From Candidatus Desulfofervidaceae bacterium (lineage in GTDB: Bacteria > Desulfobacterota > Desulfofervidia > Desulfofervidales > Desulfofervidaceae): a stretch of DNA of 64,000 bases. The stretch is taken from the NCBI GenBank assembly GCA_027038965.1, contig JALWFG010000018.1, positions 124,001 to 188,000 on the forward strand, given 5' to 3'. Position numbers and translations under genes: made by a program. Within the stretch, counting starts at the first letter, position 1; every line of letters starts with the position of its first letter. Positions 1 through 64,000 of this stretch are shown here, piece after piece. A model generated the notes under the pieces. The model did not search any database, was not told the origin of the DNA, and worked only from the letters and a program-made list of their open reading frames with translations.

Positions 1-1229
1 TTTCGGGCTGGGGTATGAATATTTGTTTTTTTAAACTCTCTGGCTGTATCTTTATGGCAAGAAAAACATAATTGAGAACATTTTTGCGTTAATTCCCATT
101 TGTAAGGGGAAGCGTGAGCATCGTGACACTTAAGACATTCCTCCTTTTGGGCTGGAGGATGCTTATAAAAACCTTCAAGCATCTTTCTTTGATGACAGGT
201 AAAACAAGCACCTTTCCCTTGAGAAAGGAGATTCTTAAATGGCGCCGTATGAGGATTATGGCAAACTACACACTTGCCGTTAGCCACAGGGGTATGAAGA
301 TGTTTCTGAGTGAGTTTCTTTTTCAATTGGACATGGCAACTAAGACAAAGTTTTTTCTCTGGCATTTTGGTAATGCCAACGTAATTGCTGGCGTGGGGAG
401 AATGACATTTTAAACAATCATTTTGCTTAAACCCCAGATGGACACAGTTTTGATTGAAAGGGGCCTTATTGCGGTCATGACAAGAATAACACAACTTATT
501 TATCGAAGCCTTCAATTTTAAAGGTTTCTTGGCGTTAGGTCCTGAATGGCACTTGTTACATTCTTTTTTGCACATGGGGACATGAGAATATTTCTTAAAT
601 AGTCCCTTGTCTGCACTGCTGTGCGGGGTATGACAGTTCAAACAATCCTTACCTTTAATAGGATAATTTGCGTGGGCATCTATAAACTTTTTGTCTTGAG
701 AATGGCAACTATAACATAGGTCTTCAGGAGTCTGCTTCAGCAATTTGGGATAGGCGCTCACATGGGGATTATGGCAAGTTTCACAGTTTTCAATAGGTTT
801 ATGGACTATTTTTTGCTCGAATCTGGCCTTTTCATGGCAAGAAAGGCAGGTATCCTTAGGTCCTTTAACTAAATAAAACTTGTTGTTTCCTCCATGGGGA
901 CTATGACACTTTAGACAATTTCCCTTGGAAAACGGTGGGTGTTTAACATTTCCTTTGGCGTTCTTAACATCCTTATGACAAGAAAAACAAAGTTGGGGCA
1001 AATTCTCTTTTAAATACACCCCCCCAATCAATCCATGAGGACGATGACACTTTTCGCAATTTTTCTCGGCTACCGGCGGGTGTACATATTTGGCTCCTGC
1101 CAATTTGGTATATTCCTTTTGGTGGCATTCAATGCAGCTTTTTTTTACACTAAGTTCGGGCGAAGGGGTAGGATGACAAGCCGTAAAACATATTCCCAAA
1201 AGCGCAATCAAAAAAATTACCTTTTTCAC
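1..1229 (-). CDS. Large multihaem c-type cytochrome lipoprotein (3' end outside window)
   Basis: Translating the minus strand from a GTG at 1229 gives about 409 residues, open at the window edge. It contains 16 CxxCH haem-binding motifs, spaced mostly 20-30 residues apart. They alternate between types such as CLKCHSPH and CFSCH, the pattern of the paired-CXXCH cytochrome family. The N-terminus is a hydrophobic signal sequence ending in FTAC, a plausible lipobox, so I infer an outer-membrane-anchored or surface decahaem-plus cytochrome. An AGGAG lies six bases before the GTG. The gene begins two bases after the stop of the parvulin-type foldase gene, so the two are co-transcribed. Its likely role is to move electrons across or beyond the outer membrane. 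The total haem number is unknown because the gene is truncated here. Confidence 0.9.
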   Translation of the reverse strand, partial: MKKVIFLIALLGICFTACHPTPSPELSVKKSCIECHQKEYTKLAGAKYVHPPVAEKNCEKCHRPHGLIGGVYLKENLPQLCFSCHKDVKNAKGNVKHPPFSKGNCLKCHSPHGGNNKFYLVKGPKDTCLSCHEKARFEQKIVHKPIENCETCHNPHVSAYPKLLKQTPEDLCYSCHSQDKKFIDAHANYPIKGKDCLNCHTPHSSADKGLFKKYSHVPMCKKECNKCHSGPNAKKPLKLKASINKLCYSCHDRNKAPFNQNCVHLGFKQNDCLKCHSPHASNYVGITKMPEKKLCLSCHVQLKKKLTQKHLHTPVANGKCVVCHNPHTAPFKNLLSQGKGACFTCHQRKMLEGFYKHPPAQKEECLKCHDAHASPYKWELTQKCSQLCFSCHKDTAREFKKTNIHTPAR

Positions 1230-1231
1230 TT

Positions 1232-2875
1232 TCAACTCCTAATTTGAAAATCTTTTTCCATTTTTTTAAACTCTTTTTCATTGATTTTTATCTTAGAAAA
1301 TTGGCGCAACTCCTTCAAATATTTGTCAAGAATTTCCCTAAATTTCTTATACCAAAGTTTCTTTTTAATGTCTAGCATAACTTTTTTGTACGGTAAAACC
1401 TCGCCTTCTTTTTTATCTTCTAAACGTAAGATAATAAACTTAAAGTTGTCTTTTAAAACAGGAGTAATCTCCCCAACTTTGAGTTGAGCCAAGCTTGCCC
1501 TTATCTTTGAAGGTAAACGGTTCGCTGAAACCCAACCAAGCAAACCACCATGTTTAGCAGTATCACTAACGGATTTTTTTCTGGCCAAAAGAGAAAAATC
1601 AGCCCCTGCTAACAGCTCTTCTCTAATTTCTTGGGCCTCTTTTTTAGTAGGAACTTTAATAATGCTTAGTTTATAACGGTCAGGCCCCCTAAAATCCTTT
1701 TTATGTCTCAAATAATATTGTTTCATCTCTTTTTCGCTCAGTTTGACTTGGGGAACAATAATTTTTTCTCTAAACGTAAGGGCCAAATAATAACGTTGGT
1801 ATCTTCTCAATGCCTTCTGCAATTGTTTATCTTTTTTAAAATAATTCTTTTTCAAAGCATATTGAGCAACCAAGATTTCATCTATAAGCTTGTTTAGAAC
1901 TTCTTTCTTTATCTTATTTTCGTCCAATTTTAGATGCCATCGTTCAGCCATTGCCTTTTGGCCCCAATAGTAATCTTTAAACACAGCCATGAAATCTTTT
2001 GCTGAAATCGCTTCGCCGTTAACCTTGGCCAAAATCCCTTCAACATTCTGGCCCGGTTCTAGTTTGCTTAATAGAGTGTTATTTATTTCTATTCTGGCCT
2101 TCTCTCTTAGAAACTTGACCAAACGCTTTTCTTCTTCTCCTAGCTTTTCATCAATATATTTGTTTCTAAGCCACCTTTTATGTTTTTTAAAAATTTCGGG
2201 GTTTGGGAAAATTTTCTTATCCACTCTAATGATATGATAACCAGCCTCTGTTTTTACGATTCCGCTTGTTTGCCCTGGTTTTAAAGCAAAGGCTACCTTT
2301 TCCCACTCTTTCACCATTCTACCTCGGGTAAGAATCCCCATTTTTCCACCCCGCGAGGCAAAAGGGTCTTCTGAAAGCTTTTTAGCCACTTTTTCAAAGG
2401 GCATACCTGACTTTATAAGCCTTAATGCCTCCTCAATCTTTTTTCTACTTTTTGAGAAAATTTGTCTAACCTCTATTTTGGTAAATTTATCATTGAAGTA
2501 TTTTTTTAAAATCTCATCATTAATTTTTAGTTGTTTTACCTTCTCATGCCAAAGCTCATTGAGGGCAAGATCCCTTTTGATCCCTTTCATTTGCTTTAAA
2601 TAAAAAGGGTCTTTGTCTAAACCTAATCGCCTTGCTTCTTGGGCCATTAAATACTCGTCAATAAATTCTTGAAGTTTATGTTTCAAAACCGAACCTGAAA
2701 GTCTCCCTGCCTTTTTACTTGCAGGATTCATCTGAGAATAAAAATGAAATTCTTTTAAATACTGTTTAAAATCGTCAACCCCAATTTCTTCACCATTTAT
2801 CTTTACCAAATAGGCAAAGCATGAATTTACTAAAACAAAAACCATTAATATTACCCAAAATAACGTTTTCTTCAT
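1232..2875 (-). CDS. Periplasmic peptidyl-prolyl isomerase with two parvulin domains (SurA/PpiC-like)
   Basis: The 547-residue protein starts with a signal peptide (about residues 1-21). It contains a duplicated unit: an N-terminal chaperone segment (YLVKINGEEI near residue 22, echoed by ILAKVNGEAI near 283), each followed by a rotamase domain at roughly 135-235 and 400-500. Both rotamase domains keep the GG(K/L)xG signature and the hydrophobic strand after AGYHIIRVD / NFKFIILRL. Such foldases help outer-membrane and secreted proteins fold, and they often accompany multihaem cytochrome genes. Here it sits directly upstream of a cytochrome with at least 16 haem motifs. The start has a GGAG seven bases upstream. 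Two full rotamase modules in one chain make it longer than typical PrsA and close to SurA organisation. Confidence 0.85.
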   Translation of the reverse strand: MKKTLFWVILMVFVLVNSCFAYLVKINGEEIGVDDFKQYLKEFHFYSQMNPASKKAGRLSGSVLKHKLQEFIDEYLMAQEARRLGLDKDPFYLKQMKGIKRDLALNELWHEKVKQLKINDEILKKYFNDKFTKIEVRQIFSKSRKKIEEALRLIKSGMPFEKVAKKLSEDPFASRGGKMGILTRGRMVKEWEKVAFALKPGQTSGIVKTEAGYHIIRVDKKIFPNPEIFKKHKRWLRNKYIDEKLGEEEKRLVKFLREKARIEINNTLLSKLEPGQNVEGILAKVNGEAISAKDFMAVFKDYYWGQKAMAERWHLKLDENKIKKEVLNKLIDEILVAQYALKKNYFKKDKQLQKALRRYQRYYLALTFREKIIVPQVKLSEKEMKQYYLRHKKDFRGPDRYKLSIIKVPTKKEAQEIREELLAGADFSLLARKKSVSDTAKHGGLLGWVSANRLPSKIRASLAQLKVGEITPVLKDNFKFIILRLEDKKEGEVLPYKKVMLDIKKKLWYKKFREILDKYLKELRQFSKIKINEKEFKKMEKDFQIRS

Positions 2876-2901
2876 AAATTTCTCCTTTTTTGGCGTTCAA
2901 A

Positions 2902-2931
2902 ATTTTATGTCTTAAGTTATAAACTTCACAA
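2902..2931 (-). promoter_or_regulatory. Candidate sigma-70-type promoter before the foldase gene
   Basis: On the minus strand TTGTGA (2931-2926) and TAAAAT (2907-2902) are 18 bases apart. They would start a transcript about 20 bases before the foldase ATG at 2875. The site lies in the 213-base gap after the CsgG-like gene, the largest gap inside the electron-transfer locus, so the last two genes may have their own promoter. The -35 box matches the consensus at only four of six positions. Confidence 0.35.
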
Positions 2932-3088
2932 TTGATTGTTATTTTGCTTGCCAACATTTGCAAGATTTACACTAACAAATCACAAATCATACCAGCCAAT
3001 TACCCAATAATTTCTTATACTTCTTATCTCCTCACTCTGAACCAAATGAATTTACACGCATATACAAGACTTGAACCTTATACTACCC

Positions 3089-3640
3089 CTAATAAGTATC
3101 TAAAAAGTTTATTACCATTCGCTGAACCAATTTATTGAGGGACCTAATCCTGTCAATATTTAAAATTTTAACATAGTCTTCTCCTGTCTTTTCCAAAGCA
3201 ACTTGCCATAATATTTTCCCTTCTTTGGTATCTATCAGTCTAATAGTAAAATTGACAACTGGTATCTCCCCTTTAAATTCATATTTCCTCACAACACCTA
3301 TAAATACAGCATCAAGTTTAAATTGATTGCGAAGCATTGTAAGCGTAGATCTGCTAATCATGCCTGTATCTTTTATTCGTTGCTTAATTAAAAACTCCCT
3401 AATATCCCCTAGTCCTTCTACTTCAAAGATATTCTTTTTAACCAATTCGGTGAAAAATATTTGAGTAACAACCGTTCCTGCCTCTGGTTTCCCAGAAATA
3501 TTCTTGAAAGGAAAAACTGCTACCTTTTTCAAATGCTTGATTTCCTCTTTATCAACATAAACTAAAGAGAAAGCATAGGTACATGCCAAACCACTTAAAA
3601 ACAGAACCAAACATACAAGCTTAATGGCACGGACAAACAT
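3089..3640 (-). CDS. CsgG/GNA1162-like exported protein
   Basis: The 183-residue protein has an N-terminal signal sequence; a Cys at residue 20 after SGLA could be lipidated, but the lipobox is weak. The body has the features of the CsgG / LpoB / GNA1162 group of periplasmic alpha/beta lipoproteins: a first strand KKVAVFPFKNISG, a central LDAVFIGVV strand after a helix, and a closing RLIDTKEGKILWQV strand. Members of this group assist secretion channels, peptidoglycan synthases or envelope assembly. Two other genes in this cytochrome locus (7343-7909 and the split gene 5308-7343) carry the same fold, as does 14680-16299 upstream. I infer an envelope-assembly role for the conduit. The start follows the HAMP gene by seven bases. 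Confidence 0.6.
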   Translation of the reverse strand: MFVRAIKLVCLVLFLSGLACTYAFSLVYVDKEEIKHLKKVAVFPFKNISGKPEAGTVVTQIFFTELVKKNIFEVEGLGDIREFLIKQRIKDTGMISRSTLTMLRNQFKLDAVFIGVVRKYEFKGEIPVVNFTIRLIDTKEGKILWQVALEKTGEDYVKILNIDRIRSLNKLVQRMVINFLDTY

Positions 3641-3647
3641 GAGATTC

Positions 3648-4199
3648 TTATAATTTAAACTCAGACAAAACCTCCTCTATTGCAAAGATAAAGGCTTTTA
3701 CTTCAGGGGGCATCTTCTCCTCTTCTATCTCTTCTTTAAATATTTCCACGGTCTTTTTTAGTTTCAAAACCTTAAAATGCAATTTTTCTATACTTTCATT
3801 TAAATTTTCTACAAATTCGTGAATATCATCGCCTTCTCTTATCTTCAGCCTTAAAGTAAGGTCACCGTCCCCTAGTTTTTTAATGTCTCTTTCCAACCGA
3901 TATAAAGGTCCAGCAATGCAATAGGGCAAAAACAAGGCAATCATACCGCCTATAAATACGCTTATTCCTACTCCCCCTAGAATTACTGGCCAAAGATAGT
4001 CCAAAAAGGTTCTTGCTCGCACGTGAACTTGATAATAAGTCTGACCAATCTCCTGCCGAGCATAAAGGTAAAACAAAAAGGCCGAAATAACGCTACTAAC
4101 AAGGACAATAAGAAATATTTTCAGAAAAATTCTCACTTGCATATTACGTTTAATTGAATAGTTTAGTTTTTTTCTCTTTATCAACTGCCTTTTTTCCAT
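3648..4199 (-). CDS. Membrane protein with HAMP domain and no output domain
   Basis: The 183-residue protein has a basic N-terminus, a first membrane helix near residues 25-45, a very short periplasmic loop and a second helix near 70-92. A HAMP segment follows (PLYRLERDIKKLGDGDLTLR, about 97-150), then a charged coiled-coil tail. Neither a kinase, a methyl-accepting domain nor a cyclase follows, so its partner is not evident. HAMP modules pass signals across membranes; here it could transmit a redox or envelope state, or act as a structural scaffold. AGGAGG precedes the ATG. It lies between a pentahaem cytochrome and a CsgG-like protein in a tight operon. I do not recognise a named family for the whole protein. 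Confidence 0.7.
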   Translation of the reverse strand: MEKRQLIKRKKLNYSIKRNMQVRIFLKIFLIVLVSSVISAFLFYLYARQEIGQTYYQVHVRARTFLDYLWPVILGGVGISVFIGGMIALFLPYCIAGPLYRLERDIKKLGDGDLTLRLKIREGDDIHEFVENLNESIEKLHFKVLKLKKTVEIFKEEIEEEKMPPEVKAFIFAIEEVLSEFKL

Positions 4200-4214
4200 A
4201 TTCTCCCTCCTTAA

Positions 4215-5333
4215 TTAATACCGATCTCCATGACAACTAATACACAACTCCCTTCCCCTAGACTTGCGAAGATAATACCGGTATTTACTTCCATGGGCAT
4301 TATGACAAGAAGTACAGATCACAATATTTCCCTCAGCTAAGGGTAAACCAGAAGGGACCTTCATATTCTTCCCCAAGGGCACTCCCACAGGGTGAGAGAT
4401 GCCTAATTTTTCTGAGGGATGGCAGTGGTAACAAGAATCAAGCCCAGATTCCTTTGCCCCTTTTAAAACAATATTTGCATGTCCTTCTTGCCCTTTTGCC
4501 TCTTTTCTAACCTTTCTTAACTCAACCTTGCCCTGTGCCAATCTAGTGGTCAACCAAAAAAGAACTACCCTGCCATCAGAGGTTCTGCTAACCTTCAAAT
4601 CCCTTATTTTCAGTATCCCCTCAGGTTCTGAAGAATTCACCACCTCGGGTTCTGCCTGATACGGCACCACCTTAAACGATTTTGGTGGAGACACCGACTT
4701 ATTACCACAAACATCCAATGAAATTACTCTATAATAATAAGTGGCATCTTTGGCAAGATTAGAAATTTTCACCAAATGATTGACCACAAGGGTTTCGTCT
4801 AAAGGGGTAACAAATCCAAATTGTTTATCTTCTCCATATTCAACTTGGCTTGTAGAAAGCTCATCTGTAACCCATTTAATGGTAGCTTCATAGAACACAC
4901 CTGGTTTTATTTCCTTTACTTCAACTTTTGAGATTTTCGGAGGAGTAGTATCCTGAAGCAAAGGAAGCCGATCAAACTTTATCATTACTTTAACTTTATC
5001 CACTTTTCCATCTTTATCCCTAACTGTAACAACAGCCTCATAAAGGGATTCTTTATCTTTAAGATTAAATGCCGTCATGTGTTCGCGGGTAAGGGGGGTT
5101 ACCTTGGTAATTACGGTCCCTGCATTGGTCCCAAGGCGGTCTTTGTAAAGGTGACATTCTGCACACTTGCCTTCCGCAAATGGAGAATGGACATAAGGCT
5201 GATGAAGCCCTTTTGCTATGATGTTTTCATGACATTTGTTGCAATTTCCATTTGCCCAAGTTAAATTCAAAGAACAAAAAAGAACAATATTTATTACCAA
5301 GAACCACTTAAAAATCGTAGTTCCATTCTTCAT
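4215..5333 (-). CDS. Pentahaem c-type cytochrome with a central fibronectin type III domain
   Basis: The start was set at the ATG at 5333, which opens a clear signal peptide ending near LTWANG. An in-frame start 42 bases upstream would place 14 charged residues before it. Two haem motifs (CNKCH near residue 31 and CAECH near 54) come first. A fibronectin III-like domain follows (about 130-230, with PPKISKVEV, SQVEYG and YYYRVISLD). Three more haem motifs lie at the C-terminus (CYHCH, CTSCHNAHG, CISCH). The haems are thus split into two groups by a beta-sandwich that may bind protein or polysaccharide. It overlaps the upstream gene by 26 bases. I infer a periplasmic or surface electron carrier of the conduit. 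Confidence 0.88.
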   Translation of the reverse strand: MKNGTTIFKWFLVINIVLFCSLNLTWANGNCNKCHENIIAKGLHQPYVHSPFAEGKCAECHLYKDRLGTNAGTVITKVTPLTREHMTAFNLKDKESLYEAVVTVRDKDGKVDKVKVMIKFDRLPLLQDTTPPKISKVEVKEIKPGVFYEATIKWVTDELSTSQVEYGEDKQFGFVTPLDETLVVNHLVKISNLAKDATYYYRVISLDVCGNKSVSPPKSFKVVPYQAEPEVVNSSEPEGILKIRDLKVSRTSDGRVVLFWLTTRLAQGKVELRKVRKEAKGQEGHANIVLKGAKESGLDSCYHCHPSEKLGISHPVGVPLGKNMKVPSGLPLAEGNIVICTSCHNAHGSKYRYYLRKSRGRELCISCHGDRY

Positions 5334-6672
5334 GACGTTTTTTGACCTCCTCTTTTGGGGACTTAATTTTAACAACTCCTTTCATAAATAAAGGAATTTT
5401 CAACTTACTTAAGTTACCGGCTACATCTCTTACTTCACTGGCAATAAAACATTCTTTTGCTGATTGGGGCAATTTTAGCATAAGCTTATCGGGCATTTTT
5501 CCACTTCCAACAACAAGTTTCAGAAGACGGCCTTTTTTATCCACAATACTTAAGCTCCAATCATTTATCTCATTCTCCTCTAAACATTTGATTTTAAGCA
5601 CTCCTTTATTGCCTTGAGAGTTATCGGATATAAAACTAAATTCCAATTGAGGAGGAATTTTATCTACAATAATCTTAATGGGATTCGTAACCGCCACATT
5701 CCCTGCTTCATCCTCCGCCATACACCTAAAGAAATAGGTACCATCATTAACATTGCCATGTCCATCGTCTTCTCCATGCCAAGCCCATGCCGTAGGCAAA
5801 TCTCCTTCTCCTTCATAACTTCGAATTAATGTGCCTTTTTCATCATAAACCAAAAAGGCCCATTTTTTTATTTTATCTGGTTCCAGTAAAAAAGGAAAGA
5901 AAATAACACTGTCTTTTATCCCATCCATGTTAGGAGAAAAAATGGGATTTTCAACAGAAATTTTTAACTTAGGAGGAGTGTTGTCTACTGTCAAGAGAAC
6001 ACCAGTATTTATAAAATGGATGAGGCCTTTGTAATCCCAAATTTTTATTTTAGCAAAATAAAAGCCTTCCCGTTGAGGAGCAGAAATTTCACCCCGCCAG
6101 AGCAAGGAACTTTTATGTAAAAAGGCCTCTTTGTTGCCTATAAGTACGGCTACCCTTTTACACATCTCCTCAGCAGCAATTAAACGAACGGCAATTCTTA
6201 CTGTTGATTTACCTTTCACAATTTTTGGTGTCAAAGAAAAGTCTTCTAACAAATAGCTTGTTCCAACCTCTGTTCTTACGTTTGGCATTCGCTCCTGTGC
6301 CTTAAAGCCAACTGGAAACGTCTTAAGAATTTTTCTTAAGGCAATATCCATCAGTCTTTGCTCATCTTTAACTTCACCCAAACCAAACCAGGAACGAAAA
6401 TCATCTCCTCTCAAGGTTATATAATTCGTCCATAATATAGAACCGTTTCGGGTATTTATCACCCTTACACCAATTCCTATTTCAGGAACCTTTGGCTGAT
6501 AACTGTCAATCCAGCTTAAAATAACGGCCCTAGCCTTGTATCTGCGCCCCAATTCCTGAGCAAGAGTAGAAGACAAACAATAAAACTCCCGAATTCGCTT
6601 AGCATAAAGGAACTTCTTAATATCCTCTGGCAATAATGCTTCAAATCCCCTTTTCTTAAAAAAGAGGCCCAA
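5308..6672 (-). CDS. Downstream part of a split SPOR / CsgG-like / Ig-domain protein (-1 frame)
   Basis: This 454-residue reading frame begins inside a CsgG/GNA1162-like domain. Its first residues (FFKKRGFEALLPED onward to INTRNGSILW) complete the domain whose first strand, RVIVFPVSNLSQ, lies in the overlapping upstream frame 6516-7343. The two frames join exactly if the ribosome slips back one base, or one T is added, at 6657-6663. After about residue 130 it has beta-rich domains. One of these (about 245-330) has the SPNMDGIKD ... WHGEDD ... DGTYFFRCMAEDEAGN pattern of FlgD-like Ig domains. It ends overlapping the pentahaem cytochrome. It is either one protein made by frameshifting, a gene broken by one base, or a sequencing error; it is unlikely to be a free-standing protein starting at 6672. 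Confidence 0.65.
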   Translation of the reverse strand: MGLFFKKRGFEALLPEDIKKFLYAKRIREFYCLSSTLAQELGRRYKARAVILSWIDSYQPKVPEIGIGVRVINTRNGSILWTNYITLRGDDFRSWFGLGEVKDEQRLMDIALRKILKTFPVGFKAQERMPNVRTEVGTSYLLEDFSLTPKIVKGKSTVRIAVRLIAAEEMCKRVAVLIGNKEAFLHKSSLLWRGEISAPQREGFYFAKIKIWDYKGLIHFINTGVLLTVDNTPPKLKISVENPIFSPNMDGIKDSVIFFPFLLEPDKIKKWAFLVYDEKGTLIRSYEGEGDLPTAWAWHGEDDGHGNVNDGTYFFRCMAEDEAGNVAVTNPIKIIVDKIPPQLEFSFISDNSQGNKGVLKIKCLEENEINDWSLSIVDKKGRLLKLVVGSGKMPDKLMLKLPQSAKECFIASEVRDVAGNLSKLKIPLFMKGVVKIKSPKEEVKKRHEEWNYDF

Positions 6673-7343
6673 TATTTTATAATTCTATCTTCTGGAATAG
6701 TTTCTGCCTGACTAAGATTACTCACAGGAAAAACAATTACTCTAGGTTTAGGGATAACCCCTAAGGCACCTTGTGGAATTCGAGGAAGGACTGGAGGCAT
6801 AACTTGAGAAGGGACTCTCGTAATCCTTGGTTTGACTATTTTTCCCTTTTCTTTTATAGGCCTCAAAGGGGGCTTGGAGATTTTGGGAATGGGTTTTGTT
6901 TTTTTAGGTCCCTTAGGAGAAACCTTGGGCAATCTTTTTCTTTTTTTAAACCTTTCCTTAAGCATCTTTTTCTTTAAATGAGGTTTCAACGCAAGAGAAG
7001 GCATTTTGAGTTTTGGCCAGACTATCCTTTGTGGAATATAATAACAAGTGCGAACAAACGCATCTTTAAACCGAGCTTGGATTTCTCTAAAAATAGGCAA
7101 CAATTTATCTTTATTTGTCTCTAATCCTACTCTAACGGTATAAAATTTTCCAATTTTTTCTACCCTAGCATGAGGAAAATCCTTTATTCGCTTAAAGTCT
7201 TTTAAGGCCAAGGTTTTATTTTTAAAGGAAGATAATTGAACACAATAATAAGTCGTGTTAGGAGATGATTGTGCAAAGATAGCTTTCAAAAAAACAAAGA
7301 CAATACCTAAAACTATTAAGGTTTCAAATAAGCGTTTTCCCAT
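6516..7343 (-). CDS. SPOR-domain protein, upstream part of a split gene
   Basis: The start is the ATG at 7343, which overlaps the previous stop as TGATG. A signal peptide ends near FAQSS. A SPOR-like domain follows (about residues 32-95, YYCVQLSSFKNKTLALKDF ... GKFYTVRVG), of the type that binds denuded peptidoglycan. Then comes a long linker rich in Lys and Pro (about 110-190), and then the first strand of a CsgG-like domain (RVIVFPVSNLSQ). After RIIKYWASF the frame leaves the domain and ends in an unrelated, Cys- and Leu-rich tail of about 47 residues. The domain continues in the -1 frame (5308-6672). A fused product would tie an envelope-assembly module to the cell wall. Confidence 0.65.
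   Translation of the reverse strand: MGKRLFETLIVLGIVFVFLKAIFAQSSPNTTYYCVQLSSFKNKTLALKDFKRIKDFPHARVEKIGKFYTVRVGLETNKDKLLPIFREIQARFKDAFVRTCYYIPQRIVWPKLKMPSLALKPHLKKKMLKERFKKRKRLPKVSPKGPKKTKPIPKISKPPLRPIKEKGKIVKPRITRVPSQVMPPVLPRIPQGALGVIPKPRVIVFPVSNLSQAETIPEDRIIKYWASFLRKGDLKHYCQRILRSSFMLSEFGSFIVCLLLLLRNWGADTRLGPLF
6657..6663 (-). promoter_or_regulatory. U UUU UUA slippery heptamer at the frame junction
   Basis: In the upstream frame the codons read TCT TTT TTA AGA. The last T of TCT with TTT TTA forms T TTT TTA, an exact X XXY YYZ slippery sequence for -1 frameshifting. A -1 slip gives TTT TTT AAG and continues in the frame of 5308-6672, producing the continuous stretch WASFFKKRGFEALL. I see no strong Shine-Dalgarno-like stimulator just upstream and have not folded the downstream RNA. 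A homopolymer miscall (six versus seven T) would look the same. Confidence 0.4.
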
Positions 7344-7909
7344 CAACCTAAGGTTTTTAACATCTTTTTAATAAGAATATCTGTAACATCACTTAATGTC
7401 TTTTCTCCTATTCCAAATAAGCGGTTTAAGGCTCCCCCTCCTTTTTCTGTTCCTGTGGCTTGCCAAATAACAATCCCTGATTGGGCATCAATCAATTTTA
7501 AGGAGAGGGTAACTAAGGGCAAAGAAATACCCCCACTTTGAATTAAAGCAAATTCATCTACTGAACCCGTAATTATCCCTTGAACCCCCAAACGACTAGC
7601 AATCTTTTTTAGGCTTTTTATATCTAGATTGTTTGTATTAATTCTCATCTCTGCTAGGATATAATCTGTCTGACCGTTATCTACAACATCAAAAAGCCCT
7701 TGGGCAAGAAGTTCTGTCTCAAGGATATCACGCACCTTCTCATGCGCTGAGGTATCTCGGGAAAAGTTTTTAAGAGGAAGAATTGCCACCCGTTTAATGT
7801 AACTTATATCGGCCTTGGGATTGGCATATCGGGTAACATTCACTCCCCCACCACATCCTAGGACAAAGACCAATAATGCCGTTAAAAGAATGAATCCTTT
7901 TTTTCTCAT
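7343..7909 (-). CDS. CsgG/GNA1162-like outer-membrane lipoprotein
   Basis: The 188-residue protein has a textbook lipoprotein signal, with LLVFVLGC placing the lipidated Cys at residue 19. The mature part carries the alpha/beta fold of the CsgG / LpoB / GNA1162 group: strand KRVAILPLKNFS, helix EKVRDILETELLAQG, GVQGIITGSV, then LSLKLIDAQSGIVIWQATG. CsgG forms curli secretion pores and related lipoproteins activate envelope enzymes; which role applies here cannot be told from sequence. It follows the beta-barrel gene by 11 bases and overlaps the SPOR gene start, so the three are probably translated together. It is the clearest of the four proteins of this fold in the neighbourhood. Confidence 0.7.
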   Translation of the reverse strand: MRKKGFILLTALLVFVLGCGGGVNVTRYANPKADISYIKRVAILPLKNFSRDTSAHEKVRDILETELLAQGLFDVVDNGQTDYILAEMRINTNNLDIKSLKKIASRLGVQGIITGSVDEFALIQSGGISLPLVTLSLKLIDAQSGIVIWQATGTEKGGGALNRLFGIGEKTLSDVTDILIKKMLKTLG

Positions 7910-7920
7910 AGCCTTCTCCT

Positions 7921-9996
7921 TTAAAATCCTGTTGAAAATCTCATATAAAAATCATGTGAAGTTTGTCTTTTTTCCTTTTTTGTTCGGGAATAGCTGTAAC
8001 CTGTTCTAAAACTACTCTTTCTCCCCAAGTTGAATATCAGGTCTAAGCTATGCATCATCTGACTTGTTCCGTCAGAAATGTTTGTAAATTGACTAGTAGC
8101 ATTCATTTGTATTTTTTGGGTAAGAAAGCATCCTAAACTATATTGATGGGAAAAATAACTTCCCCCACCTCTATTGTTATATTGGATATAAAGACGTCCG
8201 TAAACCCTTGAAGAAGGAGTATAAACCATAGTAGTGCTTATGCTCGAAGAACTAGTTGATTCGGTCACATCATCTTTGGTACTTTGCCATTGCCAATCAT
8301 AGTCAATATCCCAATTGAGGTGTTTTGTAAGAATTGTTCTTATATACAAACTAGAAAAAACAAAATTTGTTTTCGTGCCTGTCTGGGGAGCTTCATTAAA
8401 ATTGGCATTTAAATCCCAATTTACATTGATTCCTTCCCATACCTCGGCTACTGTGCTCAAAACAACACCGTTGTTATTTGCTGTCTTTACTCCATTTTCC
8501 TTTGTTGTAGAATGAGTCAGAGTAAGGGTAGTTGCAAGGGTTTCAAGGGGAGTATATCGCAGATTTAATGAATAGAGTTGGGAGGTGGTTTCCTGATTAG
8601 ACCTATTTTTGCTTGTTTGATAGCTCAAAGTAAGTAAAAGGTCAGAAAACAATTCCCCTGAAAGGCTTGCCCCTTGATTAAGGTTATAATTCATCCCTGT
8701 AGGAGAGGAGTTCACAAAACTGTCTGTTTTATAATAGGTTACATGATAGTTAGTCGTCCAATTCTCTAAGATTTTGTAAGAAACTCCCGCATTGGCTGTA
8801 TAATTTTTTGTATGAGTCTGTTGCTTGCCTTTTATGGTTTCTTGTCCATAGGCTTCTATCTCAGTCACTCCAAAAGAGGGAGGGTTGGTTATCGGAGCCC
8901 TATAGACCACTTTGAAATAACGGGCTTGAGTGGAATTAAAACTGATTTCAAACCGATGTTGGACGGTATCATAAGAAAAGGAAGCCGCAGATGTAATCTT
9001 AGTCCAATTTCTAGGTTCTGTATCTTCATTTGTATAATATACCTCCCAAGTAATGGCTTCATTGTTGTAAAAAAAACTCCTATCGGTGTATATATAAATA
9101 GCATCCACAGCTTGGGATGTTTCTAATTCAACTCCAACATTTAAATAGTCGCTTATAGAAGTAACCACTACATCCTTATTTTTATCGATTAACTGGTCAT
9201 TAAGAATGAGTTCCCCTGTCGTAGTCTGGTTTGGGGTAGTATCTGTACCATAAAAGCCATGAACGGCCCTCCTCTGAATTTCCAAAGTATTTCCTTGAGG
9301 GGCTCTAGTAGTAACGGTATAGTAATTGTATCCACAATCAGTATATAAAGACAATTTATTGTCTAGAAGAGTTTTATGAAAGTTCACCCTTGCAATATGA
9401 TTGTAACTGTCTTGAGTAGAATCTTGGACATAATCTTGAGAAAACATTCCCATAAAGTTATAAAGTAGTTGTCCTATTCCATAATCGTAAATAGCACCTG
9501 CGATTACGGTATCTGAAGATTCATCAGTATCTTTGGTTTGCTGATGGTCATATTGGCGGGAATGAGTATATTGAAAATTCATTTGAGGCCACTTCTCCAT
9601 TCGGCTTATAAGGTTTAGATTGACAAAATAGTTTGTAACTCTTGGAGATTTATTGGTATCAGAGTCCATTAAATCAAAACTGAGGTTGCCAGTTACATAT
9701 TCATTAATCAAATTGAATCCTAAAGAAGGATAAATAATTCGGCTTGTTCTATCCTTTGACCTTGTTTTAGTATAATGAAGGGTAGAATTAACTCCTATGG
9801 CAGGGGTCAATTTAGATGTATAATTTAGATAATAGTTTTGAGTAAATTGGTATGAACTGCTTGAACCCCCATCAGCAGATGTTTGACTGGTAGTATAAGT
9901 TAAATCTAAATTTCCAGAAAGCTCTTGAGTCCAAGCCAAAGGAAAAAACACAAAGATCCGCGTCAGAACTAGTATAACTACCCATATCCACCGCAT
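7921..9996 (-). CDS. Outer-membrane beta-barrel with inserted discoidin-like domain (conduit porin candidate)
   Basis: The 691-residue protein has a signal peptide ending near LAWTQ. Long alternating aromatic/polar strands follow, with Ser/Thr-rich turns, and the protein ends in a terminal Phe (YMRFSTGF), all typical of a large outer-membrane barrel. Between about residues 245 and 385 the pattern changes to a discoidin (F5/8 type C)-like sandwich: VVVTSISDYLNVGVELE, DAIYIYTDRS, ITWEVYYT, then ARYFKVVYRAP and VTEIEAYG. Such domains bind carbohydrate or protein, so this one is probably a large surface loop. Its place between multihaem cytochromes fits the porin of a porin-cytochrome conduit, but I see no direct similarity to MtrB. 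The pore role is inference. Confidence 0.75.
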   Translation of the reverse strand: MRWIWVVILVLTRIFVFFPLAWTQELSGNLDLTYTTSQTSADGGSSSSYQFTQNYYLNYTSKLTPAIGVNSTLHYTKTRSKDRTSRIIYPSLGFNLINEYVTGNLSFDLMDSDTNKSPRVTNYFVNLNLISRMEKWPQMNFQYTHSRQYDHQQTKDTDESSDTVIAGAIYDYGIGQLLYNFMGMFSQDYVQDSTQDSYNHIARVNFHKTLLDNKLSLYTDCGYNYYTVTTRAPQGNTLEIQRRAVHGFYGTDTTPNQTTTGELILNDQLIDKNKDVVVTSISDYLNVGVELETSQAVDAIYIYTDRSFFYNNEAITWEVYYTNEDTEPRNWTKITSAASFSYDTVQHRFEISFNSTQARYFKVVYRAPITNPPSFGVTEIEAYGQETIKGKQQTHTKNYTANAGVSYKILENWTTNYHVTYYKTDSFVNSSPTGMNYNLNQGASLSGELFSDLLLTLSYQTSKNRSNQETTSQLYSLNLRYTPLETLATTLTLTHSTTKENGVKTANNNGVVLSTVAEVWEGINVNWDLNANFNEAPQTGTKTNFVFSSLYIRTILTKHLNWDIDYDWQWQSTKDDVTESTSSSSISTTMVYTPSSRVYGRLYIQYNNRGGGSYFSHQYSLGCFLTQKIQMNATSQFTNISDGTSQMMHSLDLIFNLGRKSSFRTGYSYSRTKKEKRQTSHDFYMRFSTGF

Positions 9997-10012
9997 TTAG
10001 ACCCATTTAATC

Positions 10013-11425
10013 CTAATCTTCTGTCAAAATCAAGTCGTAAGGTCTACTGCCAACCTCTATTTTTTGTATTTCCCTCTCCTTGATTAAATCAAACACATCA
10101 ACACTATTATCCTGAGCATTTACTACATACAATAACTTTCTATCCCTGTCTAGGGCCATTCCCATTGGTTTTCGTCCGGTAATCAGCCTTTTAGGAGAAA
10201 TGTCTACATTGGGTAAAACAAAATAAACGCAATCCATGAGCTCCCCAGCCACATAAAACCAACCTTTTAATCCCTTTATGATTTTACTAGGTCTACCAGG
10301 GACAAAAATATTATGGCGTACCGAAAGGGTATTGACATCAATTACACTAACGGTATTTGATTGCCCACTGGCTACTAAGAGATAGTTGTTAGAATACGCC
10401 AAGAAACAAGGCTCTGCCCCTACTCCTACAGTATTAACCACTTCATTGGTGCTAGTATCGATTACAGAAACACTGTTGCTATAACTATTTGCTACATACA
10501 CATATCTTCTCTCTGGGTCTACTGCCAGCCCTACAGGCCCTTGACCGACCTCTATCGTCTTTATTACCCTTCGAGTCTGAACATCCACCACCAACACAGC
10601 ATTTGAACCTTTAGCCGAAACATAAAGATACGAAGTATCCGGAAGTAACACAATCTCGGTAGGCTCTACAGCCATAGGTAGGCGAATCTCGTCTACGACT
10701 CGATTGGTGGCCGTTTCTACCACCGAAATACTCTTAGACAGGGAATTAACTACATAAAGATATGCCCCGTCTTCGGACAAGGCCATTCCCTTGGGAGATT
10801 CCCCTACCGTAACCGTATCAATTACCTGATTAGTCCCCCTATCTATAACAGAAAGATAATTTTCACCCGCATTGCTAACATATAATAGTAATTTCTTCAG
10901 CCCTACCTTCCCCTGAGTAACATTGATCACAGGGACAAATAACGTTTGATGTTGAACAGAGCCAGATGGCTGCCAGCGGAGAAACAAACTAGAGGTTTTA
11001 TCCCGAGGAATAAAAAGGTCAACAGGAATCTTGATAAGTCTCTGATTTATTTTCAAAAGAAGCTTTTTGTTATCCTTTATAAGTTTGGCTTGGCTAATTT
11101 CTAGGTTTATACTATTGTAGCTCCCAACATCCACAACTCCCTGAGCAAGCAATATTTGCTGGTTAAATAAAAAAGAAGAACTAAGGGTATGACTTCTTAA
11201 AGCAAGTGGGACTTCCTTGCCTTCCTTATCTTCAAGAAAGATCCTGCTAAGAGAAAAAACTGTTTCATAGGTTGGAGGGCCCTCGGCCTGGAGATATACC
11301 AAGATTTGCCCCTTGGGTGTAATCGTGTCTTTAGGAACTAAACTACAGGCTAAGAAAAAGGGGAACAAAACAAGACACAGCCAACCTTTTTTAGGTGACA
11401 AACACCTCAGCTTGTTTAAAAACAT
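10013..11425 (-). CDS. YVTN beta-propeller lipoprotein with N-terminal DUF4382-like domain
   Basis: The 470-residue protein has a signal with lipobox FFLAC, so it is probably lipidated. Residues about 35-160 resemble the DUF4382 sandwich (ILVYLQAEGPP, FSLSRIFLE, LLAQGVVDVGSYNSINLEI). From about 178 to the end there are repeated blades of the YVTN type, such as LLYVSNAGENYLSVIDRG, YLYVVNSLSKSISVVET and YVYVANSYSNSVSVIDTS, each about 42 residues. Propellers of this kind occur on surface proteins and make protein-protein contacts. It overlaps the end of the octahaem cytochrome by ten bases and precedes the beta-barrel. I infer a surface scaffold or docking protein for the cytochromes; there is no haem motif in it. 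Confidence 0.8.
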   Translation of the reverse strand: MFLNKLRCLSPKKGWLCLVLFPFFLACSLVPKDTITPKGQILVYLQAEGPPTYETVFSLSRIFLEDKEGKEVPLALRSHTLSSSFLFNQQILLAQGVVDVGSYNSINLEISQAKLIKDNKKLLLKINQRLIKIPVDLFIPRDKTSSLFLRWQPSGSVQHQTLFVPVINVTQGKVGLKKLLLYVSNAGENYLSVIDRGTNQVIDTVTVGESPKGMALSEDGAYLYVVNSLSKSISVVETATNRVVDEIRLPMAVEPTEIVLLPDTSYLYVSAKGSNAVLVVDVQTRRVIKTIEVGQGPVGLAVDPERRYVYVANSYSNSVSVIDTSTNEVVNTVGVGAEPCFLAYSNNYLLVASGQSNTVSVIDVNTLSVRHNIFVPGRPSKIIKGLKGWFYVAGELMDCVYFVLPNVDISPKRLITGRKPMGMALDRDRKLLYVVNAQDNSVDVFDLIKEREIQKIEVGSRPYDLILTED

Positions 11426-12735
11426 CTTCTGCCTGTATACAGAGAAGGATAGTAAGGAAGATTACTGCTATCAAGCAAGCAACTATCATTCCCACCATGG
11501 AAATGACATCTATTGCAAGGTATAGGCGGCTTACCGCCACCACCGCCACCACCATGACACCACCCGCAGCGTGAAGGTGGACCTGGATATGGGGCATCAT
11601 CTGGATCGAGGTGGTGAATATACTCAAACTTTCCTGCATATCCCCCATAATAGGAATCATCCTTGTGACAGCGACCACAGAGATAGGACCAATAAACAGT
11701 ATCAAAGGCCGTAATGTTTCCAGCCAAATCTCCTCCATTTACCTCTCGCCTGATTAACATCACATTAGGAGAGCCATGTGGTTCATGGCAATCTAAACAG
11801 GAGAGAACAAAGCCAATGCTAATTCCTAAGGGCGAAGTAGCAAAGGGGTCTTTAATATTTAAACTCGTAGTAGCTGAATTCTGACCATGTTTGTCCCCAC
11901 CAGATTCTCCCCCTGCTGTCACCCAATCAATTTTATAAAGATTGCGTCCTAAAGTAGTGCTATAAATGGTATTTGTGCTATTATGGCAATCGGTGCAAAA
12001 AGTGTCATAATCAGGCATATTTGAGCCATTGTAAGTGGCGGTATTTCCAGGTTCGTAAGTTGAAGTAGAATTGTAATAATAAGGGGCCTGGTAATTGGTG
12101 GTATAATCGCTCATCCTTTCACCTGAATCATCACCCCAAAGCTGACTGTGGGCCGTAGGGCGGGAGATAGCTGTATAACTTGGGTCAGTTGGATTGGCCT
12201 TATTCCTTCTGGCCAAATGTGGGTTGTGGCAAGCCACGCAAGGATTAGAACTAGCTGTAAAAAAAGAAGAGAAGTTGTTTTTGGCAAAGTTGTAGACATC
12301 ATACAGGTTATGAAAAGAAGTCTGGTTAAAGGCATCTAAAATTCCTGTAACACTGGCCGTTGCTCCGCCAAAGGTGGTGCTATAATCATAATTTGTAATT
12401 CCTCCGCTTTGAAGGGAATTCAGACTTGTGTGACAATAGAAACAAAAATCATCGCTCTGCAAATAGGAACCTGTAGTATTTGTAGTATTGAAATTATCTG
12501 CAAAAAGACAAAACCCTGAGGGAGCACCTCCACTAGGTGTAGGTTCAGCCCCATTTATACTGGCATGCTGTTCATGACAATGAGCACAATTTCCTTGGAC
12601 ATAACTGCTTAACTCAGTTACATTTCTCTTTACTCCATTAGCCGCATCCCCATGGGCAGAAAGGCTATAATTCCCTGCTCCTGCGGGAAGAGAGAAAGAA
12701 AGAATTAGGCCTAAAACAATTGCCAAAACTTTCAT
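11416..12735 (-). CDS. Octahaem c-type cytochrome, exported
   Basis: The start at 12735 opens a clean signal peptide (MKVLAIVLGLILSFSLPAGA); the longer open frame upstream overlaps the previous gene and has no export signal at its start. The 439-residue protein has eight CxxCH motifs: CAHCH, CFYCH, CVACH, CTDCH, CLDCH, CGRCH, CGWCH and CNRCH. The last two are joined by a run of seven glycines. The N-terminal SAHGDAANGVKR followed by a CAHCHEQH haem site is a recurring pattern in predicted secreted cytochromes of metal and sulfate reducers. It follows the OmcS-like gene by seven bases. I infer an extracellular or cell-surface electron carrier working with it. Confidence 0.87.
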   Translation of the reverse strand: MKVLAIVLGLILSFSLPAGAGNYSLSAHGDAANGVKRNVTELSSYVQGNCAHCHEQHASINGAEPTPSGGAPSGFCLFADNFNTTNTTGSYLQSDDFCFYCHTSLNSLQSGGITNYDYSTTFGGATASVTGILDAFNQTSFHNLYDVYNFAKNNFSSFFTASSNPCVACHNPHLARRNKANPTDPSYTAISRPTAHSQLWGDDSGERMSDYTTNYQAPYYYNSTSTYEPGNTATYNGSNMPDYDTFCTDCHNSTNTIYSTTLGRNLYKIDWVTAGGESGGDKHGQNSATTSLNIKDPFATSPLGISIGFVLSCLDCHEPHGSPNVMLIRREVNGGDLAGNITAFDTVYWSYLCGRCHKDDSYYGGYAGKFEYIHHLDPDDAPYPGPPSRCGWCHGGGGGGGKPPIPCNRCHFHGGNDSCLLDSSNLPYYPSLYTGRRCF

Positions 12736-12742
12736 TTTTTCT

Positions 12743-13846
12743 TTAATTTTTCTCTGTATGGCATACACTACATTTGTCTCCATATACACTTCCCTTGTAA
12801 TCCCAACGCATCGCCTTAAAAAATTCGCTGCCATGGGCCCGATGACAAGAAATACACATGACAATATTGCCAGAACTATTCACGGTAGATTGAACGCCTA
12901 AACTTAAGTCATCTTCACCCAAAGGCACTACAGGGTCATAAGAGGTACCGTAAACGGCTGCATATTCACCGCTGTTGGGCAAAGCAAAATCTGTGGGATG
13001 CCGTAACCAAACAGGATGACTTCCTGCTTGACTGTGATAATAGCCATGACACTCGGCACAGAGATAACTAATGGTACTCATGTCCGTATAACCGCTGTTC
13101 CCATTTACCCCTTTGTATTCGTTATGGTCAGTAGCACTAGCCGTATACTCCCAATCATTGTCTTCAATTCCTAAAATACCAGCTAAAAAACGGTAACTTT
13201 TCCCTACCGTGCTTCCATCTATCACAGAATCATCTTCATGATGGGCGCCATAAATGGCCTCAAAATTATCCGTCACTCCATCTCCATTTAAATCATTGAC
13301 ATGTTTACCATGACAGCCATAGGTGCCAGCACAAGTCAATTGGCTCGTCCAACTCGCCGCCCCTCCTGCTATTTGACCAAATGAGTTGCTTGCAGTAGCA
13401 GTAGGGTCCCATCCGGGTGGAGTCAAGCCTATAGTGGCATCCGGAGCCGCTATGCCCACTACGTTATGCCCATAGGGGTCACCCCCTGCCTGAGTTACCC
13501 AATAAAAATTTCCTCCAGCCAAGCTTTTTCCTGCCCCAGTACCTAGGGGAGCTGTAGTCATATTCACTACTGGAATAGTACTTTGCTCGCCACTTGGACC
13601 GATTGTTTTTATAGGGGCACTTCCACTATGGCAGCCTATACAATCTCCTACAGTAAGGGCCCTAAAAGGGCCAGAAGGAGATCGGGTAGGCCATTCAGAA
13701 GGCCAAGGGGTTTGGCTATAGTGCATAGTATGACAATTTGAACAAACGCCAGAGACCTGTGACCACAACTTAAATGGAAAAAAACAAAGAAAACTTACTA
13801 TCAAAAAAAACCACACTTTAATAGCAAAAGCAGCCTTATAACACAT
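12743..13846 (-). CDS. OmcS-like hexahaem cytochrome, candidate extracellular cytochrome filament subunit
   Basis: The 367-residue protein has a signal peptide and haem sites at residues 35 (CSNCHTMH), 69 (CIGCH), 172 (see below), 263 (CAECH), 331 (CISCHRAHG) and 359 (CSVCH). Order and spacing follow Geobacter OmcS, which polymerises into conductive filaments: a CxxCHTMH start, a GxFYWV...GHN segment near 112-128, an H...LRHP segment after haem 4, CHRAH at haem 5 and a haem motif at the extreme C-terminus. The third site is CAGTYGCHG, with five residues between the cysteines instead of two. It is the first gene of the dense cytochrome operon. Filament formation is inferred from this layout only. 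Confidence 0.85.
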   Translation of the reverse strand: MCYKAAFAIKVWFFLIVSFLCFFPFKLWSQVSGVCSNCHTMHYSQTPWPSEWPTRSPSGPFRALTVGDCIGCHSGSAPIKTIGPSGEQSTIPVVNMTTAPLGTGAGKSLAGGNFYWVTQAGGDPYGHNVVGIAAPDATIGLTPPGWDPTATASNSFGQIAGGAASWTSQLTCAGTYGCHGKHVNDLNGDGVTDNFEAIYGAHHEDDSVIDGSTVGKSYRFLAGILGIEDNDWEYTASATDHNEYKGVNGNSGYTDMSTISYLCAECHGYYHSQAGSHPVWLRHPTDFALPNSGEYAAVYGTSYDPVVPLGEDDLSLGVQSTVNSSGNIVMCISCHRAHGSEFFKAMRWDYKGSVYGDKCSVCHTEKN

Positions 13847-13888
13847 CTTAGCTTTTATTTAGCACATTTACCTTTCTTTTGTCAATTA

Positions 13889-13918
13889 AATTCCCAATAT
13901 TCTGCCTTAAAGGGAATT
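13889..13918. repeat. Inverted repeat in the leader of the cytochrome operon
   Basis: AATTCCC (13889-13895) and GGGAATT (13912-13918) form a seven-base inverted repeat with a 16-base centre, about 45 bases before the hexahaem cytochrome start. It could be an operator or an RNA hairpin; no T-run follows, so it does not look like a terminator. The rest of the 157-base gap 13847-14003 is A/T-rich, with short runs of an ACAATAAAT repeat near 13973-13995. Confidence 0.3.
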
Positions 13919-14003
13919 GGTTGAGTGAAGGTACAAATGAGAAAAGGAGAAGGTCACAAGGCTAAAGGCGAATACAATAAATACAATAAATAAATAAATG
14001 CAA

Positions 14004-14324
14004 TTAACGCAATAAACTACACCTTTTATCTCTCAACATAAGTTTTGCCTTGCGGGTGAGGGTATAATAGGTATGATTCATGTGTTTAACCTTACGCCAA
14101 CCTTTGGGTTTCAAAAAACGGCCTTCTACCCTCTTAAGAAAGCCTTTTTGCCTTAATTCCTGAAGCAATTTCATTATATCATCAAGTTCCAAATGCAACT
14201 CTCTGGCAATAAATTTGGCACAATCAGCACCTACATGAAGGACATGAAATAAAACTTCTTTCTCTACTGAGGAAAGTCCTTCTATAGAACCTGAGCAAGC
14301 GGATAAGTTTTTACTTTTTCTCAT
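14004..14324 (-). CDS. Small winged-helix-like protein (DUF2250-like)
   Basis: The start was placed at the ATG at 14324, which gives 106 residues and a 14-base overlap with the upstream gene; a longer frame to 14372 would overlap by 62. The segment LSSVEKEVLFHVLHVGADCAKFIARELHLELDDIMKLL reads as a helix-turn-helix, followed by a wing (RVEGRFLKPK) and a conserved-looking HTYYTLTRKAKLMLR end. The arrangement resembles DUF2250, a small winged-helix family known mainly from archaea. It may be a DNA-binding regulator. It is the last gene before the cytochrome operon on the same strand, so it could regulate it, but nothing in the sequence proves that. Confidence 0.6.
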   Translation of the reverse strand: MRKSKNLSACSGSIEGLSSVEKEVLFHVLHVGADCAKFIARELHLELDDIMKLLQELRQKGFLKRVEGRFLKPKGWRKVKHMNHTYYTLTRKAKLMLRDKRCSLLR

Positions 14325-14640
14325 TCGCCTGAAAGTGGGCAATTCTTTTTTTATAAAAAAGGATTTGCTCATTTAAGTCCTTTAACCCCCAGGCATAAAC
14401 ATAACTGAAACGAGCATCATGACCTGTTTGAGAGAGAAAGCGGAACTTCAAGGTGCTAAAAAAACAATAAAAGTAAAGGTCCTGACCCGCAGGCACCCCC
14501 TTTAGAATTTCCTTTTGAGCCAAGTCTAAAAAATATTTTCTTTCTTTGTCATTAAATTCTTTTAAAAACTGCTCCCGTTGCCAGATAGTAATCTCCCTCT
14601 CTGTTGGAGGCATCTCCCTTTCAAGGTTGCTTGAAGACAT
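14311..14640 (-). CDS. Small protein of unknown function
   Basis: The 109-residue protein has no signal peptide or membrane segment and is rich in charged and aromatic residues (EFNDKERKYFLDLAQ, DLYFYCFFSTLKFRFLSQ). I do not recognise the family. It starts 39 bases after the FG-GAP protein gene ends and overlaps the DUF2250-like gene, so the two small genes are translationally coupled. Codon use is like that of its neighbours. It has three Cys-free terminal thirds and only one Cys overall, so it is not a haem or iron-sulfur protein of an obvious type. Confidence 0.6.
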   Translation of the reverse strand: MSSSNLEREMPPTEREITIWQREQFLKEFNDKERKYFLDLAQKEILKGVPAGQDLYFYCFFSTLKFRFLSQTGHDARFSYVYAWGLKDLNEQILFYKKRIAHFQANEKK

Positions 14641-14679
14641 TAACGTTTTTTTTCTTCTTTTTCTTCTTCCACCAGAAAA

Positions 14680-16299
14680 TCATGGTCCTATTTTAATTGC
14701 CTTTAAATTGTAGGCAATAACCACGGTCCTTCCTCTGTTAAATAACATTGTTCTTTGAGTCCTAAGGGTGGTAAAAACAAGTTCTTTTTGTCCATCATTG
14801 TCAAAGTCCCCCAAATAACAGTCTGTAATACAACCATGAATTTCAGGAGACTTCCATTTCGTCTTCATTCCCAAACCATCCCAAACCAAGATTTTAAACT
14901 CTCCACTGGAAAAGTCTTTATAATCCCTCAGAATTCTGCCCACTCTAGAATGATTTTGGTAAACGATGACTTCTAAAGGCGGCTTCCCATCCAAATTGGT
15001 CACTAATATACGTCCAGGGATATAAATCCTCTCTAGGCGGGGGTTTATGGCATCGGGATCTATGGCCTTTCCTTCTATATAGAATACAGACCCATAAAAA
15101 TGGTCTGTGCTTTTCCATTCCTTATTCCCTGTAGGGGTTAAAAGGTTTAAATAATCTTCTTCATCTAACATCAAGATATCTTTGAGATCATCACTAGTAA
15201 GATCAGCAAAATAGGCATTGAAGATTCGCACCTTTTCCAAAGAGCAGACCCTTTCTATGGGCTCGAATCCCCTTCCTGTCCATTGAAGGCGATAAATTCC
15301 AGGTTTAAAAGGATTATTATCACCCTGTTTTTGGCCTAGAATTACTTTGGAACCATCTGGATTAACCTGAACTTTTAAATACCAAGGGATGTCATCTTCC
15401 AACTTGACCAACCTTTTATCATCCCATTTATAAACCACAGAGGCCAACCGACGGCGAGGGAAATTAGTAATAATTATTTCCTGTTTGCCATCGCCATCCA
15501 GGTCAAAGAGGCTTACATTGACAAAACAATTGGCTGGAGATGTCTCCAACTTTCTTAGCAAATTTAAATGCCCATCTAAAAAGCGATAAATCCAAATAGT
15601 ATGAGAGTCTATCAAAACCATCTCATTTTTGCCGTCCCCATTTACATCCCCTATGGCCAAACCCTTGGCTGCAAATGAGAGGGGATAGCTATACCATTTT
15701 CTTAAATTTTGAGGGGTGCGAAAATAGGTTCCTTGAACGAGCGGTTGACTTAAAGGAGATCCTGAGACTAGAGGGTTGGGAGGGGTTTTTGTTTGGGCCA
15801 CAGAAATCTTACGGCCCAAGATCTGAGAGTTGATAGACATGGCAATATTGTTTACACCGCTTAGAATATCCCCTGGGTCATGACACTGGTAAAAAAAAGG
15901 ATAAACTTTCTTTTTTTGAACATCCAAAAGCTTGGTATCTATGCTGGCCTCTTTTCCCAAAATGGTAATACTTCCATAAAGGACAAAATCTACCTTTAAT
16001 CTTTGGCCTAATCTTTGGGCCTGCGTTTGGGCAGGAAGACCTTTAAGCCCCAGGCTTTTCATAGCCTTGGTTACCGCAACCTTTTCCAGCACATCTACCT
16101 TGTTTGTCCAAAAAAGGCGGGTAACAAACATGGAGTATATCCCATCTTTGAGATATCCATATTGTGGAGGGGCATAAAGGGCAAAGGGGACAATAGCGAT
16201 TTTTTTAGGAATAGCCTCACCTTCCTGAGCCAACGTTTGAGAAATAAGGCCTATAGTTAACACCATCAGGCTAAAAAACAGAATTTTCACAAATTTCAT
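14680..16299 (-). CDS. Exported protein with FlgO/CsgG-like N-domain and FG-GAP/VCBS repeats
   Basis: The 539-residue protein has a signal peptide ending near TLAQE. Residues about 32-165 form a FlgO/TolB-N/CsgG-like alpha/beta domain (KKIAIVPFALYAP, KVDFVLYGSI, TKLLDVQKKKVYPFF). The C-terminal half has integrin-type calcium-binding repeats: IGDVNGDGKNEMVLI near 212, LFDLDGDGKQEIIIT near 259 and LGDFDNDGQKELVFT near 508. This architecture suggests a periplasmic or surface beta-propeller anchored by an envelope-associated domain. A strong GGAGG precedes the ATG. It heads the group of genes immediately upstream of the cytochrome locus and shares the CsgG-like fold with three of its proteins. 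There are no haem motifs. Confidence 0.75.
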   Translation of the reverse strand: MKFVKILFFSLMVLTIGLISQTLAQEGEAIPKKIAIVPFALYAPPQYGYLKDGIYSMFVTRLFWTNKVDVLEKVAVTKAMKSLGLKGLPAQTQAQRLGQRLKVDFVLYGSITILGKEASIDTKLLDVQKKKVYPFFYQCHDPGDILSGVNNIAMSINSQILGRKISVAQTKTPPNPLVSGSPLSQPLVQGTYFRTPQNLRKWYSYPLSFAAKGLAIGDVNGDGKNEMVLIDSHTIWIYRFLDGHLNLLRKLETSPANCFVNVSLFDLDGDGKQEIIITNFPRRRLASVVYKWDDKRLVKLEDDIPWYLKVQVNPDGSKVILGQKQGDNNPFKPGIYRLQWTGRGFEPIERVCSLEKVRIFNAYFADLTSDDLKDILMLDEEDYLNLLTPTGNKEWKSTDHFYGSVFYIEGKAIDPDAINPRLERIYIPGRILVTNLDGKPPLEVIVYQNHSRVGRILRDYKDFSSGEFKILVWDGLGMKTKWKSPEIHGCITDCYLGDFDNDGQKELVFTTLRTQRTMLFNRGRTVVIAYNLKAIKIGP

Positions 16300-16325
16300 T
16301 ATTACCTCCTATTTTTCAGGATTTA

Positions 16326-17747
16326 CTAATCCCATTTTACTACCATGATTTTACCCTCAGTCATCTCCTCCATGGCATATTTAATCCCTTCTTTCCCTAA
16401 GCCAGAAAGTTTTACCCCACCATAGGGCATGGGATCACTCCGATAAGTAGGCACATCATTGATTATTACCCCGCCAACATCCAATTTTTCATAAGCATAA
16501 AAGGCCTTCTGCAGTTCATCTGTAAATACCCCGGTCTGAAGTCCATAAGGAGAATTGTTTACCGCTTCTACGGCCTTTGCAAACTCCTTATAAGGCTCTA
16601 CCGTAACCACAGGACCAAAAATTTCTTGAGAATTTACCTTCATTTCTGGGTTAGTATTTGTAAGCACTGCTGGGGTAATAACATTGCCATGCCTTTGCCC
16701 TCCACATAAAAGCCTTGCCCCATCGGCTACAGCCTCTTTGATCCAGGCTTCCACCCTGTTAGCCGCCTTTGGGTTGATAAGAGGACCTACAATCGTTTTT
16801 TCGTCTAATGGGTCTCCGGCAGGAACGGCCTGGGTCCGGGCTACAAAATCATTCAAAAATTCTTCATACAATTTCTCTTGGACAAAAATGCGCTGTACGG
16901 AAATGCAAACCTGCCCTGCCTGGTAAAAGGCCCCAATAATAGTCCTTTGAAGTAAAAACTCCTTTAAACGCAAAGAATCTATAATCAGACCAGCATTGCC
17001 TCCCAATTCTAAAGTGACTCTTTTTTTGCCGGCTATTTCTTTTAGATGCCAACCTACCTGAGGACTTCCTGTAAAGGTAAGCATGGCTATCCGATCGTCC
17101 TGGACCATTTTTTCGGCCAGATCAGTCCCACAGGGCACCACGCTAAAGCTACCTTCAGGTAAGTCAGTTTCGGCCATGATTTCGCCCAATTTTAAAGCCG
17201 TCATGGGTGTGGCCGAAGAAGGTCTAACGATTACAGGGTTGCCTACTGCAAGGGCAGGGGCCACCTTATGGGCCACCAGATTTAAAGGGAAATTAAACGG
17301 GGTAATACAAAGCACTGGGCCAACAGGAAACCGTTTATAAATCCCGAACCTTTTTTCACTGAGCTTATCAAGGTCCACTGGGAACACTTCGCCTCCAAAG
17401 CGCTTCACCTCTTCAGACGCATATTGAAAAAGGTCAATGCATCGGGCCACTTCTATTCTGGCAAAGGCAATGGGTTTGCCAGCCTCCTGGGCCATAGTTC
17501 TGGCCAGTTCTTCAGCCCTTTTTTCCACTCCCTGTTTAATTTGAAGTAAGATTTCACTGCGTTTATAAGCCGGTAAGGCCTTTAAAGAAGGGAAGGCCTT
17601 TTTTGCCAAGGAAATGGCATTTTCCACTTCCCTTTCTCCAGCCAGACATACATCGGCAATTTTTTGACCATCATAGGGAGAACAAATAGGCATACACTTG
17701 GTTGTAGTGACAGGTTTATTCCCTAAATAAATAGGATAAGGGCCCAT
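16326..17747 (-). CDS. NAD(P)-dependent aldehyde dehydrogenase
   Basis: The 473-residue protein has the usual length and motifs of the aldehyde dehydrogenase superfamily: PFNFPLNL in the cofactor domain, the TFTGSPQVGW glycine motif, the general-base Glu in LELGGNAG, the catalytic Cys in GQVCISVQR, and EIFGPVV near the end. It oxidises an aldehyde to the acid, or to a thioester in some relatives. Overall it resembles the lactaldehyde / non-phosphorylating glyceraldehyde-3-phosphate group; the substrate is not clear. GGAGG precedes the ATG. It follows feoB by 19 bases on the same strand, so it could be in one transcript with the acyl-CoA synthetase further upstream. Confidence 0.9.
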   Translation of the reverse strand: MGPYPIYLGNKPVTTTKCMPICSPYDGQKIADVCLAGEREVENAISLAKKAFPSLKALPAYKRSEILLQIKQGVEKRAEELARTMAQEAGKPIAFARIEVARCIDLFQYASEEVKRFGGEVFPVDLDKLSEKRFGIYKRFPVGPVLCITPFNFPLNLVAHKVAPALAVGNPVIVRPSSATPMTALKLGEIMAETDLPEGSFSVVPCGTDLAEKMVQDDRIAMLTFTGSPQVGWHLKEIAGKKRVTLELGGNAGLIIDSLRLKEFLLQRTIIGAFYQAGQVCISVQRIFVQEKLYEEFLNDFVARTQAVPAGDPLDEKTIVGPLINPKAANRVEAWIKEAVADGARLLCGGQRHGNVITPAVLTNTNPEMKVNSQEIFGPVVTVEPYKEFAKAVEAVNNSPYGLQTGVFTDELQKAFYAYEKLDVGGVIINDVPTYRSDPMPYGGVKLSGLGKEGIKYAMEEMTEGKIMVVKWD

Positions 17748-17766
17748 AATTTCCTCCTTGCTGAAA

Positions 17767-19686
17767 TTAAAAGATACCCGCCCCTAAAAAGCGGGTCATC
17801 ACACCCAACAAACAGGCAATTCCAAAGGTGAAAACCGTAGCCATGATTGTTTTTTTAAGACCAATTTCACGCCATAAGGCCGCAATCGTAGCCATACATG
17901 GAATATAAAAAACCACAAAAATCGTAAAGGTCAACACCTGGGTCTTGGTCATAACTGTCAGAACCTCTTTAGTTCCCAGGGCTTGAAGAAGCATAATCAA
18001 AGAGAGCTCTTTGCGAAGAATACCAAAGATAAGCGTGGTGCCGACAGCCACAGGCAAACCTAGAAGCAGGGTAAGAGGAGATAAAAGGTGGTTAATAATG
18101 CTATCCCAATGGAAATATTGAAGAATACCCAAAATTACACTTCCAATTACCAAAATAGGCCAAGCAATAACCACAAACTCCTTAAGCCTATACCATGACT
18201 TAAACCAAATAGTCCTTAAGGCTGGAATGCGATAATTAGGCACTTCTAACAGCAACCCTGGGGTAACCTCAGAATAAACCTTGCTTAATAATCTGCCGGC
18301 CATACCTATTACAATCAAGTTCAATACATAGACAAGAACGGCATAACCTGGCCCTAAATAATAAGACACCAATCCAAGGATAATCACCGTTCTAGCCGAA
18401 CATGGAATAAGAGTTGCCAAAATGGCGGTGATAAATCGGTCTCTTTCAGATTCCAGAATCCGAGTTGCCATAACGGCTGGAACGCTACACCCATACCCTA
18501 AAAGAAAGGGAATAATAGATTTTCCATGTAAACCAATCCGATGCATAAATGTATCCACCAAAAAGGCCACCCGCGGCAAATATCCAGAGTCTTCTAGCAA
18601 AGCTAGACCCAAGAGAAATGGAACAAGATAAGGCAAAACAATGGCAATACCCCCAGCAATACCTTGAACAATACCCTCAACTACAACATAGGGAAGTCCC
18701 TTTTGAGGAAAGTAGTGACCCAATCTAACCAAAATGTGATCAAAAACCGCCATTAAAGGCGTTTCAATATGGCTTCCGACTTTAAAAACCAAGGCAAAAA
18801 AACCATAAAAGATCAAAACTAGAAAAAAATATCCCCAAACCTTATGCATCAACACATCATCTATCTTCTCTCGAATGTCCTTCTGAGGGGAACGAACGAT
18901 TGTCACTACTTCCTCATAGATATTCATAGCTAAAGCGTGTCTTTCTGAGGCAATAACTACGTCCGATGGCCTCCCGTGGGTCTCTTCAAGTTGGGCTTGG
19001 GCTTTTTTTATCTCCTTCCTGGACTCAGATAAACACCGACCCAGCTCATTCTCAAAGGCCTTATCCTTTTCTAATAACTTCAAGGCCAAAAACCTAGGTG
19101 GTATATGCGTTTCCTCTGCAAAAGGAGCAATTATCCCTTCTACTTTCTCAACTACGTTCTCAACATCTTTGCTTAACAAAAGGGACTGAGGTAGCTTTTT
19201 TTCTAAGGCCACTTTAAAGGCCACTCTCACCATTTCTGTCAGACCTTGGCCGGTATAGGCAATTGTTTCCACCACAGGGATGCCAAGAATTTGGGACAAT
19301 TTTCTGGAATCTATTTCAATACCCTTACGATCTGCCTCATCAATCATATTGAGAACCACAAGCATAGGTTTACGTAATTCTACAAGCTCTAGGGTCAGTT
19401 CCAAGCTTCTTCCAAGGAGGGAAGCATCTAAAACATTAATAATGACATCATAGGACTCTTTTAACAAAAATCTTCGGGTCTCGGCTTCAGCAGCATCAGA
19501 GGCAATAAGGGAGTATGTGCCAGGCAGGTCAATACATTCGCACAAATGGCTATTGATATAAATCTTGCTAGCAGTATATTTTACAGTTGTCCCAGGAAAA
19601 TTAGAAGCAACGGCCTTATATCCACTAAGATGGTTAAAAATGGTGCTTTTACCACAATTGGGCTGGCCTACCAAAACTATCCTCAA
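17767..19686 (-). CDS. feoB: Ferrous iron transporter FeoB
   Basis: FeoB takes up Fe2+ through the inner membrane, controlled by an N-terminal G domain. The G1 motif GQPNCGKST (about residues 6-14), the DLPGTYSL G3 motif and NMID for G4 are all present. After a helical spacer come two Gate domains with many membrane helices, including the GYGCSVPAV segment and the following conserved Cys (LIPCSARTV). The length of 639 residues is slightly short for the family but no motif is missing. The start overlaps the feoA stop (ATGA). Ferrous uptake fits an anoxic life, and a cytochrome-rich cell needs much iron. Confidence 0.97.
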   Translation of the reverse strand: MRIVLVGQPNCGKSTIFNHLSGYKAVASNFPGTTVKYTASKIYINSHLCECIDLPGTYSLIASDAAEAETRRFLLKESYDVIINVLDASLLGRSLELTLELVELRKPMLVVLNMIDEADRKGIEIDSRKLSQILGIPVVETIAYTGQGLTEMVRVAFKVALEKKLPQSLLLSKDVENVVEKVEGIIAPFAEETHIPPRFLALKLLEKDKAFENELGRCLSESRKEIKKAQAQLEETHGRPSDVVIASERHALAMNIYEEVVTIVRSPQKDIREKIDDVLMHKVWGYFFLVLIFYGFFALVFKVGSHIETPLMAVFDHILVRLGHYFPQKGLPYVVVEGIVQGIAGGIAIVLPYLVPFLLGLALLEDSGYLPRVAFLVDTFMHRIGLHGKSIIPFLLGYGCSVPAVMATRILESERDRFITAILATLIPCSARTVIILGLVSYYLGPGYAVLVYVLNLIVIGMAGRLLSKVYSEVTPGLLLEVPNYRIPALRTIWFKSWYRLKEFVVIAWPILVIGSVILGILQYFHWDSIINHLLSPLTLLLGLPVAVGTTLIFGILRKELSLIMLLQALGTKEVLTVMTKTQVLTFTIFVVFYIPCMATIAALWREIGLKKTIMATVFTFGIACLLGVMTRFLGAGIF

Positions 19687-19916
19687 TCCAATTCCTCCAC
19701 AATGATTTTGGCAGCCATCCCCCTGCCAAGCATAAATCGAGAATTATTTACCTCAACCATGATAGGACCGGCAAATGGGGCACTTCGGATAACTTTGAGG
19801 GTCTCTCCAGGAAGGACCCCCAATTCTGCAAGACATTGCCGACAGCGCACCCCGCCTTCTACAAATACCACCCTCACGCTCTTGCCAGGGAGAACCACAG
19901 CCAAACTCTTTCCCAT
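19683..19916 (-). CDS. feoA: FeoA-domain protein
   Basis: This 77-residue SH3-like cytosolic protein is the usual partner of FeoB. It has the LGVLPGETLKVIRSAPFAGPIMVEV core and ends in an ARKIIVEEL-type tail (AAKIIVEELD). Unusually it carries a CRQC pair in the N-terminal third (GGVRCRQCLAELG), which could bind metal. It begins ten bases after the acyl-CoA synthetase stop and overlaps feoB, so it is transcribed with both. Confidence 0.93.
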   Translation of the reverse strand: MGKSLAVVLPGKSVRVVFVEGGVRCRQCLAELGVLPGETLKVIRSAPFAGPIMVEVNNSRFMLGRGMAAKIIVEELD

Positions 19917-19926
19917 TTCCCTTCCT

Positions 19927-21582
19927 CTATTTGTCTTCTTTCAGTTTTTTTATCTCTTTTTCTCTAAGTTCTACCCTTCTAATCTTACCACTAATGGTCT
20001 TGGGCAAATCAGAAACAAACTCAATCTTACGGGGATATTTATAAGGGGCCGTTGTGTTTTTAACGTGCTCTTGAAGTTCTTTTATTAAGGTATCTGACGG
20101 AGAGTAACCTGGAGCAAGTACTACAAAGGCCTTCACAATTTGCCCTCTTATAGAATCAGGAACGCCTATAACTGCGGCCTCGGCTACCGCTGGATGTTCT
20201 ATAAGCGCACTTTCTACCTCAAAGGGCCCAATTCTATATCCTGAGCTTTTAATCACATCGTCGGCCCGACCGACAAACCAAAAATAGCCATCTTCATCTT
20301 TATACGCACGATCCCCTGTAAAATACCATCCATTTCTAAATACACTCTTGTTCTTATCCTCATCTTTCCAATATCCCTTAAATAAACCTATAGGATATTT
20401 ATCCTTAACATATACAGCAATATTGCCTTCTTTATGGGATGGAAGGGGATTACCTTCGTCATCCACTATTTCTACTTTCATGCCAGGCATGGGCTTACCC
20501 ATGGAACCTGGTTTTACCTCCATATTTTTCAACGTACCTACCAAAATCACCGACTCTGTCTGTCCGTAGCCTTCATAAATTTTCAATCCTGTGCCTTGTT
20601 CCCAAATTTTTATCACCTCGGGATTCAAAGGTTCTCCAGCACTGGTAGCATGCCGCAGTTCTGAGAGGTTGTATTTTTTTAAATCTTCAAGAATCATCAT
20701 CCGATAGGCGGTAGGGGGAGCACAAAAGGTAGTTACTCCATATTTATCCAACAGCTCTAAGACCTTGGCAGGATTAAAACGACCTTTTTGGCCAAAAACA
20801 AATACTGTGGCCCCTATAATCCACTGTCCAAAAATTTTCCCCCAAGCAGCCTTGGCCCAGCCAGTATCTGAAAGGGTCCAGTGAAGGTCATTGGCAGTAA
20901 GATCATGCCAAAGTCCAGCCGTGAGCACGTGTCCTAAGGGATAGGAATGATCGTGTAAAACCATTTTGGGATATCCGGTAGTCCCTGAGGTAAAAAAGAT
21001 AATATAGGGATCTGTATGATGAGTTTTGGCTTCCTCTCCTAAATCCACTCGGGCTCGTGAAGCCGTCTTCATTTCCTCACCATAATTTATCCAATTATGA
21101 TGAGTCTGACCAATATTAATCAAGACATGCAAAGAAGGACATTCTGGCAAGACCTTTTCCACCTTCTCTATATGTTCATCGGTAGTAATAATGGCCTTAA
21201 TTTCCGCTGCCTTCACCCGATACAAAATATCCCTGGCTCGAAGCATAGTTGTAGAAGGCACAAGAATAGCTCCTATTTTGGTTAATCCTAAAACCACTTC
21301 CCACCATTCCGGAATTCTGGGGAGCATAAGCATTACCCGGTCGCCCTTACTAATCTCAAGACCTTTTAAGATATTGGCCACTTGATTAGACCGAGTCATA
21401 AGGTCCCAAAAAGAAAGTTTTTTTTCTTCTCCAGATTCATTTGTCCATATAAGGGCCAGCTTATTCCGATCTCGCTTGGCCCACTCATCAACCACATCAG
21501 TCGCAAAATTGAAAAACTCTGGCACTTCTAATTTGAAATTTTCTAAATCTAAACTAATGTAAGGTCTCAGAGTTTCTAACAT
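19927..21582 (-). CDS. AMP-forming acyl-CoA synthetase (medium-chain type)
   Basis: The 551-residue adenylate-forming enzyme activates a carboxylic acid to its CoA thioester via an acyl-AMP. Motifs seen are FFTSGTTGYPK for the phosphate loop (about residue 196), YGQTES, WYFTGDRAYKDEDGY, and GRADDVIKSSGYRIGPFEVE, with the catalytic Lys in KTISGKIRRVEL near the end. The pattern is closest to the ACSM/benzoate-CoA-like medium-chain branch rather than acetyl-CoA synthetase. It leads the run feoA-feoB-aldehyde dehydrogenase, with which it could make or use acyl-CoA. A second, divergent paralogue lies at 56866-58506. Substrate unknown. Confidence 0.9.
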   Translation of the reverse strand: MLETLRPYISLDLENFKLEVPEFFNFATDVVDEWAKRDRNKLALIWTNESGEEKKLSFWDLMTRSNQVANILKGLEISKGDRVMLMLPRIPEWWEVVLGLTKIGAILVPSTTMLRARDILYRVKAAEIKAIITTDEHIEKVEKVLPECPSLHVLINIGQTHHNWINYGEEMKTASRARVDLGEEAKTHHTDPYIIFFTSGTTGYPKMVLHDHSYPLGHVLTAGLWHDLTANDLHWTLSDTGWAKAAWGKIFGQWIIGATVFVFGQKGRFNPAKVLELLDKYGVTTFCAPPTAYRMMILEDLKKYNLSELRHATSAGEPLNPEVIKIWEQGTGLKIYEGYGQTESVILVGTLKNMEVKPGSMGKPMPGMKVEIVDDEGNPLPSHKEGNIAVYVKDKYPIGLFKGYWKDEDKNKSVFRNGWYFTGDRAYKDEDGYFWFVGRADDVIKSSGYRIGPFEVESALIEHPAVAEAAVIGVPDSIRGQIVKAFVVLAPGYSPSDTLIKELQEHVKNTTAPYKYPRKIEFVSDLPKTISGKIRRVELREKEIKKLKEDK

Positions 21583-21747
21583 TAATCCCTCCTTTTCCGT
21601 TTTTCTCTAAACACCACTTCTGTCTTTAATAACTACATTCCGCGTTCCTATTTAGCCTGTTAAAACATACTCACAAACCCAGCATTTTATGTTTAGCACC
21701 TCTGTCTGGTAATGTTAACAGAAGCAAAGTTAATGAATCGCTTTTAT

Positions 21748-22446
21748 TTATTTTTTAGAAACTTCTTTGAAATTATTTATTTTTTTATTGCTTTCGTTTA
21801 TTTTCTCTCTAAATCTCTTAATGACTTTTGCGTAGTCATTTTGTCCAAAAATGGCCGAACCTGCTACCAACACATTGGCTCCAGCCTCAATTACAGATGA
21901 TATTGTCCTTTCATTGACTCCACCATCTACTTCTAAATCAATACTAAGTTGAGATTCAGCAATAATTTCCCTCACTTGTCTAATCCGAGGCAGGGCACTT
22001 TCAATGAAACTCTGTCCTCCAAAACCAGGATTAACACTCATAACTAAAACCAAATCTATATCCGATAAAATGGGTTCTAGAAAGCACAAAGGCGTGGCAG
22101 GATTTAAGGCCACTCCCACCTTTTTGCCTAGACTTTTCACCATTTGAACAGTTCGGTGCAAATGGACACATGCCTCTGTATGTACGGTAATAATATCGGC
22201 CCCTGCTTTGGCAAATGCCTCTATAAAACGGTCTGGATGCTCAATCATCAAATGGACATCAAAACAAAGATGAGTTATCTTTCTCAGGCTAGCCACTACT
22301 AGGGGGCCGACTGTCAAATTAGGCACAAAGTGGCCATCCATAACATCAATATGGATCCAATCGGCTCCTGCCCTTTCCACAGCCTTAACTTCTTCTCCCA
22401 AACAGGAAAAATCGGCTGAAAGGATAGATGGTGCTATTTTAAACAT
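21748..22446 (-). CDS. rpe: Ribulose-phosphate 3-epimerase
   Basis: This TIM-barrel enzyme of the pentose phosphate pathway interconverts ribulose-5-P and xylulose-5-P. The 232-residue protein shows SILSADF at the N-terminus, the metal-binding [35 protein letters not shown] and LEVDGGVN motifs. The basic tail after residue 213 ([18 protein letters not shown]) extends a little beyond the usual end. It stands alone on the minus strand, divergent from lnt, with a 210-base gap in which I see no RNA gene. Confidence 0.96.
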
Positions 22447-22656
22447 ATAAATCTCCCCTTGCTATAGGCATTTCTTTTTATAAAGGATTGTCCCAATCGT
22501 CAAGCTTTTTGTTACTGTTTGCTTCAGACAAATTGGAACTTGATGCCCAGGCCGATAACTCGTCCCTTCTATCTTGACAGGCTTCATGGCTATGTGTAAC
22601 TTCAGCTAAAGTTTATTTGAACAACACCTCTAGGATTTTGAGGGAGTTTTTGTTGT

Positions 22657-24213
22657 GTGGTAAAAATTATTTATATGAGAAGAATTCATTTTTTAAGTCT
22701 CTTAACAATTTTGTCGTTGCTATTAAGCTTTCCACCCTGTGGTCTTTATCCTTTAGCATGGTCGGCCTTTGTGCCCTTTTTTGAGGTTATAAACAACACC
22801 ACACCTTCTTTTGCCTTTAAGTATGGGTTTGGAATAGGAATAGCCGTTTTCTTAGGGCTTCTATATTGGATTGTTCATTCATTGACAGTTTATGGGCACC
22901 TTTCATTATGGTTTTCCTTATCTCTTCTCTTTCTTTTGGTGATTTATTTATCTTTTTATTTTGCCATTTTTGGTTATCTTTTGGTGAAATTGAAAGTCTT
23001 TGAAACCAACCTCGCCCCATGGTTGACAGGAGCGATATGGACAGGGTTGGAGTACATCCGAGGGCATTTGTTAACTGGTTTTCCTTGGTGCCTACTAGGA
23101 GATTCCCAATATAGGTGGCTTACGTTTATTCAAATAGCCGATATTGGGGGAATATATCTTCTCTCATTTTTAGTCATTACCGCCAATGCCTGTCTATTTT
23201 GCATATTTAAAAGGGAGATGAAAGGACGCCTTTTAAACACCATTTTTATGCTCTTTGTCCTTTTTCTTGTCCTTTTATACGGTCGTTATCAGCTAAAGTC
23301 GTGGCATAAAAAAATGGTCCAAGCGCCCAAAATCAAGGTAGGGCTTGTTCAGGGGAATATTGATGAATCCCAAAAGTGGGACCCCGCCTTTCAAGATTTT
23401 ACTTTAAAAATCTATGCTGAACTTTCACAAAAAATGGCCTTGAAAAAGCCCCAACTGATAGTGTGGCCAGAAACTGCTTTGCCCTTTTTCTTTCAACAAC
23501 CAAGCCCTAATAGGAAATTTGTCTTAAATTTCATTCGGCAAACCAAAATTCCCTTTTTAATAGGTGCCCCTGCTTATAAGCTTAGTTTCAAAAAAGTTTA
23601 TTATTATAATCGAGCTTACTTAATTAATAAAAAGGGAGAAGTGATAGGATACTACGACAAAACTCATCTGGTGCCTTTTGGAGAATATGTCCCTCTGAGG
23701 CGTTTTCTCTCTTTTATTCCTGCTGTAGCTGCAACTGAAGGAGATTTCTATCCGGGTAAGGTCATTTCTCCATTATCTTTGCGTATAAACGGTAAAAACC
23801 TCCACTTGGGGATATTAATCTGTTTTGAGGGCATTTTCCCCCAAATAAGCCGTGAATTTGCTCTAAAAGGAGCCAACTTTTTAATAAATATTACAAATGA
23901 TGCTTGGTTTGGATATACATCCGCGCCTTATCAACATTTTGCCATGCTTGTCTTTAGAGCCATAGAAAATAGACGGTCTATTGTGCGGTGTGCCAATACA
24001 GGGTTTAGTGCCTTTATTCTCCCTACAGGAGAAATCGCAAAAAGGAGCGAGCTCTTCCAGAGGCAATACCTTATAAATGACATTCCTTTAATACAAGCAA
24101 AGAGCTTTTATACCTTACATGGAGACATCTTGGCGTATGGCTGCTTCTGTGTTATTTTAGTATGGGTAGTTTCAAATAGGAGGTGGATATGGAAGAAATC
24201 AGAGAAGATTTAG
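22657..24213 (+). CDS. lnt: Apolipoprotein N-acyltransferase
   Basis: Lnt adds the third acyl chain to outer-membrane lipoproteins; several are predicted in this window. The 518-residue protein has six or so membrane helices in the first 210 residues and then a nitrilase-type domain. The catalytic triad is visible: Glu in VWPETALP, Lys in YYDKTHLVPFGEYVP and Cys in ILICFEGIFP. The start is a GTG with GAGGGAG about ten bases upstream; an ATG six codons later is possible. The end overlaps the true start of prfB by 25 bases, so the two are coupled. Confidence 0.95.
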   Translation: MVKIIYMRRIHFLSLLTILSLLLSFPPCGLYPLAWSAFVPFFEVINNTTPSFAFKYGFGIGIAVFLGLLYWIVHSLTVYGHLSLWFSLSLLFLLVIYLSFYFAIFGYLLVKLKVFETNLAPWLTGAIWTGLEYIRGHLLTGFPWCLLGDSQYRWLTFIQIADIGGIYLLSFLVITANACLFCIFKREMKGRLLNTIFMLFVLFLVLLYGRYQLKSWHKKMVQAPKIKVGLVQGNIDESQKWDPAFQDFTLKIYAELSQKMALKKPQLIVWPETALPFFFQQPSPNRKFVLNFIRQTKIPFLIGAPAYKLSFKKVYYYNRAYLINKKGEVIGYYDKTHLVPFGEYVPLRRFLSFIPAVAATEGDFYPGKVISPLSLRINGKNLHLGILICFEGIFPQISREFALKGANFLINITNDAWFGYTSAPYQHFAMLVFRAIENRRSIVRCANTGFSAFILPTGEIAKRSELFQRQYLINDIPLIQAKSFYTLHGDILAYGCFCVILVWVVSNRRWIWKKSEKI

Positions 24214-25302
24214 ATTTCCTCAAAGAAAGGTTTCATAGAATTGGAGAGTGTCTTTGACATTCCTAAAAAAGTTGCCCGCATAAAAGAGTTAAATCAACTC
24301 CTTTCTAAAGAAAAAGATTGGAAAAACATAAATAAATTAAGGCCTCTTCTGCAAGAAAAGGGAATGCTTGAAGAGCTTGTCTCCATCTGGAAAGGGTACC
24401 AAAAGGGTTTAGAAGACCTTGTTGTTCTCTATACTTTAGCCGTAGAAGAGGAGGATACAGAGTCCTTAAAGGAAGTCCAAAAGGAAATCACAAAACTAAA
24501 AAAAGAGCTCACCCAGTTAGAGTTAAAATGGTTATTAAATGACCCTGCCGATAGATTAAATGCCATCTTAGAAATTCATGCTGGGGCTGGAGGCACAGAG
24601 GCCCAAGACTGGGTAGAAATGCTTTTAAGGATGTACCTTCGCTGGGCAGATAAAAGAGGATTCAAGGCAAAGATAGTAGATCTCCTTCGGGGAGATGAAG
24701 CTGGGATTAAAAATGTAACCCTTTTGATAGAGGGAGAATATGCCTATGGCTTTTTGAAGGGTGAAATGGGCGTGCATAGGCTTATAAGAATCTCTCCCTT
24801 TGATACCGGTAAGAGACGGCATACTTCATTTGCAGCCGTCTCGGTTTATCCTCAGGTAAATGAAGAAATCAATGTAGAAATCAAGGAATCTGACCTTAAG
24901 ATAGAGACCTTTAGGGCAAGTGGGGCAGGGGGACAACATGTAAATAAGGTAGAAACAGGTGTAAGAATCACCCATTTACCTACAGGAATTGTAGTTCAAT
25001 GCCAGGATGAACGTTCGCAATTTGCCAACCGCAAGATGGCCATGATGATTCTCAAATCCCGCCTTTATGACTTGGAAAGAAAAAAACAGGAGGAAAAAAA
25101 GAAACAATTATACGAATCTCAAAAAGAAATTGCATGGGGAAGCCAAATCCGCACTTATACCCTTCATCCCCATAAACTTGTAAAAGACCATCGAACCCAA
25201 TTAGAGGTACCCCAGGCAGAGTTGGTTTTAGACGGCGAGCTAGACCCATTTATTGAGTCCTATGTCCTGGGTTTAAAAAAAGCAGAACCAAGCATAAGGT
25301 AA
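24189..25302 (+). CDS. prfB: Peptide chain release factor 2, with programmed +1 frameshift
   Basis: RF2 ends translation at UGA and UAA. The gene starts at the ATG at 24189 after AGGAGG. It reads 22 codons to CTT, meets an in-frame TGA at 24255-24257, and continues in the +1 frame from GAC at 24256 (join 24189-24254 and 24256-25302). The total is about 370 residues. The RF2 stop-recognition tripeptide SPF (RISPFDTG) and the catalytic GGQ ([13 protein letters not shown]) are present. The frameshift gives the usual autoregulation: low RF2 slows termination at the UGA and favours the shift. The gene overlaps the end of lnt. Confidence 0.97.
24241..24258 (+). promoter_or_regulatory. RF2 programmed +1 frameshift site
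   Basis: The sequence TTGGAGAGTGTCTTTGAC contains the canonical CTT TGA C slip site, with a GGAG element a few bases upstream acting as the internal Shine-Dalgarno. Slippage from CTT to TTT moves the ribosome past the TGA. An open frame starting at the TTG of this site (24241) is an artefact of the shift and should not be taken as the gene start. Confidence 0.93.
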
Positions 25303-25309
25303 CCCCTGC

Positions 25310-25412
25310 AAAAGGCATAAAAGGCACAAGGGCGAAAGGAAAAACCCTTAGTGTTTAGTCCTTCGCCTAATATCCCCCTTAGCCTTTTGCCCTTGGCCAT
25401 TAGCCTAAATCA
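25310..25412. repeat. Imperfect palindromic intergenic element
   Basis: Between prfB and atpC the sequence contains GGCGAAAGGA and TCCTTCGCC arms around an 18-base centre. Outside these are AAAGGCACAAGGG on the left and CCTTTTGCCCTTGG on the right, which also pair imperfectly. The two genes converge here, so this may be a degenerate bidirectional hairpin or a REP-like element. A related string, AGGTCACAAGGCTAAAGGCG, occurs at 13951-13970. Confidence 0.35.
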
Positions 25413-25467
25413 TATCTTAATTAGGATACAACCATATGGAATGAGTATAGCCATTTAGAATGGGTTA

Positions 25468-25504
25468 GAAAAATAAAAAGGGGCAATTGTTTCAATCGCC
25501 CCCC
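25468..25504 (-). terminator. Rho-independent terminator of the ATP synthase operon
   Basis: On the minus strand, just after the atpC stop, GGGGCGATTG and CAATTGCCCC form a ten-pair stem (one mismatch) with a three-base loop. It is followed by TTTTTATTTTTC. This is a strong intrinsic terminator for the atp transcript. Confidence 0.85.
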
Positions 25505-25532
25505 TTAAAGCCCTTATAAAATCAATTTATCT

Positions 25533-25973
25533 TTATTCGCCCATTGTTTCAGGTGGGATTGACTCTAATCGGCCAGCCCGATGGGCCACTTTCAACCTAA
25601 CCATAGCCCGCCTTAATGCCGCTTCAGCCCTCGCCACATCTATCTTCTCACGCTGCCTCAGCCTCTTAAGGGCCCTTTCTCTGGCCTTCATGGCCCGTTT
25701 AACGTCTATTTCCCGCGCCAATTCCGCCGCATCGGCCAAAATCGTCATTTTATTCTCAAAAACCTCCGCCACTCCGCCAGTAATAGCCATATACTCAATG
25801 CTACCATCCTTTTTAAACCTAGCCTCTCCTGTCTGAAGCAAGCAAAGCAGTGGTGCGTGATTAGGCAGGACTCCAAACTCGCCATCAATACCTGTAGCTA
25901 TTACCATATCTACTTCATCCCGCACCACCAAACGATCAGGAGTAATCACTTCTAAAAGAATCTTTCCAGCCAT
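25533..25973 (-). CDS. atpC: ATP synthase F1 epsilon subunit
   Basis: The 146-residue central-stalk subunit couples rotation to catalysis and can inhibit ATP hydrolysis. The N-terminal beta sandwich has LLEVITPDRLV and DGEFGVLPNHAPLL, typical of the family. The C-terminal helices (EIDVKRAMKARERALKRL onward) are present, so the inhibitory domain is retained. It is the last gene of the operon, 25 bases after atpD and directly before the terminator. Confidence 0.97.
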   Translation of the reverse strand: MAGKILLEVITPDRLVVRDEVDMVIATGIDGEFGVLPNHAPLLCLLQTGEARFKKDGSIEYMAITGGVAEVFENKMTILADAAELAREIDVKRAMKARERALKRLRQREKIDVARAEAALRRAMVRLKVAHRAGRLESIPPETMGE

Positions 25974-25998
25974 AGTTACTTCCTCTTAATAGTTGTTT

Positions 25999-27429
<1,431 letters not shown>

Positions 27430-27438
27430 CTATAATTT

Positions 27439-28323
27439 CTATCCTTGTCTTAAGGCCTCAGCTCCGCCAACGATGTCCATTAATTCCTTAGTAATACTAG
27501 CCTGGCGGGCCTTATTGTAAATTAATGTCAATTGCGTGATCATATCCTTACAATTATTTGTAGCATTATCCATAGCCGTCATTCGAGCGGCATGCTCTGA
27601 AACCTCATTTTCAAGCAACCGACTATACAATTGGACATTAATACTCTTAGGTAAAATCTGCCTTAAAATCTCTTGAGCCTTGGGTTCATAGATGTATTCA
27701 ATTTGGTTTACATCCTCCTCAGAAGCACCCTCAGGCTCAATGGGCAACATATCCTCTAATGTAGGCTCTTGCCTCAAAACACTTATAAAACGGGCATATA
27801 GCAAAGCAACTTCATCGGCCTCCCCACTTAGAAAAGAATCCTCAAGCTCCTTGGCCATTCGGGTAACAAAGGCATAATCATATTTCCCTACAATATCCTC
27901 ATAGACCTTTTTTAATATATCCCTATGGTGCATTCGAAAATAAGAAGCGCCACGACGGCCAAGAACTGTCAGAAACACCTCCTTGCCTTCACCTTTGGCC
28001 TTGGCAATGTACTTCTCTGCCCTATTAATAAGGTTTGTATTAAAGGCCCCACAAAGCCCTCTGTCTGCAGTCAACACCACTAGATGAACCCGTCTTATTT
28101 CTTCTCTCCTTTGTAAGAGCGGAAAAGAGGATTCATCCACATTACTTACCATAGAAAGTCTACTTATCAACTCCTTGTACTTATCTGCATATACCCTAAA
28201 GCCTTCCATGCGAGTCTGAACGGCCCGCAACTTCGCGGCCGCTACCATATTCATGGCGCGGGTAATTTGCTGAGTCTTTTTTACCGCATCTATCTTCCTT
28301 TTTATATCTCGCAACCCTGGCAT
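27439..28323 (-). CDS. atpG: ATP synthase F1 gamma subunit
   Basis: The central shaft of F1. The 294-residue protein has the diagnostic N-terminus MPGLRDIKRKIDAVKKTQQI with the long coiled-coil helix, the Rossmann-like middle (VVLTADRGLCGAFN) and the C-terminal helix with NEVSEHAARMTAMDNATNN followed by LTLIYNKARQASIT. All expected parts are intact. It follows atpA by 17 bases. Confidence 0.98.
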   Translation of the reverse strand: MPGLRDIKRKIDAVKKTQQITRAMNMVAAAKLRAVQTRMEGFRVYADKYKELISRLSMVSNVDESSFPLLQRREEIRRVHLVVLTADRGLCGAFNTNLINRAEKYIAKAKGEGKEVFLTVLGRRGASYFRMHHRDILKKVYEDIVGKYDYAFVTRMAKELEDSFLSGEADEVALLYARFISVLRQEPTLEDMLPIEPEGASEEDVNQIEYIYEPKAQEILRQILPKSINVQLYSRLLENEVSEHAARMTAMDNATNNCKDMITQLTLIYNKARQASITKELMDIVGGAEALRQG

Positions 28324-28340
28324 TTATCCCTTACCCCCTG

Positions 28341-29864
28341 TTATGACAGGCCTTTTTTCATCTTAAATTCAGCCGTAAATTCACCTATTGCCTTCTTTAA
28401 TAACTCATCCGTTTCCTTATCAATCATTTGCTTCTCTTTAATGCTCTGATAAATTTGAGGATATCTGGCCTCAACAAATTGATAAAGCTCAGGTTCATAC
28501 TCTTTCAATACTTCTACTGGTAAGGAATCCAAGAAACCGTTAACACCGGCATAAATAATAGTTACCTGTTTTTCTACAGGTAAAGGTTGATACTGAGGTT
28601 GCTTCAAAATTTCTACCAAACGGGCACCTCTCTCAAGCTGTTTTTGAGTAGCTTTATCCAATTCACTTCCAAACTGAGCAAAGGCAGCCAATTCCCTATA
28701 TTGAGCCAGGTCTAGACGTAAACTCCCAGCCACCTGTTTCATAGCCTTAATCTGAGCCGCACCCCCAACCCGGGAAACTGAAAGACCAACATTAATGGCA
28801 GGCCGAATACCCGCAAAGAACAAGCTAGGCTCTAAGTAAACCTGACCGTCCGTAATAGAAATAACATTGGTGGGAATATATGCGGAAACATCACCTTGCT
28901 GAGTTTCAATAATAGGCAATGCGGTTAAAGAACCTCCACCTTTTTCATCGCTCAATTTGGCAGCACGTTCCAAGAGACGGGAATGATTGTAAAAGATGTC
29001 ACCAGGATAGGCCTCACGACCAGGAGGACGTCTTAACAACAATGACACTTGGCGATATGCCCATGCCTGTTTGGTCAAGTCATCATATATGATCAAAGCA
29101 TGGCGGCCTGTATCTCTAAAATACTCACCAATGGCACAGCCAGAATACGGAGCAATATACTGCAAGGTAGCTGGATCACTCGCGGTAGCAGCTACAACGG
29201 TTGTATATTCCATGGCTCCATACCGTTGCAGCGTATCCACAATCATAGCCACTGTAGACCTTTTCTGGCCAACTGCCACATATATACAATAAACATCTGT
29301 TTCTTTTTGAGCCAAAATGGCATCAATTCCAATGGCCGTCTTTCCAATCTGACGGTCGCCAATAATCAGCTCACGCTGGCCTCGTCCAATAGGCGTCATA
29401 GCATCAATGGCCTTAAGTCCTGTATAACAAGGCTGATTAACAGGCTGTCTTTCAATAATTCCAGGGGCTTTAAGCTCAATACGGCGGAATTCTTTTGCCT
29501 CTATTGGTCCTTTACCATCCAGAGGGTTTCCCACGGGGTCAATTACACGACCTAAAACGGCCTCACCAACGGGAATCTGAGCAATTCGCCCGGTTCGCTT
29601 TACAATGTCTCCTTCTTTAATATTCCTATCATCGCCCATAATAACAACACCAACATTATCCTCTTCCAAGTTCAGGGCTAGACCATAAATCTCCCCAGGA
29701 AACTCTATCAGCTCCATGGCCATGCAATTTTCCAATCCATAAACCCTGGCCACACCATCACCCACCGATAAAACTACTCCCGTCTCGTTGACATCAATTT
29801 CCTTTTCAAACCCCTTAATTTGTTGCTTGATAATTTGGCTGATTTCCTCTGCTCTAATCTGCAT
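28341..29864 (-). CDS. atpA: ATP synthase F1 alpha subunit
   Basis: The 507-residue non-catalytic nucleotide-binding subunit. The Walker A loop [40 protein letters not shown] and the [13 protein letters not shown] motif are clear. Length and domain order are standard. It is preceded by atpH with a two-base gap and followed by atpG. Confidence 0.99.
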
Positions 29865-29866
29865 TT

Positions 29867-30418
29867 TTATACCTCACCCCTTTTTATATTTTCTTTTAAA
29901 ATATTTAATTGTGTTCTTATACTCCCATCATAGATTACATCCCCAATCTTGGTAATTACCCCTCCAATTAAACTTGGGTCCTCTTTAATTTCCAACACCA
30001 CCTCTTTCCGCCCAGTCACCTCTTTCAACTTCTCTTTTATCTTCCCAATTTCCTCTTCTTCAAGTGGGACGGCCGTAATAAGCTGAGCCCGACAAATTCC
30101 TTTATATTCATCTACCAAGGCCTTGTAATACTTACAAATATCCCTAAGAAACAAAAGCCTCTTCTTCTCAAATAAAAGGGCAATAAACCTCTTTACAACC
30201 TCACTAGGATTAATCTTCTCAATAAGGGTCTCCAAAACTTTTGTTCTTAAGGCCTTTTCATAAAGAGGGGTATTAAGATACATCCTAATTTCTTTATCTG
30301 AATCCAAAAAGTCAGCAAAGACCTCTATTTCTTCTCCATATTTTTCTACCTGCCCATCTTCCAATCCAACCTTAAAAAGGGCAGTGGCATAACGTCTCGC
30401 AATCCCTGTGCCTATCAA
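29867..30418 (-). CDS. atpH: ATP synthase F1 delta subunit
   Basis: The 183-residue peripheral-stalk subunit joins F1 to the b/b' stalk. The N-terminal helical bundle ([14 protein letters not shown]) and the C-terminal [20 protein letters not shown] motif are characteristic. The start is a TTG with GGGGGGAGAAA immediately upstream, a rare but well-supported initiation codon. It lies between atpF and atpA. Confidence 0.96.
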
Positions 30419-30433
30419 TTTCTCCCCCCCAAT

Positions 30434-31084
30434 TTAGCTCATTTTAGATATTTTAGATAAATATTCTTCAACGATCTTTTTTTGGTCCTCTGGTTTAAAA
30501 TTTTGCTTAATCACCTCAGCAGCTAATTGAGCTGCCATCTCCGCCACCTCTGCCCTCAATTGTTGTTTTACTGTTCTAACTTCCTGCTCAGCCGCCTTTT
30601 TAGCCCCTTCTTTTATCTGCTCGGCCATCTTCTTAGCCTCTTCTATAATCTTTTCCTTTTCCTTTTCCCCTATAGAAATAAACTCCTGAATAATCCTTTC
30701 CTTCTCTTTGTCCAATTGAGCCAACTTAGCCTCATACTCAAGATGAACCTTCCGAGCCTTTTCTTTCTCTTCTTCAAGCTCGGCCAAGGTCGTCTCAATT
30801 TTATTTTCTCTTTGCCTTAATGCATTAGCAAGAGGTTTAGCAGTAAACTTCACAATGATAAAAGCAAACAAAAAGAAATTTATAGCCCTAAAAAGCAAAT
30901 CCATCCATTCGGCCCGTCCATAACCATGATGCTCTGCCGTTTCTCCATGCCCACCTTCTCCCTCATGAGCCGTAACCTCAGCAGGACCACCATGTTCTGC
31001 GGCCATTACTACAGAACCACATACACCAGCCACCAAAAAGAAAATCAAACCCAATACAAATAGGGCTTTAGCCTTTCTGTTCAT
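30434..31084 (-). CDS. atpF: ATP synthase F0 b subunit with N-terminal signal-like extension
   Basis: This is a peripheral-stalk b subunit of about 216 residues. Before the usual membrane helix (WMDLLFRAINFFLFAFIIVKF, about residues 61-81) there is a hydrophobic segment ending near VVMAAE. A His- and Glu-rich stretch of about 30 residues follows it. Such cleavable-looking extensions are known in b subunits of sulfate and metal reducers. The long charged coiled coil that reaches up to delta follows. The start overlaps the end of the b' gene; GTG at 31087 is an alternative to the ATG at 31084, both downstream of GGAGG. Confidence 0.92.
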   Translation of the reverse strand: MNRKAKALFVLGLIFFLVAGVCGSVVMAAEHGGPAEVTAHEGEGGHGETAEHHGYGRAEWMDLLFRAINFFLFAFIIVKFTAKPLANALRQRENKIETTLAELEEEKEKARKVHLEYEAKLAQLDKEKERIIQEFISIGEKEKEKIIEEAKKMAEQIKEGAKKAAEQEVRTVKQQLRAEVAEMAAQLAAEVIKQNFKPEDQKKIVEEYLSKISKMS

Positions 31085-31517
31085 CACTTACCGGCCTCCC
31101 TAATATTTTTTCCGCTATTTCAAAAGCAAATTTCTTGGCTTCACCCTGAAGTTTAGCCTTCACTTGTTCCATATCCTTGGAAATCTGCTCTTTTACTTGT
31201 GCCAATTGTTCTTCAACTTCTTTGTATACCCCTTCTAAAAGGGTCTTTTCCTCAGCTTTGGCCTCTTGCCTTAAGGCCTCTCTTTGCTCCATACCCTTCT
31301 TTTTGGCCTCTTCTATGGCCATTTGAAAGGCACGCAATTTCTCTTCTGCCTCTGTCTTAAGACGAGTTATCTCATCTTGATCTTGTTTGAACTTTTCCAT
31401 CCGTCTTTTAATCGCTTCTCTAATTGGACGGTATAAAATAGAGTTCAAGATAACAATAAGCAGCACAAAATTGACTATTTGCATAAATAGAGATTTATCA
31501 ATGCTTATATGTATCAC
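31068..31517 (-). CDS. atpF: ATP synthase F0 b' subunit
   Basis: The 149-residue first gene of the operon encodes a short b-type subunit. One membrane helix at about residues 9-27 (FMQIVNFVLLIVILNSILY) is followed by PIREAIKRRMEKF and a charged coiled coil. Having distinct b and b' genes implies a heterodimeric stalk. The start is a GTG preceded by GGGGTGGGACC. The a and c subunits needed for a complete F0 are not in this window. Confidence 0.92.
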   Translation of the reverse strand: MIHISIDKSLFMQIVNFVLLIVILNSILYRPIREAIKRRMEKFKQDQDEITRLKTEAEEKLRAFQMAIEEAKKKGMEQREALRQEAKAEEKTLLEGVYKEVEEQLAQVKEQISKDMEQVKAKLQGEAKKFAFEIAEKILGRPVSDEQKG

Positions 31518-31556
31518 GGTCCCACCCCTTTGCTAGAATTTCATTCAATCGGTGTC

Positions 31557-31585
31557 CTTTTACAACATTTTTAAATATTTGTCAA
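31557..31585 (-). promoter_or_regulatory. Promoter of the ATP synthase operon
   Basis: On the minus strand a perfect TTGACA (31585-31580) is followed after 17 bases by TAAAAG (31562-31557). This gives a leader of about 30 bases before the b' GTG at 31517. It is the only clear sigma-70-type site in the gap between thrC and the atp genes. Confidence 0.55.
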
Positions 31586-31669
31586 AGGTTTTTTTAAAAA
31601 AAAGTTTAATTTTCCCACTATGTCTATAAATATGTTTTAAAAATTATGTAAAAAGCAGTATTAATCGCT

Positions 31670-33169
31670 TTACTTTTTTCTTAAGTCAAGGGTATCAGCA
31701 ATAACCTTGGCCGTCTTTTCCACAAAATCTTTAAACTCCTCAGAAGAAAGCCTCTTTTCATCTGGGAAATGAGTCACATTACTTGGTCGCACCAACTGAG
31801 GCAAATTTTTAAGTTCTTTCCTAGGAATAACTTCATACTCGGGAGGAAATTTATCCTCAAAATACATTTGTTGGAAGCTAATAAACTTTAGCATATGGGC
31901 TGTAGAATCTAATATCGCCTCTTCATTTGAATCTACAATTCCCTTTTGTCTAGCCTTAATAAGACCTGCTAAGGATTCCCCTCCTTGAGTACAAACGATA
32001 TGGCCATTGCGATTTGCAATAAGCATGTAATCCATAATTTCCTGTTCGGTCACTTCTACCACAAATATTCGCTTTGCCCCTGCCAGTTGATTGTATTCTT
32101 CTACCAATTGAATCACCCGGGGCATAGAAACAGGATTCCCAATCATAGCCGCTTGGGCACAGCTAGGCCTCACTCGCACAGGTTGCCATTTTCTCTTTTT
32201 GGGATCAGACTCTAGATAATAAAGATAAACTGGATTGGCATGGACAGATTGGACCCCGACAATTTTGGGTAAACTTTCAATAATCCCCACTTTATAAAAA
32301 TTTAAAAAGCCATTCATAATGGCGGTAATATTGCCTGCATTGCCTATAGGTACCACTATAACTTTATTCTCAAGTTTATAGTCAAAGGCCTGAGCAATTT
32401 CGTAAGAATAAGACTCCTGTCCTCTTATGCGCCAAGGATTTTTGGAATTAAGGAGTAAAACATTATAGTTATCCGCAAGATATTCCACTACCTTCATACA
32501 ATCATCAAATACACCTGGTATCTCAAAGACCAAGGAACCATGCCCTAAGGGTTGGGCCAATTGTTGGGCAGTTACCTTGCCTCGAGGGAGCAAAACAGCA
32601 GATTTAACCCTTCCCCTTAAGTATGAAGCATAAAGGGCGGCTGAAGCCGAAGTGTCGCCTGTAGAAGCGCATACAGCCAAAATCTCTTTTAAGCCCTTTT
32701 TGTGAACCAAGTAATTGGCATAACTTAAAGCACAAGCCATGCCCCTATCCTTAAAAGAGGCACTAGGATTGAGGCCATCATTCTTATAGTAAAAACGGCA
32801 CTCAGCTAACTCTTGGAGATAGGAATTGGCCTCTACGATAGGAGTATGGCCTTCCCCTAAATAGATGATATCCTCTAAAGGAATAATAGGGGCAATAAAT
32901 TCATGGAATAGAAAAATACCTTTTAAGGCCGGGATATTTAACATCTTTCGGTAATCAAAAATTTGACGCCAAGTCGGTCCAGAAATCTGCTTAAGTCTGG
33001 AGAAATCTTTGTCAGGCAACATAAAAATCCCTTTGCATCGGGGACAGGTATAAAGAAATTCATCTATTGGGTATTCAGCCCCACATTGCAAACATCGATA
33101 GACCAAATTCCCAGCAGGATTAGGCAAAAGATATGGCCTAACACTTTCTGGAAATTCCTTAAGTTTCAT
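31670..33169 (-). CDS. thrC: Threonine synthase
   Basis: This PLP enzyme converts O-phosphohomoserine to threonine. The 499-residue protein begins with a zinc-ribbon-like part (YRCLQCGAEYP ... YTCPRCKG, about residues 24-46), then the PLP domain with the Lys of NPSASFKDRGM, the ASTGDTSASAA phosphate cup and a GNAGNITA loop. A TQGGESLAGLI motif lies near residue 411. It is a single gene, 12 bases after the flavin reductase stop, with AAGGAG upstream. It is longer than the E. coli enzyme because of the zinc ribbon and C-terminal extension, as in many delta-type bacteria. Confidence 0.93.
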   Translation of the reverse strand: MKLKEFPESVRPYLLPNPAGNLVYRCLQCGAEYPIDEFLYTCPRCKGIFMLPDKDFSRLKQISGPTWRQIFDYRKMLNIPALKGIFLFHEFIAPIIPLEDIIYLGEGHTPIVEANSYLQELAECRFYYKNDGLNPSASFKDRGMACALSYANYLVHKKGLKEILAVCASTGDTSASAALYASYLRGRVKSAVLLPRGKVTAQQLAQPLGHGSLVFEIPGVFDDCMKVVEYLADNYNVLLLNSKNPWRIRGQESYSYEIAQAFDYKLENKVIVVPIGNAGNITAIMNGFLNFYKVGIIESLPKIVGVQSVHANPVYLYYLESDPKKRKWQPVRVRPSCAQAAMIGNPVSMPRVIQLVEEYNQLAGAKRIFVVEVTEQEIMDYMLIANRNGHIVCTQGGESLAGLIKARQKGIVDSNEEAILDSTAHMLKFISFQQMYFEDKFPPEYEVIPRKELKNLPQLVRPSNVTHFPDEKRLSSEEFKDFVEKTAKVIADTLDLRKK

Positions 33170-33181
33170 AAAAAACTCCTT

Positions 33182-33643
33182 TCATTTAAAAAATTTATCC
33201 CAAATAAACAAAAGCGGTCTTTTTTCTGGCCTAAGCACCTCTCCTTCTATTACTTGTCCAATAAACAAGGTGTGATCTCCAGCTTCAAAGGCATTAACCA
33301 ATTTACACTCCAAATAGGCCATAGCCTCTTTTAGGATTGGACAACCTTTTCCCGATTCAAAATAGGCTATGTTGGCCATCTTATCTACCTGTTTGCCAGA
33401 ATGTGTTCCAAAATATTTGGCTAGTTCTATTTGGTCCTCACTCAAAGTATTTAAAGCAAAATAACCAGAGGCCTTAATCAAACCATGTGTAAATCGGGCA
33501 GGAGCAATGGCAGCCATAATCAATGGTGGCTTAAAAGAAACTTGAGAAATCCAAGCCGCAGTCATTCCATTCTTTTTGCCATTTGCTTGAGCAGTAACAA
33601 TATATACACCATGTGTAATCGCCTTGGAAATAATTCCTTGCAT
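33182..33643 (-). CDS. Flavin reductase-like FMN-binding protein
   Basis: The 153-residue protein has the split-barrel fold of the flavin reductase domain: a start like GVYIVTAQANGKKNGMTAAW, SFKPPLIMAAIAP, the FALNTLSEDQ segment and the GDHTLFIGQV core. Members bind FMN and reduce flavins, or serve as small electron carriers, in anaerobes often fused to or paired with rubredoxin. No rubredoxin is fused here. GGGGGAGAACG precedes the ATG. It may be transcribed with thrC, but the functions are unrelated. Confidence 0.85.
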   Translation of the reverse strand: MQGIISKAITHGVYIVTAQANGKKNGMTAAWISQVSFKPPLIMAAIAPARFTHGLIKASGYFALNTLSEDQIELAKYFGTHSGKQVDKMANIAYFESGKGCPILKEAMAYLECKLVNAFEAGDHTLFIGQVIEGEVLRPEKRPLLFIWDKFFK

Positions 33644-33719
33644 CGTTCTCCCCCATAACTCAAATTGCTTTTATGACTTTATCCCATTTTTTCTAAAAAG
33701 GCAATTGAAAAAATAGACC

Positions 33720-33749
33720 TTGACATGTTTAAGCATTTGTGCTTTTAAA
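33720..33749 (+). promoter_or_regulatory. Candidate promoter of trpS
   Basis: TTGACA (33720-33725) and TTTAAA (33744-33749), 18 bases apart, would start transcription near 33756, leaving a short leader before the TTG at 33778. It also argues against a GTG start at 33739, which would lie inside the promoter. Confidence 0.45.
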
Positions 33750-33777
33750 CGGCAAATCTTTAATAAGGGGGGAGGCC

Positions 33778-34758
33778 TTGAAAAAGCGGGTTTTGAGCGG
33801 AATGCGCCCTACGGGTAAGTTGCATCTTGGTAATCTACATGGCGCCTTAGCAAATTGGAAAAAACTTCAGGAACAATACGAATGTTACTTTTTTGTGGCT
33901 GATTGGCATGCCCTTACCAGTGATTATCAGAACCCAGCTCATATCCAAGAATATGTTAAGGAGATGCTTATTGACTGGCTAGCTGCTGGTCTTGACCCTC
34001 AAAAAGCCACTATTTTTATTCAGTCAAAGGTGCCTGAACATACTGAGCTTCACCTTCTCTTTTCCATGATAACGCCTTTAGCTTGGCTTGAAAGAAATCC
34101 TACATATAAAGAGCAAAAAAGGCAACTTATAGAAAAGGACTTGAACACCTACGGATTTCTCGGCTATCCTGTTTTGCAGGCCGCTGATATCTTGATTTAT
34201 AAAGCCCATTATGTACCTGTAGGAATAGACCAATTACCCCATATTGAACTTACCCGTGAAATTGCCCGCCGTTTTAACTATCTTTACAAAGAGGTCTTTC
34301 CTCTCCCAGAACCCTTATTGGCCAAAGTACCCAAGCTCCTTGGCCTTGATGGACGAAAAATGAGCAAAAGCTATCACAATGCCATTTATCTTTCGGACCC
34401 ACCGGATGAAGTTCGCAAAAAGGTTAGCCAAATGTTTACAGACAAGTCTCGTTTAAGAAAGACTGATCCTGGCCATCCTGATATTTGTAATGTTTTTTCC
34501 TTTCACAAAATCTACACCAATCCAGATACAATGGCTCAAATAGAGGCCGATTGCAAAGCTGCCAAGATCGGATGTGTAGAGTGTAAGAAGATCTTGGCCG
34601 AAAATCTTATTGCAGGTCTTGGCCCTCATTGGGAAAAACGAGCTTATTATCAAGGGCATGAAAATGAGTTACAAGAGATTGTAAATGAAGGGATAAGAAA
34701 GGCCACTCAAATAGCCAAGGCCACTTTAGAAGAGGCCAAAAGGGCGGTAGGAATTTAG
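33778..34758 (+). CDS. trpS: Tryptophanyl-tRNA synthetase
   Basis: This enzyme charges tRNA-Trp. The class I signatures are both present: RPTGKLHLGNLHGAL near the N-terminus and GRKMSKSYHNAI near residue 200. I place the start at the TTG at 33778, giving MKKRVLSGMRPTGKLHLGN, about 326 residues, as in known TrpS; GGGGGGAGG lies just upstream. A longer frame from the GTG at 33739 would add 13 residues overlapping the promoter. The stop overlaps that of trkA by four bases from the other strand. Confidence 0.95.
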   Translation: MKKRVLSGMRPTGKLHLGNLHGALANWKKLQEQYECYFFVADWHALTSDYQNPAHIQEYVKEMLIDWLAAGLDPQKATIFIQSKVPEHTELHLLFSMITPLAWLERNPTYKEQKRQLIEKDLNTYGFLGYPVLQAADILIYKAHYVPVGIDQLPHIELTREIARRFNYLYKEVFPLPEPLLAKVPKLLGLDGRKMSKSYHNAIYLSDPPDEVRKKVSQMFTDKSRLRKTDPGHPDICNVFSFHKIYTNPDTMAQIEADCKAAKIGCVECKKILAENLIAGLGPHWEKRAYYQGHENELQEIVNEGIRKATQIAKATLEEAKRAVGI

Positions 34759-35411
34759 GTACTTATTTTTTTGACCCTTTCAATATCCTCTAATTTCCCT
34801 AAAATAATCAAGACGTCCTTTTCTTTGATTTTAAAGTTAGAAGAAAAGAGACAATGGACATTCTCAGATCCACCTTCACGGATGGCGATGACTTGAATCC
34901 CATATTTGCGGCGAAGGTCTAATTCTTGAAGTGTCTTACCTATAAAGGGCTTAGGGGCCTCTATTTCCACCACTTGATATTCCTTGGTAAGGGGCAGGTA
35001 ATCCAAAACATTTGGGGTGTCTAGACTGCCTGCCAGTTTAATGGCCATATCCCTTTCAGGGAAAATGACCTTTGTAGCCCCTACAAGTTCTAAAATTTTT
35101 TGATGGTCTTCATTAATAGCCTTAACAATAATTTGTTTTATATTCATTTCTTTAAGATAGAGGGTAAGTAAAATGCTGGCGCTTAAATTTTCCCCAAGGC
35201 TTACAACGGCAATATCTACAATGTTAAGTCCTAAATTTTCAAGCAATTCTCTGTCAGTACAATTGGCTACAATGGCCTGGGTAGTGTGTTCTTGGGCACG
35301 TTGCACTAGGTCTTTGCGTTGGTCTACGGCGATAACCTCATGCCCCCTTTCAAAAAGGGCCTTGGCTACATTCCGGCCAAAGATGCCTAAACCAAAAACG
35401 GCAATTCTCAT
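34755..35411 (-). CDS. trkA: TrkA/KtrA-type potassium uptake regulator
   Basis: The 218-residue cytosolic gating protein binds the TrkH/KtrB channel. It has one RCK_N Rossmann domain (VFGLGIFGRNVAKAL with the glycine motif, and VDQRKD at the second strand) and one RCK_C domain (FIGKTLQELDLRRKYGIQVIAIREG). That is half of an E. coli TrkA, as in KtrA. It begins nine bases after trkH ends, in the same transcript. Confidence 0.92.
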   Translation of the reverse strand: MRIAVFGLGIFGRNVAKALFERGHEVIAVDQRKDLVQRAQEHTTQAIVANCTDRELLENLGLNIVDIAVVSLGENLSASILLTLYLKEMNIKQIIVKAINEDHQKILELVGATKVIFPERDMAIKLAGSLDTPNVLDYLPLTKEYQVVEIEAPKPFIGKTLQELDLRRKYGIQVIAIREGGSENVHCLFSSNFKIKEKDVLIILGKLEDIERVKKIST

Positions 35412-35420
35412 GTCTTCCTC

Positions 35421-36776
35421 CTAACCAATCATAACATTCTCTTCTGAATATTGGTAGCGTTTGGCCACCTCTTCTATTTTTACCATATGAACAATGGTAA
35501 GTGGACCTACCCTACCAACAAACATAAGTAAGATGATAATTATCTTACCAGGGGCATTTAATGTAGGGGTTACGCCAGTAGAAAGGCCTACGGTCCCAAA
35601 GGCAGACACAGTCTCAAAGAGGTAATCCAAGAAATGCAATTTCAAGCTGACTATGGTATGGGGCAAACCAAAGGTTTGGGTCAGTAAAAGCAAAAACAAA
35701 CATATTATAACCAAAATAGATGAAAGGGTTGTTACGGAAAAGGCACGATCTACAGTATCTAAAGGCAGAGTGCGATAAAGAATGTGATTTTTTTCTCTTC
35801 CCTTCAATTTATTCCACATAATACCTAAAAATATTGCAAAGGTAGTGGTCTTTATGCCTCCACCACAAGATCCAGGAGAGGCCCCTACAAACATTAAAAG
35901 CACAAGCAAAAATAAAGTGGGTTCTGTCAACCTAGACATAGGTAAACTGTTAAAACCGGCGGTCCTTGGAGTAACGGCCTGAAAAAAGGCATTAAGAATT
36001 TGATGGTGAATTGAAAGCCCATAAAGGGTGTTTTTATGCTCAGCCATAAAAATGAAAATGGTTCCTAAGACAATTAAATAAAATGTTGTTATTAACGTCA
36101 GCTTGGTATGCAAAGAAAACTTTTTTATCTTTCCATACATTCGATACTTGCATTCATTAACCACTAAAAAGCCAATACCTCCCAAGATAATCAGGGTAGC
36201 AATTGTTAAAAGCACCACGGAATCCGTTTTAAACCCCTCAAGATTGTCAGAAAAAAGGGCAAATCCGGCATTACAAAAGGCAGAGACGGCATGAAAAAGA
36301 CCATAGAAAAAGGCGCGTTTAAGAGGATAAATACGCCACCAGTGAAGGGTAAGAATCACACACCCAAGGCCTTCAATTAAAAAGGTAAAAAAAAGCACCG
36401 ATTTGACTAAAGAGAACAAATCTTTTGTGGGGCTATGGGTAAGGGTATCTTGCAAAATAATGCGTCCCTTAAAAGAGGGAGATTTACCTAAAAGAAGCAG
36501 AATAACCGTAGAAAAGGTCATCAATCCAAGTCCACCAAGCTGGATGAGAACAATAATGACTATCTGTCCCAAAGGGGTAAACTTGGTCCCTGTGTCCACA
36601 ACCACCAACCCTGTAACACAGACAGCAGAAGCTGCTGTGAATAAGGCATCAAGGTAACTCAAGTGGCCAAAGTGAGAAACTGGAAGATACAGACAAACGG
36701 ACCCTACTATAATTAAGGTCAAAAAAGACAAGGCCAAAAGGGCAGGGGGTGAAAGGCGATTAAGGAATTTTGTCAT
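35421..36776 (-). CDS. trkH: TrkH/KtrB-type potassium channel-like transporter
   Basis: The 451-residue membrane protein has repeated helix-pore-helix units. The pore loops are visible as AVCVTGLVVVDTG (about 50-62), AVSAFCNAGFALF, AVTPRTAGFNSLP and TVSAFGTVGLSTG, each with the selectivity Gly. This is the four-repeat K+ filter of the Trk/Ktr/HKT superfamily. It lies between the zinc peptidase and trkA, which supplies gating by nucleotide binding. Whether K+ or Na+ drives it cannot be told. Confidence 0.94.
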   Translation of the reverse strand: MTKFLNRLSPPALLALSFLTLIIVGSVCLYLPVSHFGHLSYLDALFTAASAVCVTGLVVVDTGTKFTPLGQIVIIVLIQLGGLGLMTFSTVILLLLGKSPSFKGRIILQDTLTHSPTKDLFSLVKSVLFFTFLIEGLGCVILTLHWWRIYPLKRAFFYGLFHAVSAFCNAGFALFSDNLEGFKTDSVVLLTIATLIILGGIGFLVVNECKYRMYGKIKKFSLHTKLTLITTFYLIVLGTIFIFMAEHKNTLYGLSIHHQILNAFFQAVTPRTAGFNSLPMSRLTEPTLFLLVLLMFVGASPGSCGGGIKTTTFAIFLGIMWNKLKGREKNHILYRTLPLDTVDRAFSVTTLSSILVIICLFLLLLTQTFGLPHTIVSLKLHFLDYLFETVSAFGTVGLSTGVTPTLNAPGKIIIILLMFVGRVGPLTIVHMVKIEEVAKRYQYSEENVMIG

Positions 36777-36789
36777 CTTAGGTGAAGTT

Positions 36790-37488
36790 TTAACGATCGT
36801 TGTTCCCGCCCAAAAGTCCAGCCCGAATCAAGAAATAGAGAAGTTGCATAATGGCTGCTGCCGCCGCTGCTACATAGGTCATCGCTGCTGCCATCAATAC
36901 CTTTCTGGCCCCTACAAGCTCGTCACCAGTAAGGAGACCTGTTTCTCCGATCGCCGCCAAGGCCCGAAAACTGGCATTGAATTCCACAGGTAGAGTAACA
37001 AGCTGAAAGAGTACTGCCCCTGAAAAGAAAATAATGCCCAATTTAACAAGGGTTAGGGCATGAAAGATAAATCCAATAAAAAGAAGGGGCCAAGCCAAAT
37101 TGGATCCAACCATGGTTATAGGCACCAAAGCACTCCGAAGCCTCAAAGGGGCATAGCCATAAGCGTGCTGTAAGGCATGACCTGCTTCGTGGCAGGCAAT
37201 GCCCACCGATGCAATATCGCGGCCCCGGTATACATCAGGTGAAAGTCTTAAGGTCTTATCCCTAGGGTCATAATGGTCGCTCAGAAACCCCGTGGTCATT
37301 TCAATATTGACATCCGTAACCCCTTTGGCTTGCAACATATAGGACGCCGCCTCCGCACCTGTAAGGCCTCGCATATTTGGAATTTTCTTATATTTGCTAT
37401 ATGCACTTTGAACCCAAATTTGGGCTATAATAGAAAGCAAAAATGCTGGGGCAATTAAGATAAAATATAAAGGGTCAAAGAAAAACAT
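36790..37488 (-). CDS. YugP-like neutral zinc metallopeptidase, membrane-bound
   Basis: The 232-residue protein has an N-terminal membrane helix, a peptidase core with the zinc motif HEAGHALQHAYGYAPLRLRS (about 101-120), preceded by LRLSPDVYRGRD, and three more hydrophobic segments. The FNASFRALAAI segment and the Gly/Ala-rich end are typical of the YugP/DUF family of membrane zinc peptidases. The substrate is unknown. A strong AAGGAGG precedes the ATG. It is 13 bases upstream of trkH. Confidence 0.88.
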   Translation of the reverse strand: MFFFDPLYFILIAPAFLLSIIAQIWVQSAYSKYKKIPNMRGLTGAEAASYMLQAKGVTDVNIEMTTGFLSDHYDPRDKTLRLSPDVYRGRDIASVGIACHEAGHALQHAYGYAPLRLRSALVPITMVGSNLAWPLLFIGFIFHALTLVKLGIIFFSGAVLFQLVTLPVEFNASFRALAAIGETGLLTGDELVGARKVLMAAAMTYVAAAAAAIMQLLYFLIRAGLLGGNNDR

Positions 37489-37625
37489 AATTTACCTCCT
37501 TGGTTATTGTTAATTTAAAATTTATTAATCATACTTCTTATGAAAGTCAAGACAAGGAGTTCTCTAGGGTCTGGGACTGGTCCAGGTGGGTAATAAGACC
37601 AAAAGATAGAGAATCCCCACATAGT

Positions 37626-38501
37626 TTAAGATTGGGTTTGGAGCAAGGTTCTTATCCTATAAGCAAGCCCTATTATTCCCCCTATTTCTAGGAGGCAGAC
37701 ATTTCCTATTAATAAGATGGCACTTTTGGAAATCAAATGCGTTTCTGTGGTAAGGAGTGACATTCCAAGAAGAACGGCTGGGATGAGTAAAGACACATCT
37801 ATTGTCACTCCAATCATCTGATAATCTTTACCACTAGCAATGCTTATTCCGCCGGCTATACCGGCAATAAAGGCCACCAATGCACTTACTATTAAAGATT
37901 TTTGTTCTAGCCATAAGGCAATAGTAGAGACATCGGTGAAAAGTCCCATTAACATGGCTAAAAAGATAATTAATCCCAAGCAGGAGATCTCCTTTTTGAA
38001 GCCTTTAAAGGCAAGCTCTCTATCCTTTAGAACAATACCAATGACGCTAGCCATAGCCGTATCTACTAGAGGAGCAATGATCATAGCCCCAATTAGGGTA
38101 GGAATGCTATGAGTAATAATGGCAACTGAACCCATAATAGTGGCCAACATTACCTTAATAAAGGTAATCTTTGTCCATTTGCTCATAGGAAAGGCCTTGT
38201 AATAAAGTTCAAGAGGGGAAAGGATATGGTTGGCTTGTCCCTGGTATTTACAAGAAAAGGTAATATTGGCTGGCATGAGGGTAATGCTACCATGTCCCTT
38301 TTGGCCAAGCCCTAATTCCTTTAATGCGTAGACCACCTCTTGGGCATGGTCTGCTTTGAGATTGGCTGTAATAAGAATGCCATCTGGAACCGAGGTCTCC
38401 AAAGGTTTATTAATACAAAGGGCTTCGGCTTGATAATCCTTTAAGATTGCCTTAACCTTATCCTTTAGCCTTTCCGGGACAATAATTTTTATATACCGCA
38501 T
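37626..38501 (-). CDS. DUF389 membrane protein
   Basis: The 291-residue protein has an N-terminal soluble ferredoxin-like part (about 1-110; YIKIIVPERLKDKVKAIL) and six or so membrane helices. These include IGAMIIAPLVDTAMA and ALVAFIAGIAGGISIASG, signatures of the DUF389 (TIGR00271/TIGR00341) family. Function is unknown in the family. It stands alone, 137 bases upstream of the YugP gene's start region on the same strand, and no partner is evident. Confidence 0.87.
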   Translation of the reverse strand: MRYIKIIVPERLKDKVKAILKDYQAEALCINKPLETSVPDGILITANLKADHAQEVVYALKELGLGQKGHGSITLMPANITFSCKYQGQANHILSPLELYYKAFPMSKWTKITFIKVMLATIMGSVAIITHSIPTLIGAMIIAPLVDTAMASVIGIVLKDRELAFKGFKKEISCLGLIIFLAMLMGLFTDVSTIALWLEQKSLIVSALVAFIAGIAGGISIASGKDYQMIGVTIDVSLLIPAVLLGMSLLTTETHLISKSAILLIGNVCLLEIGGIIGLAYRIRTLLQTQS

Positions 38502-38667
38502 TTGTGCCTTTTAATAAGCAAAAGACATGCCAATAAAAAAATAAAGCCTTTTATCAGGAGATATAAAAATAAAGAGTGCTTATTAATTTACACTTTTGTA
38601 AAAAATAGATGAATTTGTAACAATTTTGTGGCACAATGGATAATAAACCACTTCAACCAGTCCATCC

Positions 38668-40119
38668 TTAGGTATACCTATGAGGATCAATTTCATATTT
38701 ATGCAGTTTATAACTAAGCATCCGAGAACTGATACCCAGCCTCTGGGCCGCCTTGTTCCTTTTCCCCTTACATTCTTTTAGGGCCTCGATAATCAATCTT
38801 TTCTCAATGTTGGCAATAATGTCGGTTAAGGGAATAACTGCTTTAGTTTCAGAGTGAAGGTCTGGAAAATGCCTGGGTTCAAGCCTTTGACCTTCGGCCA
38901 GTAGCACGGCCTTTTCTAGACATATCTTAAGCTCTTTGACATTCCCAGGCCAGAGATGTTGGGTAAGAAGATTCAAGGCCGAGGTGGAAAAATCCTGAAT
39001 GGGTTTGTGATATTTTTGGCTAAATACCTTAAGAAAGTAAAAGGCAAGGGGAATAATATCTTCTCTACGCTGTCTCAGAGGCAAGAGATTGATGCTAAAG
39101 GCATTCAACCAATAATATAACTCGGGATAGAATTTGCCTAACTTTATCAATTTTGGAACATTGGCCGAGGTAGTGGCCAAAATGCGAATATTGAGGGTTA
39201 CATATCTATTTTGGTGGGGCAAATAGAGCCTTTGATCCTGCAACACAGATAAAAGTCCGGCTTGAAGCTTTATGGGCAAGGCCTCAATGGCCTCTATAAG
39301 CAAGCTTCCTTTATCTGCCGCTACAAGCACTCCCGAGGTATTTGAGTCTCCCCAAATTGTCTTTCTCAAGTTTCCAACCGGGAGTGAATGGCAGTTGATT
39401 TTTACTAAAGGTTGATTCTTACGAGGGCTAAGGTTATGAATAAGGGTAGCTACTGTCTTTTTCCCTGTCCCAGGCTCTCCACAAATGAGCACTGGCATCT
39501 CACTTTGGGCAACCTTATTGACTACGGACCATACCTCCTTCATGGCCAAGCTTTCTCCAATAACAAAGGCCACCCTCCCATCGTCGTAAAGGACTTCAGA
39601 ACCACTTTCATTTTTAGAATTAACATTTTGATAAAAAGGAATCAAACTAGCTAGGACTCTTTTAAAAAAAACAAGCAGATTCAGATTTCTTTGGGCCTTA
39701 GAAGGAGAAACTTTAACTCCAATAATCCCGACCAGATTCTTTTCCTTCTCAATAGGGATCAGAACGAAGCTTTTTGCTTGGCTGTTTTTTAAAGGGATCC
39801 CTATTTGTTCTGCCTTTGCCTGAAGTGTCAGGTCTTTGGACAAGAAGGTATTGGCTTTATTCCCAATTAGCCTTTCAACCTCTTGGTTTTCAAATCCATG
39901 TATGGCCTCTATCTGATACTGCCGATTGAGGGGATTTATAAGAACAATAAACCCCCGGTCTGATTCTAAGCTGTGGAGCAAACACAAAAGCCCTTTTGAA
40001 AAAATTTCCTTTAGGGATATAAGATTAGACCAGTCTCCTATCTTTTTTCTGCCGATTTCATTTGATCCTACTGTCTGTTTCTTTTCAAATCCTAGTCTTA
40101 CTTCTGACTTTGGTTGCAT
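38668..40119 (-). CDS. GAF / AAA+ / Fis-type regulator lacking sigma-54 activator motifs
   Basis: The 483-residue protein has a GAF-like sensor (about 35-165), an AAA+ domain (about 185-410) and a Fis-type helix-turn-helix at the end (NKAAQRLGISSRMLSYKLHKY). It is laid out like NifA-family activators and keeps Walker A (GEPGTGKKT, about 214). However, the GAFTGA loop that contacts sigma-54 is absent, with about ten residues lost. Walker B has become LLIEAIEAL, with Glu-Ala replacing Asp-Glu. The arginine-finger segment reads FYPELYYWL instead of FREDLYYRL, and WPGNVREL is WPGNVKEL. It probably binds DNA but does not activate sigma-54 promoters by ATP hydrolysis. It overlaps the YbaK gene by 22 bases. 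Confidence 0.85.
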   Translation of the reverse strand: MQPKSEVRLGFEKKQTVGSNEIGRKKIGDWSNLISLKEIFSKGLLCLLHSLESDRGFIVLINPLNRQYQIEAIHGFENQEVERLIGNKANTFLSKDLTLQAKAEQIGIPLKNSQAKSFVLIPIEKEKNLVGIIGVKVSPSKAQRNLNLLVFFKRVLASLIPFYQNVNSKNESGSEVLYDDGRVAFVIGESLAMKEVWSVVNKVAQSEMPVLICGEPGTGKKTVATLIHNLSPRKNQPLVKINCHSLPVGNLRKTIWGDSNTSGVLVAADKGSLLIEAIEALPIKLQAGLLSVLQDQRLYLPHQNRYVTLNIRILATTSANVPKLIKLGKFYPELYYWLNAFSINLLPLRQRREDIIPLAFYFLKVFSQKYHKPIQDFSTSALNLLTQHLWPGNVKELKICLEKAVLLAEGQRLEPRHFPDLHSETKAVIPLTDIIANIEKRLIIEALKECKGKRNKAAQRLGISSRMLSYKLHKYEIDPHRYT

Positions 40120-40637
40120 GGGCTAAATTTCACTCCCCCTTCTTCAATCCGAAATGCCTTTACTACCTGTTTGGCATAGCGATAAACCTTCTTTAAGGCC
40201 GCAGCCTCAATTCTTAAGCTTTTGTTATGGAGGGCCGGGTTGAACATAAAGTAATCGTAACCAAATACCGTCTCATCTATATAAATGGGAAGCTCAGAAT
40301 TGAGATACCCAAAGGGCGGCAAGGCCCCAATTTCACACCCTGTAACCTCGGCCACCTCCTCTTTAGTGGCAAAGCGAATGTTTTTGGTGCCAAATTCCTT
40401 TTTAAACAGGCGAGCCTTAATTCTCTTATCGGCCGTAGTAACCACAAGAAAAAATTTGCCCTTGGCATGGAAAAGAATGTTTTTACTCCCCACTCCTTCC
40501 CATCCAGCCTGACGGCGATATTTGTCCGAATCTTCACAACTATTTACCGGCGGATGTTCTATTTCCTCAAAGGGAATGTTAAGGTCTCTAAGAATCCGAA
40601 TGATATTTTGATATATCTCTTTTTTCCGTTCAGCCAT
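40098..40637 (-). CDS. YbaK/ProX-type aminoacyl-tRNA deacylase domain protein
   Basis: The 179-residue protein has the YbaK/EbsC fold: an N-terminal FEEIEHPPVNSCEDSDKY, then KNILFHAKGKFFLVVTTADKRI, and GCEIGALPPFGYL, the glycine loop of the editing site. Family members remove wrong amino acids from tRNA (for example Ala from tRNA-Pro). Residue spacing is nearest to the ProX/PrdX branch. It overlaps both neighbours and so is translated together with the EAL protein and the AAA+ regulator. Why a tRNA-editing domain is in a signalling operon is not clear. Confidence 0.85.
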   Translation of the reverse strand: MAERKKEIYQNIIRILRDLNIPFEEIEHPPVNSCEDSDKYRRQAGWEGVGSKNILFHAKGKFFLVVTTADKRIKARLFKKEFGTKNIRFATKEEVAEVTGCEIGALPPFGYLNSELPIYIDETVFGYDYFMFNPALHNKSLRIEAAALKKVYRYAKQVVKAFRIEEGGVKFSPCNQSQK

Positions 40638-41934
40638 TGCCTTTCTCCCTTATATCAATACATAAAACAAATTTTTTGTCCCCCTGCTTAAACACCTTGG
40701 CCACGGTGGTAACCAAATTCCCAGTGGCCAAAGAAATATATGGCTTGGTAACAAAATACATCAGATTACCGCAAATAGAATAATAAAAATAATCTCTAGA
40801 GGAGAGATCATCCCCAATGGTAGCCGGTTTAAATAACGGGCTTTTGGGTTTTGTGATAACAGGTGAACTAAAAATTGTCTCTGTTATTTGAATGCCATTT
40901 TCATTCAGAACATATACGCATTCTACCTCTGAAAAGGGCCTTATCTTTTGACCTATATAATGGGCAAGCCTATTTTCATTTCTTTCTATTTCTTCCCCAG
41001 AAGCATAATGAAGGATATTCTTAAACAAAGAATTGGCAATTTGTTTATATCTTTTGTATTTTGCCCTTTTTGTAGCGATTTTATCCTTAATGAAATTCTT
41101 AAATTCATTTCCCAAAATAGAAAGCTTTTTGGGAATCTCTGTTAAAGGCAGCCTGGATAAATCGTTCGGTTTGGAAAAATAAAATCCCTGCACCAAGTCA
41201 ACCCCACGCTCTACCACACACAAAAACTCCTCTTTTCTTTCTACCCCCTCAGCTAGACACAACGCCCCTGTTTTTTCAGCCAAAAAAACGATACTTTCTA
41301 AAACTTTGCTTTTAGACCATTCTTTATCTACATCTTTGATTAAATCTCGTTCTATTTTAAAGATGTCGGGCCTTAATTCTGCTATTCTCTTTAGATTAGA
41401 ATCCCCCTTGCCTATGTCATCTATAGCAATGAGAAAACCCTGTTTTTGATAAAACTTAACAAAGGACTTTAAAAAGGCCTCATTCTCTAGATGTTGCTCG
41501 GTAATTTCTAGAATTACCTGAGAGGGCAAAAGGCCTGCTTCTTTAACGGCATTCATAATCCATCCAGACTCTAGGGACGATGGCTCGTCAAAGATAGTAG
41601 GGTCTATATTGAGAGACAACAGGTATTTTGGATACCCCCTTGTTCGCTCAGCTCCTAATTTTTTAAAGGCCTTTAGGGCCTTTTCTCGGCAAAGACGGTC
41701 AAGTTCAAGGTTTATTCCTAGGGTGGTAGCCTTTGAAAATAATTGGGTGGGAGAAACAATTTTATCCCCTTTCTGTCCCCGGCAAAGGGCCTCAAAACCC
41801 ACAATTTCTTTCCTCTTTAAAGAGATAATGGGCTGAAAATGGATAATAATGTTGTCTAATTCCAAAAATTTTAATACCTTCTGATGTGCTTCTATGTCTG
41901 GCCTGTATCCGTTCCACTTCTTCGCTGCTTCCAT
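40630..41934 (-). CDS. EAL-domain c-di-GMP phosphodiesterase with C-terminal Cache-like domain
   Basis: The 434-residue cytosolic protein has an EAL domain (about 30-260) with the catalytic residues in place: FEALCRG, the EITE glutamate, IDDIGKGDSNL, FKIERDLI, AEGVE and QGFYFSKP. It should therefore hydrolyse c-di-GMP. The C-terminal part (about 320-430; VYVLNENGIQITE, GDDLSSRDYFYY, PYISLATGNLVTTVAKVF) resembles a Cache/PDC small-molecule sensor, although no membrane helix surrounds it. I chose the ATG at 41934 because AGAGGA lies six bases before it. Operon with the YbaK and regulator genes. Confidence 0.87.
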   Translation of the reverse strand: MEAAKKWNGYRPDIEAHQKVLKFLELDNIIIHFQPIISLKRKEIVGFEALCRGQKGDKIVSPTQLFSKATTLGINLELDRLCREKALKAFKKLGAERTRGYPKYLLSLNIDPTIFDEPSSLESGWIMNAVKEAGLLPSQVILEITEQHLENEAFLKSFVKFYQKQGFLIAIDDIGKGDSNLKRIAELRPDIFKIERDLIKDVDKEWSKSKVLESIVFLAEKTGALCLAEGVERKEEFLCVVERGVDLVQGFYFSKPNDLSRLPLTEIPKKLSILGNEFKNFIKDKIATKRAKYKRYKQIANSLFKNILHYASGEEIERNENRLAHYIGQKIRPFSEVECVYVLNENGIQITETIFSSPVITKPKSPLFKPATIGDDLSSRDYFYYSICGNLMYFVTKPYISLATGNLVTTVAKVFKQGDKKFVLCIDIREKGNG

Positions 41935-42048
41935 ATCCATTCCTCTGTGGCATTTTACCTAGGGAAAATTATTTTCTTTTTGAGGGGTATCCCCTACTTT
42001 GAATATGCCGCCAAATAGCAAGATAATCACATATCTTTTCACACATCT

Positions 42049-42732
42049 TTACCCCAAAAAGTTTGTCAAAAATAAGTGGCTTAAAGAAGAAAGAATCTCA
42101 ATGTGTTCCTTGTCAATCTCTAATAGATTTTCAGGATTTAAACCTTCTTTAAAAAGGTCTTCCTGATAGGCATCTACCCAGCTTTTAACCATCTTTTTAT
42201 CCACTTCTATATGGAACTGAAGACCCACGGCCTTTTTATAAACAAAAGCCTGATTTTTATATCTTTCTGAAGAATAAATCCGCACTGCTCCTTGTGGTAA
42301 ATCAAAGGTGTCTCCATGCCACTCAAAAACTGTCAGTTTGGGAGGGAAATATTTAAAATAAGGATGTTCACCTGTTTTAACGATTTTAAACCAGCCAATT
42401 TCCTGGCCTTTATCACCTTTATAAACTTTTGCCCCCAATACCTTGGCCAACATCTGGGCCCCAAGACAAATACCCAAAATGGGAATCTCCTTCTTTAAGG
42501 CCTCTTCTATAAGCTTAAATTCATAGGCCAAAAAGGGGTATTTATCGGCTTCATAGACCCCCATATATCCACCTAGCACCACTACAAAGTCATATCTATC
42601 AAGCTGGTCATTTAAGACTTCGCCTTTAGGGGTATCAAGATAATCAATTTTAAAGCCCTTTTCTTCCAGTAAGGGGGCTAACATTCCCAAATGTTCAATT
42701 TTTACATGCCTAATTGCCAAGACCTTTTTCAT
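42049..42732 (-). CDS. Class I glutamine amidotransferase (GuaA/GATase-like)
   Basis: The 227-residue protein has the catalytic Cys in ILGICLGAQMLA (about 85-96) and the His-x-Glu of LQFHIEV (about 171-177), making a complete Cys-His-Glu triad. Free-standing class I amidotransferases of this kind are often annotated as GMP synthase-like; an ATP-pyrophosphatase domain is not attached. GGAGG precedes the ATG. It follows the HAD remnant on the same strand. The substrate that accepts the ammonia is unknown. Confidence 0.87.
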   Translation of the reverse strand: MKKVLAIRHVKIEHLGMLAPLLEEKGFKIDYLDTPKGEVLNDQLDRYDFVVVLGGYMGVYEADKYPFLAYEFKLIEEALKKEIPILGICLGAQMLAKVLGAKVYKGDKGQEIGWFKIVKTGEHPYFKYFPPKLTVFEWHGDTFDLPQGAVRIYSSERYKNQAFVYKKAVGLQFHIEVDKKMVKSWVDAYQEDLFKEGLNPENLLEIDKEHIEILSSLSHLFLTNFLG

Positions 42733-42850
42733 GGTTTAGCCTCCACAGATTTTTGGGTAGCCAGCTATCCAATTCGGCTCCACTTTCAATTATCCCCAGA
42801 GGAGATATGCTCGTCAAGTATAGGTCTTGCTGCCTGAATTTGCCTGTTTT

Positions 42851-42946
42851 TTACCAAAACATCTTTATTACAGGTCTCAAGGAATCCCTTTCCAGGCACA
42901 TCCCCGATATCACGTCATCAAGGTCAAGAAAAACGGCCTTGAGCAT
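42851..42946 (-). pseudogene. Remnant of a HAD-superfamily gene (N-terminal fragment)
   Basis: An ATG at 42946 with a good AGGAG eight bases upstream begins MLKAVFLDLDD, the first motif of HAD hydrolases (DxD), but a TAA stops it after 31 codons. No continuation of a HAD protein is found in the other frames downstream, up to 42733. I read it as a truncated gene, since an exact HAD motif behind a good ribosome site is unlikely by chance. It lies between the porin terminator and the amidotransferase gene. Confidence 0.45.
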
Positions 42947-42960
42947 AGGCTTCACTCCTT

Positions 42961-42998
42961 TTAAATAAATAAGGGGCCCTGCCTTTAAGGCAGGGCCT
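42961..42998 (-). terminator. Rho-independent terminator of the glnK-amt-porin operon
   Basis: A perfect 11-base palindrome, GGCCCTGCCTT with AAGGCAGGGCC (42975-42997), is followed on the minus strand by CCCCTTATTTATTTAA. It begins six bases after the porin stop codon, as expected for the end of the glnK-amt-porin transcript. Confidence 0.8.
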
Positions 42999-43003
42999 AG
43001 TAG

Positions 43004-43732
43004 TTAAAACCCAAGGCTTACGCCTACACCTCCGTAGAATTCGTCGTCTAACCCCATATCACTATTGCCAAAGGAATAGGCAATCTTAGCATGACCAGAA
43101 AGGGGACCACTAATCGTAAAGCTGACATCCGTACCCAGCTCTACATTATTCCAGCCATTTGTATGTTTAGTGGGATCAAAGGCATTGACATCATCATAAG
43201 AATAATAGCTAGCTGTAACATAAGGGGAAATAGTCAACGGTTTCAGGGCAGATACATCTATTCCTAGCGTACCTTCCACATAAGTAGAATGCACGGTGTC
43301 TACATCCCGATAAACGGTAACCCCAATATTCAAGCCCACATCTGGCACAAGCTGTTGCCCATAACTAAGCCCAGCATAGATTTCCTGGGTATCTCCCCCA
43401 TCCACGTCGTAGTAAATATAACCAATAGAAGGGGCAATTTCTCCAGGACCTACCTTAAAGGTGTGTGAATAACTCAGGGTAAAATCCACTTCATCTATAT
43501 CACTTTTGCCACCGGCATCATAATCAGCCCAGAAGTCCACAGTAAAATCCTTATAACTCAGGCTTAAATCTGGCTGCACCACGGCTGAATCCGTCATATC
43601 TTTGCCCCGCCATAAATACTGACTCATCACATCTACCGAAAAGCCACCACTAAAGTCTTGAGCATATAGGGAATTTAAAGATCCAAACATAAGACCTAAA
43701 ACACTCAAAAATACAAGTAAATATTTCCTCAT
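43004..43732 (-). CDS. TorF-family putative outer-membrane porin
   Basis: The 242-residue protein has a signal peptide ending near LYAQD and beta-strands with the family's SQYLWRGKDMTDSAVVQPDLSLSY opening. It ends in a terminal Phe (GVGVSLGF), as an outer-membrane barrel does. The start SxYxxRG...QP is typical of the TIGR02001/TorF family, often found beside ammonium transporter genes. It lies 25 bases after amt, so it may admit ammonium or another nitrogen source through the outer membrane. That coupling is inferred from context. Confidence 0.85.
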   Translation of the reverse strand: MRKYLLVFLSVLGLMFGSLNSLYAQDFSGGFSVDVMSQYLWRGKDMTDSAVVQPDLSLSYKDFTVDFWADYDAGGKSDIDEVDFTLSYSHTFKVGPGEIAPSIGYIYYDVDGGDTQEIYAGLSYGQQLVPDVGLNIGVTVYRDVDTVHSTYVEGTLGIDVSALKPLTISPYVTASYYSYDDVNAFDPTKHTNGWNNVELGTDVSFTISGPLSGHAKIAYSFGNSDMGLDDEFYGGVGVSLGF

Positions 43733-43757
43733 CTTTCCCTCCTCTTAATAAGTTCTT

Positions 43758-45134
43758 TTAATGCTTTACTAGCTGAAAATCTGGATAGGCTGGCGTACCG
43801 TGTTCAATGATATCCACCCCTTCAAGTTCCTCTTCAGGAGAAACTCTAATGCCGTTAAACAATCCCTTAGCAATACTGAAGGTAATCCAACCACATACAA
43901 AGGCCCAGACAAAGCACACCACCGCCGAAATCAATTGGGCAATCAGTTGACCCAGTCCACCACCGTAGAATAATCCTATTACATGAGGGGCAGCGGTGGT
44001 GTAATTGCCATAGGTGCCATCGGCAAAGAGCCCTACGCTGATTACACCCCAAAGTCCATTCAGGCCATGAACTGGAAAGGCACCCACCGGGTCATCAATA
44101 TGGAGTTTGTCAAGCATGATAACACCTAAACAGACCAAGATTCCTGCAATTAAGCCGATTACCACGGCAGCCCAGGCCTCTACCCAAGCACAAGGGGCAG
44201 TGATGGCCACAAGCCCAGCCAAAACCCCGTTTAAGGTCATACCCAAATCCCACTTACCGTGTTTTAATTTCATAAAAATTAAAGCCGATAAGGCAGCTGC
44301 TGCCGCGGCCAGATTGGTATTAACCGCTATCACAGAGATCCTTAATTCATGGGCCGAAAGGGTTGAGCCAGGGTTAAAACCAAACCAGCCAAACCAAAGG
44401 ATAAACACCCCAAGGGCAGCCATGGTCATGCTGTGTCCCAAAATGGGCTTTACATTTCCCTTTTCATCATATTTGCCAATCCTTGGCCCAAGCATCATGG
44501 CCCCCACCAAGGCAATGGTGCCTCCAATAGCATGAACAACACCACTTCCAGCAAAGTCCACTGCACCGATACCAAAGGGAAGCTTAGAAAGCCAGCCACC
44601 ACCCCAGACCCAATGGCCATAAATAGGATAAATAACTAAAGAAACAAGGATACTGTAAAAAAGATACACCGGGAATTTAATTCGTTCTGCTACGCCTCCA
44701 GAGACAATCGTAGCGGCAGTAGCGGCAAACACAACTTCAAACATCCAGATTAAATAAGTGTGAACATCATAGGCATCACCATGCAAAAACCAACCAGTTG
44801 TCCCTAAAATGCCATGCCAATCATTGCCCATCATCAAGGCATAACCAACAGCCCAAAAGGCCAAACTGCCCATAACAAAGTCCATTAAGTTTTTCATCAT
44901 CAAGTTAACCGCATTTTTAGCCCGGCAAAAACCAGACTCTACAAAGGCAAAACCGGCTTGCATAAAAAAGACCAAAAAGGCACACACAAGCACCCACACA
45001 TAATCTACCGGTGCCCCAGCGTCCTTTTTCAAGGTTTCGGCCCCAGTAGGGTCCCCAGCATAGGCCCTATAGGCCATAAAGGCCAATCCCAGCCCCAAGG
45101 CCAAAGAAGTTAACCATCTTTTCTTTTTAAACAT
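43758..45134 (-). CDS. amt: Ammonium transporter
   Basis: The 458-residue Amt/MEP/Rh protein has an apparent signal sequence, then about 11 membrane helices. Motifs are FFMQAGFAFVESGFCRAKNAVN (first helices), DFAGSGVVHAIGGTIALVGA in the middle, FNPGSTLSAH, and HGLNGLWGVISVGLFADG with the pore His. The pair of pore histidines (VVHAIGG and PVHGLNG) is present. It is preceded by glnK, whose product blocks the channel when nitrogen is sufficient, and followed by the porin. Confidence 0.97.
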   Translation of the reverse strand: MFKKKRWLTSLALGLGLAFMAYRAYAGDPTGAETLKKDAGAPVDYVWVLVCAFLVFFMQAGFAFVESGFCRAKNAVNLMMKNLMDFVMGSLAFWAVGYALMMGNDWHGILGTTGWFLHGDAYDVHTYLIWMFEVVFAATAATIVSGGVAERIKFPVYLFYSILVSLVIYPIYGHWVWGGGWLSKLPFGIGAVDFAGSGVVHAIGGTIALVGAMMLGPRIGKYDEKGNVKPILGHSMTMAALGVFILWFGWFGFNPGSTLSAHELRISVIAVNTNLAAAAAALSALIFMKLKHGKWDLGMTLNGVLAGLVAITAPCAWVEAWAAVVIGLIAGILVCLGVIMLDKLHIDDPVGAFPVHGLNGLWGVISVGLFADGTYGNYTTAAPHVIGLFYGGGLGQLIAQLISAVVCFVWAFVCGWITFSIAKGLFNGIRVSPEEELEGVDIIEHGTPAYPDFQLVKH

Positions 45135-45163
45135 TTTCTTACCACCTCCTCTTAACAGTTTTG

Positions 45164-45523
<360 letters not shown>

Positions 45524-45547
45524 TTATTTTCTTTAGGCTCAATACTC

Positions 45548-45564
45548 TACAAAAAGGATGCCAA
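45548..45564 (-). promoter_or_regulatory. Possible sigma-54 promoter of glnK
   Basis: On the minus strand TTGGCAT, five bases, TTGTA resembles the sigma-54 pattern TGGCAC-N5-TTGCA with the GG retained, but GC changed to GT at the -12 element. It would give a leader of about 35 bases. A sigma-54 promoter is the usual one for glnK-amt, but the -12 mismatch leaves it uncertain. Confidence 0.35.
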
Positions 45565-45731
45565 GAAGGTTTGATAATAAAAAGGGTTGAATTTAAGGCA
45601 GGTTATAAAAAAATAGATCGCAACGGAAGACAAAAGACTTTTACAAAATTGTTGTATTTGCCCTTAATGAAATTACAAAATTGTCAAGATGTTAAGATAC
45701 AGCATGGTTGGAATAAAATGGATTTGGAGAC

Positions 45732-46403
45732 CTATAATCGGGGTCTCAATTTATAAAAGAGGAGGGTATGGGTTTCTGTCTCACTACGAAGGCGTAGAAA
45801 TTTTGATTCTACCAAAAAATCTCTTTGAGCGATTTTTTGAAACTCCTTGGGATTCGTTCTTAGATTTTGAACCATATAAACCGTTCCATCACTTTTTAAA
45901 TGCTCTTTAAAGAAAAGGAGTAAGGGTTCCATCAGGTATTTATTATAAAACACCTCAGAGGCTAGAATAAGGTCATATCTTTCGTCTAATTTATCCTTGG
46001 GAAAATCCACCCTTTTTACCTTGACATCTAAATTATTTTTAAGGGCGTTGATTTGAGCAAAGAGTAGGGCATCTCCATGAATATCGCTAAGTGTTACCTG
46101 GTAACCAAAACTGGCCGCAAAGAGACCGGCAACCCCAATTCCTGCCCCTATCTCTAAACAAGTTTTAGTCTCTAGGACCGTGTTTAAGGGTTGTTTAGAA
46201 AGCATATAGGCTAAGAGAACTGAACCTTCCCATATTTTGGCCCAATAAAGGCTGGAGATGCCTTGACCTGAATTTAGACACCTTTCAATCTGTTCCACCA
46301 TATCCTCAATTTGAAGGAAATAAAGCTCTTTATCCCCTATTTTCAAAGGCTCAAAATAGATTTTATATTTTTTTCTTGCCTCCTCTAACAACTTATCAAG
46401 CAT
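45732..46403 (-). CDS. Class I SAM-dependent methyltransferase
   Basis: The 223-residue protein has the SAM-binding motif CLEIGAGIGVAGLFAA (about 82-97), the acidic end of strand two in VTLSDIH and a post-motif ILASEVFYN. The WAKIWEGSVLLAYML segment just before motif I is typical of the protein-lysine methyltransferase (METTL21/ETFB-KMT-like) branch, so the target may be a protein, but that is inference. It follows glgB by four bases, with GAGGAGG, and ends the par operon run. The 220 bases to glnK hold only the sigma-54 candidate. Confidence 0.8.
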   Translation of the reverse strand: MLDKLLEEARKKYKIYFEPLKIGDKELYFLQIEDMVEQIERCLNSGQGISSLYWAKIWEGSVLLAYMLSKQPLNTVLETKTCLEIGAGIGVAGLFAASFGYQVTLSDIHGDALLFAQINALKNNLDVKVKRVDFPKDKLDERYDLILASEVFYNKYLMEPLLLFFKEHLKSDGTVYMVQNLRTNPKEFQKIAQRDFLVESKFLRLRSETETHTLLFYKLRPRL

Positions 46404-46407
46404 ACAT

Positions 46408-48606
46408 TTACCTCCTCAATTTATCGGGTTTAAAAATTAATCCTCCTAAGGGAGGCAAAGTGAGGTTGAGCGAATAGGGAAACCCATGAATAGATACCTC
46501 TTCTGCCTCAACTCTTCCCCAATTGCCTAAATTGGAGCCTCCATAAAAGGAAGAATCGGAATTGAATATCTCTTTATAAATCCTCTTTTCAGGCACCCCA
46601 ATCCGATAATGAAACCTGGGCACCGGAGTCAGGTTCAAAATACAAATAAGATAATCCTCCTCTGCCCTTCGGATATAAGAAAAGACCGAATGATTGCTAT
46701 CATGACAATCTATCCACCTAAATCCCTCTGGCAGGTGGTCCCATTTCCACAAGGCAGGGTTTTTTTGATAGAAGCGGCATAAATCCCTAACAAATTTGTT
46801 AAATTGCTGTCTTTGAAGGTCATCTAAAAGGTGCCAATCGAGACTTGAATTGAAATTCCACTCCCACTCCTGAGCCAATTCACTTCCCATAAAAAGGAGC
46901 TTTTTACCAGGATGGGTGTACATCCAAAACAACAAGGAACGCAAGTTAGCCAGCTTTTGCCACTTATCCCCTGGCATTTTCTGGTAAAGACTACCCTTGC
47001 CATGCACCACTTCATCATGTGATAAAGGCAAAATAAAATTTTCTGTGTAGGCATAAAGCATGGAGAAGGTCATTTCATTATGATGCCATTTGCGAAAGAT
47101 AGGGTCTTTGGAAAAATAAAACAGGGTATCGTGCATCCAACCCATATTCCATTTAAATCCGAATCCTAATCCGCCTAAATAAACAGGCCTCGTAACCCCA
47201 GGCCAGGCCGTAGATTCCTCGGCTACCGTAAAACATCCCGGACATTGAGCATAAATTTCTTTGTTCAATTCCTGCAAAAAGGAAATAGCATCTAAATTCT
47301 CATTGCCTCCATATTTATTGGGCACCCACTGCCCTGGTTTACGGCTATAATCAAGATAAAGCATAGAGGCCACAGCGTCCACTCTAAGCCCATCAATGTG
47401 GTATTCCTTCAGCCAAAAAAGGGCATTCGCAATGAGAAAATTTCGCACTTCATTACGACCAAAGTTAAAAACTAAGGTCCCCCAATCAGGATGTTCCCCC
47501 AATCGTGGGTCGGCATATTCATAAAGGGCCGTGCCATCAAAGAGGCGAAGACTATAATCGTCCTTAGGAAAGTGTCCCGGCACCCAGTCAAGAATAATGC
47601 CTATTCCTGCCTGATGGCACCTATCAACAAAATATCGAAATTCATCGGGATTCCCGTAGCGGCTAGTAGGGGCAAAATACCCACTTACCTGATAGCCCCA
47701 AGAGGCATCGTAGGGATGTTCCATAATTGGCAAAAGCTCAATGTAATTAAAACCAAGATTTTTGACATAAAGGGGCAATTCCTCGGCCAATTGTCGGTAG
47801 CTTAAAAAGTGGCCTTTTGAGTCTCGCTTCCAAGAACCCAGATGAGCTTCATAAATATTGAGGGGTTCTTGATAAGGATTTTTTTTAGCCCTCGCCTCCA
47901 TCCATTTTTGGTCTTGCCAGTTATATTTCCCAAGGTCCCAAACAATGCTCGCCGTCTTTGGCCTTTTTTCCATATAAAAGGCATAGGGGTCCGTTTTAAC
48001 TCGGAGGTAACCCGCTTTGGTCTTAATTTCATACTTGTAAAGCACAGCCTCATTTAAATCAGGAATAAAAATCTCCCAAACACCGCTTTCTCCAAGGACC
48101 CTCATCGGATAAATGCGTCCATCCCAATCGTTGAATTCTCCAATAACACTTACCCTTATGGCATTGGGGGCCCAAACGGCAAAGGACACCCCCCTTATGC
48201 CTTCTAATTCCCGGAGATGAGCCCCAAGTTTTTTGTAGATTTCCCAATGTTTACCTTCCCCAAATAGATATCTGTCCAATTCACCCAAGGTGGGTAAAAA
48301 ACGGTAGGGATCCCTCCTTTCTTGACAAGCCCCGCCCTCAAAATAGAACCTGCACTTATAATCAAAGGGCCATGACTGTTTAACAAAAACCGCAAAGAGC
48401 CCACTGGCATGAATTTTTTTCATTGGATAAACACGGGCATCAACCACAAGCTCAGTTTTGAGGGCCTTAGGATGAAAGGTCCTGATCACAACTCCGTTTT
48501 CTACTGGATGACCACCCAAAACAAAATGAGGGTCATGATGCTCTATTTTAACGATTTTTTCTACATCTTTTTCTGTAAGTCCAGACAAAAGGATATTCTC
48601 TTTCAT
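46408..48606 (-). CDS. glgB: 1,4-alpha-glucan branching enzyme
   Basis: This GH13 enzyme introduces alpha-1,6 branches into glycogen. The 732-residue protein has the CBM48 N-terminal domains, then the catalytic barrel with the nucleophile Asp in GLRVDAVASMLYLDYSR, the acid Glu in FTVAEESTAWPGV and the SHDEVVHGKGSL motif. The length is normal. The start overlaps the yacP stop (ATGA). It suggests the cell stores glycogen, though no glgA or glgC is in this window. Confidence 0.96.
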   Translation of the reverse strand: MKENILLSGLTEKDVEKIVKIEHHDPHFVLGGHPVENGVVIRTFHPKALKTELVVDARVYPMKKIHASGLFAVFVKQSWPFDYKCRFYFEGGACQERRDPYRFLPTLGELDRYLFGEGKHWEIYKKLGAHLRELEGIRGVSFAVWAPNAIRVSVIGEFNDWDGRIYPMRVLGESGVWEIFIPDLNEAVLYKYEIKTKAGYLRVKTDPYAFYMEKRPKTASIVWDLGKYNWQDQKWMEARAKKNPYQEPLNIYEAHLGSWKRDSKGHFLSYRQLAEELPLYVKNLGFNYIELLPIMEHPYDASWGYQVSGYFAPTSRYGNPDEFRYFVDRCHQAGIGIILDWVPGHFPKDDYSLRLFDGTALYEYADPRLGEHPDWGTLVFNFGRNEVRNFLIANALFWLKEYHIDGLRVDAVASMLYLDYSRKPGQWVPNKYGGNENLDAISFLQELNKEIYAQCPGCFTVAEESTAWPGVTRPVYLGGLGFGFKWNMGWMHDTLFYFSKDPIFRKWHHNEMTFSMLYAYTENFILPLSHDEVVHGKGSLYQKMPGDKWQKLANLRSLLFWMYTHPGKKLLFMGSELAQEWEWNFNSSLDWHLLDDLQRQQFNKFVRDLCRFYQKNPALWKWDHLPEGFRWIDCHDSNHSVFSYIRRAEEDYLICILNLTPVPRFHYRIGVPEKRIYKEIFNSDSSFYGGSNLGNWGRVEAEEVSIHGFPYSLNLTLPPLGGLIFKPDKLRR

Positions 48607-49133
48607 AGTTTTTTCAGAATCCTTTGCTTTTTCTTTTTTCGCTTGGATAATCTAAAAGAAGGCCCCTTCTTAGAGGGTGCTATGTGTCGCTCGGCATATT
48701 CCTCTTCCTCCGCTCCCTTTAAATCCATATAATAGGCCATTTCAAGCTTGGCCAAAAATTCTTCAGCCTCGATGCTGACTGCCTGACATCTCTCGGCAAA
48801 ATTTACAATTTCCCTGTCAGAGGTAACTACAACAAGATTGGGGTCTCTCTGAACCATCCGTTTAATCACGTCGTCCGCCTTTTCTCCCAGGCCTGAATAG
48901 ACAACGTTAATTCCCTTTACCCTCTCTTTCTGAGTAGAGAGATGGAACGAGCGCTCCCCATCAAAAACAACCGTAATTTTAATTTGCTTCGCCTCTAGCC
49001 TGCGTTTAAGACATCTATAAATTTCTAAATATTCAATAAGCACCTGTCGGCCCATCTCAAGGTCTTCGGCCTCCGCAGCCCTGAAAACAGGCGAACGCCT
49101 AATCAAATTATAACCATCAATAACCAAATGCAT
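48603..49133 (-). CDS. YacP-like NYN-domain protein (putative RNA nuclease)
   Basis: The 176-residue protein has the PIN-like NYN fold: the acidic strand LVIDGYNLIRRSP at the N-terminus, VVFDGERSFH and ADDVIKRMVQRDPNLVVVTSDREI, all with the conserved aspartates. The family includes B. subtilis YacP/Rae1, which cuts ribosome-bound mRNA. A basic C-terminal tail (KRKKKKQRILKKL) fits RNA binding. It is tightly linked to parB upstream (TAATG) and glgB downstream. Confidence 0.87.
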   Translation of the reverse strand: MHLVIDGYNLIRRSPVFRAAEAEDLEMGRQVLIEYLEIYRCLKRRLEAKQIKITVVFDGERSFHLSTQKERVKGINVVYSGLGEKADDVIKRMVQRDPNLVVVTSDREIVNFAERCQAVSIEAEEFLAKLEMAYYMDLKGAEEEEYAERHIAPSKKGPSFRLSKRKKKKQRILKKL

Positions 49134-50002
49134 TATCCCAAAATCTTTTCTACAATTTCATTGAGTTCTTGTTCAGAACTAAAGGCAATTTGAAGCACGC
49201 CTCCCCTTTTTTTGGGTATAATTTTCACCCTCTTTTCAAGGGCCCCAGTAAGCCTTTCTTCAAATTCAGCATAAATATCCATCCGCTTTGCTTCTAACGT
49301 AGAAGACCTACCTTCTTTAAAACCAACCCTTTTTAGCCCTTGAACCCGTTTTTCTATATCCCGTACGGTAAGCTTCTTATGAATGATTTCGTCCCTCAAA
49401 GCAAGTTGCTGTTCTAGAGGCAGATTTAATAAGGCCTTGGCATGTCCCACACTTATCCGACCTTCTCTCAAATCCTCCTTAATGGTGGACGGTAACTTGC
49501 GAAGGCGTAAAATATTAGCTATAGTGGCCCTATCTTTTCCCACCCGTTTGGCAACTTCCTCCTGGGTAAGTCCGAATTCACTTATAAGGCGATAATAGGC
49601 CTCGGCCTCTTCTATCGGAGAAAGGTCTTGCCTCTGGATATTCTCTATTAAGGCCATTTCCAGACGCTCGGTTTCTCCTATCTCTCTTTTTACAATTACA
49701 GGAACTTCCTTCAATCCCGCTACTTTAGCCGCTTCAAGTCGTCTTTCCCCTGCAATAAGTTCATATCCATCCTCTAAGGGCGTTACAATAAGCGGTTGAA
49801 TAATGCCCTTTTCCCTTATAGAGGCCACTAGCTCTTTAAAAGAATTATCGTAAGGATCGATCTGAAACCTTGGTTGATATCGATTGGGTTGAATTTTGTG
49901 GATAGGACACCTAAAAAAGGTTTGGTCTGCTTCTAATTCTGGGGAACTTTCTTCTGAAAAAAGGGCATCTAATCCTCTCCCAAGGCCTGTTTTTTTTGCC
50001 AT
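49133..50002 (-). CDS. parB: Chromosome-partitioning protein ParB
   Basis: ParB is a CTP-dependent clamp that loads at parS sites. The 289-residue protein has the N-terminal CTPase domain (NRYQPRFQIDPY, GIIQPLIVTPL, the GERRLEAAK motif), the DNA-binding HTH (SEFGLTQEEVAKRVGKDRATIANILRL) and a C-terminal dimerisation segment. It starts two bases after parA. A parS-like palindrome lies about 8 kb away at 58639-58654. Confidence 0.96.
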   Translation of the reverse strand: MAKKTGLGRGLDALFSEESSPELEADQTFFRCPIHKIQPNRYQPRFQIDPYDNSFKELVASIREKGIIQPLIVTPLEDGYELIAGERRLEAAKVAGLKEVPVIVKREIGETERLEMALIENIQRQDLSPIEEAEAYYRLISEFGLTQEEVAKRVGKDRATIANILRLRKLPSTIKEDLREGRISVGHAKALLNLPLEQQLALRDEIIHKKLTVRDIEKRVQGLKRVGFKEGRSSTLEAKRMDIYAEFEERLTGALEKRVKIIPKKRGGVLQIAFSSEQELNEIVEKILG

Positions 50003-50004
50003 GA

Positions 50005-50763
50005 TTAACTCCTAACCTTTTTCAAAAATTCAAGGGCCAAATTGCGATAAGACTGGGCCCCTTTACATTTTTCATCATATAAAAAAATGGGGATTCCGTA
50101 ACTAGGGGCCTCACTCAAACGCACATTGCGTGGAATGATTGTTTTGTAAGTATAATTCTCAAAATGCCTTCTTACTTCCTTTTCTATTTGGAAGGAAAGA
50201 CTATTCCTTCTATCAAACATGGTAAGAACAAAACCTTCTATTTTTAAAAGAGGATTCGTTCTTTGCTTTATTAACTTTATTGTCTTTAAAAGCTGAGCTA
50301 GTCCTTCTAGGGCATAATATTCACATTGGATGGGGATTAAAACGCTGTCTGCGGCCGTAAGGGCATTTATGGTCAAAAGTCCCAAGGACGGAGGACAGTC
50401 CAAAAAAATATAATCATATTTGGGAACTAGGGTAGCAATACAAGATTTAATTTGATGCTCTTTCTTTGGCATGGAGGCCAATTCTACTTCAATACCACTC
50501 AAATCAGGTTGAGAGCAAAGGCAATCCAAACCTTCAATCGGAGAGGATTTAATAACCTCTAAAGCAGAAACTTTACCAGTCAACACATCATAAAAACTGG
50601 GATTAACTCTAACGCCCAGTCCACTGCTGGCATTTCCCTGAGGGTCGCAATCTATAATAAGGACATTCTTCTTAAATAAGGCTAGGGCTGCAGCTAAATT
50701 GATGGCTGTAGTTGTCTTTCCAACCCCTCCCTTTTGGTTGGTAATTGCAATAACTCTTCCCAT
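50005..50763 (-). CDS. parA: Chromosome-partitioning ATPase ParA/Soj
   Basis: The 252-residue Walker-type ATPase has the deviant Walker A KGGVGKTTTAINLAAALA at the start (about 11-28), IIDCDPQGNASSGLG and DYIFLDCPPSLGLL. With ParB it segregates the origin region. It is a chromosomal type (short, without an N-terminal HTH). The tRNA-Arg terminator lies upstream, so parA begins a new transcript, though I could not identify its promoter with confidence. Confidence 0.96.
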   Translation of the reverse strand: MGRVIAITNQKGGVGKTTTAINLAAALALFKKNVLIIDCDPQGNASSGLGVRVNPSFYDVLTGKVSALEVIKSSPIEGLDCLCSQPDLSGIEVELASMPKKEHQIKSCIATLVPKYDYIFLDCPPSLGLLTINALTAADSVLIPIQCEYYALEGLAQLLKTIKLIKQRTNPLLKIEGFVLTMFDRRNSLSFQIEKEVRRHFENYTYKTIIPRNVRLSEAPSYGIPIFLYDEKCKGAQSYRNLALEFLKKVRS

Positions 50764-50871
50764 GCTTTATCAAATACCACATAAAAATTGTTTCTGCAAT
50801 TAGACTAACACCCCAGACCACAGTTGTTTTTTTAATACTGTCTTTTACTCCTTTGGACACCCCTTTTTTTC

Positions 50872-50914
50872 CGTAAACAAAAAGGCCAGTCAGGAGGTTG
50901 CCCCAACTGGCCTT
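50872..50914 (-). terminator. Terminator after tRNA-Arg
   Basis: On the minus strand AAGGCCAGT and ACTGGCCTT form a nine-pair stem around a loop of about 18 bases, followed by TTTTTGTTT. It ends the tRNA transcript before parA begins. Confidence 0.75.
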
Positions 50915-50931
50915 AATTCTTTGCTCTTTAC

Positions 50932-51008
50932 TGGCGCGCCCGGAGGGATTCGAACCCCCGACCGACGGATTAGAAGTCCGTTGCTCTGTCCTGCTGAGCT
51001 ACGGGCGC
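50932..51008 (-). tRNA. tRNA-Arg (anticodon UCU)
   Basis: A 77-base cloverleaf on the minus strand, with CCA encoded. The acceptor GCGCCCG pairs with CGGGCGC, then come discriminator G and CCA. TA at positions 8-9, D-stem GCTC, the anticodon arm GGACTTCTAATCC with anticodon TCT, and the T-arm GGGGGTTCGAATCCC are all in place. It decodes AGA/AGG, common codons in this A/T-leaning genome. Confidence 0.95.
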
Positions 51009-51016
51009 GCGTTTGC

Positions 51017-51044
51017 ATTATAGCATTTTTTTAATGACTTGCAA
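51017..51044 (-). promoter_or_regulatory. Promoter of tRNA-Arg
   Basis: On the minus strand TTGCAA (51044-51039) and a perfect TATAAT (51022-51017) are 16 bases apart. The -10 box ends eight bases before the first base of the tRNA, so transcription would start at or near position 1 of the 5' leader. Confidence 0.7.
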
Positions 51045-51088
51045 TATCCTGTTTTTTTCTTTAGGATTACATTTTCAAGGAGGAAAAA

Positions 51089-52486
51089 ATGGAAAAGAAG
51101 CAGTCTCTATTAAGGGCATTACCTTCTGTAGATGAATTGCTGAAGGAAAAGGCAATTCTGAATTTGTTGTCTCAAAAACCACGCCAGTTAATCGTAAATA
51201 CTATTCGGACTATATTAGAAAAAGAACGGGAGAAGATCTTAAAAGGAAAGAGTCAAGGGGTTCATAAAGACAATGTTGTCAATCAAGTTGTCAGTGAAGT
51301 TGAACGCAAAGGGAAAAATCAACTCTGCCGAGTAATTAATGCTACAGGGGTTGTGGTTCACACCAATTTGGGGCGTTCTTTGTTGGCTAAAGAGGCCATA
51401 GCCCACATTGTAGAAGTGGCTCAATACTATAATAATCTGGAATATGATTTACAGCAGGGCCGGCGGGGAATGCGATATAGCCATATAGAGGGGCTTTTGT
51501 GCGAATTAACCGGGGCTGAAGCAGCGATGGTGGTTAATAATAATGCTGGAGCTGTTTTTTTGGTGCTCAATACCCTGGCTTATGGCAAAAAGGTCATTAT
51601 TTCAAGGGGGCAATTGATAGAGATCGGGGGATCCTTTCGGATTCCTGATGTCATGACTAGAAGTGGGGCCATTTTGAAAGAGGTTGGCACCACTAATCGG
51701 ACTCATCTTTACGATTACGAAGACGCCATTGATGAAGAAACAGCTATGTTGATGAAGGCCCACACGAGCAATTATAAAATTATTGGATTTACGAAAGAAG
51801 TGCCTCTCAAAGAACTGGTTAATTTGGGTCATCAGTATAAATTGATTGTGTATGAGGATTTGGGAAGTGGAAATTTTATTAATTTCCCTAAATATGGCTT
51901 AGAAAAAGAGCCCACAGTGCCAGAAGTAGTTGCGGCAGGGGTGGATATTGTAAGCTTTAGTGGGGATAAGCTACTTGGAGGCCCTCAGGCAGGAATTATC
52001 CTTGGAAAAGAGGAATATATAGAAAAAATTAAGCGGAACCCCTTAAATCGTGCCTTAAGGATTGATAAATTTACCCTGGCTGCCTTAGAAAGCACCCTCA
52101 AGTTATACCGAGATGAGAAAACGGCCTTAAGAGAAATCCCCACATTAAAATTTATTTTTACACCCCCAGAGGTCTTGCGTCGTCGGGCCAGGCGGTTATG
52201 TCGGCACTTAAAGAAATCTCTGGATAACAAGGAATTTGCCTTGAAGGTTGATGCAGATGTGTCCAAGGTCGGGGGTGGGGCCTTACCAGGTTTGACTTTA
52301 CCTACATATGTGATAAAAATAAAACCCAAGAGGATGTCTGTAGTAAGGTTGGAAAGGGAACTGAGGGCTACCGAACCTCCTTTAATTGGACGTATTGAAG
52401 ATGAGGCCTTATGTCTTGACGTTCGCACCATTCAGGACGAGGAAATAAAACTTGTTCCTGAAATCATTAAAAGGGCGTTAGGGTAA
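51089..52486 (+). CDS. selA: L-seryl-tRNA(Sec) selenium transferase
   Basis: SelA is a PLP enzyme that turns Ser-tRNA(Sec) into Sec-tRNA(Sec) using selenophosphate. The 465-residue protein has the family N-terminal domain (RALPSVDELL), VVVHTNLGRS, ELTGAEAAMVVNNNAGAV and the PLP Lys in FSGDKLLGGPQAG. With SelB at 54889 it shows that this organism makes selenoproteins, usually formate dehydrogenases or hydrogenases in such bacteria; none is in this window. AAGGAGG precedes the ATG. Confidence 0.97.
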   Translation: MEKKQSLLRALPSVDELLKEKAILNLLSQKPRQLIVNTIRTILEKEREKILKGKSQGVHKDNVVNQVVSEVERKGKNQLCRVINATGVVVHTNLGRSLLAKEAIAHIVEVAQYYNNLEYDLQQGRRGMRYSHIEGLLCELTGAEAAMVVNNNAGAVFLVLNTLAYGKKVIISRGQLIEIGGSFRIPDVMTRSGAILKEVGTTNRTHLYDYEDAIDEETAMLMKAHTSNYKIIGFTKEVPLKELVNLGHQYKLIVYEDLGSGNFINFPKYGLEKEPTVPEVVAAGVDIVSFSGDKLLGGPQAGIILGKEEYIEKIKRNPLNRALRIDKFTLAALESTLKLYRDEKTALREIPTLKFIFTPPEVLRRRARRLCRHLKKSLDNKEFALKVDADVSKVGGGALPGLTLPTYVIKIKPKRMSVVRLERELRATEPPLIGRIEDEALCLDVRTIQDEEIKLVPEIIKRALG

Positions 52487-52487
52487 A

Positions 52488-52877
52488 ATGGAGAAGAGCA
52501 TAAAAAGGCATATTCAGGCTATTTTAAAGGATTTACCTTCTGGCTTTCGTAGTGAGAGGACTATAGAAGAAACAATTAAATGTGCCCTTTTTGATTGGAT
52601 AAAAAGTCAAGGTTTGCTCCCTGTGCCCTCTTATCGTCCACCCCGCCGTCAAGAAGAACCCCTTGCTCTGGTGGCTTTGGATCAGGAAAGAAACATCCTT
52701 TATGCCTTTGCCGTTGCCCCTGTCATCACTTTAGGGGCCATGAAGACGTTTAAAATCGTAGAGGCAAAAGAAAAATATTTTATTACCTATTCTCAAATGG
52801 CTAAAAAGGTGGAAGAAAGTAGATTTTTCCTTACTCCAGACGTAATTCATTTGCATGTAGGTAGAGACATCAGCTAG
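52488..52877 (+). CDS. Unknown protein coupled to selA
   Basis: The 129-residue protein begins one base after the selA stop, so it is translationally coupled. There is no signal peptide or membrane helix. A helical N-terminus (IKRHIQAILKDLPSG) and then strand-rich parts (PLALVALDQERNILYAFAVAP, KTFKIVEAKEKYFITYSQMA) suggest a small alpha/beta enzyme or RNA-binding protein. I do not recognise the family. Its place next to selA hints at selenium metabolism, but no residue pattern supports that. Confidence 0.65.
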   Translation: MEKSIKRHIQAILKDLPSGFRSERTIEETIKCALFDWIKSQGLLPVPSYRPPRRQEEPLALVALDQERNILYAFAVAPVITLGAMKTFKIVEAKEKYFITYSQMAKKVEESRFFLTPDVIHLHVGRDIS

Positions 52878-53137
52878 GGGTAAATAAGGCAATGTCGCTG
52901 GGTTTAAGTTAATCATTGTTTTTTTGACCGCCGGACACAGCACTGGATAGACGTAACTGTTATAAGTCCTTAGTTGGCTTTTTTCTTCTTTCAGGCAGGT
53001 TTTCCTAACAAGCGATAAAACGGCTGACGAAACGATTCAAAAAGTCAAAGAATTTGTAACTGTCTGTCCTGCCCTCAAGAGGCAGGATACAAGGCTTTTA
53101 AGTTATGGTGCGGAATTTGTAGGGGGCGTAACATCAG
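52878..53137. other. Gene-free stretch between convergent genes, with a hairpin
   Basis: No gene or RNA gene is seen. CCTGCC...GGCAGG at about 53068-53088 forms a hairpin without a T-run. The plus-strand frame from about 52977 to 53153 is open and reads like protein near its end (SDKTADETIQKVKEFV), but it has no start codon with a ribosome site. It may be a decayed gene end; I cannot name it. Confidence 0.3.
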
Positions 53138-53893
53138 TTAATCATGTTTTTTGAAAAATAAGGCATCCAATTTTTGGCAAATTTCTTTTAAAAAGGCCGC
53201 GTCATCATCACAAAGCTCTCCTTTAGCCAGAAGGTTTGGTCTCAAAATAAGGGTCCTCAAAAGGGCTTGCTGTCTGCGCCAACGAGCAATGTTTTGATGA
53301 TGTCCTGAAAGAAGTATCTCTGGAACTTTGTATCCTTCATATACGGCTGGTCGGGTATAGTGAGGGTATTCTAGAGTGCCTTGGGAAAACGACTCTTCTT
53401 CTACAGATTCTTGTTTGCCTACTACCCCTGGGATGAGGCGGGCAATAGCATCTACAATGCAGATAGCCGCAGGTTCTCCTCCGGTTAAAATAAAGTCGCC
53501 CAAGGAAATATCATCATCTACAAATAGCCTTACCCGTTCATCAATGCCTTCATAATGACCACAAATAAATGCCAAATGTCCTTTTTGACTCAATTCAAAG
53601 GCTACTTGCTGGTTAAACACCCTACCCTGCGGAGAAAGCATCGTAATCCAAGCCGAAGGGGCCTTTGTTTTCAAATATTTGATGGCCTTAATTATTGGTT
53701 CAGGTTTCATTACCATTCCGACGCCACCACCATAGGGTTCATCATCGGTTACTCGGTGTTTTCCTTCAGCAAAATCCCGAATATTAATAATTTCAATCTC
53801 TATCTTTTTCTGTTTAAGGGCTCGGCCAATGATACTTGTCTTAAAGGGGGATTCAAAAAATTCTGGAAAGAGGGTTAAAATGGTGAAAATCAT
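53138..53893 (-). CDS. trmD: tRNA (guanine-N1)-methyltransferase TrmD
   Basis: TrmD methylates G37 of tRNAs with the SAM-binding trefoil knot. I set the start at the ATG at 53893 (MIFTILTLFPEFF), two bases after the ABC ATPase gene ends; an upstream frame would overlap it. About 251 residues. The knot motifs FICGHYEGIDERV and LGDFILTGGEPAA and the ligand loop YGGGVGMVMKPEP are present. It is not in the usual rpsP-rimM-trmD-rplS cluster here but downstream of an MlaF-like ATPase. Confidence 0.95.
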   Translation of the reverse strand: MIFTILTLFPEFFESPFKTSIIGRALKQKKIEIEIINIRDFAEGKHRVTDDEPYGGGVGMVMKPEPIIKAIKYLKTKAPSAWITMLSPQGRVFNQQVAFELSQKGHLAFICGHYEGIDERVRLFVDDDISLGDFILTGGEPAAICIVDAIARLIPGVVGKQESVEEESFSQGTLEYPHYTRPAVYEGYKVPEILLSGHHQNIARWRRQQALLRTLILRPNLLAKGELCDDDAAFLKEICQKLDALFFKKHD

Positions 53894-53895
53894 AG

Positions 53896-54678
53896 TTAAC
53901 CTGAGATTCCCTGAGTCCAAAATTGGGAAAGCTTCCCATGAAATCTCTTGATTTGGGCGGTTAAAAAGTTTTGAATTTCTGGATTGTCAGATTGAAAAAC
54001 CTTTTGGGATTCATCACATATGGCGATTTGTCCCTGACTTAAAACCGCCACCTTATCCGCCACTGCAAAGATGGTAGGTACATCATGACTGATGATGATA
54101 CTGGTAATTTTCAGTCGCGATTCCATCTCTAGAATGAGCTCATAAATAGAAGCGCTGGTAACTGGATCCAATCCTGTGGTTGGCTCATCGTAAATAAGGA
54201 TTTCAGGCTCAAGCACAATGGCCCTTGCCAAACCTACTCTCTTCTTCATTCCCCCTGAAAGCTCGCTAGGCATTTTGTTTTCAATATTAGGTAGTCCTAC
54301 CAGCTTTAGTTTTTCTTTAACAATTTGGTTAATTTCCCTTTCACTCAATTTGGTGTGTTCCCTTAGAGGAAAGGCAATGTTTTCTCCTACTGTCATAAAA
54401 TCAAAGAGGGCCGCTTCCTGAAAGAGCATTCCAAAACGTCTCCTGACCTTTTTCAGTTCCTTAGCACCTGCCCGAGTAATGTCTGTCCCATCTACAAAAA
54501 TATGCCCTTTGTTAGGTTTTAAAAGCCCTACAATGTGCTTTACAAGAACCGTCTTTCCACTTCCGCTCCGTCCAATAATAGCCGTAATTTCACCTTTGTG
54601 GATTTCCAAATTAACACCCTTTAACACCTTTTGTTTGCCAAAGCTCTTGTGCAAATCAACGATTTTTATCATATCCAT
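53896..54678 (-). CDS. mlaF: ABC transporter ATPase, MlaF-like
   Basis: The 260-residue ATPase has Walker A IGRSGSGKTVLVKHIVGL (about 36-53), signature SELSGGMKKRVGLARAI, Walker B ILIYDEPTTGLDPVTS and the switch His in ISHDVPTIF. The KTVLVKHIVGL segment and LSGGMKKRVGLARA match the phospholipid-transport MlaF/Ttg2A type rather than import ATPases. No permease (MlaE) or MlaD gene lies next to it, so it is an orphan in this window. It runs directly into trmD. Confidence 0.85.
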   Translation of the reverse strand: MDMIKIVDLHKSFGKQKVLKGVNLEIHKGEITAIIGRSGSGKTVLVKHIVGLLKPNKGHIFVDGTDITRAGAKELKKVRRRFGMLFQEAALFDFMTVGENIAFPLREHTKLSEREINQIVKEKLKLVGLPNIENKMPSELSGGMKKRVGLARAIVLEPEILIYDEPTTGLDPVTSASIYELILEMESRLKITSIIISHDVPTIFAVADKVAVLSQGQIAICDESQKVFQSDNPEIQNFLTAQIKRFHGKLSQFWTQGISG

Positions 54679-54888
54679 AACCTATTCTGCTTAGCCATTT
54701 CAAACTATACATTATCGTTGGGGGCAACGTCAATAAGTCGCAGGACAGCAACTTCCTTTTTGTTCTTGTTTTATTCAAAATACCATTTATTTATTGCGTT
54801 AAGGCGTTTGGAGCACTAATAACGCTTTTGCAAGATAACTCTTTTTAAGCTATATTAATTAATAAAAAGCTTTTAGGGGTTAGACTTG

Positions 54889-56799
54889 ATGAAGCCTATC
54901 ATTCTTGGCACTGCGGGCCACATAGATCACGGTAAAACAGCTTTAATTAGGGCCTTAACCGGCATAGATACTGATAGACTAAAGGAGGAAAAAGAAAGGG
55001 GTATTACTATAGAACTTGGTTTTGCCTTCCTTACGCTGCCTCAGGGGCAGTTAGTAGGGATTGTTGACGTGCCAGGGCATGAAAAGTTTGTGCACCACAT
55101 GGTGGCTGGAGTGGCAGGAATAGATTTGGTTGCCCTTGTGATAGCGGCTGATGAAGGAGTAATGCCTCAAACCAAAGAGCATTTAGATATATGTTCTTTG
55201 CTTAAAGTTAAAAAGGGATTGGTTGTCATTACCAAAATTGATCTGGTTGAACCAGATTGGCTTGAATTAGTGGAAGAAGATATTCGGGAGTTTTTGAAAG
55301 GCACCTTTTTAGAAGACGCCCCTGTTATTAAGGTTTCTTCAGTTACTAAAGAAGGCATCCCAGAGTTAATCGCCACCCTTGAAAAATTGGTCCAAGAGAT
55401 CCCCCCTAAATCAATAGAAACCTTATTTCGGTTGCCAATAGATCGCGTTTTTACTGTAAGGGGATTTGGGACCGTGGTTACAGGCACCACCATTGGAGGG
55501 AGGGTAAAAACTGGCGATTCTCTCATGATTTACCCTCAAGGAATAAAGACCAAGGCTCGCAGTATCCAAGTCCATGGCAGGGATGTAGAAGAGGCCATAG
55601 GGGGACAAAGAACGGCCATCAATCTTCAAGGGATCGAAAAAAACAAGGTTGCCAGAGGCAGTATTTTAGCCCCTCCTCAAAGCTTGATTCCCTCCTTTAT
55701 GCTTGATGCCCAACTTGAAATTTTGCCGGGTTGCCCTAAACCTATAAAGAATAGAACCTTGGTACGGCTTCACCTCTATACAAAAGAGGCTTTGGCTTAT
55801 TTGATTTTATTGGATAAAGAGGAATTGAAACCTGGGGAGGTAGGCTTAGTCCAATTTCGAATTCAAGAACCAGTCGTAGCCTTACCTGGAGATAGATTTA
55901 TAATCCGTTCTTATTCCCCTATTATTACCATTGGTGGCGGCTTTGTTCTCCATCCCGCACCCTCTAAACATAAGAGGTTTAAGCCAGAAGTAATTAGGGA
56001 TCTCAAAGTGTTGGTGTCCGGAGATTTACCTCAAAAGGTTTTGTCTTTACTGCACGAAGCGAGATACAAGGGCTTAAGTATGAACACGTTAAAGGTTTAT
56101 ATTAATGCTTCTAATAAAGATTTAAGAAAAGTCTTAGAAGAATTAATAGCATCGAATCAAATATACTGTATCAATCATGATAAGACCATATATGTCCATT
56201 CTGCCTTCATAAAAGGTCTTTGGGACAAAATTGTTTGTTTTTTGCAGGGATTTCACAAAACATATCCCCTTTTGCTCGGAATTCCAAAGGAAGAGTTAAG
56301 AACAAAACTTTTGCCCTTTATTTCTGAAGAACTCTTTGATTTTTTGCTAAAAAGGATGGAAGAAAAGGGGGAAATTGTTATCGCCCAACATAGGGTAAGA
56401 TTGGGCTCTCATGAAATTAAGTTGAGCCAGAAGGACCTCCAGCTAAAGAGGGCTATTTCTCAAATGTTTAAAGAAGCAGCTTATACCCCCCCTTCACCAA
56501 AGGAAATTGCTCAAAAGCTGGGCGTAGAAAAGGAAAAAGTTGATCATCTCTTACGTCTTTTAACCGAGGAAGGGAAAATAGTTAAAATAAAAGAAAATTT
56601 CTTTTGTGATGCTCAACTTCTCAATCAATTAAAAGAGCAACTCATTGATTATCTAAAAAGGCATGGCAGTATTGCTCCAGCAGATTTAAAAGGTCTAACC
56701 CATGCCTCTAGAAAATTCAATATTCCACTTCTGGAATACTTTGATAGGATTAAATTGACGGTTAGAAAGGGTGATAAACGGGTATTATTTCAAGTCTAA
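54889..56799 (+). CDS. selB: Selenocysteine-specific elongation factor SelB
   Basis: SelB delivers Sec-tRNA to UGA codons marked by a SECIS element. The 636-residue protein has an EF-Tu-like G domain ([37 protein letters not shown]), two beta-barrel domains, and C-terminal winged-helix repeats that bind the mRNA (about 450-637; [36 protein letters not shown]). AGGGG lies ten bases before the ATG; a TTG three bases earlier is possible. It is the partner of selA at 51089. No tRNA-Sec is found in the window. Confidence 0.97.
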
Positions 56800-56865
56800 A
56801 GAACTTGCCTTTTATTCTTAAATTTTCTAAATTAGAGGGATTAAAAAGAGACACGGGGGGATAAA

Positions 56866-58506
56866 ATGCCATATCAAGAAAATCTTACTTTCAGAGAAAT
56901 TTTAGAAAAGACGACTCAAACCTATCCAGATTCTCCTGCTATTTGCTGGGGGGAAGAATTTCTTTCTTATAAAGAGCTTTTTTTTAAGGCCAATCAACTA
57001 GCATGTGCCTTGTTTAAGTTGGGAATACGAAAGGGTGATAAGGTTTGTGTCTGGATGCCTAATGTCCCTGAATGGGTTATTTGTTGGTGGGGTATCCCCA
57101 TGATTGGAGCCATTTTTGTGCCTATTGACCATTGGTATAAATCCGTTGAGGCCGAACATATTGCCAACCACTCAGATGCCGTTTGTTTGCTTGTTTATCA
57201 CAACTTTAAAACCTGGAATTTTTTGGAAATACTGAAAGATGTTAGGGCTGAGAGTATTAAGCATATTGCGGTTGTGGGTGGTGAAACGGAGGCCAAAGAA
57301 GTTGGAGGCATTACCTTTGACCACCTTTTAAAAATGGGAGATGACTGGGAAACAAATGCAGATTATCTTAATCAAACCAGGCAAGTTATGCCTAACGATA
57401 CAGGGGCCATCCTTTATACCTCTGGTACTACAGGAAATCCAAAAGGGGTGATGCTTTCTCATCATCAAATTATTAAAAATGCCTATGATCAAGGCGAACG
57501 TATGGAAGTTAGAGCTCAAGATAGATTGGTAGTTCCAGTCCCGTTTAGTCACTGCTTTGGTTGTGTTATGTCTATTACCATGCTAGGTAGTGTGGGAGGG
57601 GCCATTGCCCCCTTAATCGCCTTTAATGAAAGAGATGTCTTGGAGACGATTCAAAAGTATAAATGCACCATGCTTCATGGAACACCTACTATGTTCTTAA
57701 GAGAATTAAAGCTATTTAGAAATGGAGATTATAAGATTTCTTCACTCCGAACTGGCATTATGGCAGGTGCTCATTGCCCTGAAGATCTGATGCAATCCGT
57801 CACTAGGGAAATGGGACCAAACCTTTGTATTACCTATGGCCTAACCGAAGCCTCTCCAGGAATTACCATGACAAGTCTTAATGACAGCATAAAAGACAAA
57901 GTGAACACAGTAGGCAGGACTTTGCCTGATATTGAGGCTAAAATAGTAGATGATCAGGGCAGAGAGGTACCCCCAGGCACAGTGGGAGAGATTATTTGTA
58001 AGGGATACAATGTAATGCAAGGTTATTATAAGGCCCCAGAGCTTACCAACTCTGTAATTAAAAATGGCTGGCTTTATAGTGGCGATTTGGGAATTATGGA
58101 TGAAAGAGGGTATATTACCTTTAAAGGAAGGAAAAAGGAGCTTGTTATTACGGGTGGTTTCAATGTTTATCCCCCAGACGTAGAAAGATTCCTAAGAGAA
58201 TTTCAAAAGGTTCAAGATGTAGCCATTATCGGTGTCCCTGACGAAGACCTAGGGGAAGTTGTGGCTGCAGTGGTAATTCCTGATGGAATCCCTGTAAGTG
58301 AACAAGAGGTAGTTGATTTTTGTTATGGCAAGATTGCCAGCCCTAAGGTGCCTCGTTATGTCTATATCACCAAGGGATTTCCTTTAAGCGGAAGAGGGAA
58401 AGTACAAAAATACAAATTAGTTGAAGAGGTAACTCATTTGATAAGGCAAGGGATGTTAAAGAAAGTCATTCCTACAGAGGTGAAAAGAAGACAAGGGCTT
58501 GGTTAA
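56866..58506 (+). CDS. AMP-forming acyl-CoA synthetase
   Basis: The 546-residue adenylate-forming enzyme has YTSGTTGNPKGVMLSH (about 185-200), ITYGLTEASP, WLYSGDLGIMDERGY and KELVITGGFNVYPPDVE. The catalytic Lys lies in LSGRGKVQKYKL near the end. It activates a fatty or other carboxylic acid to acyl-CoA; the pattern resembles long- or medium-chain fatty-acyl ligases (ACSF2-like). It is a distant paralogue of the enzyme at 19927-21582. It follows selB by 66 bases with no terminator between. Confidence 0.9.
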   Translation: MPYQENLTFREILEKTTQTYPDSPAICWGEEFLSYKELFFKANQLACALFKLGIRKGDKVCVWMPNVPEWVICWWGIPMIGAIFVPIDHWYKSVEAEHIANHSDAVCLLVYHNFKTWNFLEILKDVRAESIKHIAVVGGETEAKEVGGITFDHLLKMGDDWETNADYLNQTRQVMPNDTGAILYTSGTTGNPKGVMLSHHQIIKNAYDQGERMEVRAQDRLVVPVPFSHCFGCVMSITMLGSVGGAIAPLIAFNERDVLETIQKYKCTMLHGTPTMFLRELKLFRNGDYKISSLRTGIMAGAHCPEDLMQSVTREMGPNLCITYGLTEASPGITMTSLNDSIKDKVNTVGRTLPDIEAKIVDDQGREVPPGTVGEIICKGYNVMQGYYKAPELTNSVIKNGWLYSGDLGIMDERGYITFKGRKKELVITGGFNVYPPDVERFLREFQKVQDVAIIGVPDEDLGEVVAAVVIPDGIPVSEQEVVDFCYGKIASPKVPRYVYITKGFPLSGRGKVQKYKLVEEVTHLIRQGMLKKVIPTEVKRRQGLG

Positions 58507-58638
58507 GAATAAACCTATCATTTAAAGGCATATTACTTTTTTATCTGTTGTTTATTTGTAAGGGTTGATTTAGTCCCTTTGGTGGTGAATAATGTTTCAA
58601 AAATGATAAGGATCCAAAAAGGAATACTTTAGGGTCTG

Positions 58639-58654
58639 TGTTCCACATGGAACA
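58639..58654. other. parS-like ParB binding site
   Basis: The 16-base sequence TGTTCCACATGGAACA differs at one central base from TGTTCCACGTGGAACA, a widespread form of parS, and at three from TGTTTCACGTGAAACA. It has perfect six-base outer arms. It is intergenic, just before the YkgJ-type gene, and about 8 kb from parAB. ParB-bound sites close to parAB mark the origin region in most bacteria. Confidence 0.5.
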
Positions 58655-58668
58655 ATGAGGGGTTGGAC

Positions 58669-59097
58669 ATGCCAAAGGTCTTTGAATGCAAGATGTGTGG
58701 GGAATGCTGTAAGGGACAAGGAGGAATAAGAACTACCTTAGAGGAAATTGAGCAAATGGCTAAATATTTAAAAATGGACAAGGCAAGGTTCATGGCCGAT
58801 TTTGTGAGAAGGGAAAATGGTTTTTATTATATTAAAGAGAAAGAAAGGGATGGTCAGCTTGTCTGTGTATTCCTTCAAGACAATGGCGGGTGCGCAGTCC
58901 ATCCTTGTAAGCCCCTTCCATGTAAACTTTGGCCCTATTGGAAGGGAATTTTGAGTAGCGAAATTGATTGGCGGGCCCTGATGGATGTTTGTAAAGGGTT
59001 TAATCCCAAGGTGAGTTTTGAGGAATTTGTGAAAGAGGGGATGAAGGAAAGGGAGAAAATATTGGGGAATAGGCAGGATGAAAGAAGATATCTATGA
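58669..59097 (+). CDS. YkgJ-type cysteine-cluster protein
   Basis: The 142-residue protein has the Cys pattern FECKMCGECCKGQGG near the start, CVFLQDNGGCAVHPCKPLPC in the middle and a further Cys in MDVCKGF. This is the YkgJ/Fli(C)-type zinc- or iron-sulfur-binding family, of unknown function in general. I chose the ATG at 58669, since GAGGGG is six bases before it. It overlaps pyrF by 20 bases and is probably co-transcribed. Confidence 0.8.
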   Translation: MPKVFECKMCGECCKGQGGIRTTLEEIEQMAKYLKMDKARFMADFVRRENGFYYIKEKERDGQLVCVFLQDNGGCAVHPCKPLPCKLWPYWKGILSSEIDWRALMDVCKGFNPKVSFEEFVKEGMKEREKILGNRQDERRYL

Positions 59098-59836
59098 GGA
59101 TGCTCAGAAACGCCTGATTTTTGCCTTGGATGTATCAGACAGGAAAAGGGCCCTTTATTGGGTTGACCTTCTTAAGGAGAAGGTTGGAATTTTTAAAATT
59201 GGTTTAGAGCTATTTCTGTCCGAGGGGAAGGATTTAATTGATGAAATAAGGCGGAGAACTGGGGCCAAGATTTTTTTAGACCTTAAGTTTCATGACATTC
59301 CAGCCACCGTTTTAGGGGCGTGTTATCAAGTTGTCCATTATAATGTAGATTTTATAACTGTCCATGCCTTTCCTAAGGCCGGCTTGTTTAATAATTTTTT
59401 TAAAAACAAGGTTAAAATTTTAGGAGTGACAGTTTTAACCTCTCTTGGCCCAGAGGATCTGATTCAACTGGGCATAAGGAAGGAGCTTGCCTATAATCCC
59501 GAAAGACTTGTGTTAGAAAGGGCCAAAATGGCCAAAGAGGCGGGATGCGCTGGGATAGTTTGTTCAGGAAGGGAGGTAAAGATGGTAAAAGGGGCCTTGG
59601 GTAAAGATTTTATTGCCGTTACCCCTGGAATTAGATTGGCTAAAGAGCAAATTCAGGATCAAAAAAGGGTTGTTACTCCCTTCCAAGCTGTCAGGAATGG
59701 CGCTGACTATCTAGTTATAGGAAGGAGTATTAGGATGGCTAAAGACCCCTTGAAAAGAGTAGATGAAATCATAGAGGAAATTATTCGAGCCCTATCATTT
59801 GAGAATAAAAAACCACCTTGTGATAGCTCAACCTGA
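59078..59836 (+). CDS. pyrF: Orotidine 5'-phosphate decarboxylase
   Basis: This enzyme performs the last step of UMP synthesis. The 252-residue TIM barrel has the catalytic Asp-Lys-Asp array in IFLDLKFHDIPATV (about 66-79), LIFALDVSDR at the first strand and VTPGIR and YLVIGRSIR at the phosphate loops. It is linked to the YkgJ gene by overlap and followed by a terminator. Confidence 0.96.
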   Translation: MKEDIYEDAQKRLIFALDVSDRKRALYWVDLLKEKVGIFKIGLELFLSEGKDLIDEIRRRTGAKIFLDLKFHDIPATVLGACYQVVHYNVDFITVHAFPKAGLFNNFFKNKVKILGVTVLTSLGPEDLIQLGIRKELAYNPERLVLERAKMAKEAGCAGIVCSGREVKMVKGALGKDFIAVTPGIRLAKEQIQDQKRVVTPFQAVRNGADYLVIGRSIRMAKDPLKRVDEIIEEIIRALSFENKKPPCDSST

Positions 59837-59883
59837 GCTAAGGCCTCTTAATTCTTCACGTGGGGCAACTACCTGTTTTAGGA

Positions 59884-59914
59884 GGACTTTTAGGTGCTAC
59901 TAAAAGCCTTTTTT
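59884..59914 (+). terminator. Terminator after pyrF
   Basis: CTTTTAG (59885-59891) and CTAAAAG (59898-59904) form a seven-pair stem with a six-base loop, followed after CC by a run of seven T (59907-59913), on the plus strand 48 bases after the pyrF stop. Confidence 0.65.
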
Positions 59915-60057
59915 TAGAGTCATTCTTCAAAAAAAGCCTTTTTAGTCTTTGCCACAGGTTACGGAAGAACATACTTTGTTTTATACTTTAAACTTTTTAT
60001 TTTGGCAAGAAGAAAAAATGCCTAAAATTTGTTGTAATTTTCTGAATAAAACCTTCT

Positions 60058-61851
60058 TTAGAGTCGTTTGGGTAAAACAACGACAAATTTTGTCCCCTTA
60101 CCCAATTTGCTTCTAACCTTGATTTCCCCTTTATGGATTTGAACAATATGTTTAACAATGGAAAGTCCTAAACCTGTGCCTCCACTTTTGCGACTGCGGG
60201 ATTTATTGACCACATAAAAGCGCTCAAAGATGTATGGCAAATGCTCTTGAGGAATCCCAATTCCGCTATCAGATACTATAATCTTAATTTTATCTTCCCC
60301 AAAGGGAGTAACCTTTACCTCTATTTTGCCCTTTGGAGTATATTTTATAGCGTTATCAATAAGATTGAAAAAAAGCTGCTCTAATTGAAAGGCATCTGCT
60401 TTTATTTCTTCTGCCCCGGGTGCGACTTCTGTTACAAACAAAAGCCCCTTTTTCTTGATCCTGGATATAAAGAGGGTTTGAATTTCATTAATTAACTTAG
60501 GAAGATTTACTTTTTCTAAATTTAACTCTTTTTTGTTTTCTAAGTCACTCAAAATCAGAAGGTCTTTGATAATGTTATCTAACCTTTTGGTATGACGTTC
60601 AATAATTTCCAAATAATGCCTTTTATCAGGTTCTTCTTCCATATCAAGTAATGTTTCTACAAATCCCCTGATGGCCGTAAGAGGCGTTTTTAATTCGTGA
60701 GATACATTGGCTACCAGATCCCTTTTGACCCGTTGAATTTCTTTAAGAGGCGTGATGTCATGAAAAATCAGCACAAGCTGTTTTCTTCTCTTCATATAAG
60801 TGGTGCTACAAAGGTAAATGTTGCTTTTTATCGTAATTTCTTCCAGATAATTACCTGGTTTTTGGCGAATTTTCTGCAAAAAGGGATTTAAATCGGCTCC
60901 TCGCAATACCTCCCAATAAAATCGCCCTTCTAAGGTATCGTTTCCTCTTGGTAATTGAACACCTCCGAACAATTTAAAACTCTGATTGCAAAAGATAATC
61001 CGTCCTTCTAAATCTAGGACCAACAATCCGGCTTGAATTCTTTCCATAATGGATTTCAACTCTTTTCTTTCTAAGGAAAGCTCATTAAAAAGGTCTTCAA
61101 GCTTTTGGGCCATTTCATTGAGATGTCTGGCTAATTGCCCCCATTCATCTTGACTTTGAATATTAATGCGGGTCTTAAAATTCCCCTTGGCAATGTCAGA
61201 AACGGCCTTCATCACCAAAGCAAGGGGATTAGAAAAAGATTTAGAAAAGACTAGGGCAATTAAAGAGGCGATTAAGGATAATGTGATAGTCAGTTCAAAA
61301 AGTTGTTTTTTTAATCTTTCTAAAAGTTCGTTGATGTCTTTTACAAAAATACTAACTCGAAGGTAGCCTAGCGGTTTTTTGTCCTTGGATATTAAAATCG
61401 CAGTATATAACATATACCTTTGCAAAGTAGCACTAAACCTCAAAATGCTAGCACTTTGTCTTTTAAGGGCCCCCTTTATTTCAGGACGATTGGCATGGTT
61501 TTCCATAGTTTGAGGAGACCTTTCGGAATCTCCCCAAACCGTGCCATCGGGTGCAATAACAGTAATCCTTATTTTTAGCCTCTTTCCATATTTTTTGGCC
61601 AAGCGGTTTATTTCTGGCTGGACATTCAAAGGAGCCGCAGACATCTTTTCCATATAGGGCAAAAAGATGTCTGAAAGAGAAAGGGCAACCTTTTTCATAT
61701 CACTTTCAAGCTGACGGAGGTAAAAACCTTTTAATGTCTTGAAAGAAAAAAAGAAAATACAGCCAGATAATAAAAAGATGAGGACTAGATTACAGAGAAA
61801 GAATTTAAAAAAGGTAGGATAAAACCTTACTTTTTTAACCGGAGAATTCAT
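60058..61851 (-). CDS. phoR: Phosphate-regulon sensor histidine kinase (PhoR-like)
   Basis: The kinase has about 597 residues. It has two membrane helices (about 15-35 and 185-205) flanking a periplasmic sensor (about 36-180), then HAMP, PAS (LLVLDLEGRIIFCNQSF), the HisKA box NVSHELKTPLTAIRGF with the phosphorylated His, and the HATPase (NAIKYTPKG, SDSGIGIPQEHLPYIFERF, GTGLGLSI). It lies directly after phoB and in a cluster with phoU and pstB, so the phosphate role is probable. A large periplasmic sensor is more than the short loop of E. coli PhoR but common in delta-type bacteria. Confidence 0.9.
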   Translation of the reverse strand: MNSPVKKVRFYPTFFKFFLCNLVLIFLLSGCIFFFSFKTLKGFYLRQLESDMKKVALSLSDIFLPYMEKMSAAPLNVQPEINRLAKKYGKRLKIRITVIAPDGTVWGDSERSPQTMENHANRPEIKGALKRQSASILRFSATLQRYMLYTAILISKDKKPLGYLRVSIFVKDINELLERLKKQLFELTITLSLIASLIALVFSKSFSNPLALVMKAVSDIAKGNFKTRINIQSQDEWGQLARHLNEMAQKLEDLFNELSLERKELKSIMERIQAGLLVLDLEGRIIFCNQSFKLFGGVQLPRGNDTLEGRFYWEVLRGADLNPFLQKIRQKPGNYLEEITIKSNIYLCSTTYMKRRKQLVLIFHDITPLKEIQRVKRDLVANVSHELKTPLTAIRGFVETLLDMEEEPDKRHYLEIIERHTKRLDNIIKDLLILSDLENKKELNLEKVNLPKLINEIQTLFISRIKKKGLLFVTEVAPGAEEIKADAFQLEQLFFNLIDNAIKYTPKGKIEVKVTPFGEDKIKIIVSDSGIGIPQEHLPYIFERFYVVNKSRSRKSGGTGLGLSIVKHIVQIHKGEIKVRSKLGKGTKFVVVLPKRL

Positions 61852-62524
61852 CAACGATTTTATAACCTACACCCCTAATACTTTTTATCAACTTTCCTGC
61901 TTGCTGAAGCTTCTCTCTGAGGTTTTTTATATGGACATCAATGGTTCTATCAAGGACGGCTTTGTCTCCTCCCCAAAGGGTTTCTAAAAGTTGTTCTCTA
62001 GAAAAAACCCATCCTTTGCGTTTGGCCAGGGTGTATAATATCTTAAATTCAGTAGGGGTAAGCTCTATCTTTTTACCAGAGACAAACACCTCATATTTGT
62101 GAGAGTCAATGGTTAAAATCCCTCCAATTTTTATTAAATGTTTTGGTATTTCCCGCTCTGCCCTGCGAAGAACGGCCTTGACCCGGGCCACTAATTCCCG
62201 AGGCGAGAAGGGCTTTGTAATATAATCATCTGCTCCCAGTTCAAGCCCTATTATTTTATCGGTTTCTTCTCCCTTGGCCGTAAGCATGATGATGGGCAAA
62301 TGGGCTGTATGTTCGGTCTGTTTGAGGTACCTACAAACTTCTAACCCGTCCATATCAGGCAACATTAAATCCAAAATTACGAGGTCTGGAAGGAATCTGT
62401 CCAATTCTATTAAGAAATTATCAGCGGTCAAAAAATACTTCGTCTTAAAACCATGTTTTTGGAGATGGAGACAAACAAGCTCACAAATATCAGGCTCGTC
62501 ATCAACTACAAATACACTCTTCAC
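61835..62524 (-). CDS. phoB: Phosphate-regulon response regulator PhoB
   Basis: The 229-residue OmpR/PhoB-type regulator has a receiver with FVVDDEPDICE, the phosphorylated Asp in LVILDLMLPDMDG, the Lys in DDYITKPFSP, and a winged-helix domain with RTIDVHIKNLREKL. The start is a GTG overlapping the phoU stop (TTGTGA), with AAAGG before it. Its end overlaps phoR. With phoU and pstB it forms the phosphate-starvation operon. Confidence 0.93.
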   Translation of the reverse strand: MKSVFVVDDEPDICELVCLHLQKHGFKTKYFLTADNFLIELDRFLPDLVILDLMLPDMDGLEVCRYLKQTEHTAHLPIIMLTAKGEETDKIIGLELGADDYITKPFSPRELVARVKAVLRRAEREIPKHLIKIGGILTIDSHKYEVFVSGKKIELTPTEFKILYTLAKRKGWVFSREQLLETLWGGDKAVLDRTIDVHIKNLREKLQQAGKLIKSIRGVGYKIVDEFSG

Positions 62525-63180
62525 AACCTTTCATCCTGTCCATGTTTGATAATTTCCCCCTTTATCATAAAGAGGGCATGTTCAGCAATGTTTGTAGCCA
62601 AATCAGCCACCCTTTCCAAGCTCCGCACGATCCTAGTTAAATGAGCGAAAACGATGCTTCTTTCTGGATGATGAGTGATAAGGTCGGTAAATTTTTTTAT
62701 GCATTTATCCCTTAATCTATCTACTTCTTCATCTCGTTCGCAAACTTCCTTTGCTAAGGAAGTGTCCTCATGAATAAAGGCGTTTATGCTGTCTTGAAGC
62801 ATATTTAAGGCCGACTCAGCCGTTTCTTTCACAATAGTCTCTACATCCTTAAATTCATAAGGAAGGATATCCACGGCACTTTGAGCAATATTGACCGCAT
62901 GGTCTCCTACCCTTTCCAAATCATAATTAACCTTGATAATCATAAGAATGGTGCGCAACAATTTGGCCTCAGGTTGATAGAGGGCGATTATTTGAGTGCA
63001 AAGCTTTTCAATTTCTATGTCAAGACCATTCACAGTTGGTTCATCTTCTTCTATAACTTCATGTAATATATCTATCTTTTTCCCTAGAAGGCCCTGAATG
63101 CTTTTCTGAAGCATATCCTCCACCAGAGCAGCTTCTGTCAAAAGAAGCTCTTTAAGCTGATTAAGCCTTTTCTGCAACAT
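62521..63180 (-). CDS. phoU: Phosphate-signalling protein PhoU
   Basis: The 219-residue protein is two three-helix bundles, each with a metal-binding motif of the PhoU type (VNYDLERVGDHAVNIAQSA and VRSLERVADLATNIAEHALF). It links PstSCAB to PhoR and restrains the Pho response. GGGAGGG precedes the ATG; it follows pstB by 23 bases. Confidence 0.96.
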   Translation of the reverse strand: MLQKRLNQLKELLLTEAALVEDMLQKSIQGLLGKKIDILHEVIEEDEPTVNGLDIEIEKLCTQIIALYQPEAKLLRTILMIIKVNYDLERVGDHAVNIAQSAVDILPYEFKDVETIVKETAESALNMLQDSINAFIHEDTSLAKEVCERDEEVDRLRDKCIKKFTDLITHHPERSIVFAHLTRIVRSLERVADLATNIAEHALFMIKGEIIKHGQDERL

Positions 63181-63203
63181 CTATCCCTCCCGCACTATGT
63201 GTG

Positions 63204-63962
63204 CTAACCAAATTTGCCGCTCAGGTATTCCTCGGTGCGCTTATCTTTTGGTGCCGTAAAGAGCCTTTCCGTAGGTCCAAACTCTACTAATTCCCCTAAA
63301 TACAAAAAGGCCGTATAGTCCGCTACCCTGCCTGCTTGACCAATGTTATGAGTAACTATAACAATTGTTACGCTATCCTTCAACTCTATAATCAGCTCTT
63401 CAATATGAGCGGTCGATTTGGGATCCAAGGCAGAAGTGGGTTCATCCAGAAGCAAGGCCTCAGGATGCATGGCTAGTGCCCTTGCAATACAGAGCCGTTG
63501 CTGTTGCCCTCCAGAGAGAAACGTTCCTTTACGATGAAGGAAATCCTTAACTTCATTCCATAAAGCGGCTTTTTTTAAAGAAGTTTCAACAATTTGATCT
63601 GCCTCCTCCCTTTTTATCTTAATCCCGTTCAATTTATAGCCGGCAATGACATTGTCATAAATGCTCATGGTAGGAAAGGGATTAGGGCGTTGAAAAACCA
63701 TTCCAATCTTACGTCTAACCATAATGGGATTTAAAGAAAGGAGGTTTGTTTTGCCCAACCAAATTTGACCCTCAATTCTTCCACCAGGCGACAACTCATG
63801 AAGACGGTTAAAGCAACGGAGCAAAGTTGTTTTCCCGCACCCAGAGGGCCCCATAATGGCAGTGATTTTAAACTTTGGAATCTCCAAATTGACATCTTTA
63901 AGGACACAATGTTCTCCATAATAGGCATAAAGTTTTTCAGTAATTAAAATTTTATCTTCCAT
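63204..63962 (-). CDS. pstB: Phosphate ABC transporter ATPase PstB
   Basis: The 252-residue ATPase has Walker [22 protein letters not shown] (about 34-54), signature [16 protein letters not shown] and Walker [13 protein letters not shown], with the PstB-specific [15 protein letters not shown] segment. It powers high-affinity phosphate uptake. Its start overlaps the end of pstA. GGGGAG lies nine bases upstream. Confidence 0.97.
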
Positions 63963-64000
63963 TTACTTGCTCCCCATTTGGCCAATAGATTGAAACACAA
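63944..64000 (-). CDS. pstA: C-terminal end of phosphate permease PstA (rest outside window)
   Basis: The minus-strand frame from the window edge ends [18 protein letters not shown] and then TAA at 63946-63944. PstA proteins commonly end in a helix followed by such an FN(L)LA(K/R)W basic tail. It overlaps the pstB start by 19 bases, a usual arrangement. The identity rests on 18 residues and on position. Confidence 0.5.

Follow-up and report, generated by a model that had tools for sequence, protein, structure and literature searches.

The OmcS-like gene and its surroundings

The window, which is the whole 64,000-nt stretch of DNA analyzed here, contains at positions 12743–13846 an uninterrupted ORF on the minus strand for an OmcS-like cytochrome of 367 aa with a signal peptide; the plus-strand frame over the same positions is interrupted by stops. 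The first-pass annotation, made from the sequence alone and naming no strand, had placed a hexahaem OmcS-like cytochrome at exactly these coordinates. From the N- to the C-terminal end, the deduced product contains CSNCHTMH (residues 35–42), CIGCH (69–73), GNFYWV...GHN (112–128), CAGTYGCH (172–179), CAECH (263–267), LRHP (281–284), CISCHRAHG (331–339), and CSVCH (359–363), and all the motifs named in that annotation are therefore present, in the order given. The haem 1 motif CSNCHTMH, at 13721–13744 of the minus strand, includes His42, and CAGTYGCH, the haem 3 motif, lies at 13310–13333 of the same strand. The latter corresponds to what had been described simply as a haem site and has the noncanonical spacing CX5CH instead of CxxCH; hence, with five canonical CxxCH sites, the term hexahaem hinges on the binding of haem by CX5CH. 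The mature chain would have roughly 337 residues, assuming a signal peptide of ~30. Searches against Pfam and NCBIfam retrieved only generic haem domains, and scans for promoters, terminators and repeats around the gene yielded nothing useful above chance. Just upstream, positions 14004–14372 code for a small DUF2250/TrmB-like winged-helix protein, a possible regulator.

An octahaem secreted cytochrome of ~439 aa (11416–12735, minus strand), a syntenic partner in relatives as well, directly follows the OmcS-like gene, as had been annotated. Its likely in-frame ATG, at 12735, is 7 bases past the OmcS-like stop at 12743. The start assigned mechanically to this ORF, at 12864, is farther upstream and makes the two genes overlap falsely. 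A profile of the octahaem protein had a weak, non-significant match in the PDB to 7tfs (E = 0.031), over its first haems; 7tfs is the entry for the OmcE filament (PMC11936953). Its AlphaFold model, from an input of 6 sequences, reached a pLDDT of 31. An OmcZ-like reading was also considered and dropped, because no similarity to OmcZ turned up for either the OmcS-like or the octahaem cytochrome.

These two genes head a cluster of ~20 kb that lies on one strand. They are followed, also on the minus strand, by genes for a YVTN/YncE beta-propeller with a lipoprotein-like N-terminus (10013–11425), a 691-aa protein with no Pfam match that is a candidate outer-membrane beta-barrel and probable conduit porin (7921–9996), a CsgG/LpoB-like lipoprotein (7343–7909), a SPOR-domain protein (6516–7346), a protein with a CHU_C domain match (5308–6672) and a pentahaem cytochrome whose middle domain is fibronectin-like (4215–5375). 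After two small proteins come a double PpiC-type prolyl isomerase/SurA-like protein (1232–2878), which like the CHU_C protein is syntenic in relatives, and the N-terminal part, with 16 CxxCH motifs, of a 26-haem cytochrome that continues beyond the window (1–1238). The cluster then proceeds with a 16-haem cytochrome, an NHL propeller and two 12-haem cytochromes, after which there are a C554-type cytochrome and a PAS/HAMP histidine kinase (C18:116874–123999 for the part beyond the window). The kinase ORF holds one CYKCHGSEE motif and is perhaps a haem-sensing kinase. The 691-aa protein would be a barrel, and the 26- and 16-haem proteins would be the outer and inner cytochromes of the conduit. 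Many genomes have conserved this cluster, and much of its gene order is shared with genomes G002 and G003; the order also recurs, in more divergent form, in records from Thermodesulfatator and Thermosulfurimonas.

Relationship to OmcS

Searched on its own against the PDB, the OmcS-like sequence had no match even at E = 1, which bears out the annotated divergence of its linkers. Conversely, a profile built with 21 relatives retrieved OmcS (6ef8/6nef) with E = 4.4e-22, and the next entries, with other cytochromes among them, had E values of 0.43 or worse; a gap of this size argues that the match is specific and not a by-product of the haem motifs. We then examined an alignment of 85 rows, 49 of them from the subfamily with the CX5CH motif, taking as conserved those columns shared by at least 95% of these 49. 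OmcS played no part in choosing the resulting 62 columns and is identical in 42 of them, 23 of which are neither Cys nor His, over the OmcS positions 8–350 printed by the PDB search, a range that leaves out the last OmcS haem motif. Likewise, five of the six distal His positions of OmcS are retained, as His42, His127, His271, His283, and His338. Apart from His16, which corresponds to His42, the distal ligands of OmcS itself would be, from their conservation, His110, His147, His247, His257, and His335.

Profile and alignment thus uphold an OmcS-like layout and homology to OmcS along most of the chain, although the assignment to OmcS has to be narrowed. Against the six canonical CxxCH motifs and the twelve His at OmcS positions that characterize OmcS proper, the window protein has five CxxCH plus one CX5CH and keeps five of the six distal positions. 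Judged by its sequence, it belongs to the OmcS-like family in the broad sense, within a sister subfamily, and is not OmcS proper.

Histidine 42 and possible filament formation

OmcS is reported to polymerize by the binding of His-16 from each monomer to haem V of the next (PMC13319180), and one of its 12 His ligands, that on haem 505, is donated by the neighboring subunit (PMC6584659). In the alignment, His42 of the window protein falls on OmcS His16, and all 48 CX5CH rows that extend this far have it; in the 49th, the contig ends before it. The inter-subunit ligand on which the first-pass annotation made its filament proposal depend has, then, a conserved equivalent, a support that is of the sequence and not of the structure, and we infer that His42 is used between subunits in the window protein as well.

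Our preferred reading, to which we give a probability of roughly 0.6, is that copies of the protein assemble into an OmcS-type cytochrome filament outside the cell, with a remodeled haem 3 in each subunit. The protein would be exported and would take up six covalent bis-His haems; His42 of one unit would occupy the vacant position on haem V of its neighbor, resulting in a polymer with a continuous chain of haems, and the filament would swap electrons with the cell through the adjacent conduit-like proteins. In a relative of Desulfofervidus that carries dsrA, electrons could either enter from a partner cell or leave toward a mineral, and the sequence leaves this direction undecided. Long-range current through the OmcS filaments of Geobacter is itself disputed (PMC11077965, PMC11021709).

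The conserved His42 could also serve within its own subunit, or for docking, in a hexahaem cytochrome that sits on the conduit at the cell surface as a monomer or small oligomer and hands electrons to a mineral or a partner, with no filament. The gene does lie in a single operon-like group that also includes the candidate barrel and the 26- and 16-haem cytochromes, and polymerization is not something that a sequence can show; additionally, the haem-free AlphaFold monomer, from an input of 19 sequences, was uninformative (pLDDT 41, pTM 0.41). However, the conservation of His42 and of the CHTMH around it equals that of the haem motifs, and the residue they align with is precisely the one with a reported role between subunits, so we consider a protein of this type unlikely.

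The CX5CH motif at the haem 3 site

The haem 3 region has the same length in OmcS (CSSCHDPHG) and in the CX5CH subfamily (CAGTYGCHG), and the first Cys and the last His align, whereas the second Cys sits three residues later in the subfamily. OmcS His144, the proximal ligand of haem 3, has given way to Tyr or a different residue, and the distal His147 aligns with His179, the putative new proximal His of the window protein. Both cysteines and the histidine of the motif (Cys172, Cys178, and His179) are kept in 49 of 49 rows, under 18 different spellings. Since rows entered the group by this very motif, the weight rests on their grouping in trees and on the absence of CX5CH elsewhere. In trees built without the haem 3 columns the CX5CH rows cluster, implying one change in the first tree and one or two in the second; the first gives weak support for a CX5CH clade (SH-aLRT 18), and for the second a single clade is acceptable under the AU test (p = 0.62). 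CX5CH was absent from the other multihaem ORFs examined, further copies of these proteins excepted. Additionally, the sister group, whose members have seven or eight haem motifs, shows at haem 3 a mixture of CX2CH (12 sequences), CX3CH (5) and CX4CH (4), indicating that the spacing is variable in that group but that two Cys and the His persist.

The change at haem 3 is accompanied by three additional histidines. His202 and His203 (GAHH; 13238–13243, minus strand) form an invariant pair in the alignment and are new candidate haem ligands; like His241, they are missing from OmcS, almost missing from the canonical proteins and near-invariant in those with CX5CH, as they also are in the sister group with seven or eight motifs. 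This near-invariance in both groups and absence from OmcS suggest that at least one of the three probably substitutes for the lost distal ligand of haem 3. Nevertheless, the CX5CH proteins may stem from one event, and the association of the motif with the new histidines then counts as one observation and not as many. The subfamily has 14 near-invariant His versus the 12 needed by six bis-His haems, so that the assignment of ligands is incomplete, with two His unexplained.

These observations would be accommodated if the second Cys had shifted to a place beside the former distal His, turning it into the proximal ligand of haem 3, and the lost ligand were supplied from the region of His202-His203 and His241. 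CX5CH would then be a genuine, undescribed motif for covalent haem c, fixed in a large OmcS-like subfamily of Thermodesulfobacteriota, with the haem chain rewired and no haem lost; we hold this to be an even bet. In the open-licence literature searched, we did not find CX5CH as a haem motif in any described cytochrome, and the haem 3 variant appears to be the new element here.

The same silence of the open literature, along with the replacement of OmcS His144 by Tyr or other residues, might suggest instead a pentahaem protein in which CX5CH carries no covalent haem and Cys172 and Cys178 form a disulfide or bind something else. We find this improbable in view of the invariance of Cys172, Cys178, and His179 in the 49 rows and of the graded CX2CH, CX3CH, and CX4CH series at the equivalent site of the sister group; besides, losing haem 3 would break the haem chain in its middle. 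That the 14 near-invariant His make seven bis-His pairs, with a seventh haem held solely by two of the extra invariant His as a counterpart of the seven-motif paralogs, which have an extra CxxCH just ahead of the equivalent HH pair, is highly improbable, because the CX5CH group has no Cys at that place and we know of no precedent for a noncovalent haem within such a chain.

Paralogs, distribution, and published relatives

Seven-motif OmcS-like paralogs are often found in tandem with CX5CH genes. This is the case at C18:65581–67912, outside the window, where a second CX5CH copy (69% identity) and a seven-motif paralog lie in tandem. In G002 and G003, the slot in the cluster is occupied by a seven-motif paralog and the CX5CH gene is located elsewhere; in our tree, the CX5CH copy from the window is closest to the stand-alone CX5CH copy of its own genome. 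From this topology, the slot seems to have changed its occupant through duplication or conversion.

Within the phylum, 395 genomes were sampled and 45 had a match to the profile with E ≤ 1e-20, a count that includes paralogs and canonical OmcS-like genes. CX5CH genes also occur in a cultured relative, Thermodesulfatator autotrophicus. G002, from the same family, contains a relative of the window protein with 57% identity, and genome G001, of the same genus and rated as 100% complete, has neither an OmcS-like gene nor a homolog of the barrel; this indicates that the electron-transfer module is patchy, having been gained or lost within the genus. A dsrA gene was found above the cut-off, with a second match adjoining it, and the bacterium is probably a sulfate reducer; for cytochrome maturation it seems to use a system of the ResB/CcsA type. 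Genes for SelA and SelB are present at 51089–56799 of the window, suggesting the synthesis of selenoproteins.

Murali et al. (2023) described OmcS-like genes that accompany the Oet conduit in sulfate-reducing syntrophs, Ca. Desulfofervidus among them; these authors proposed the formation of filaments and reported high expression in HotSeep-1 consortia (PMC10553843). A nanowire role had therefore been put forward in print for the Desulfofervidus family, and the general claim of the first-pass annotation is not new. The survey of these bacteria searched with CxxCH, and the main text of PMC10553843 does not mention CX5CH.

Comparison with known systems

The solved OmcS filament is from a single species, and its physiological role is contested. 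A widespread sister subfamily that has kept the linking His and rebuilt one haem site makes it possible to test independently which features an OmcS filament requires; the window protein is thus a promising target for structural study, without amounting to an entirely new system. If CX5CH does carry haem, the range of motifs accepted in cytochrome maturation would be broader, and genome searches with CxxCH would overlook such sites.

With OmcS from Geobacter sulfurreducens (6ef8, 6nef), the window protein shares the order of motifs, the five canonical haem motifs and the position of the His16 ligand. They differ in haem 3, where OmcS has CxxCHxxH and the window protein has CX5CH plus three extra near-invariant His, as well as in the length of the mature chain, of 407 residues in OmcS versus roughly 337. 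In Geobacter, further multihaem cytochromes and a YVTN propeller have been described for the omcS region (PMC3495685); the window gene, too, has genes of these kinds nearby, and the two settings may correspond. The seven-motif OmcS-like paralogs, such as that at C18:65581–66702 in the same genome, are homologous and share His42, His202, His203, and His241 with the window protein, but, unlike it, they have an extra CxxCH between haems 3 and 4 and a CX2-4CH haem 3. The Oet conduit comprises a porin, OetI, and the periplasmic and extracellular cytochromes OetA and OetB (PMC10553843); the window cluster is syntenic with that of G002, and it may be of the Oet type. Finally, the OmcS-like proteins of Ca. 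Desulfofervidus auxilii (HotSeep-1) are from the same family and are associated with what appears to be a conduit cluster of the same type, which includes extracellular cytochromes (PMC10553843).
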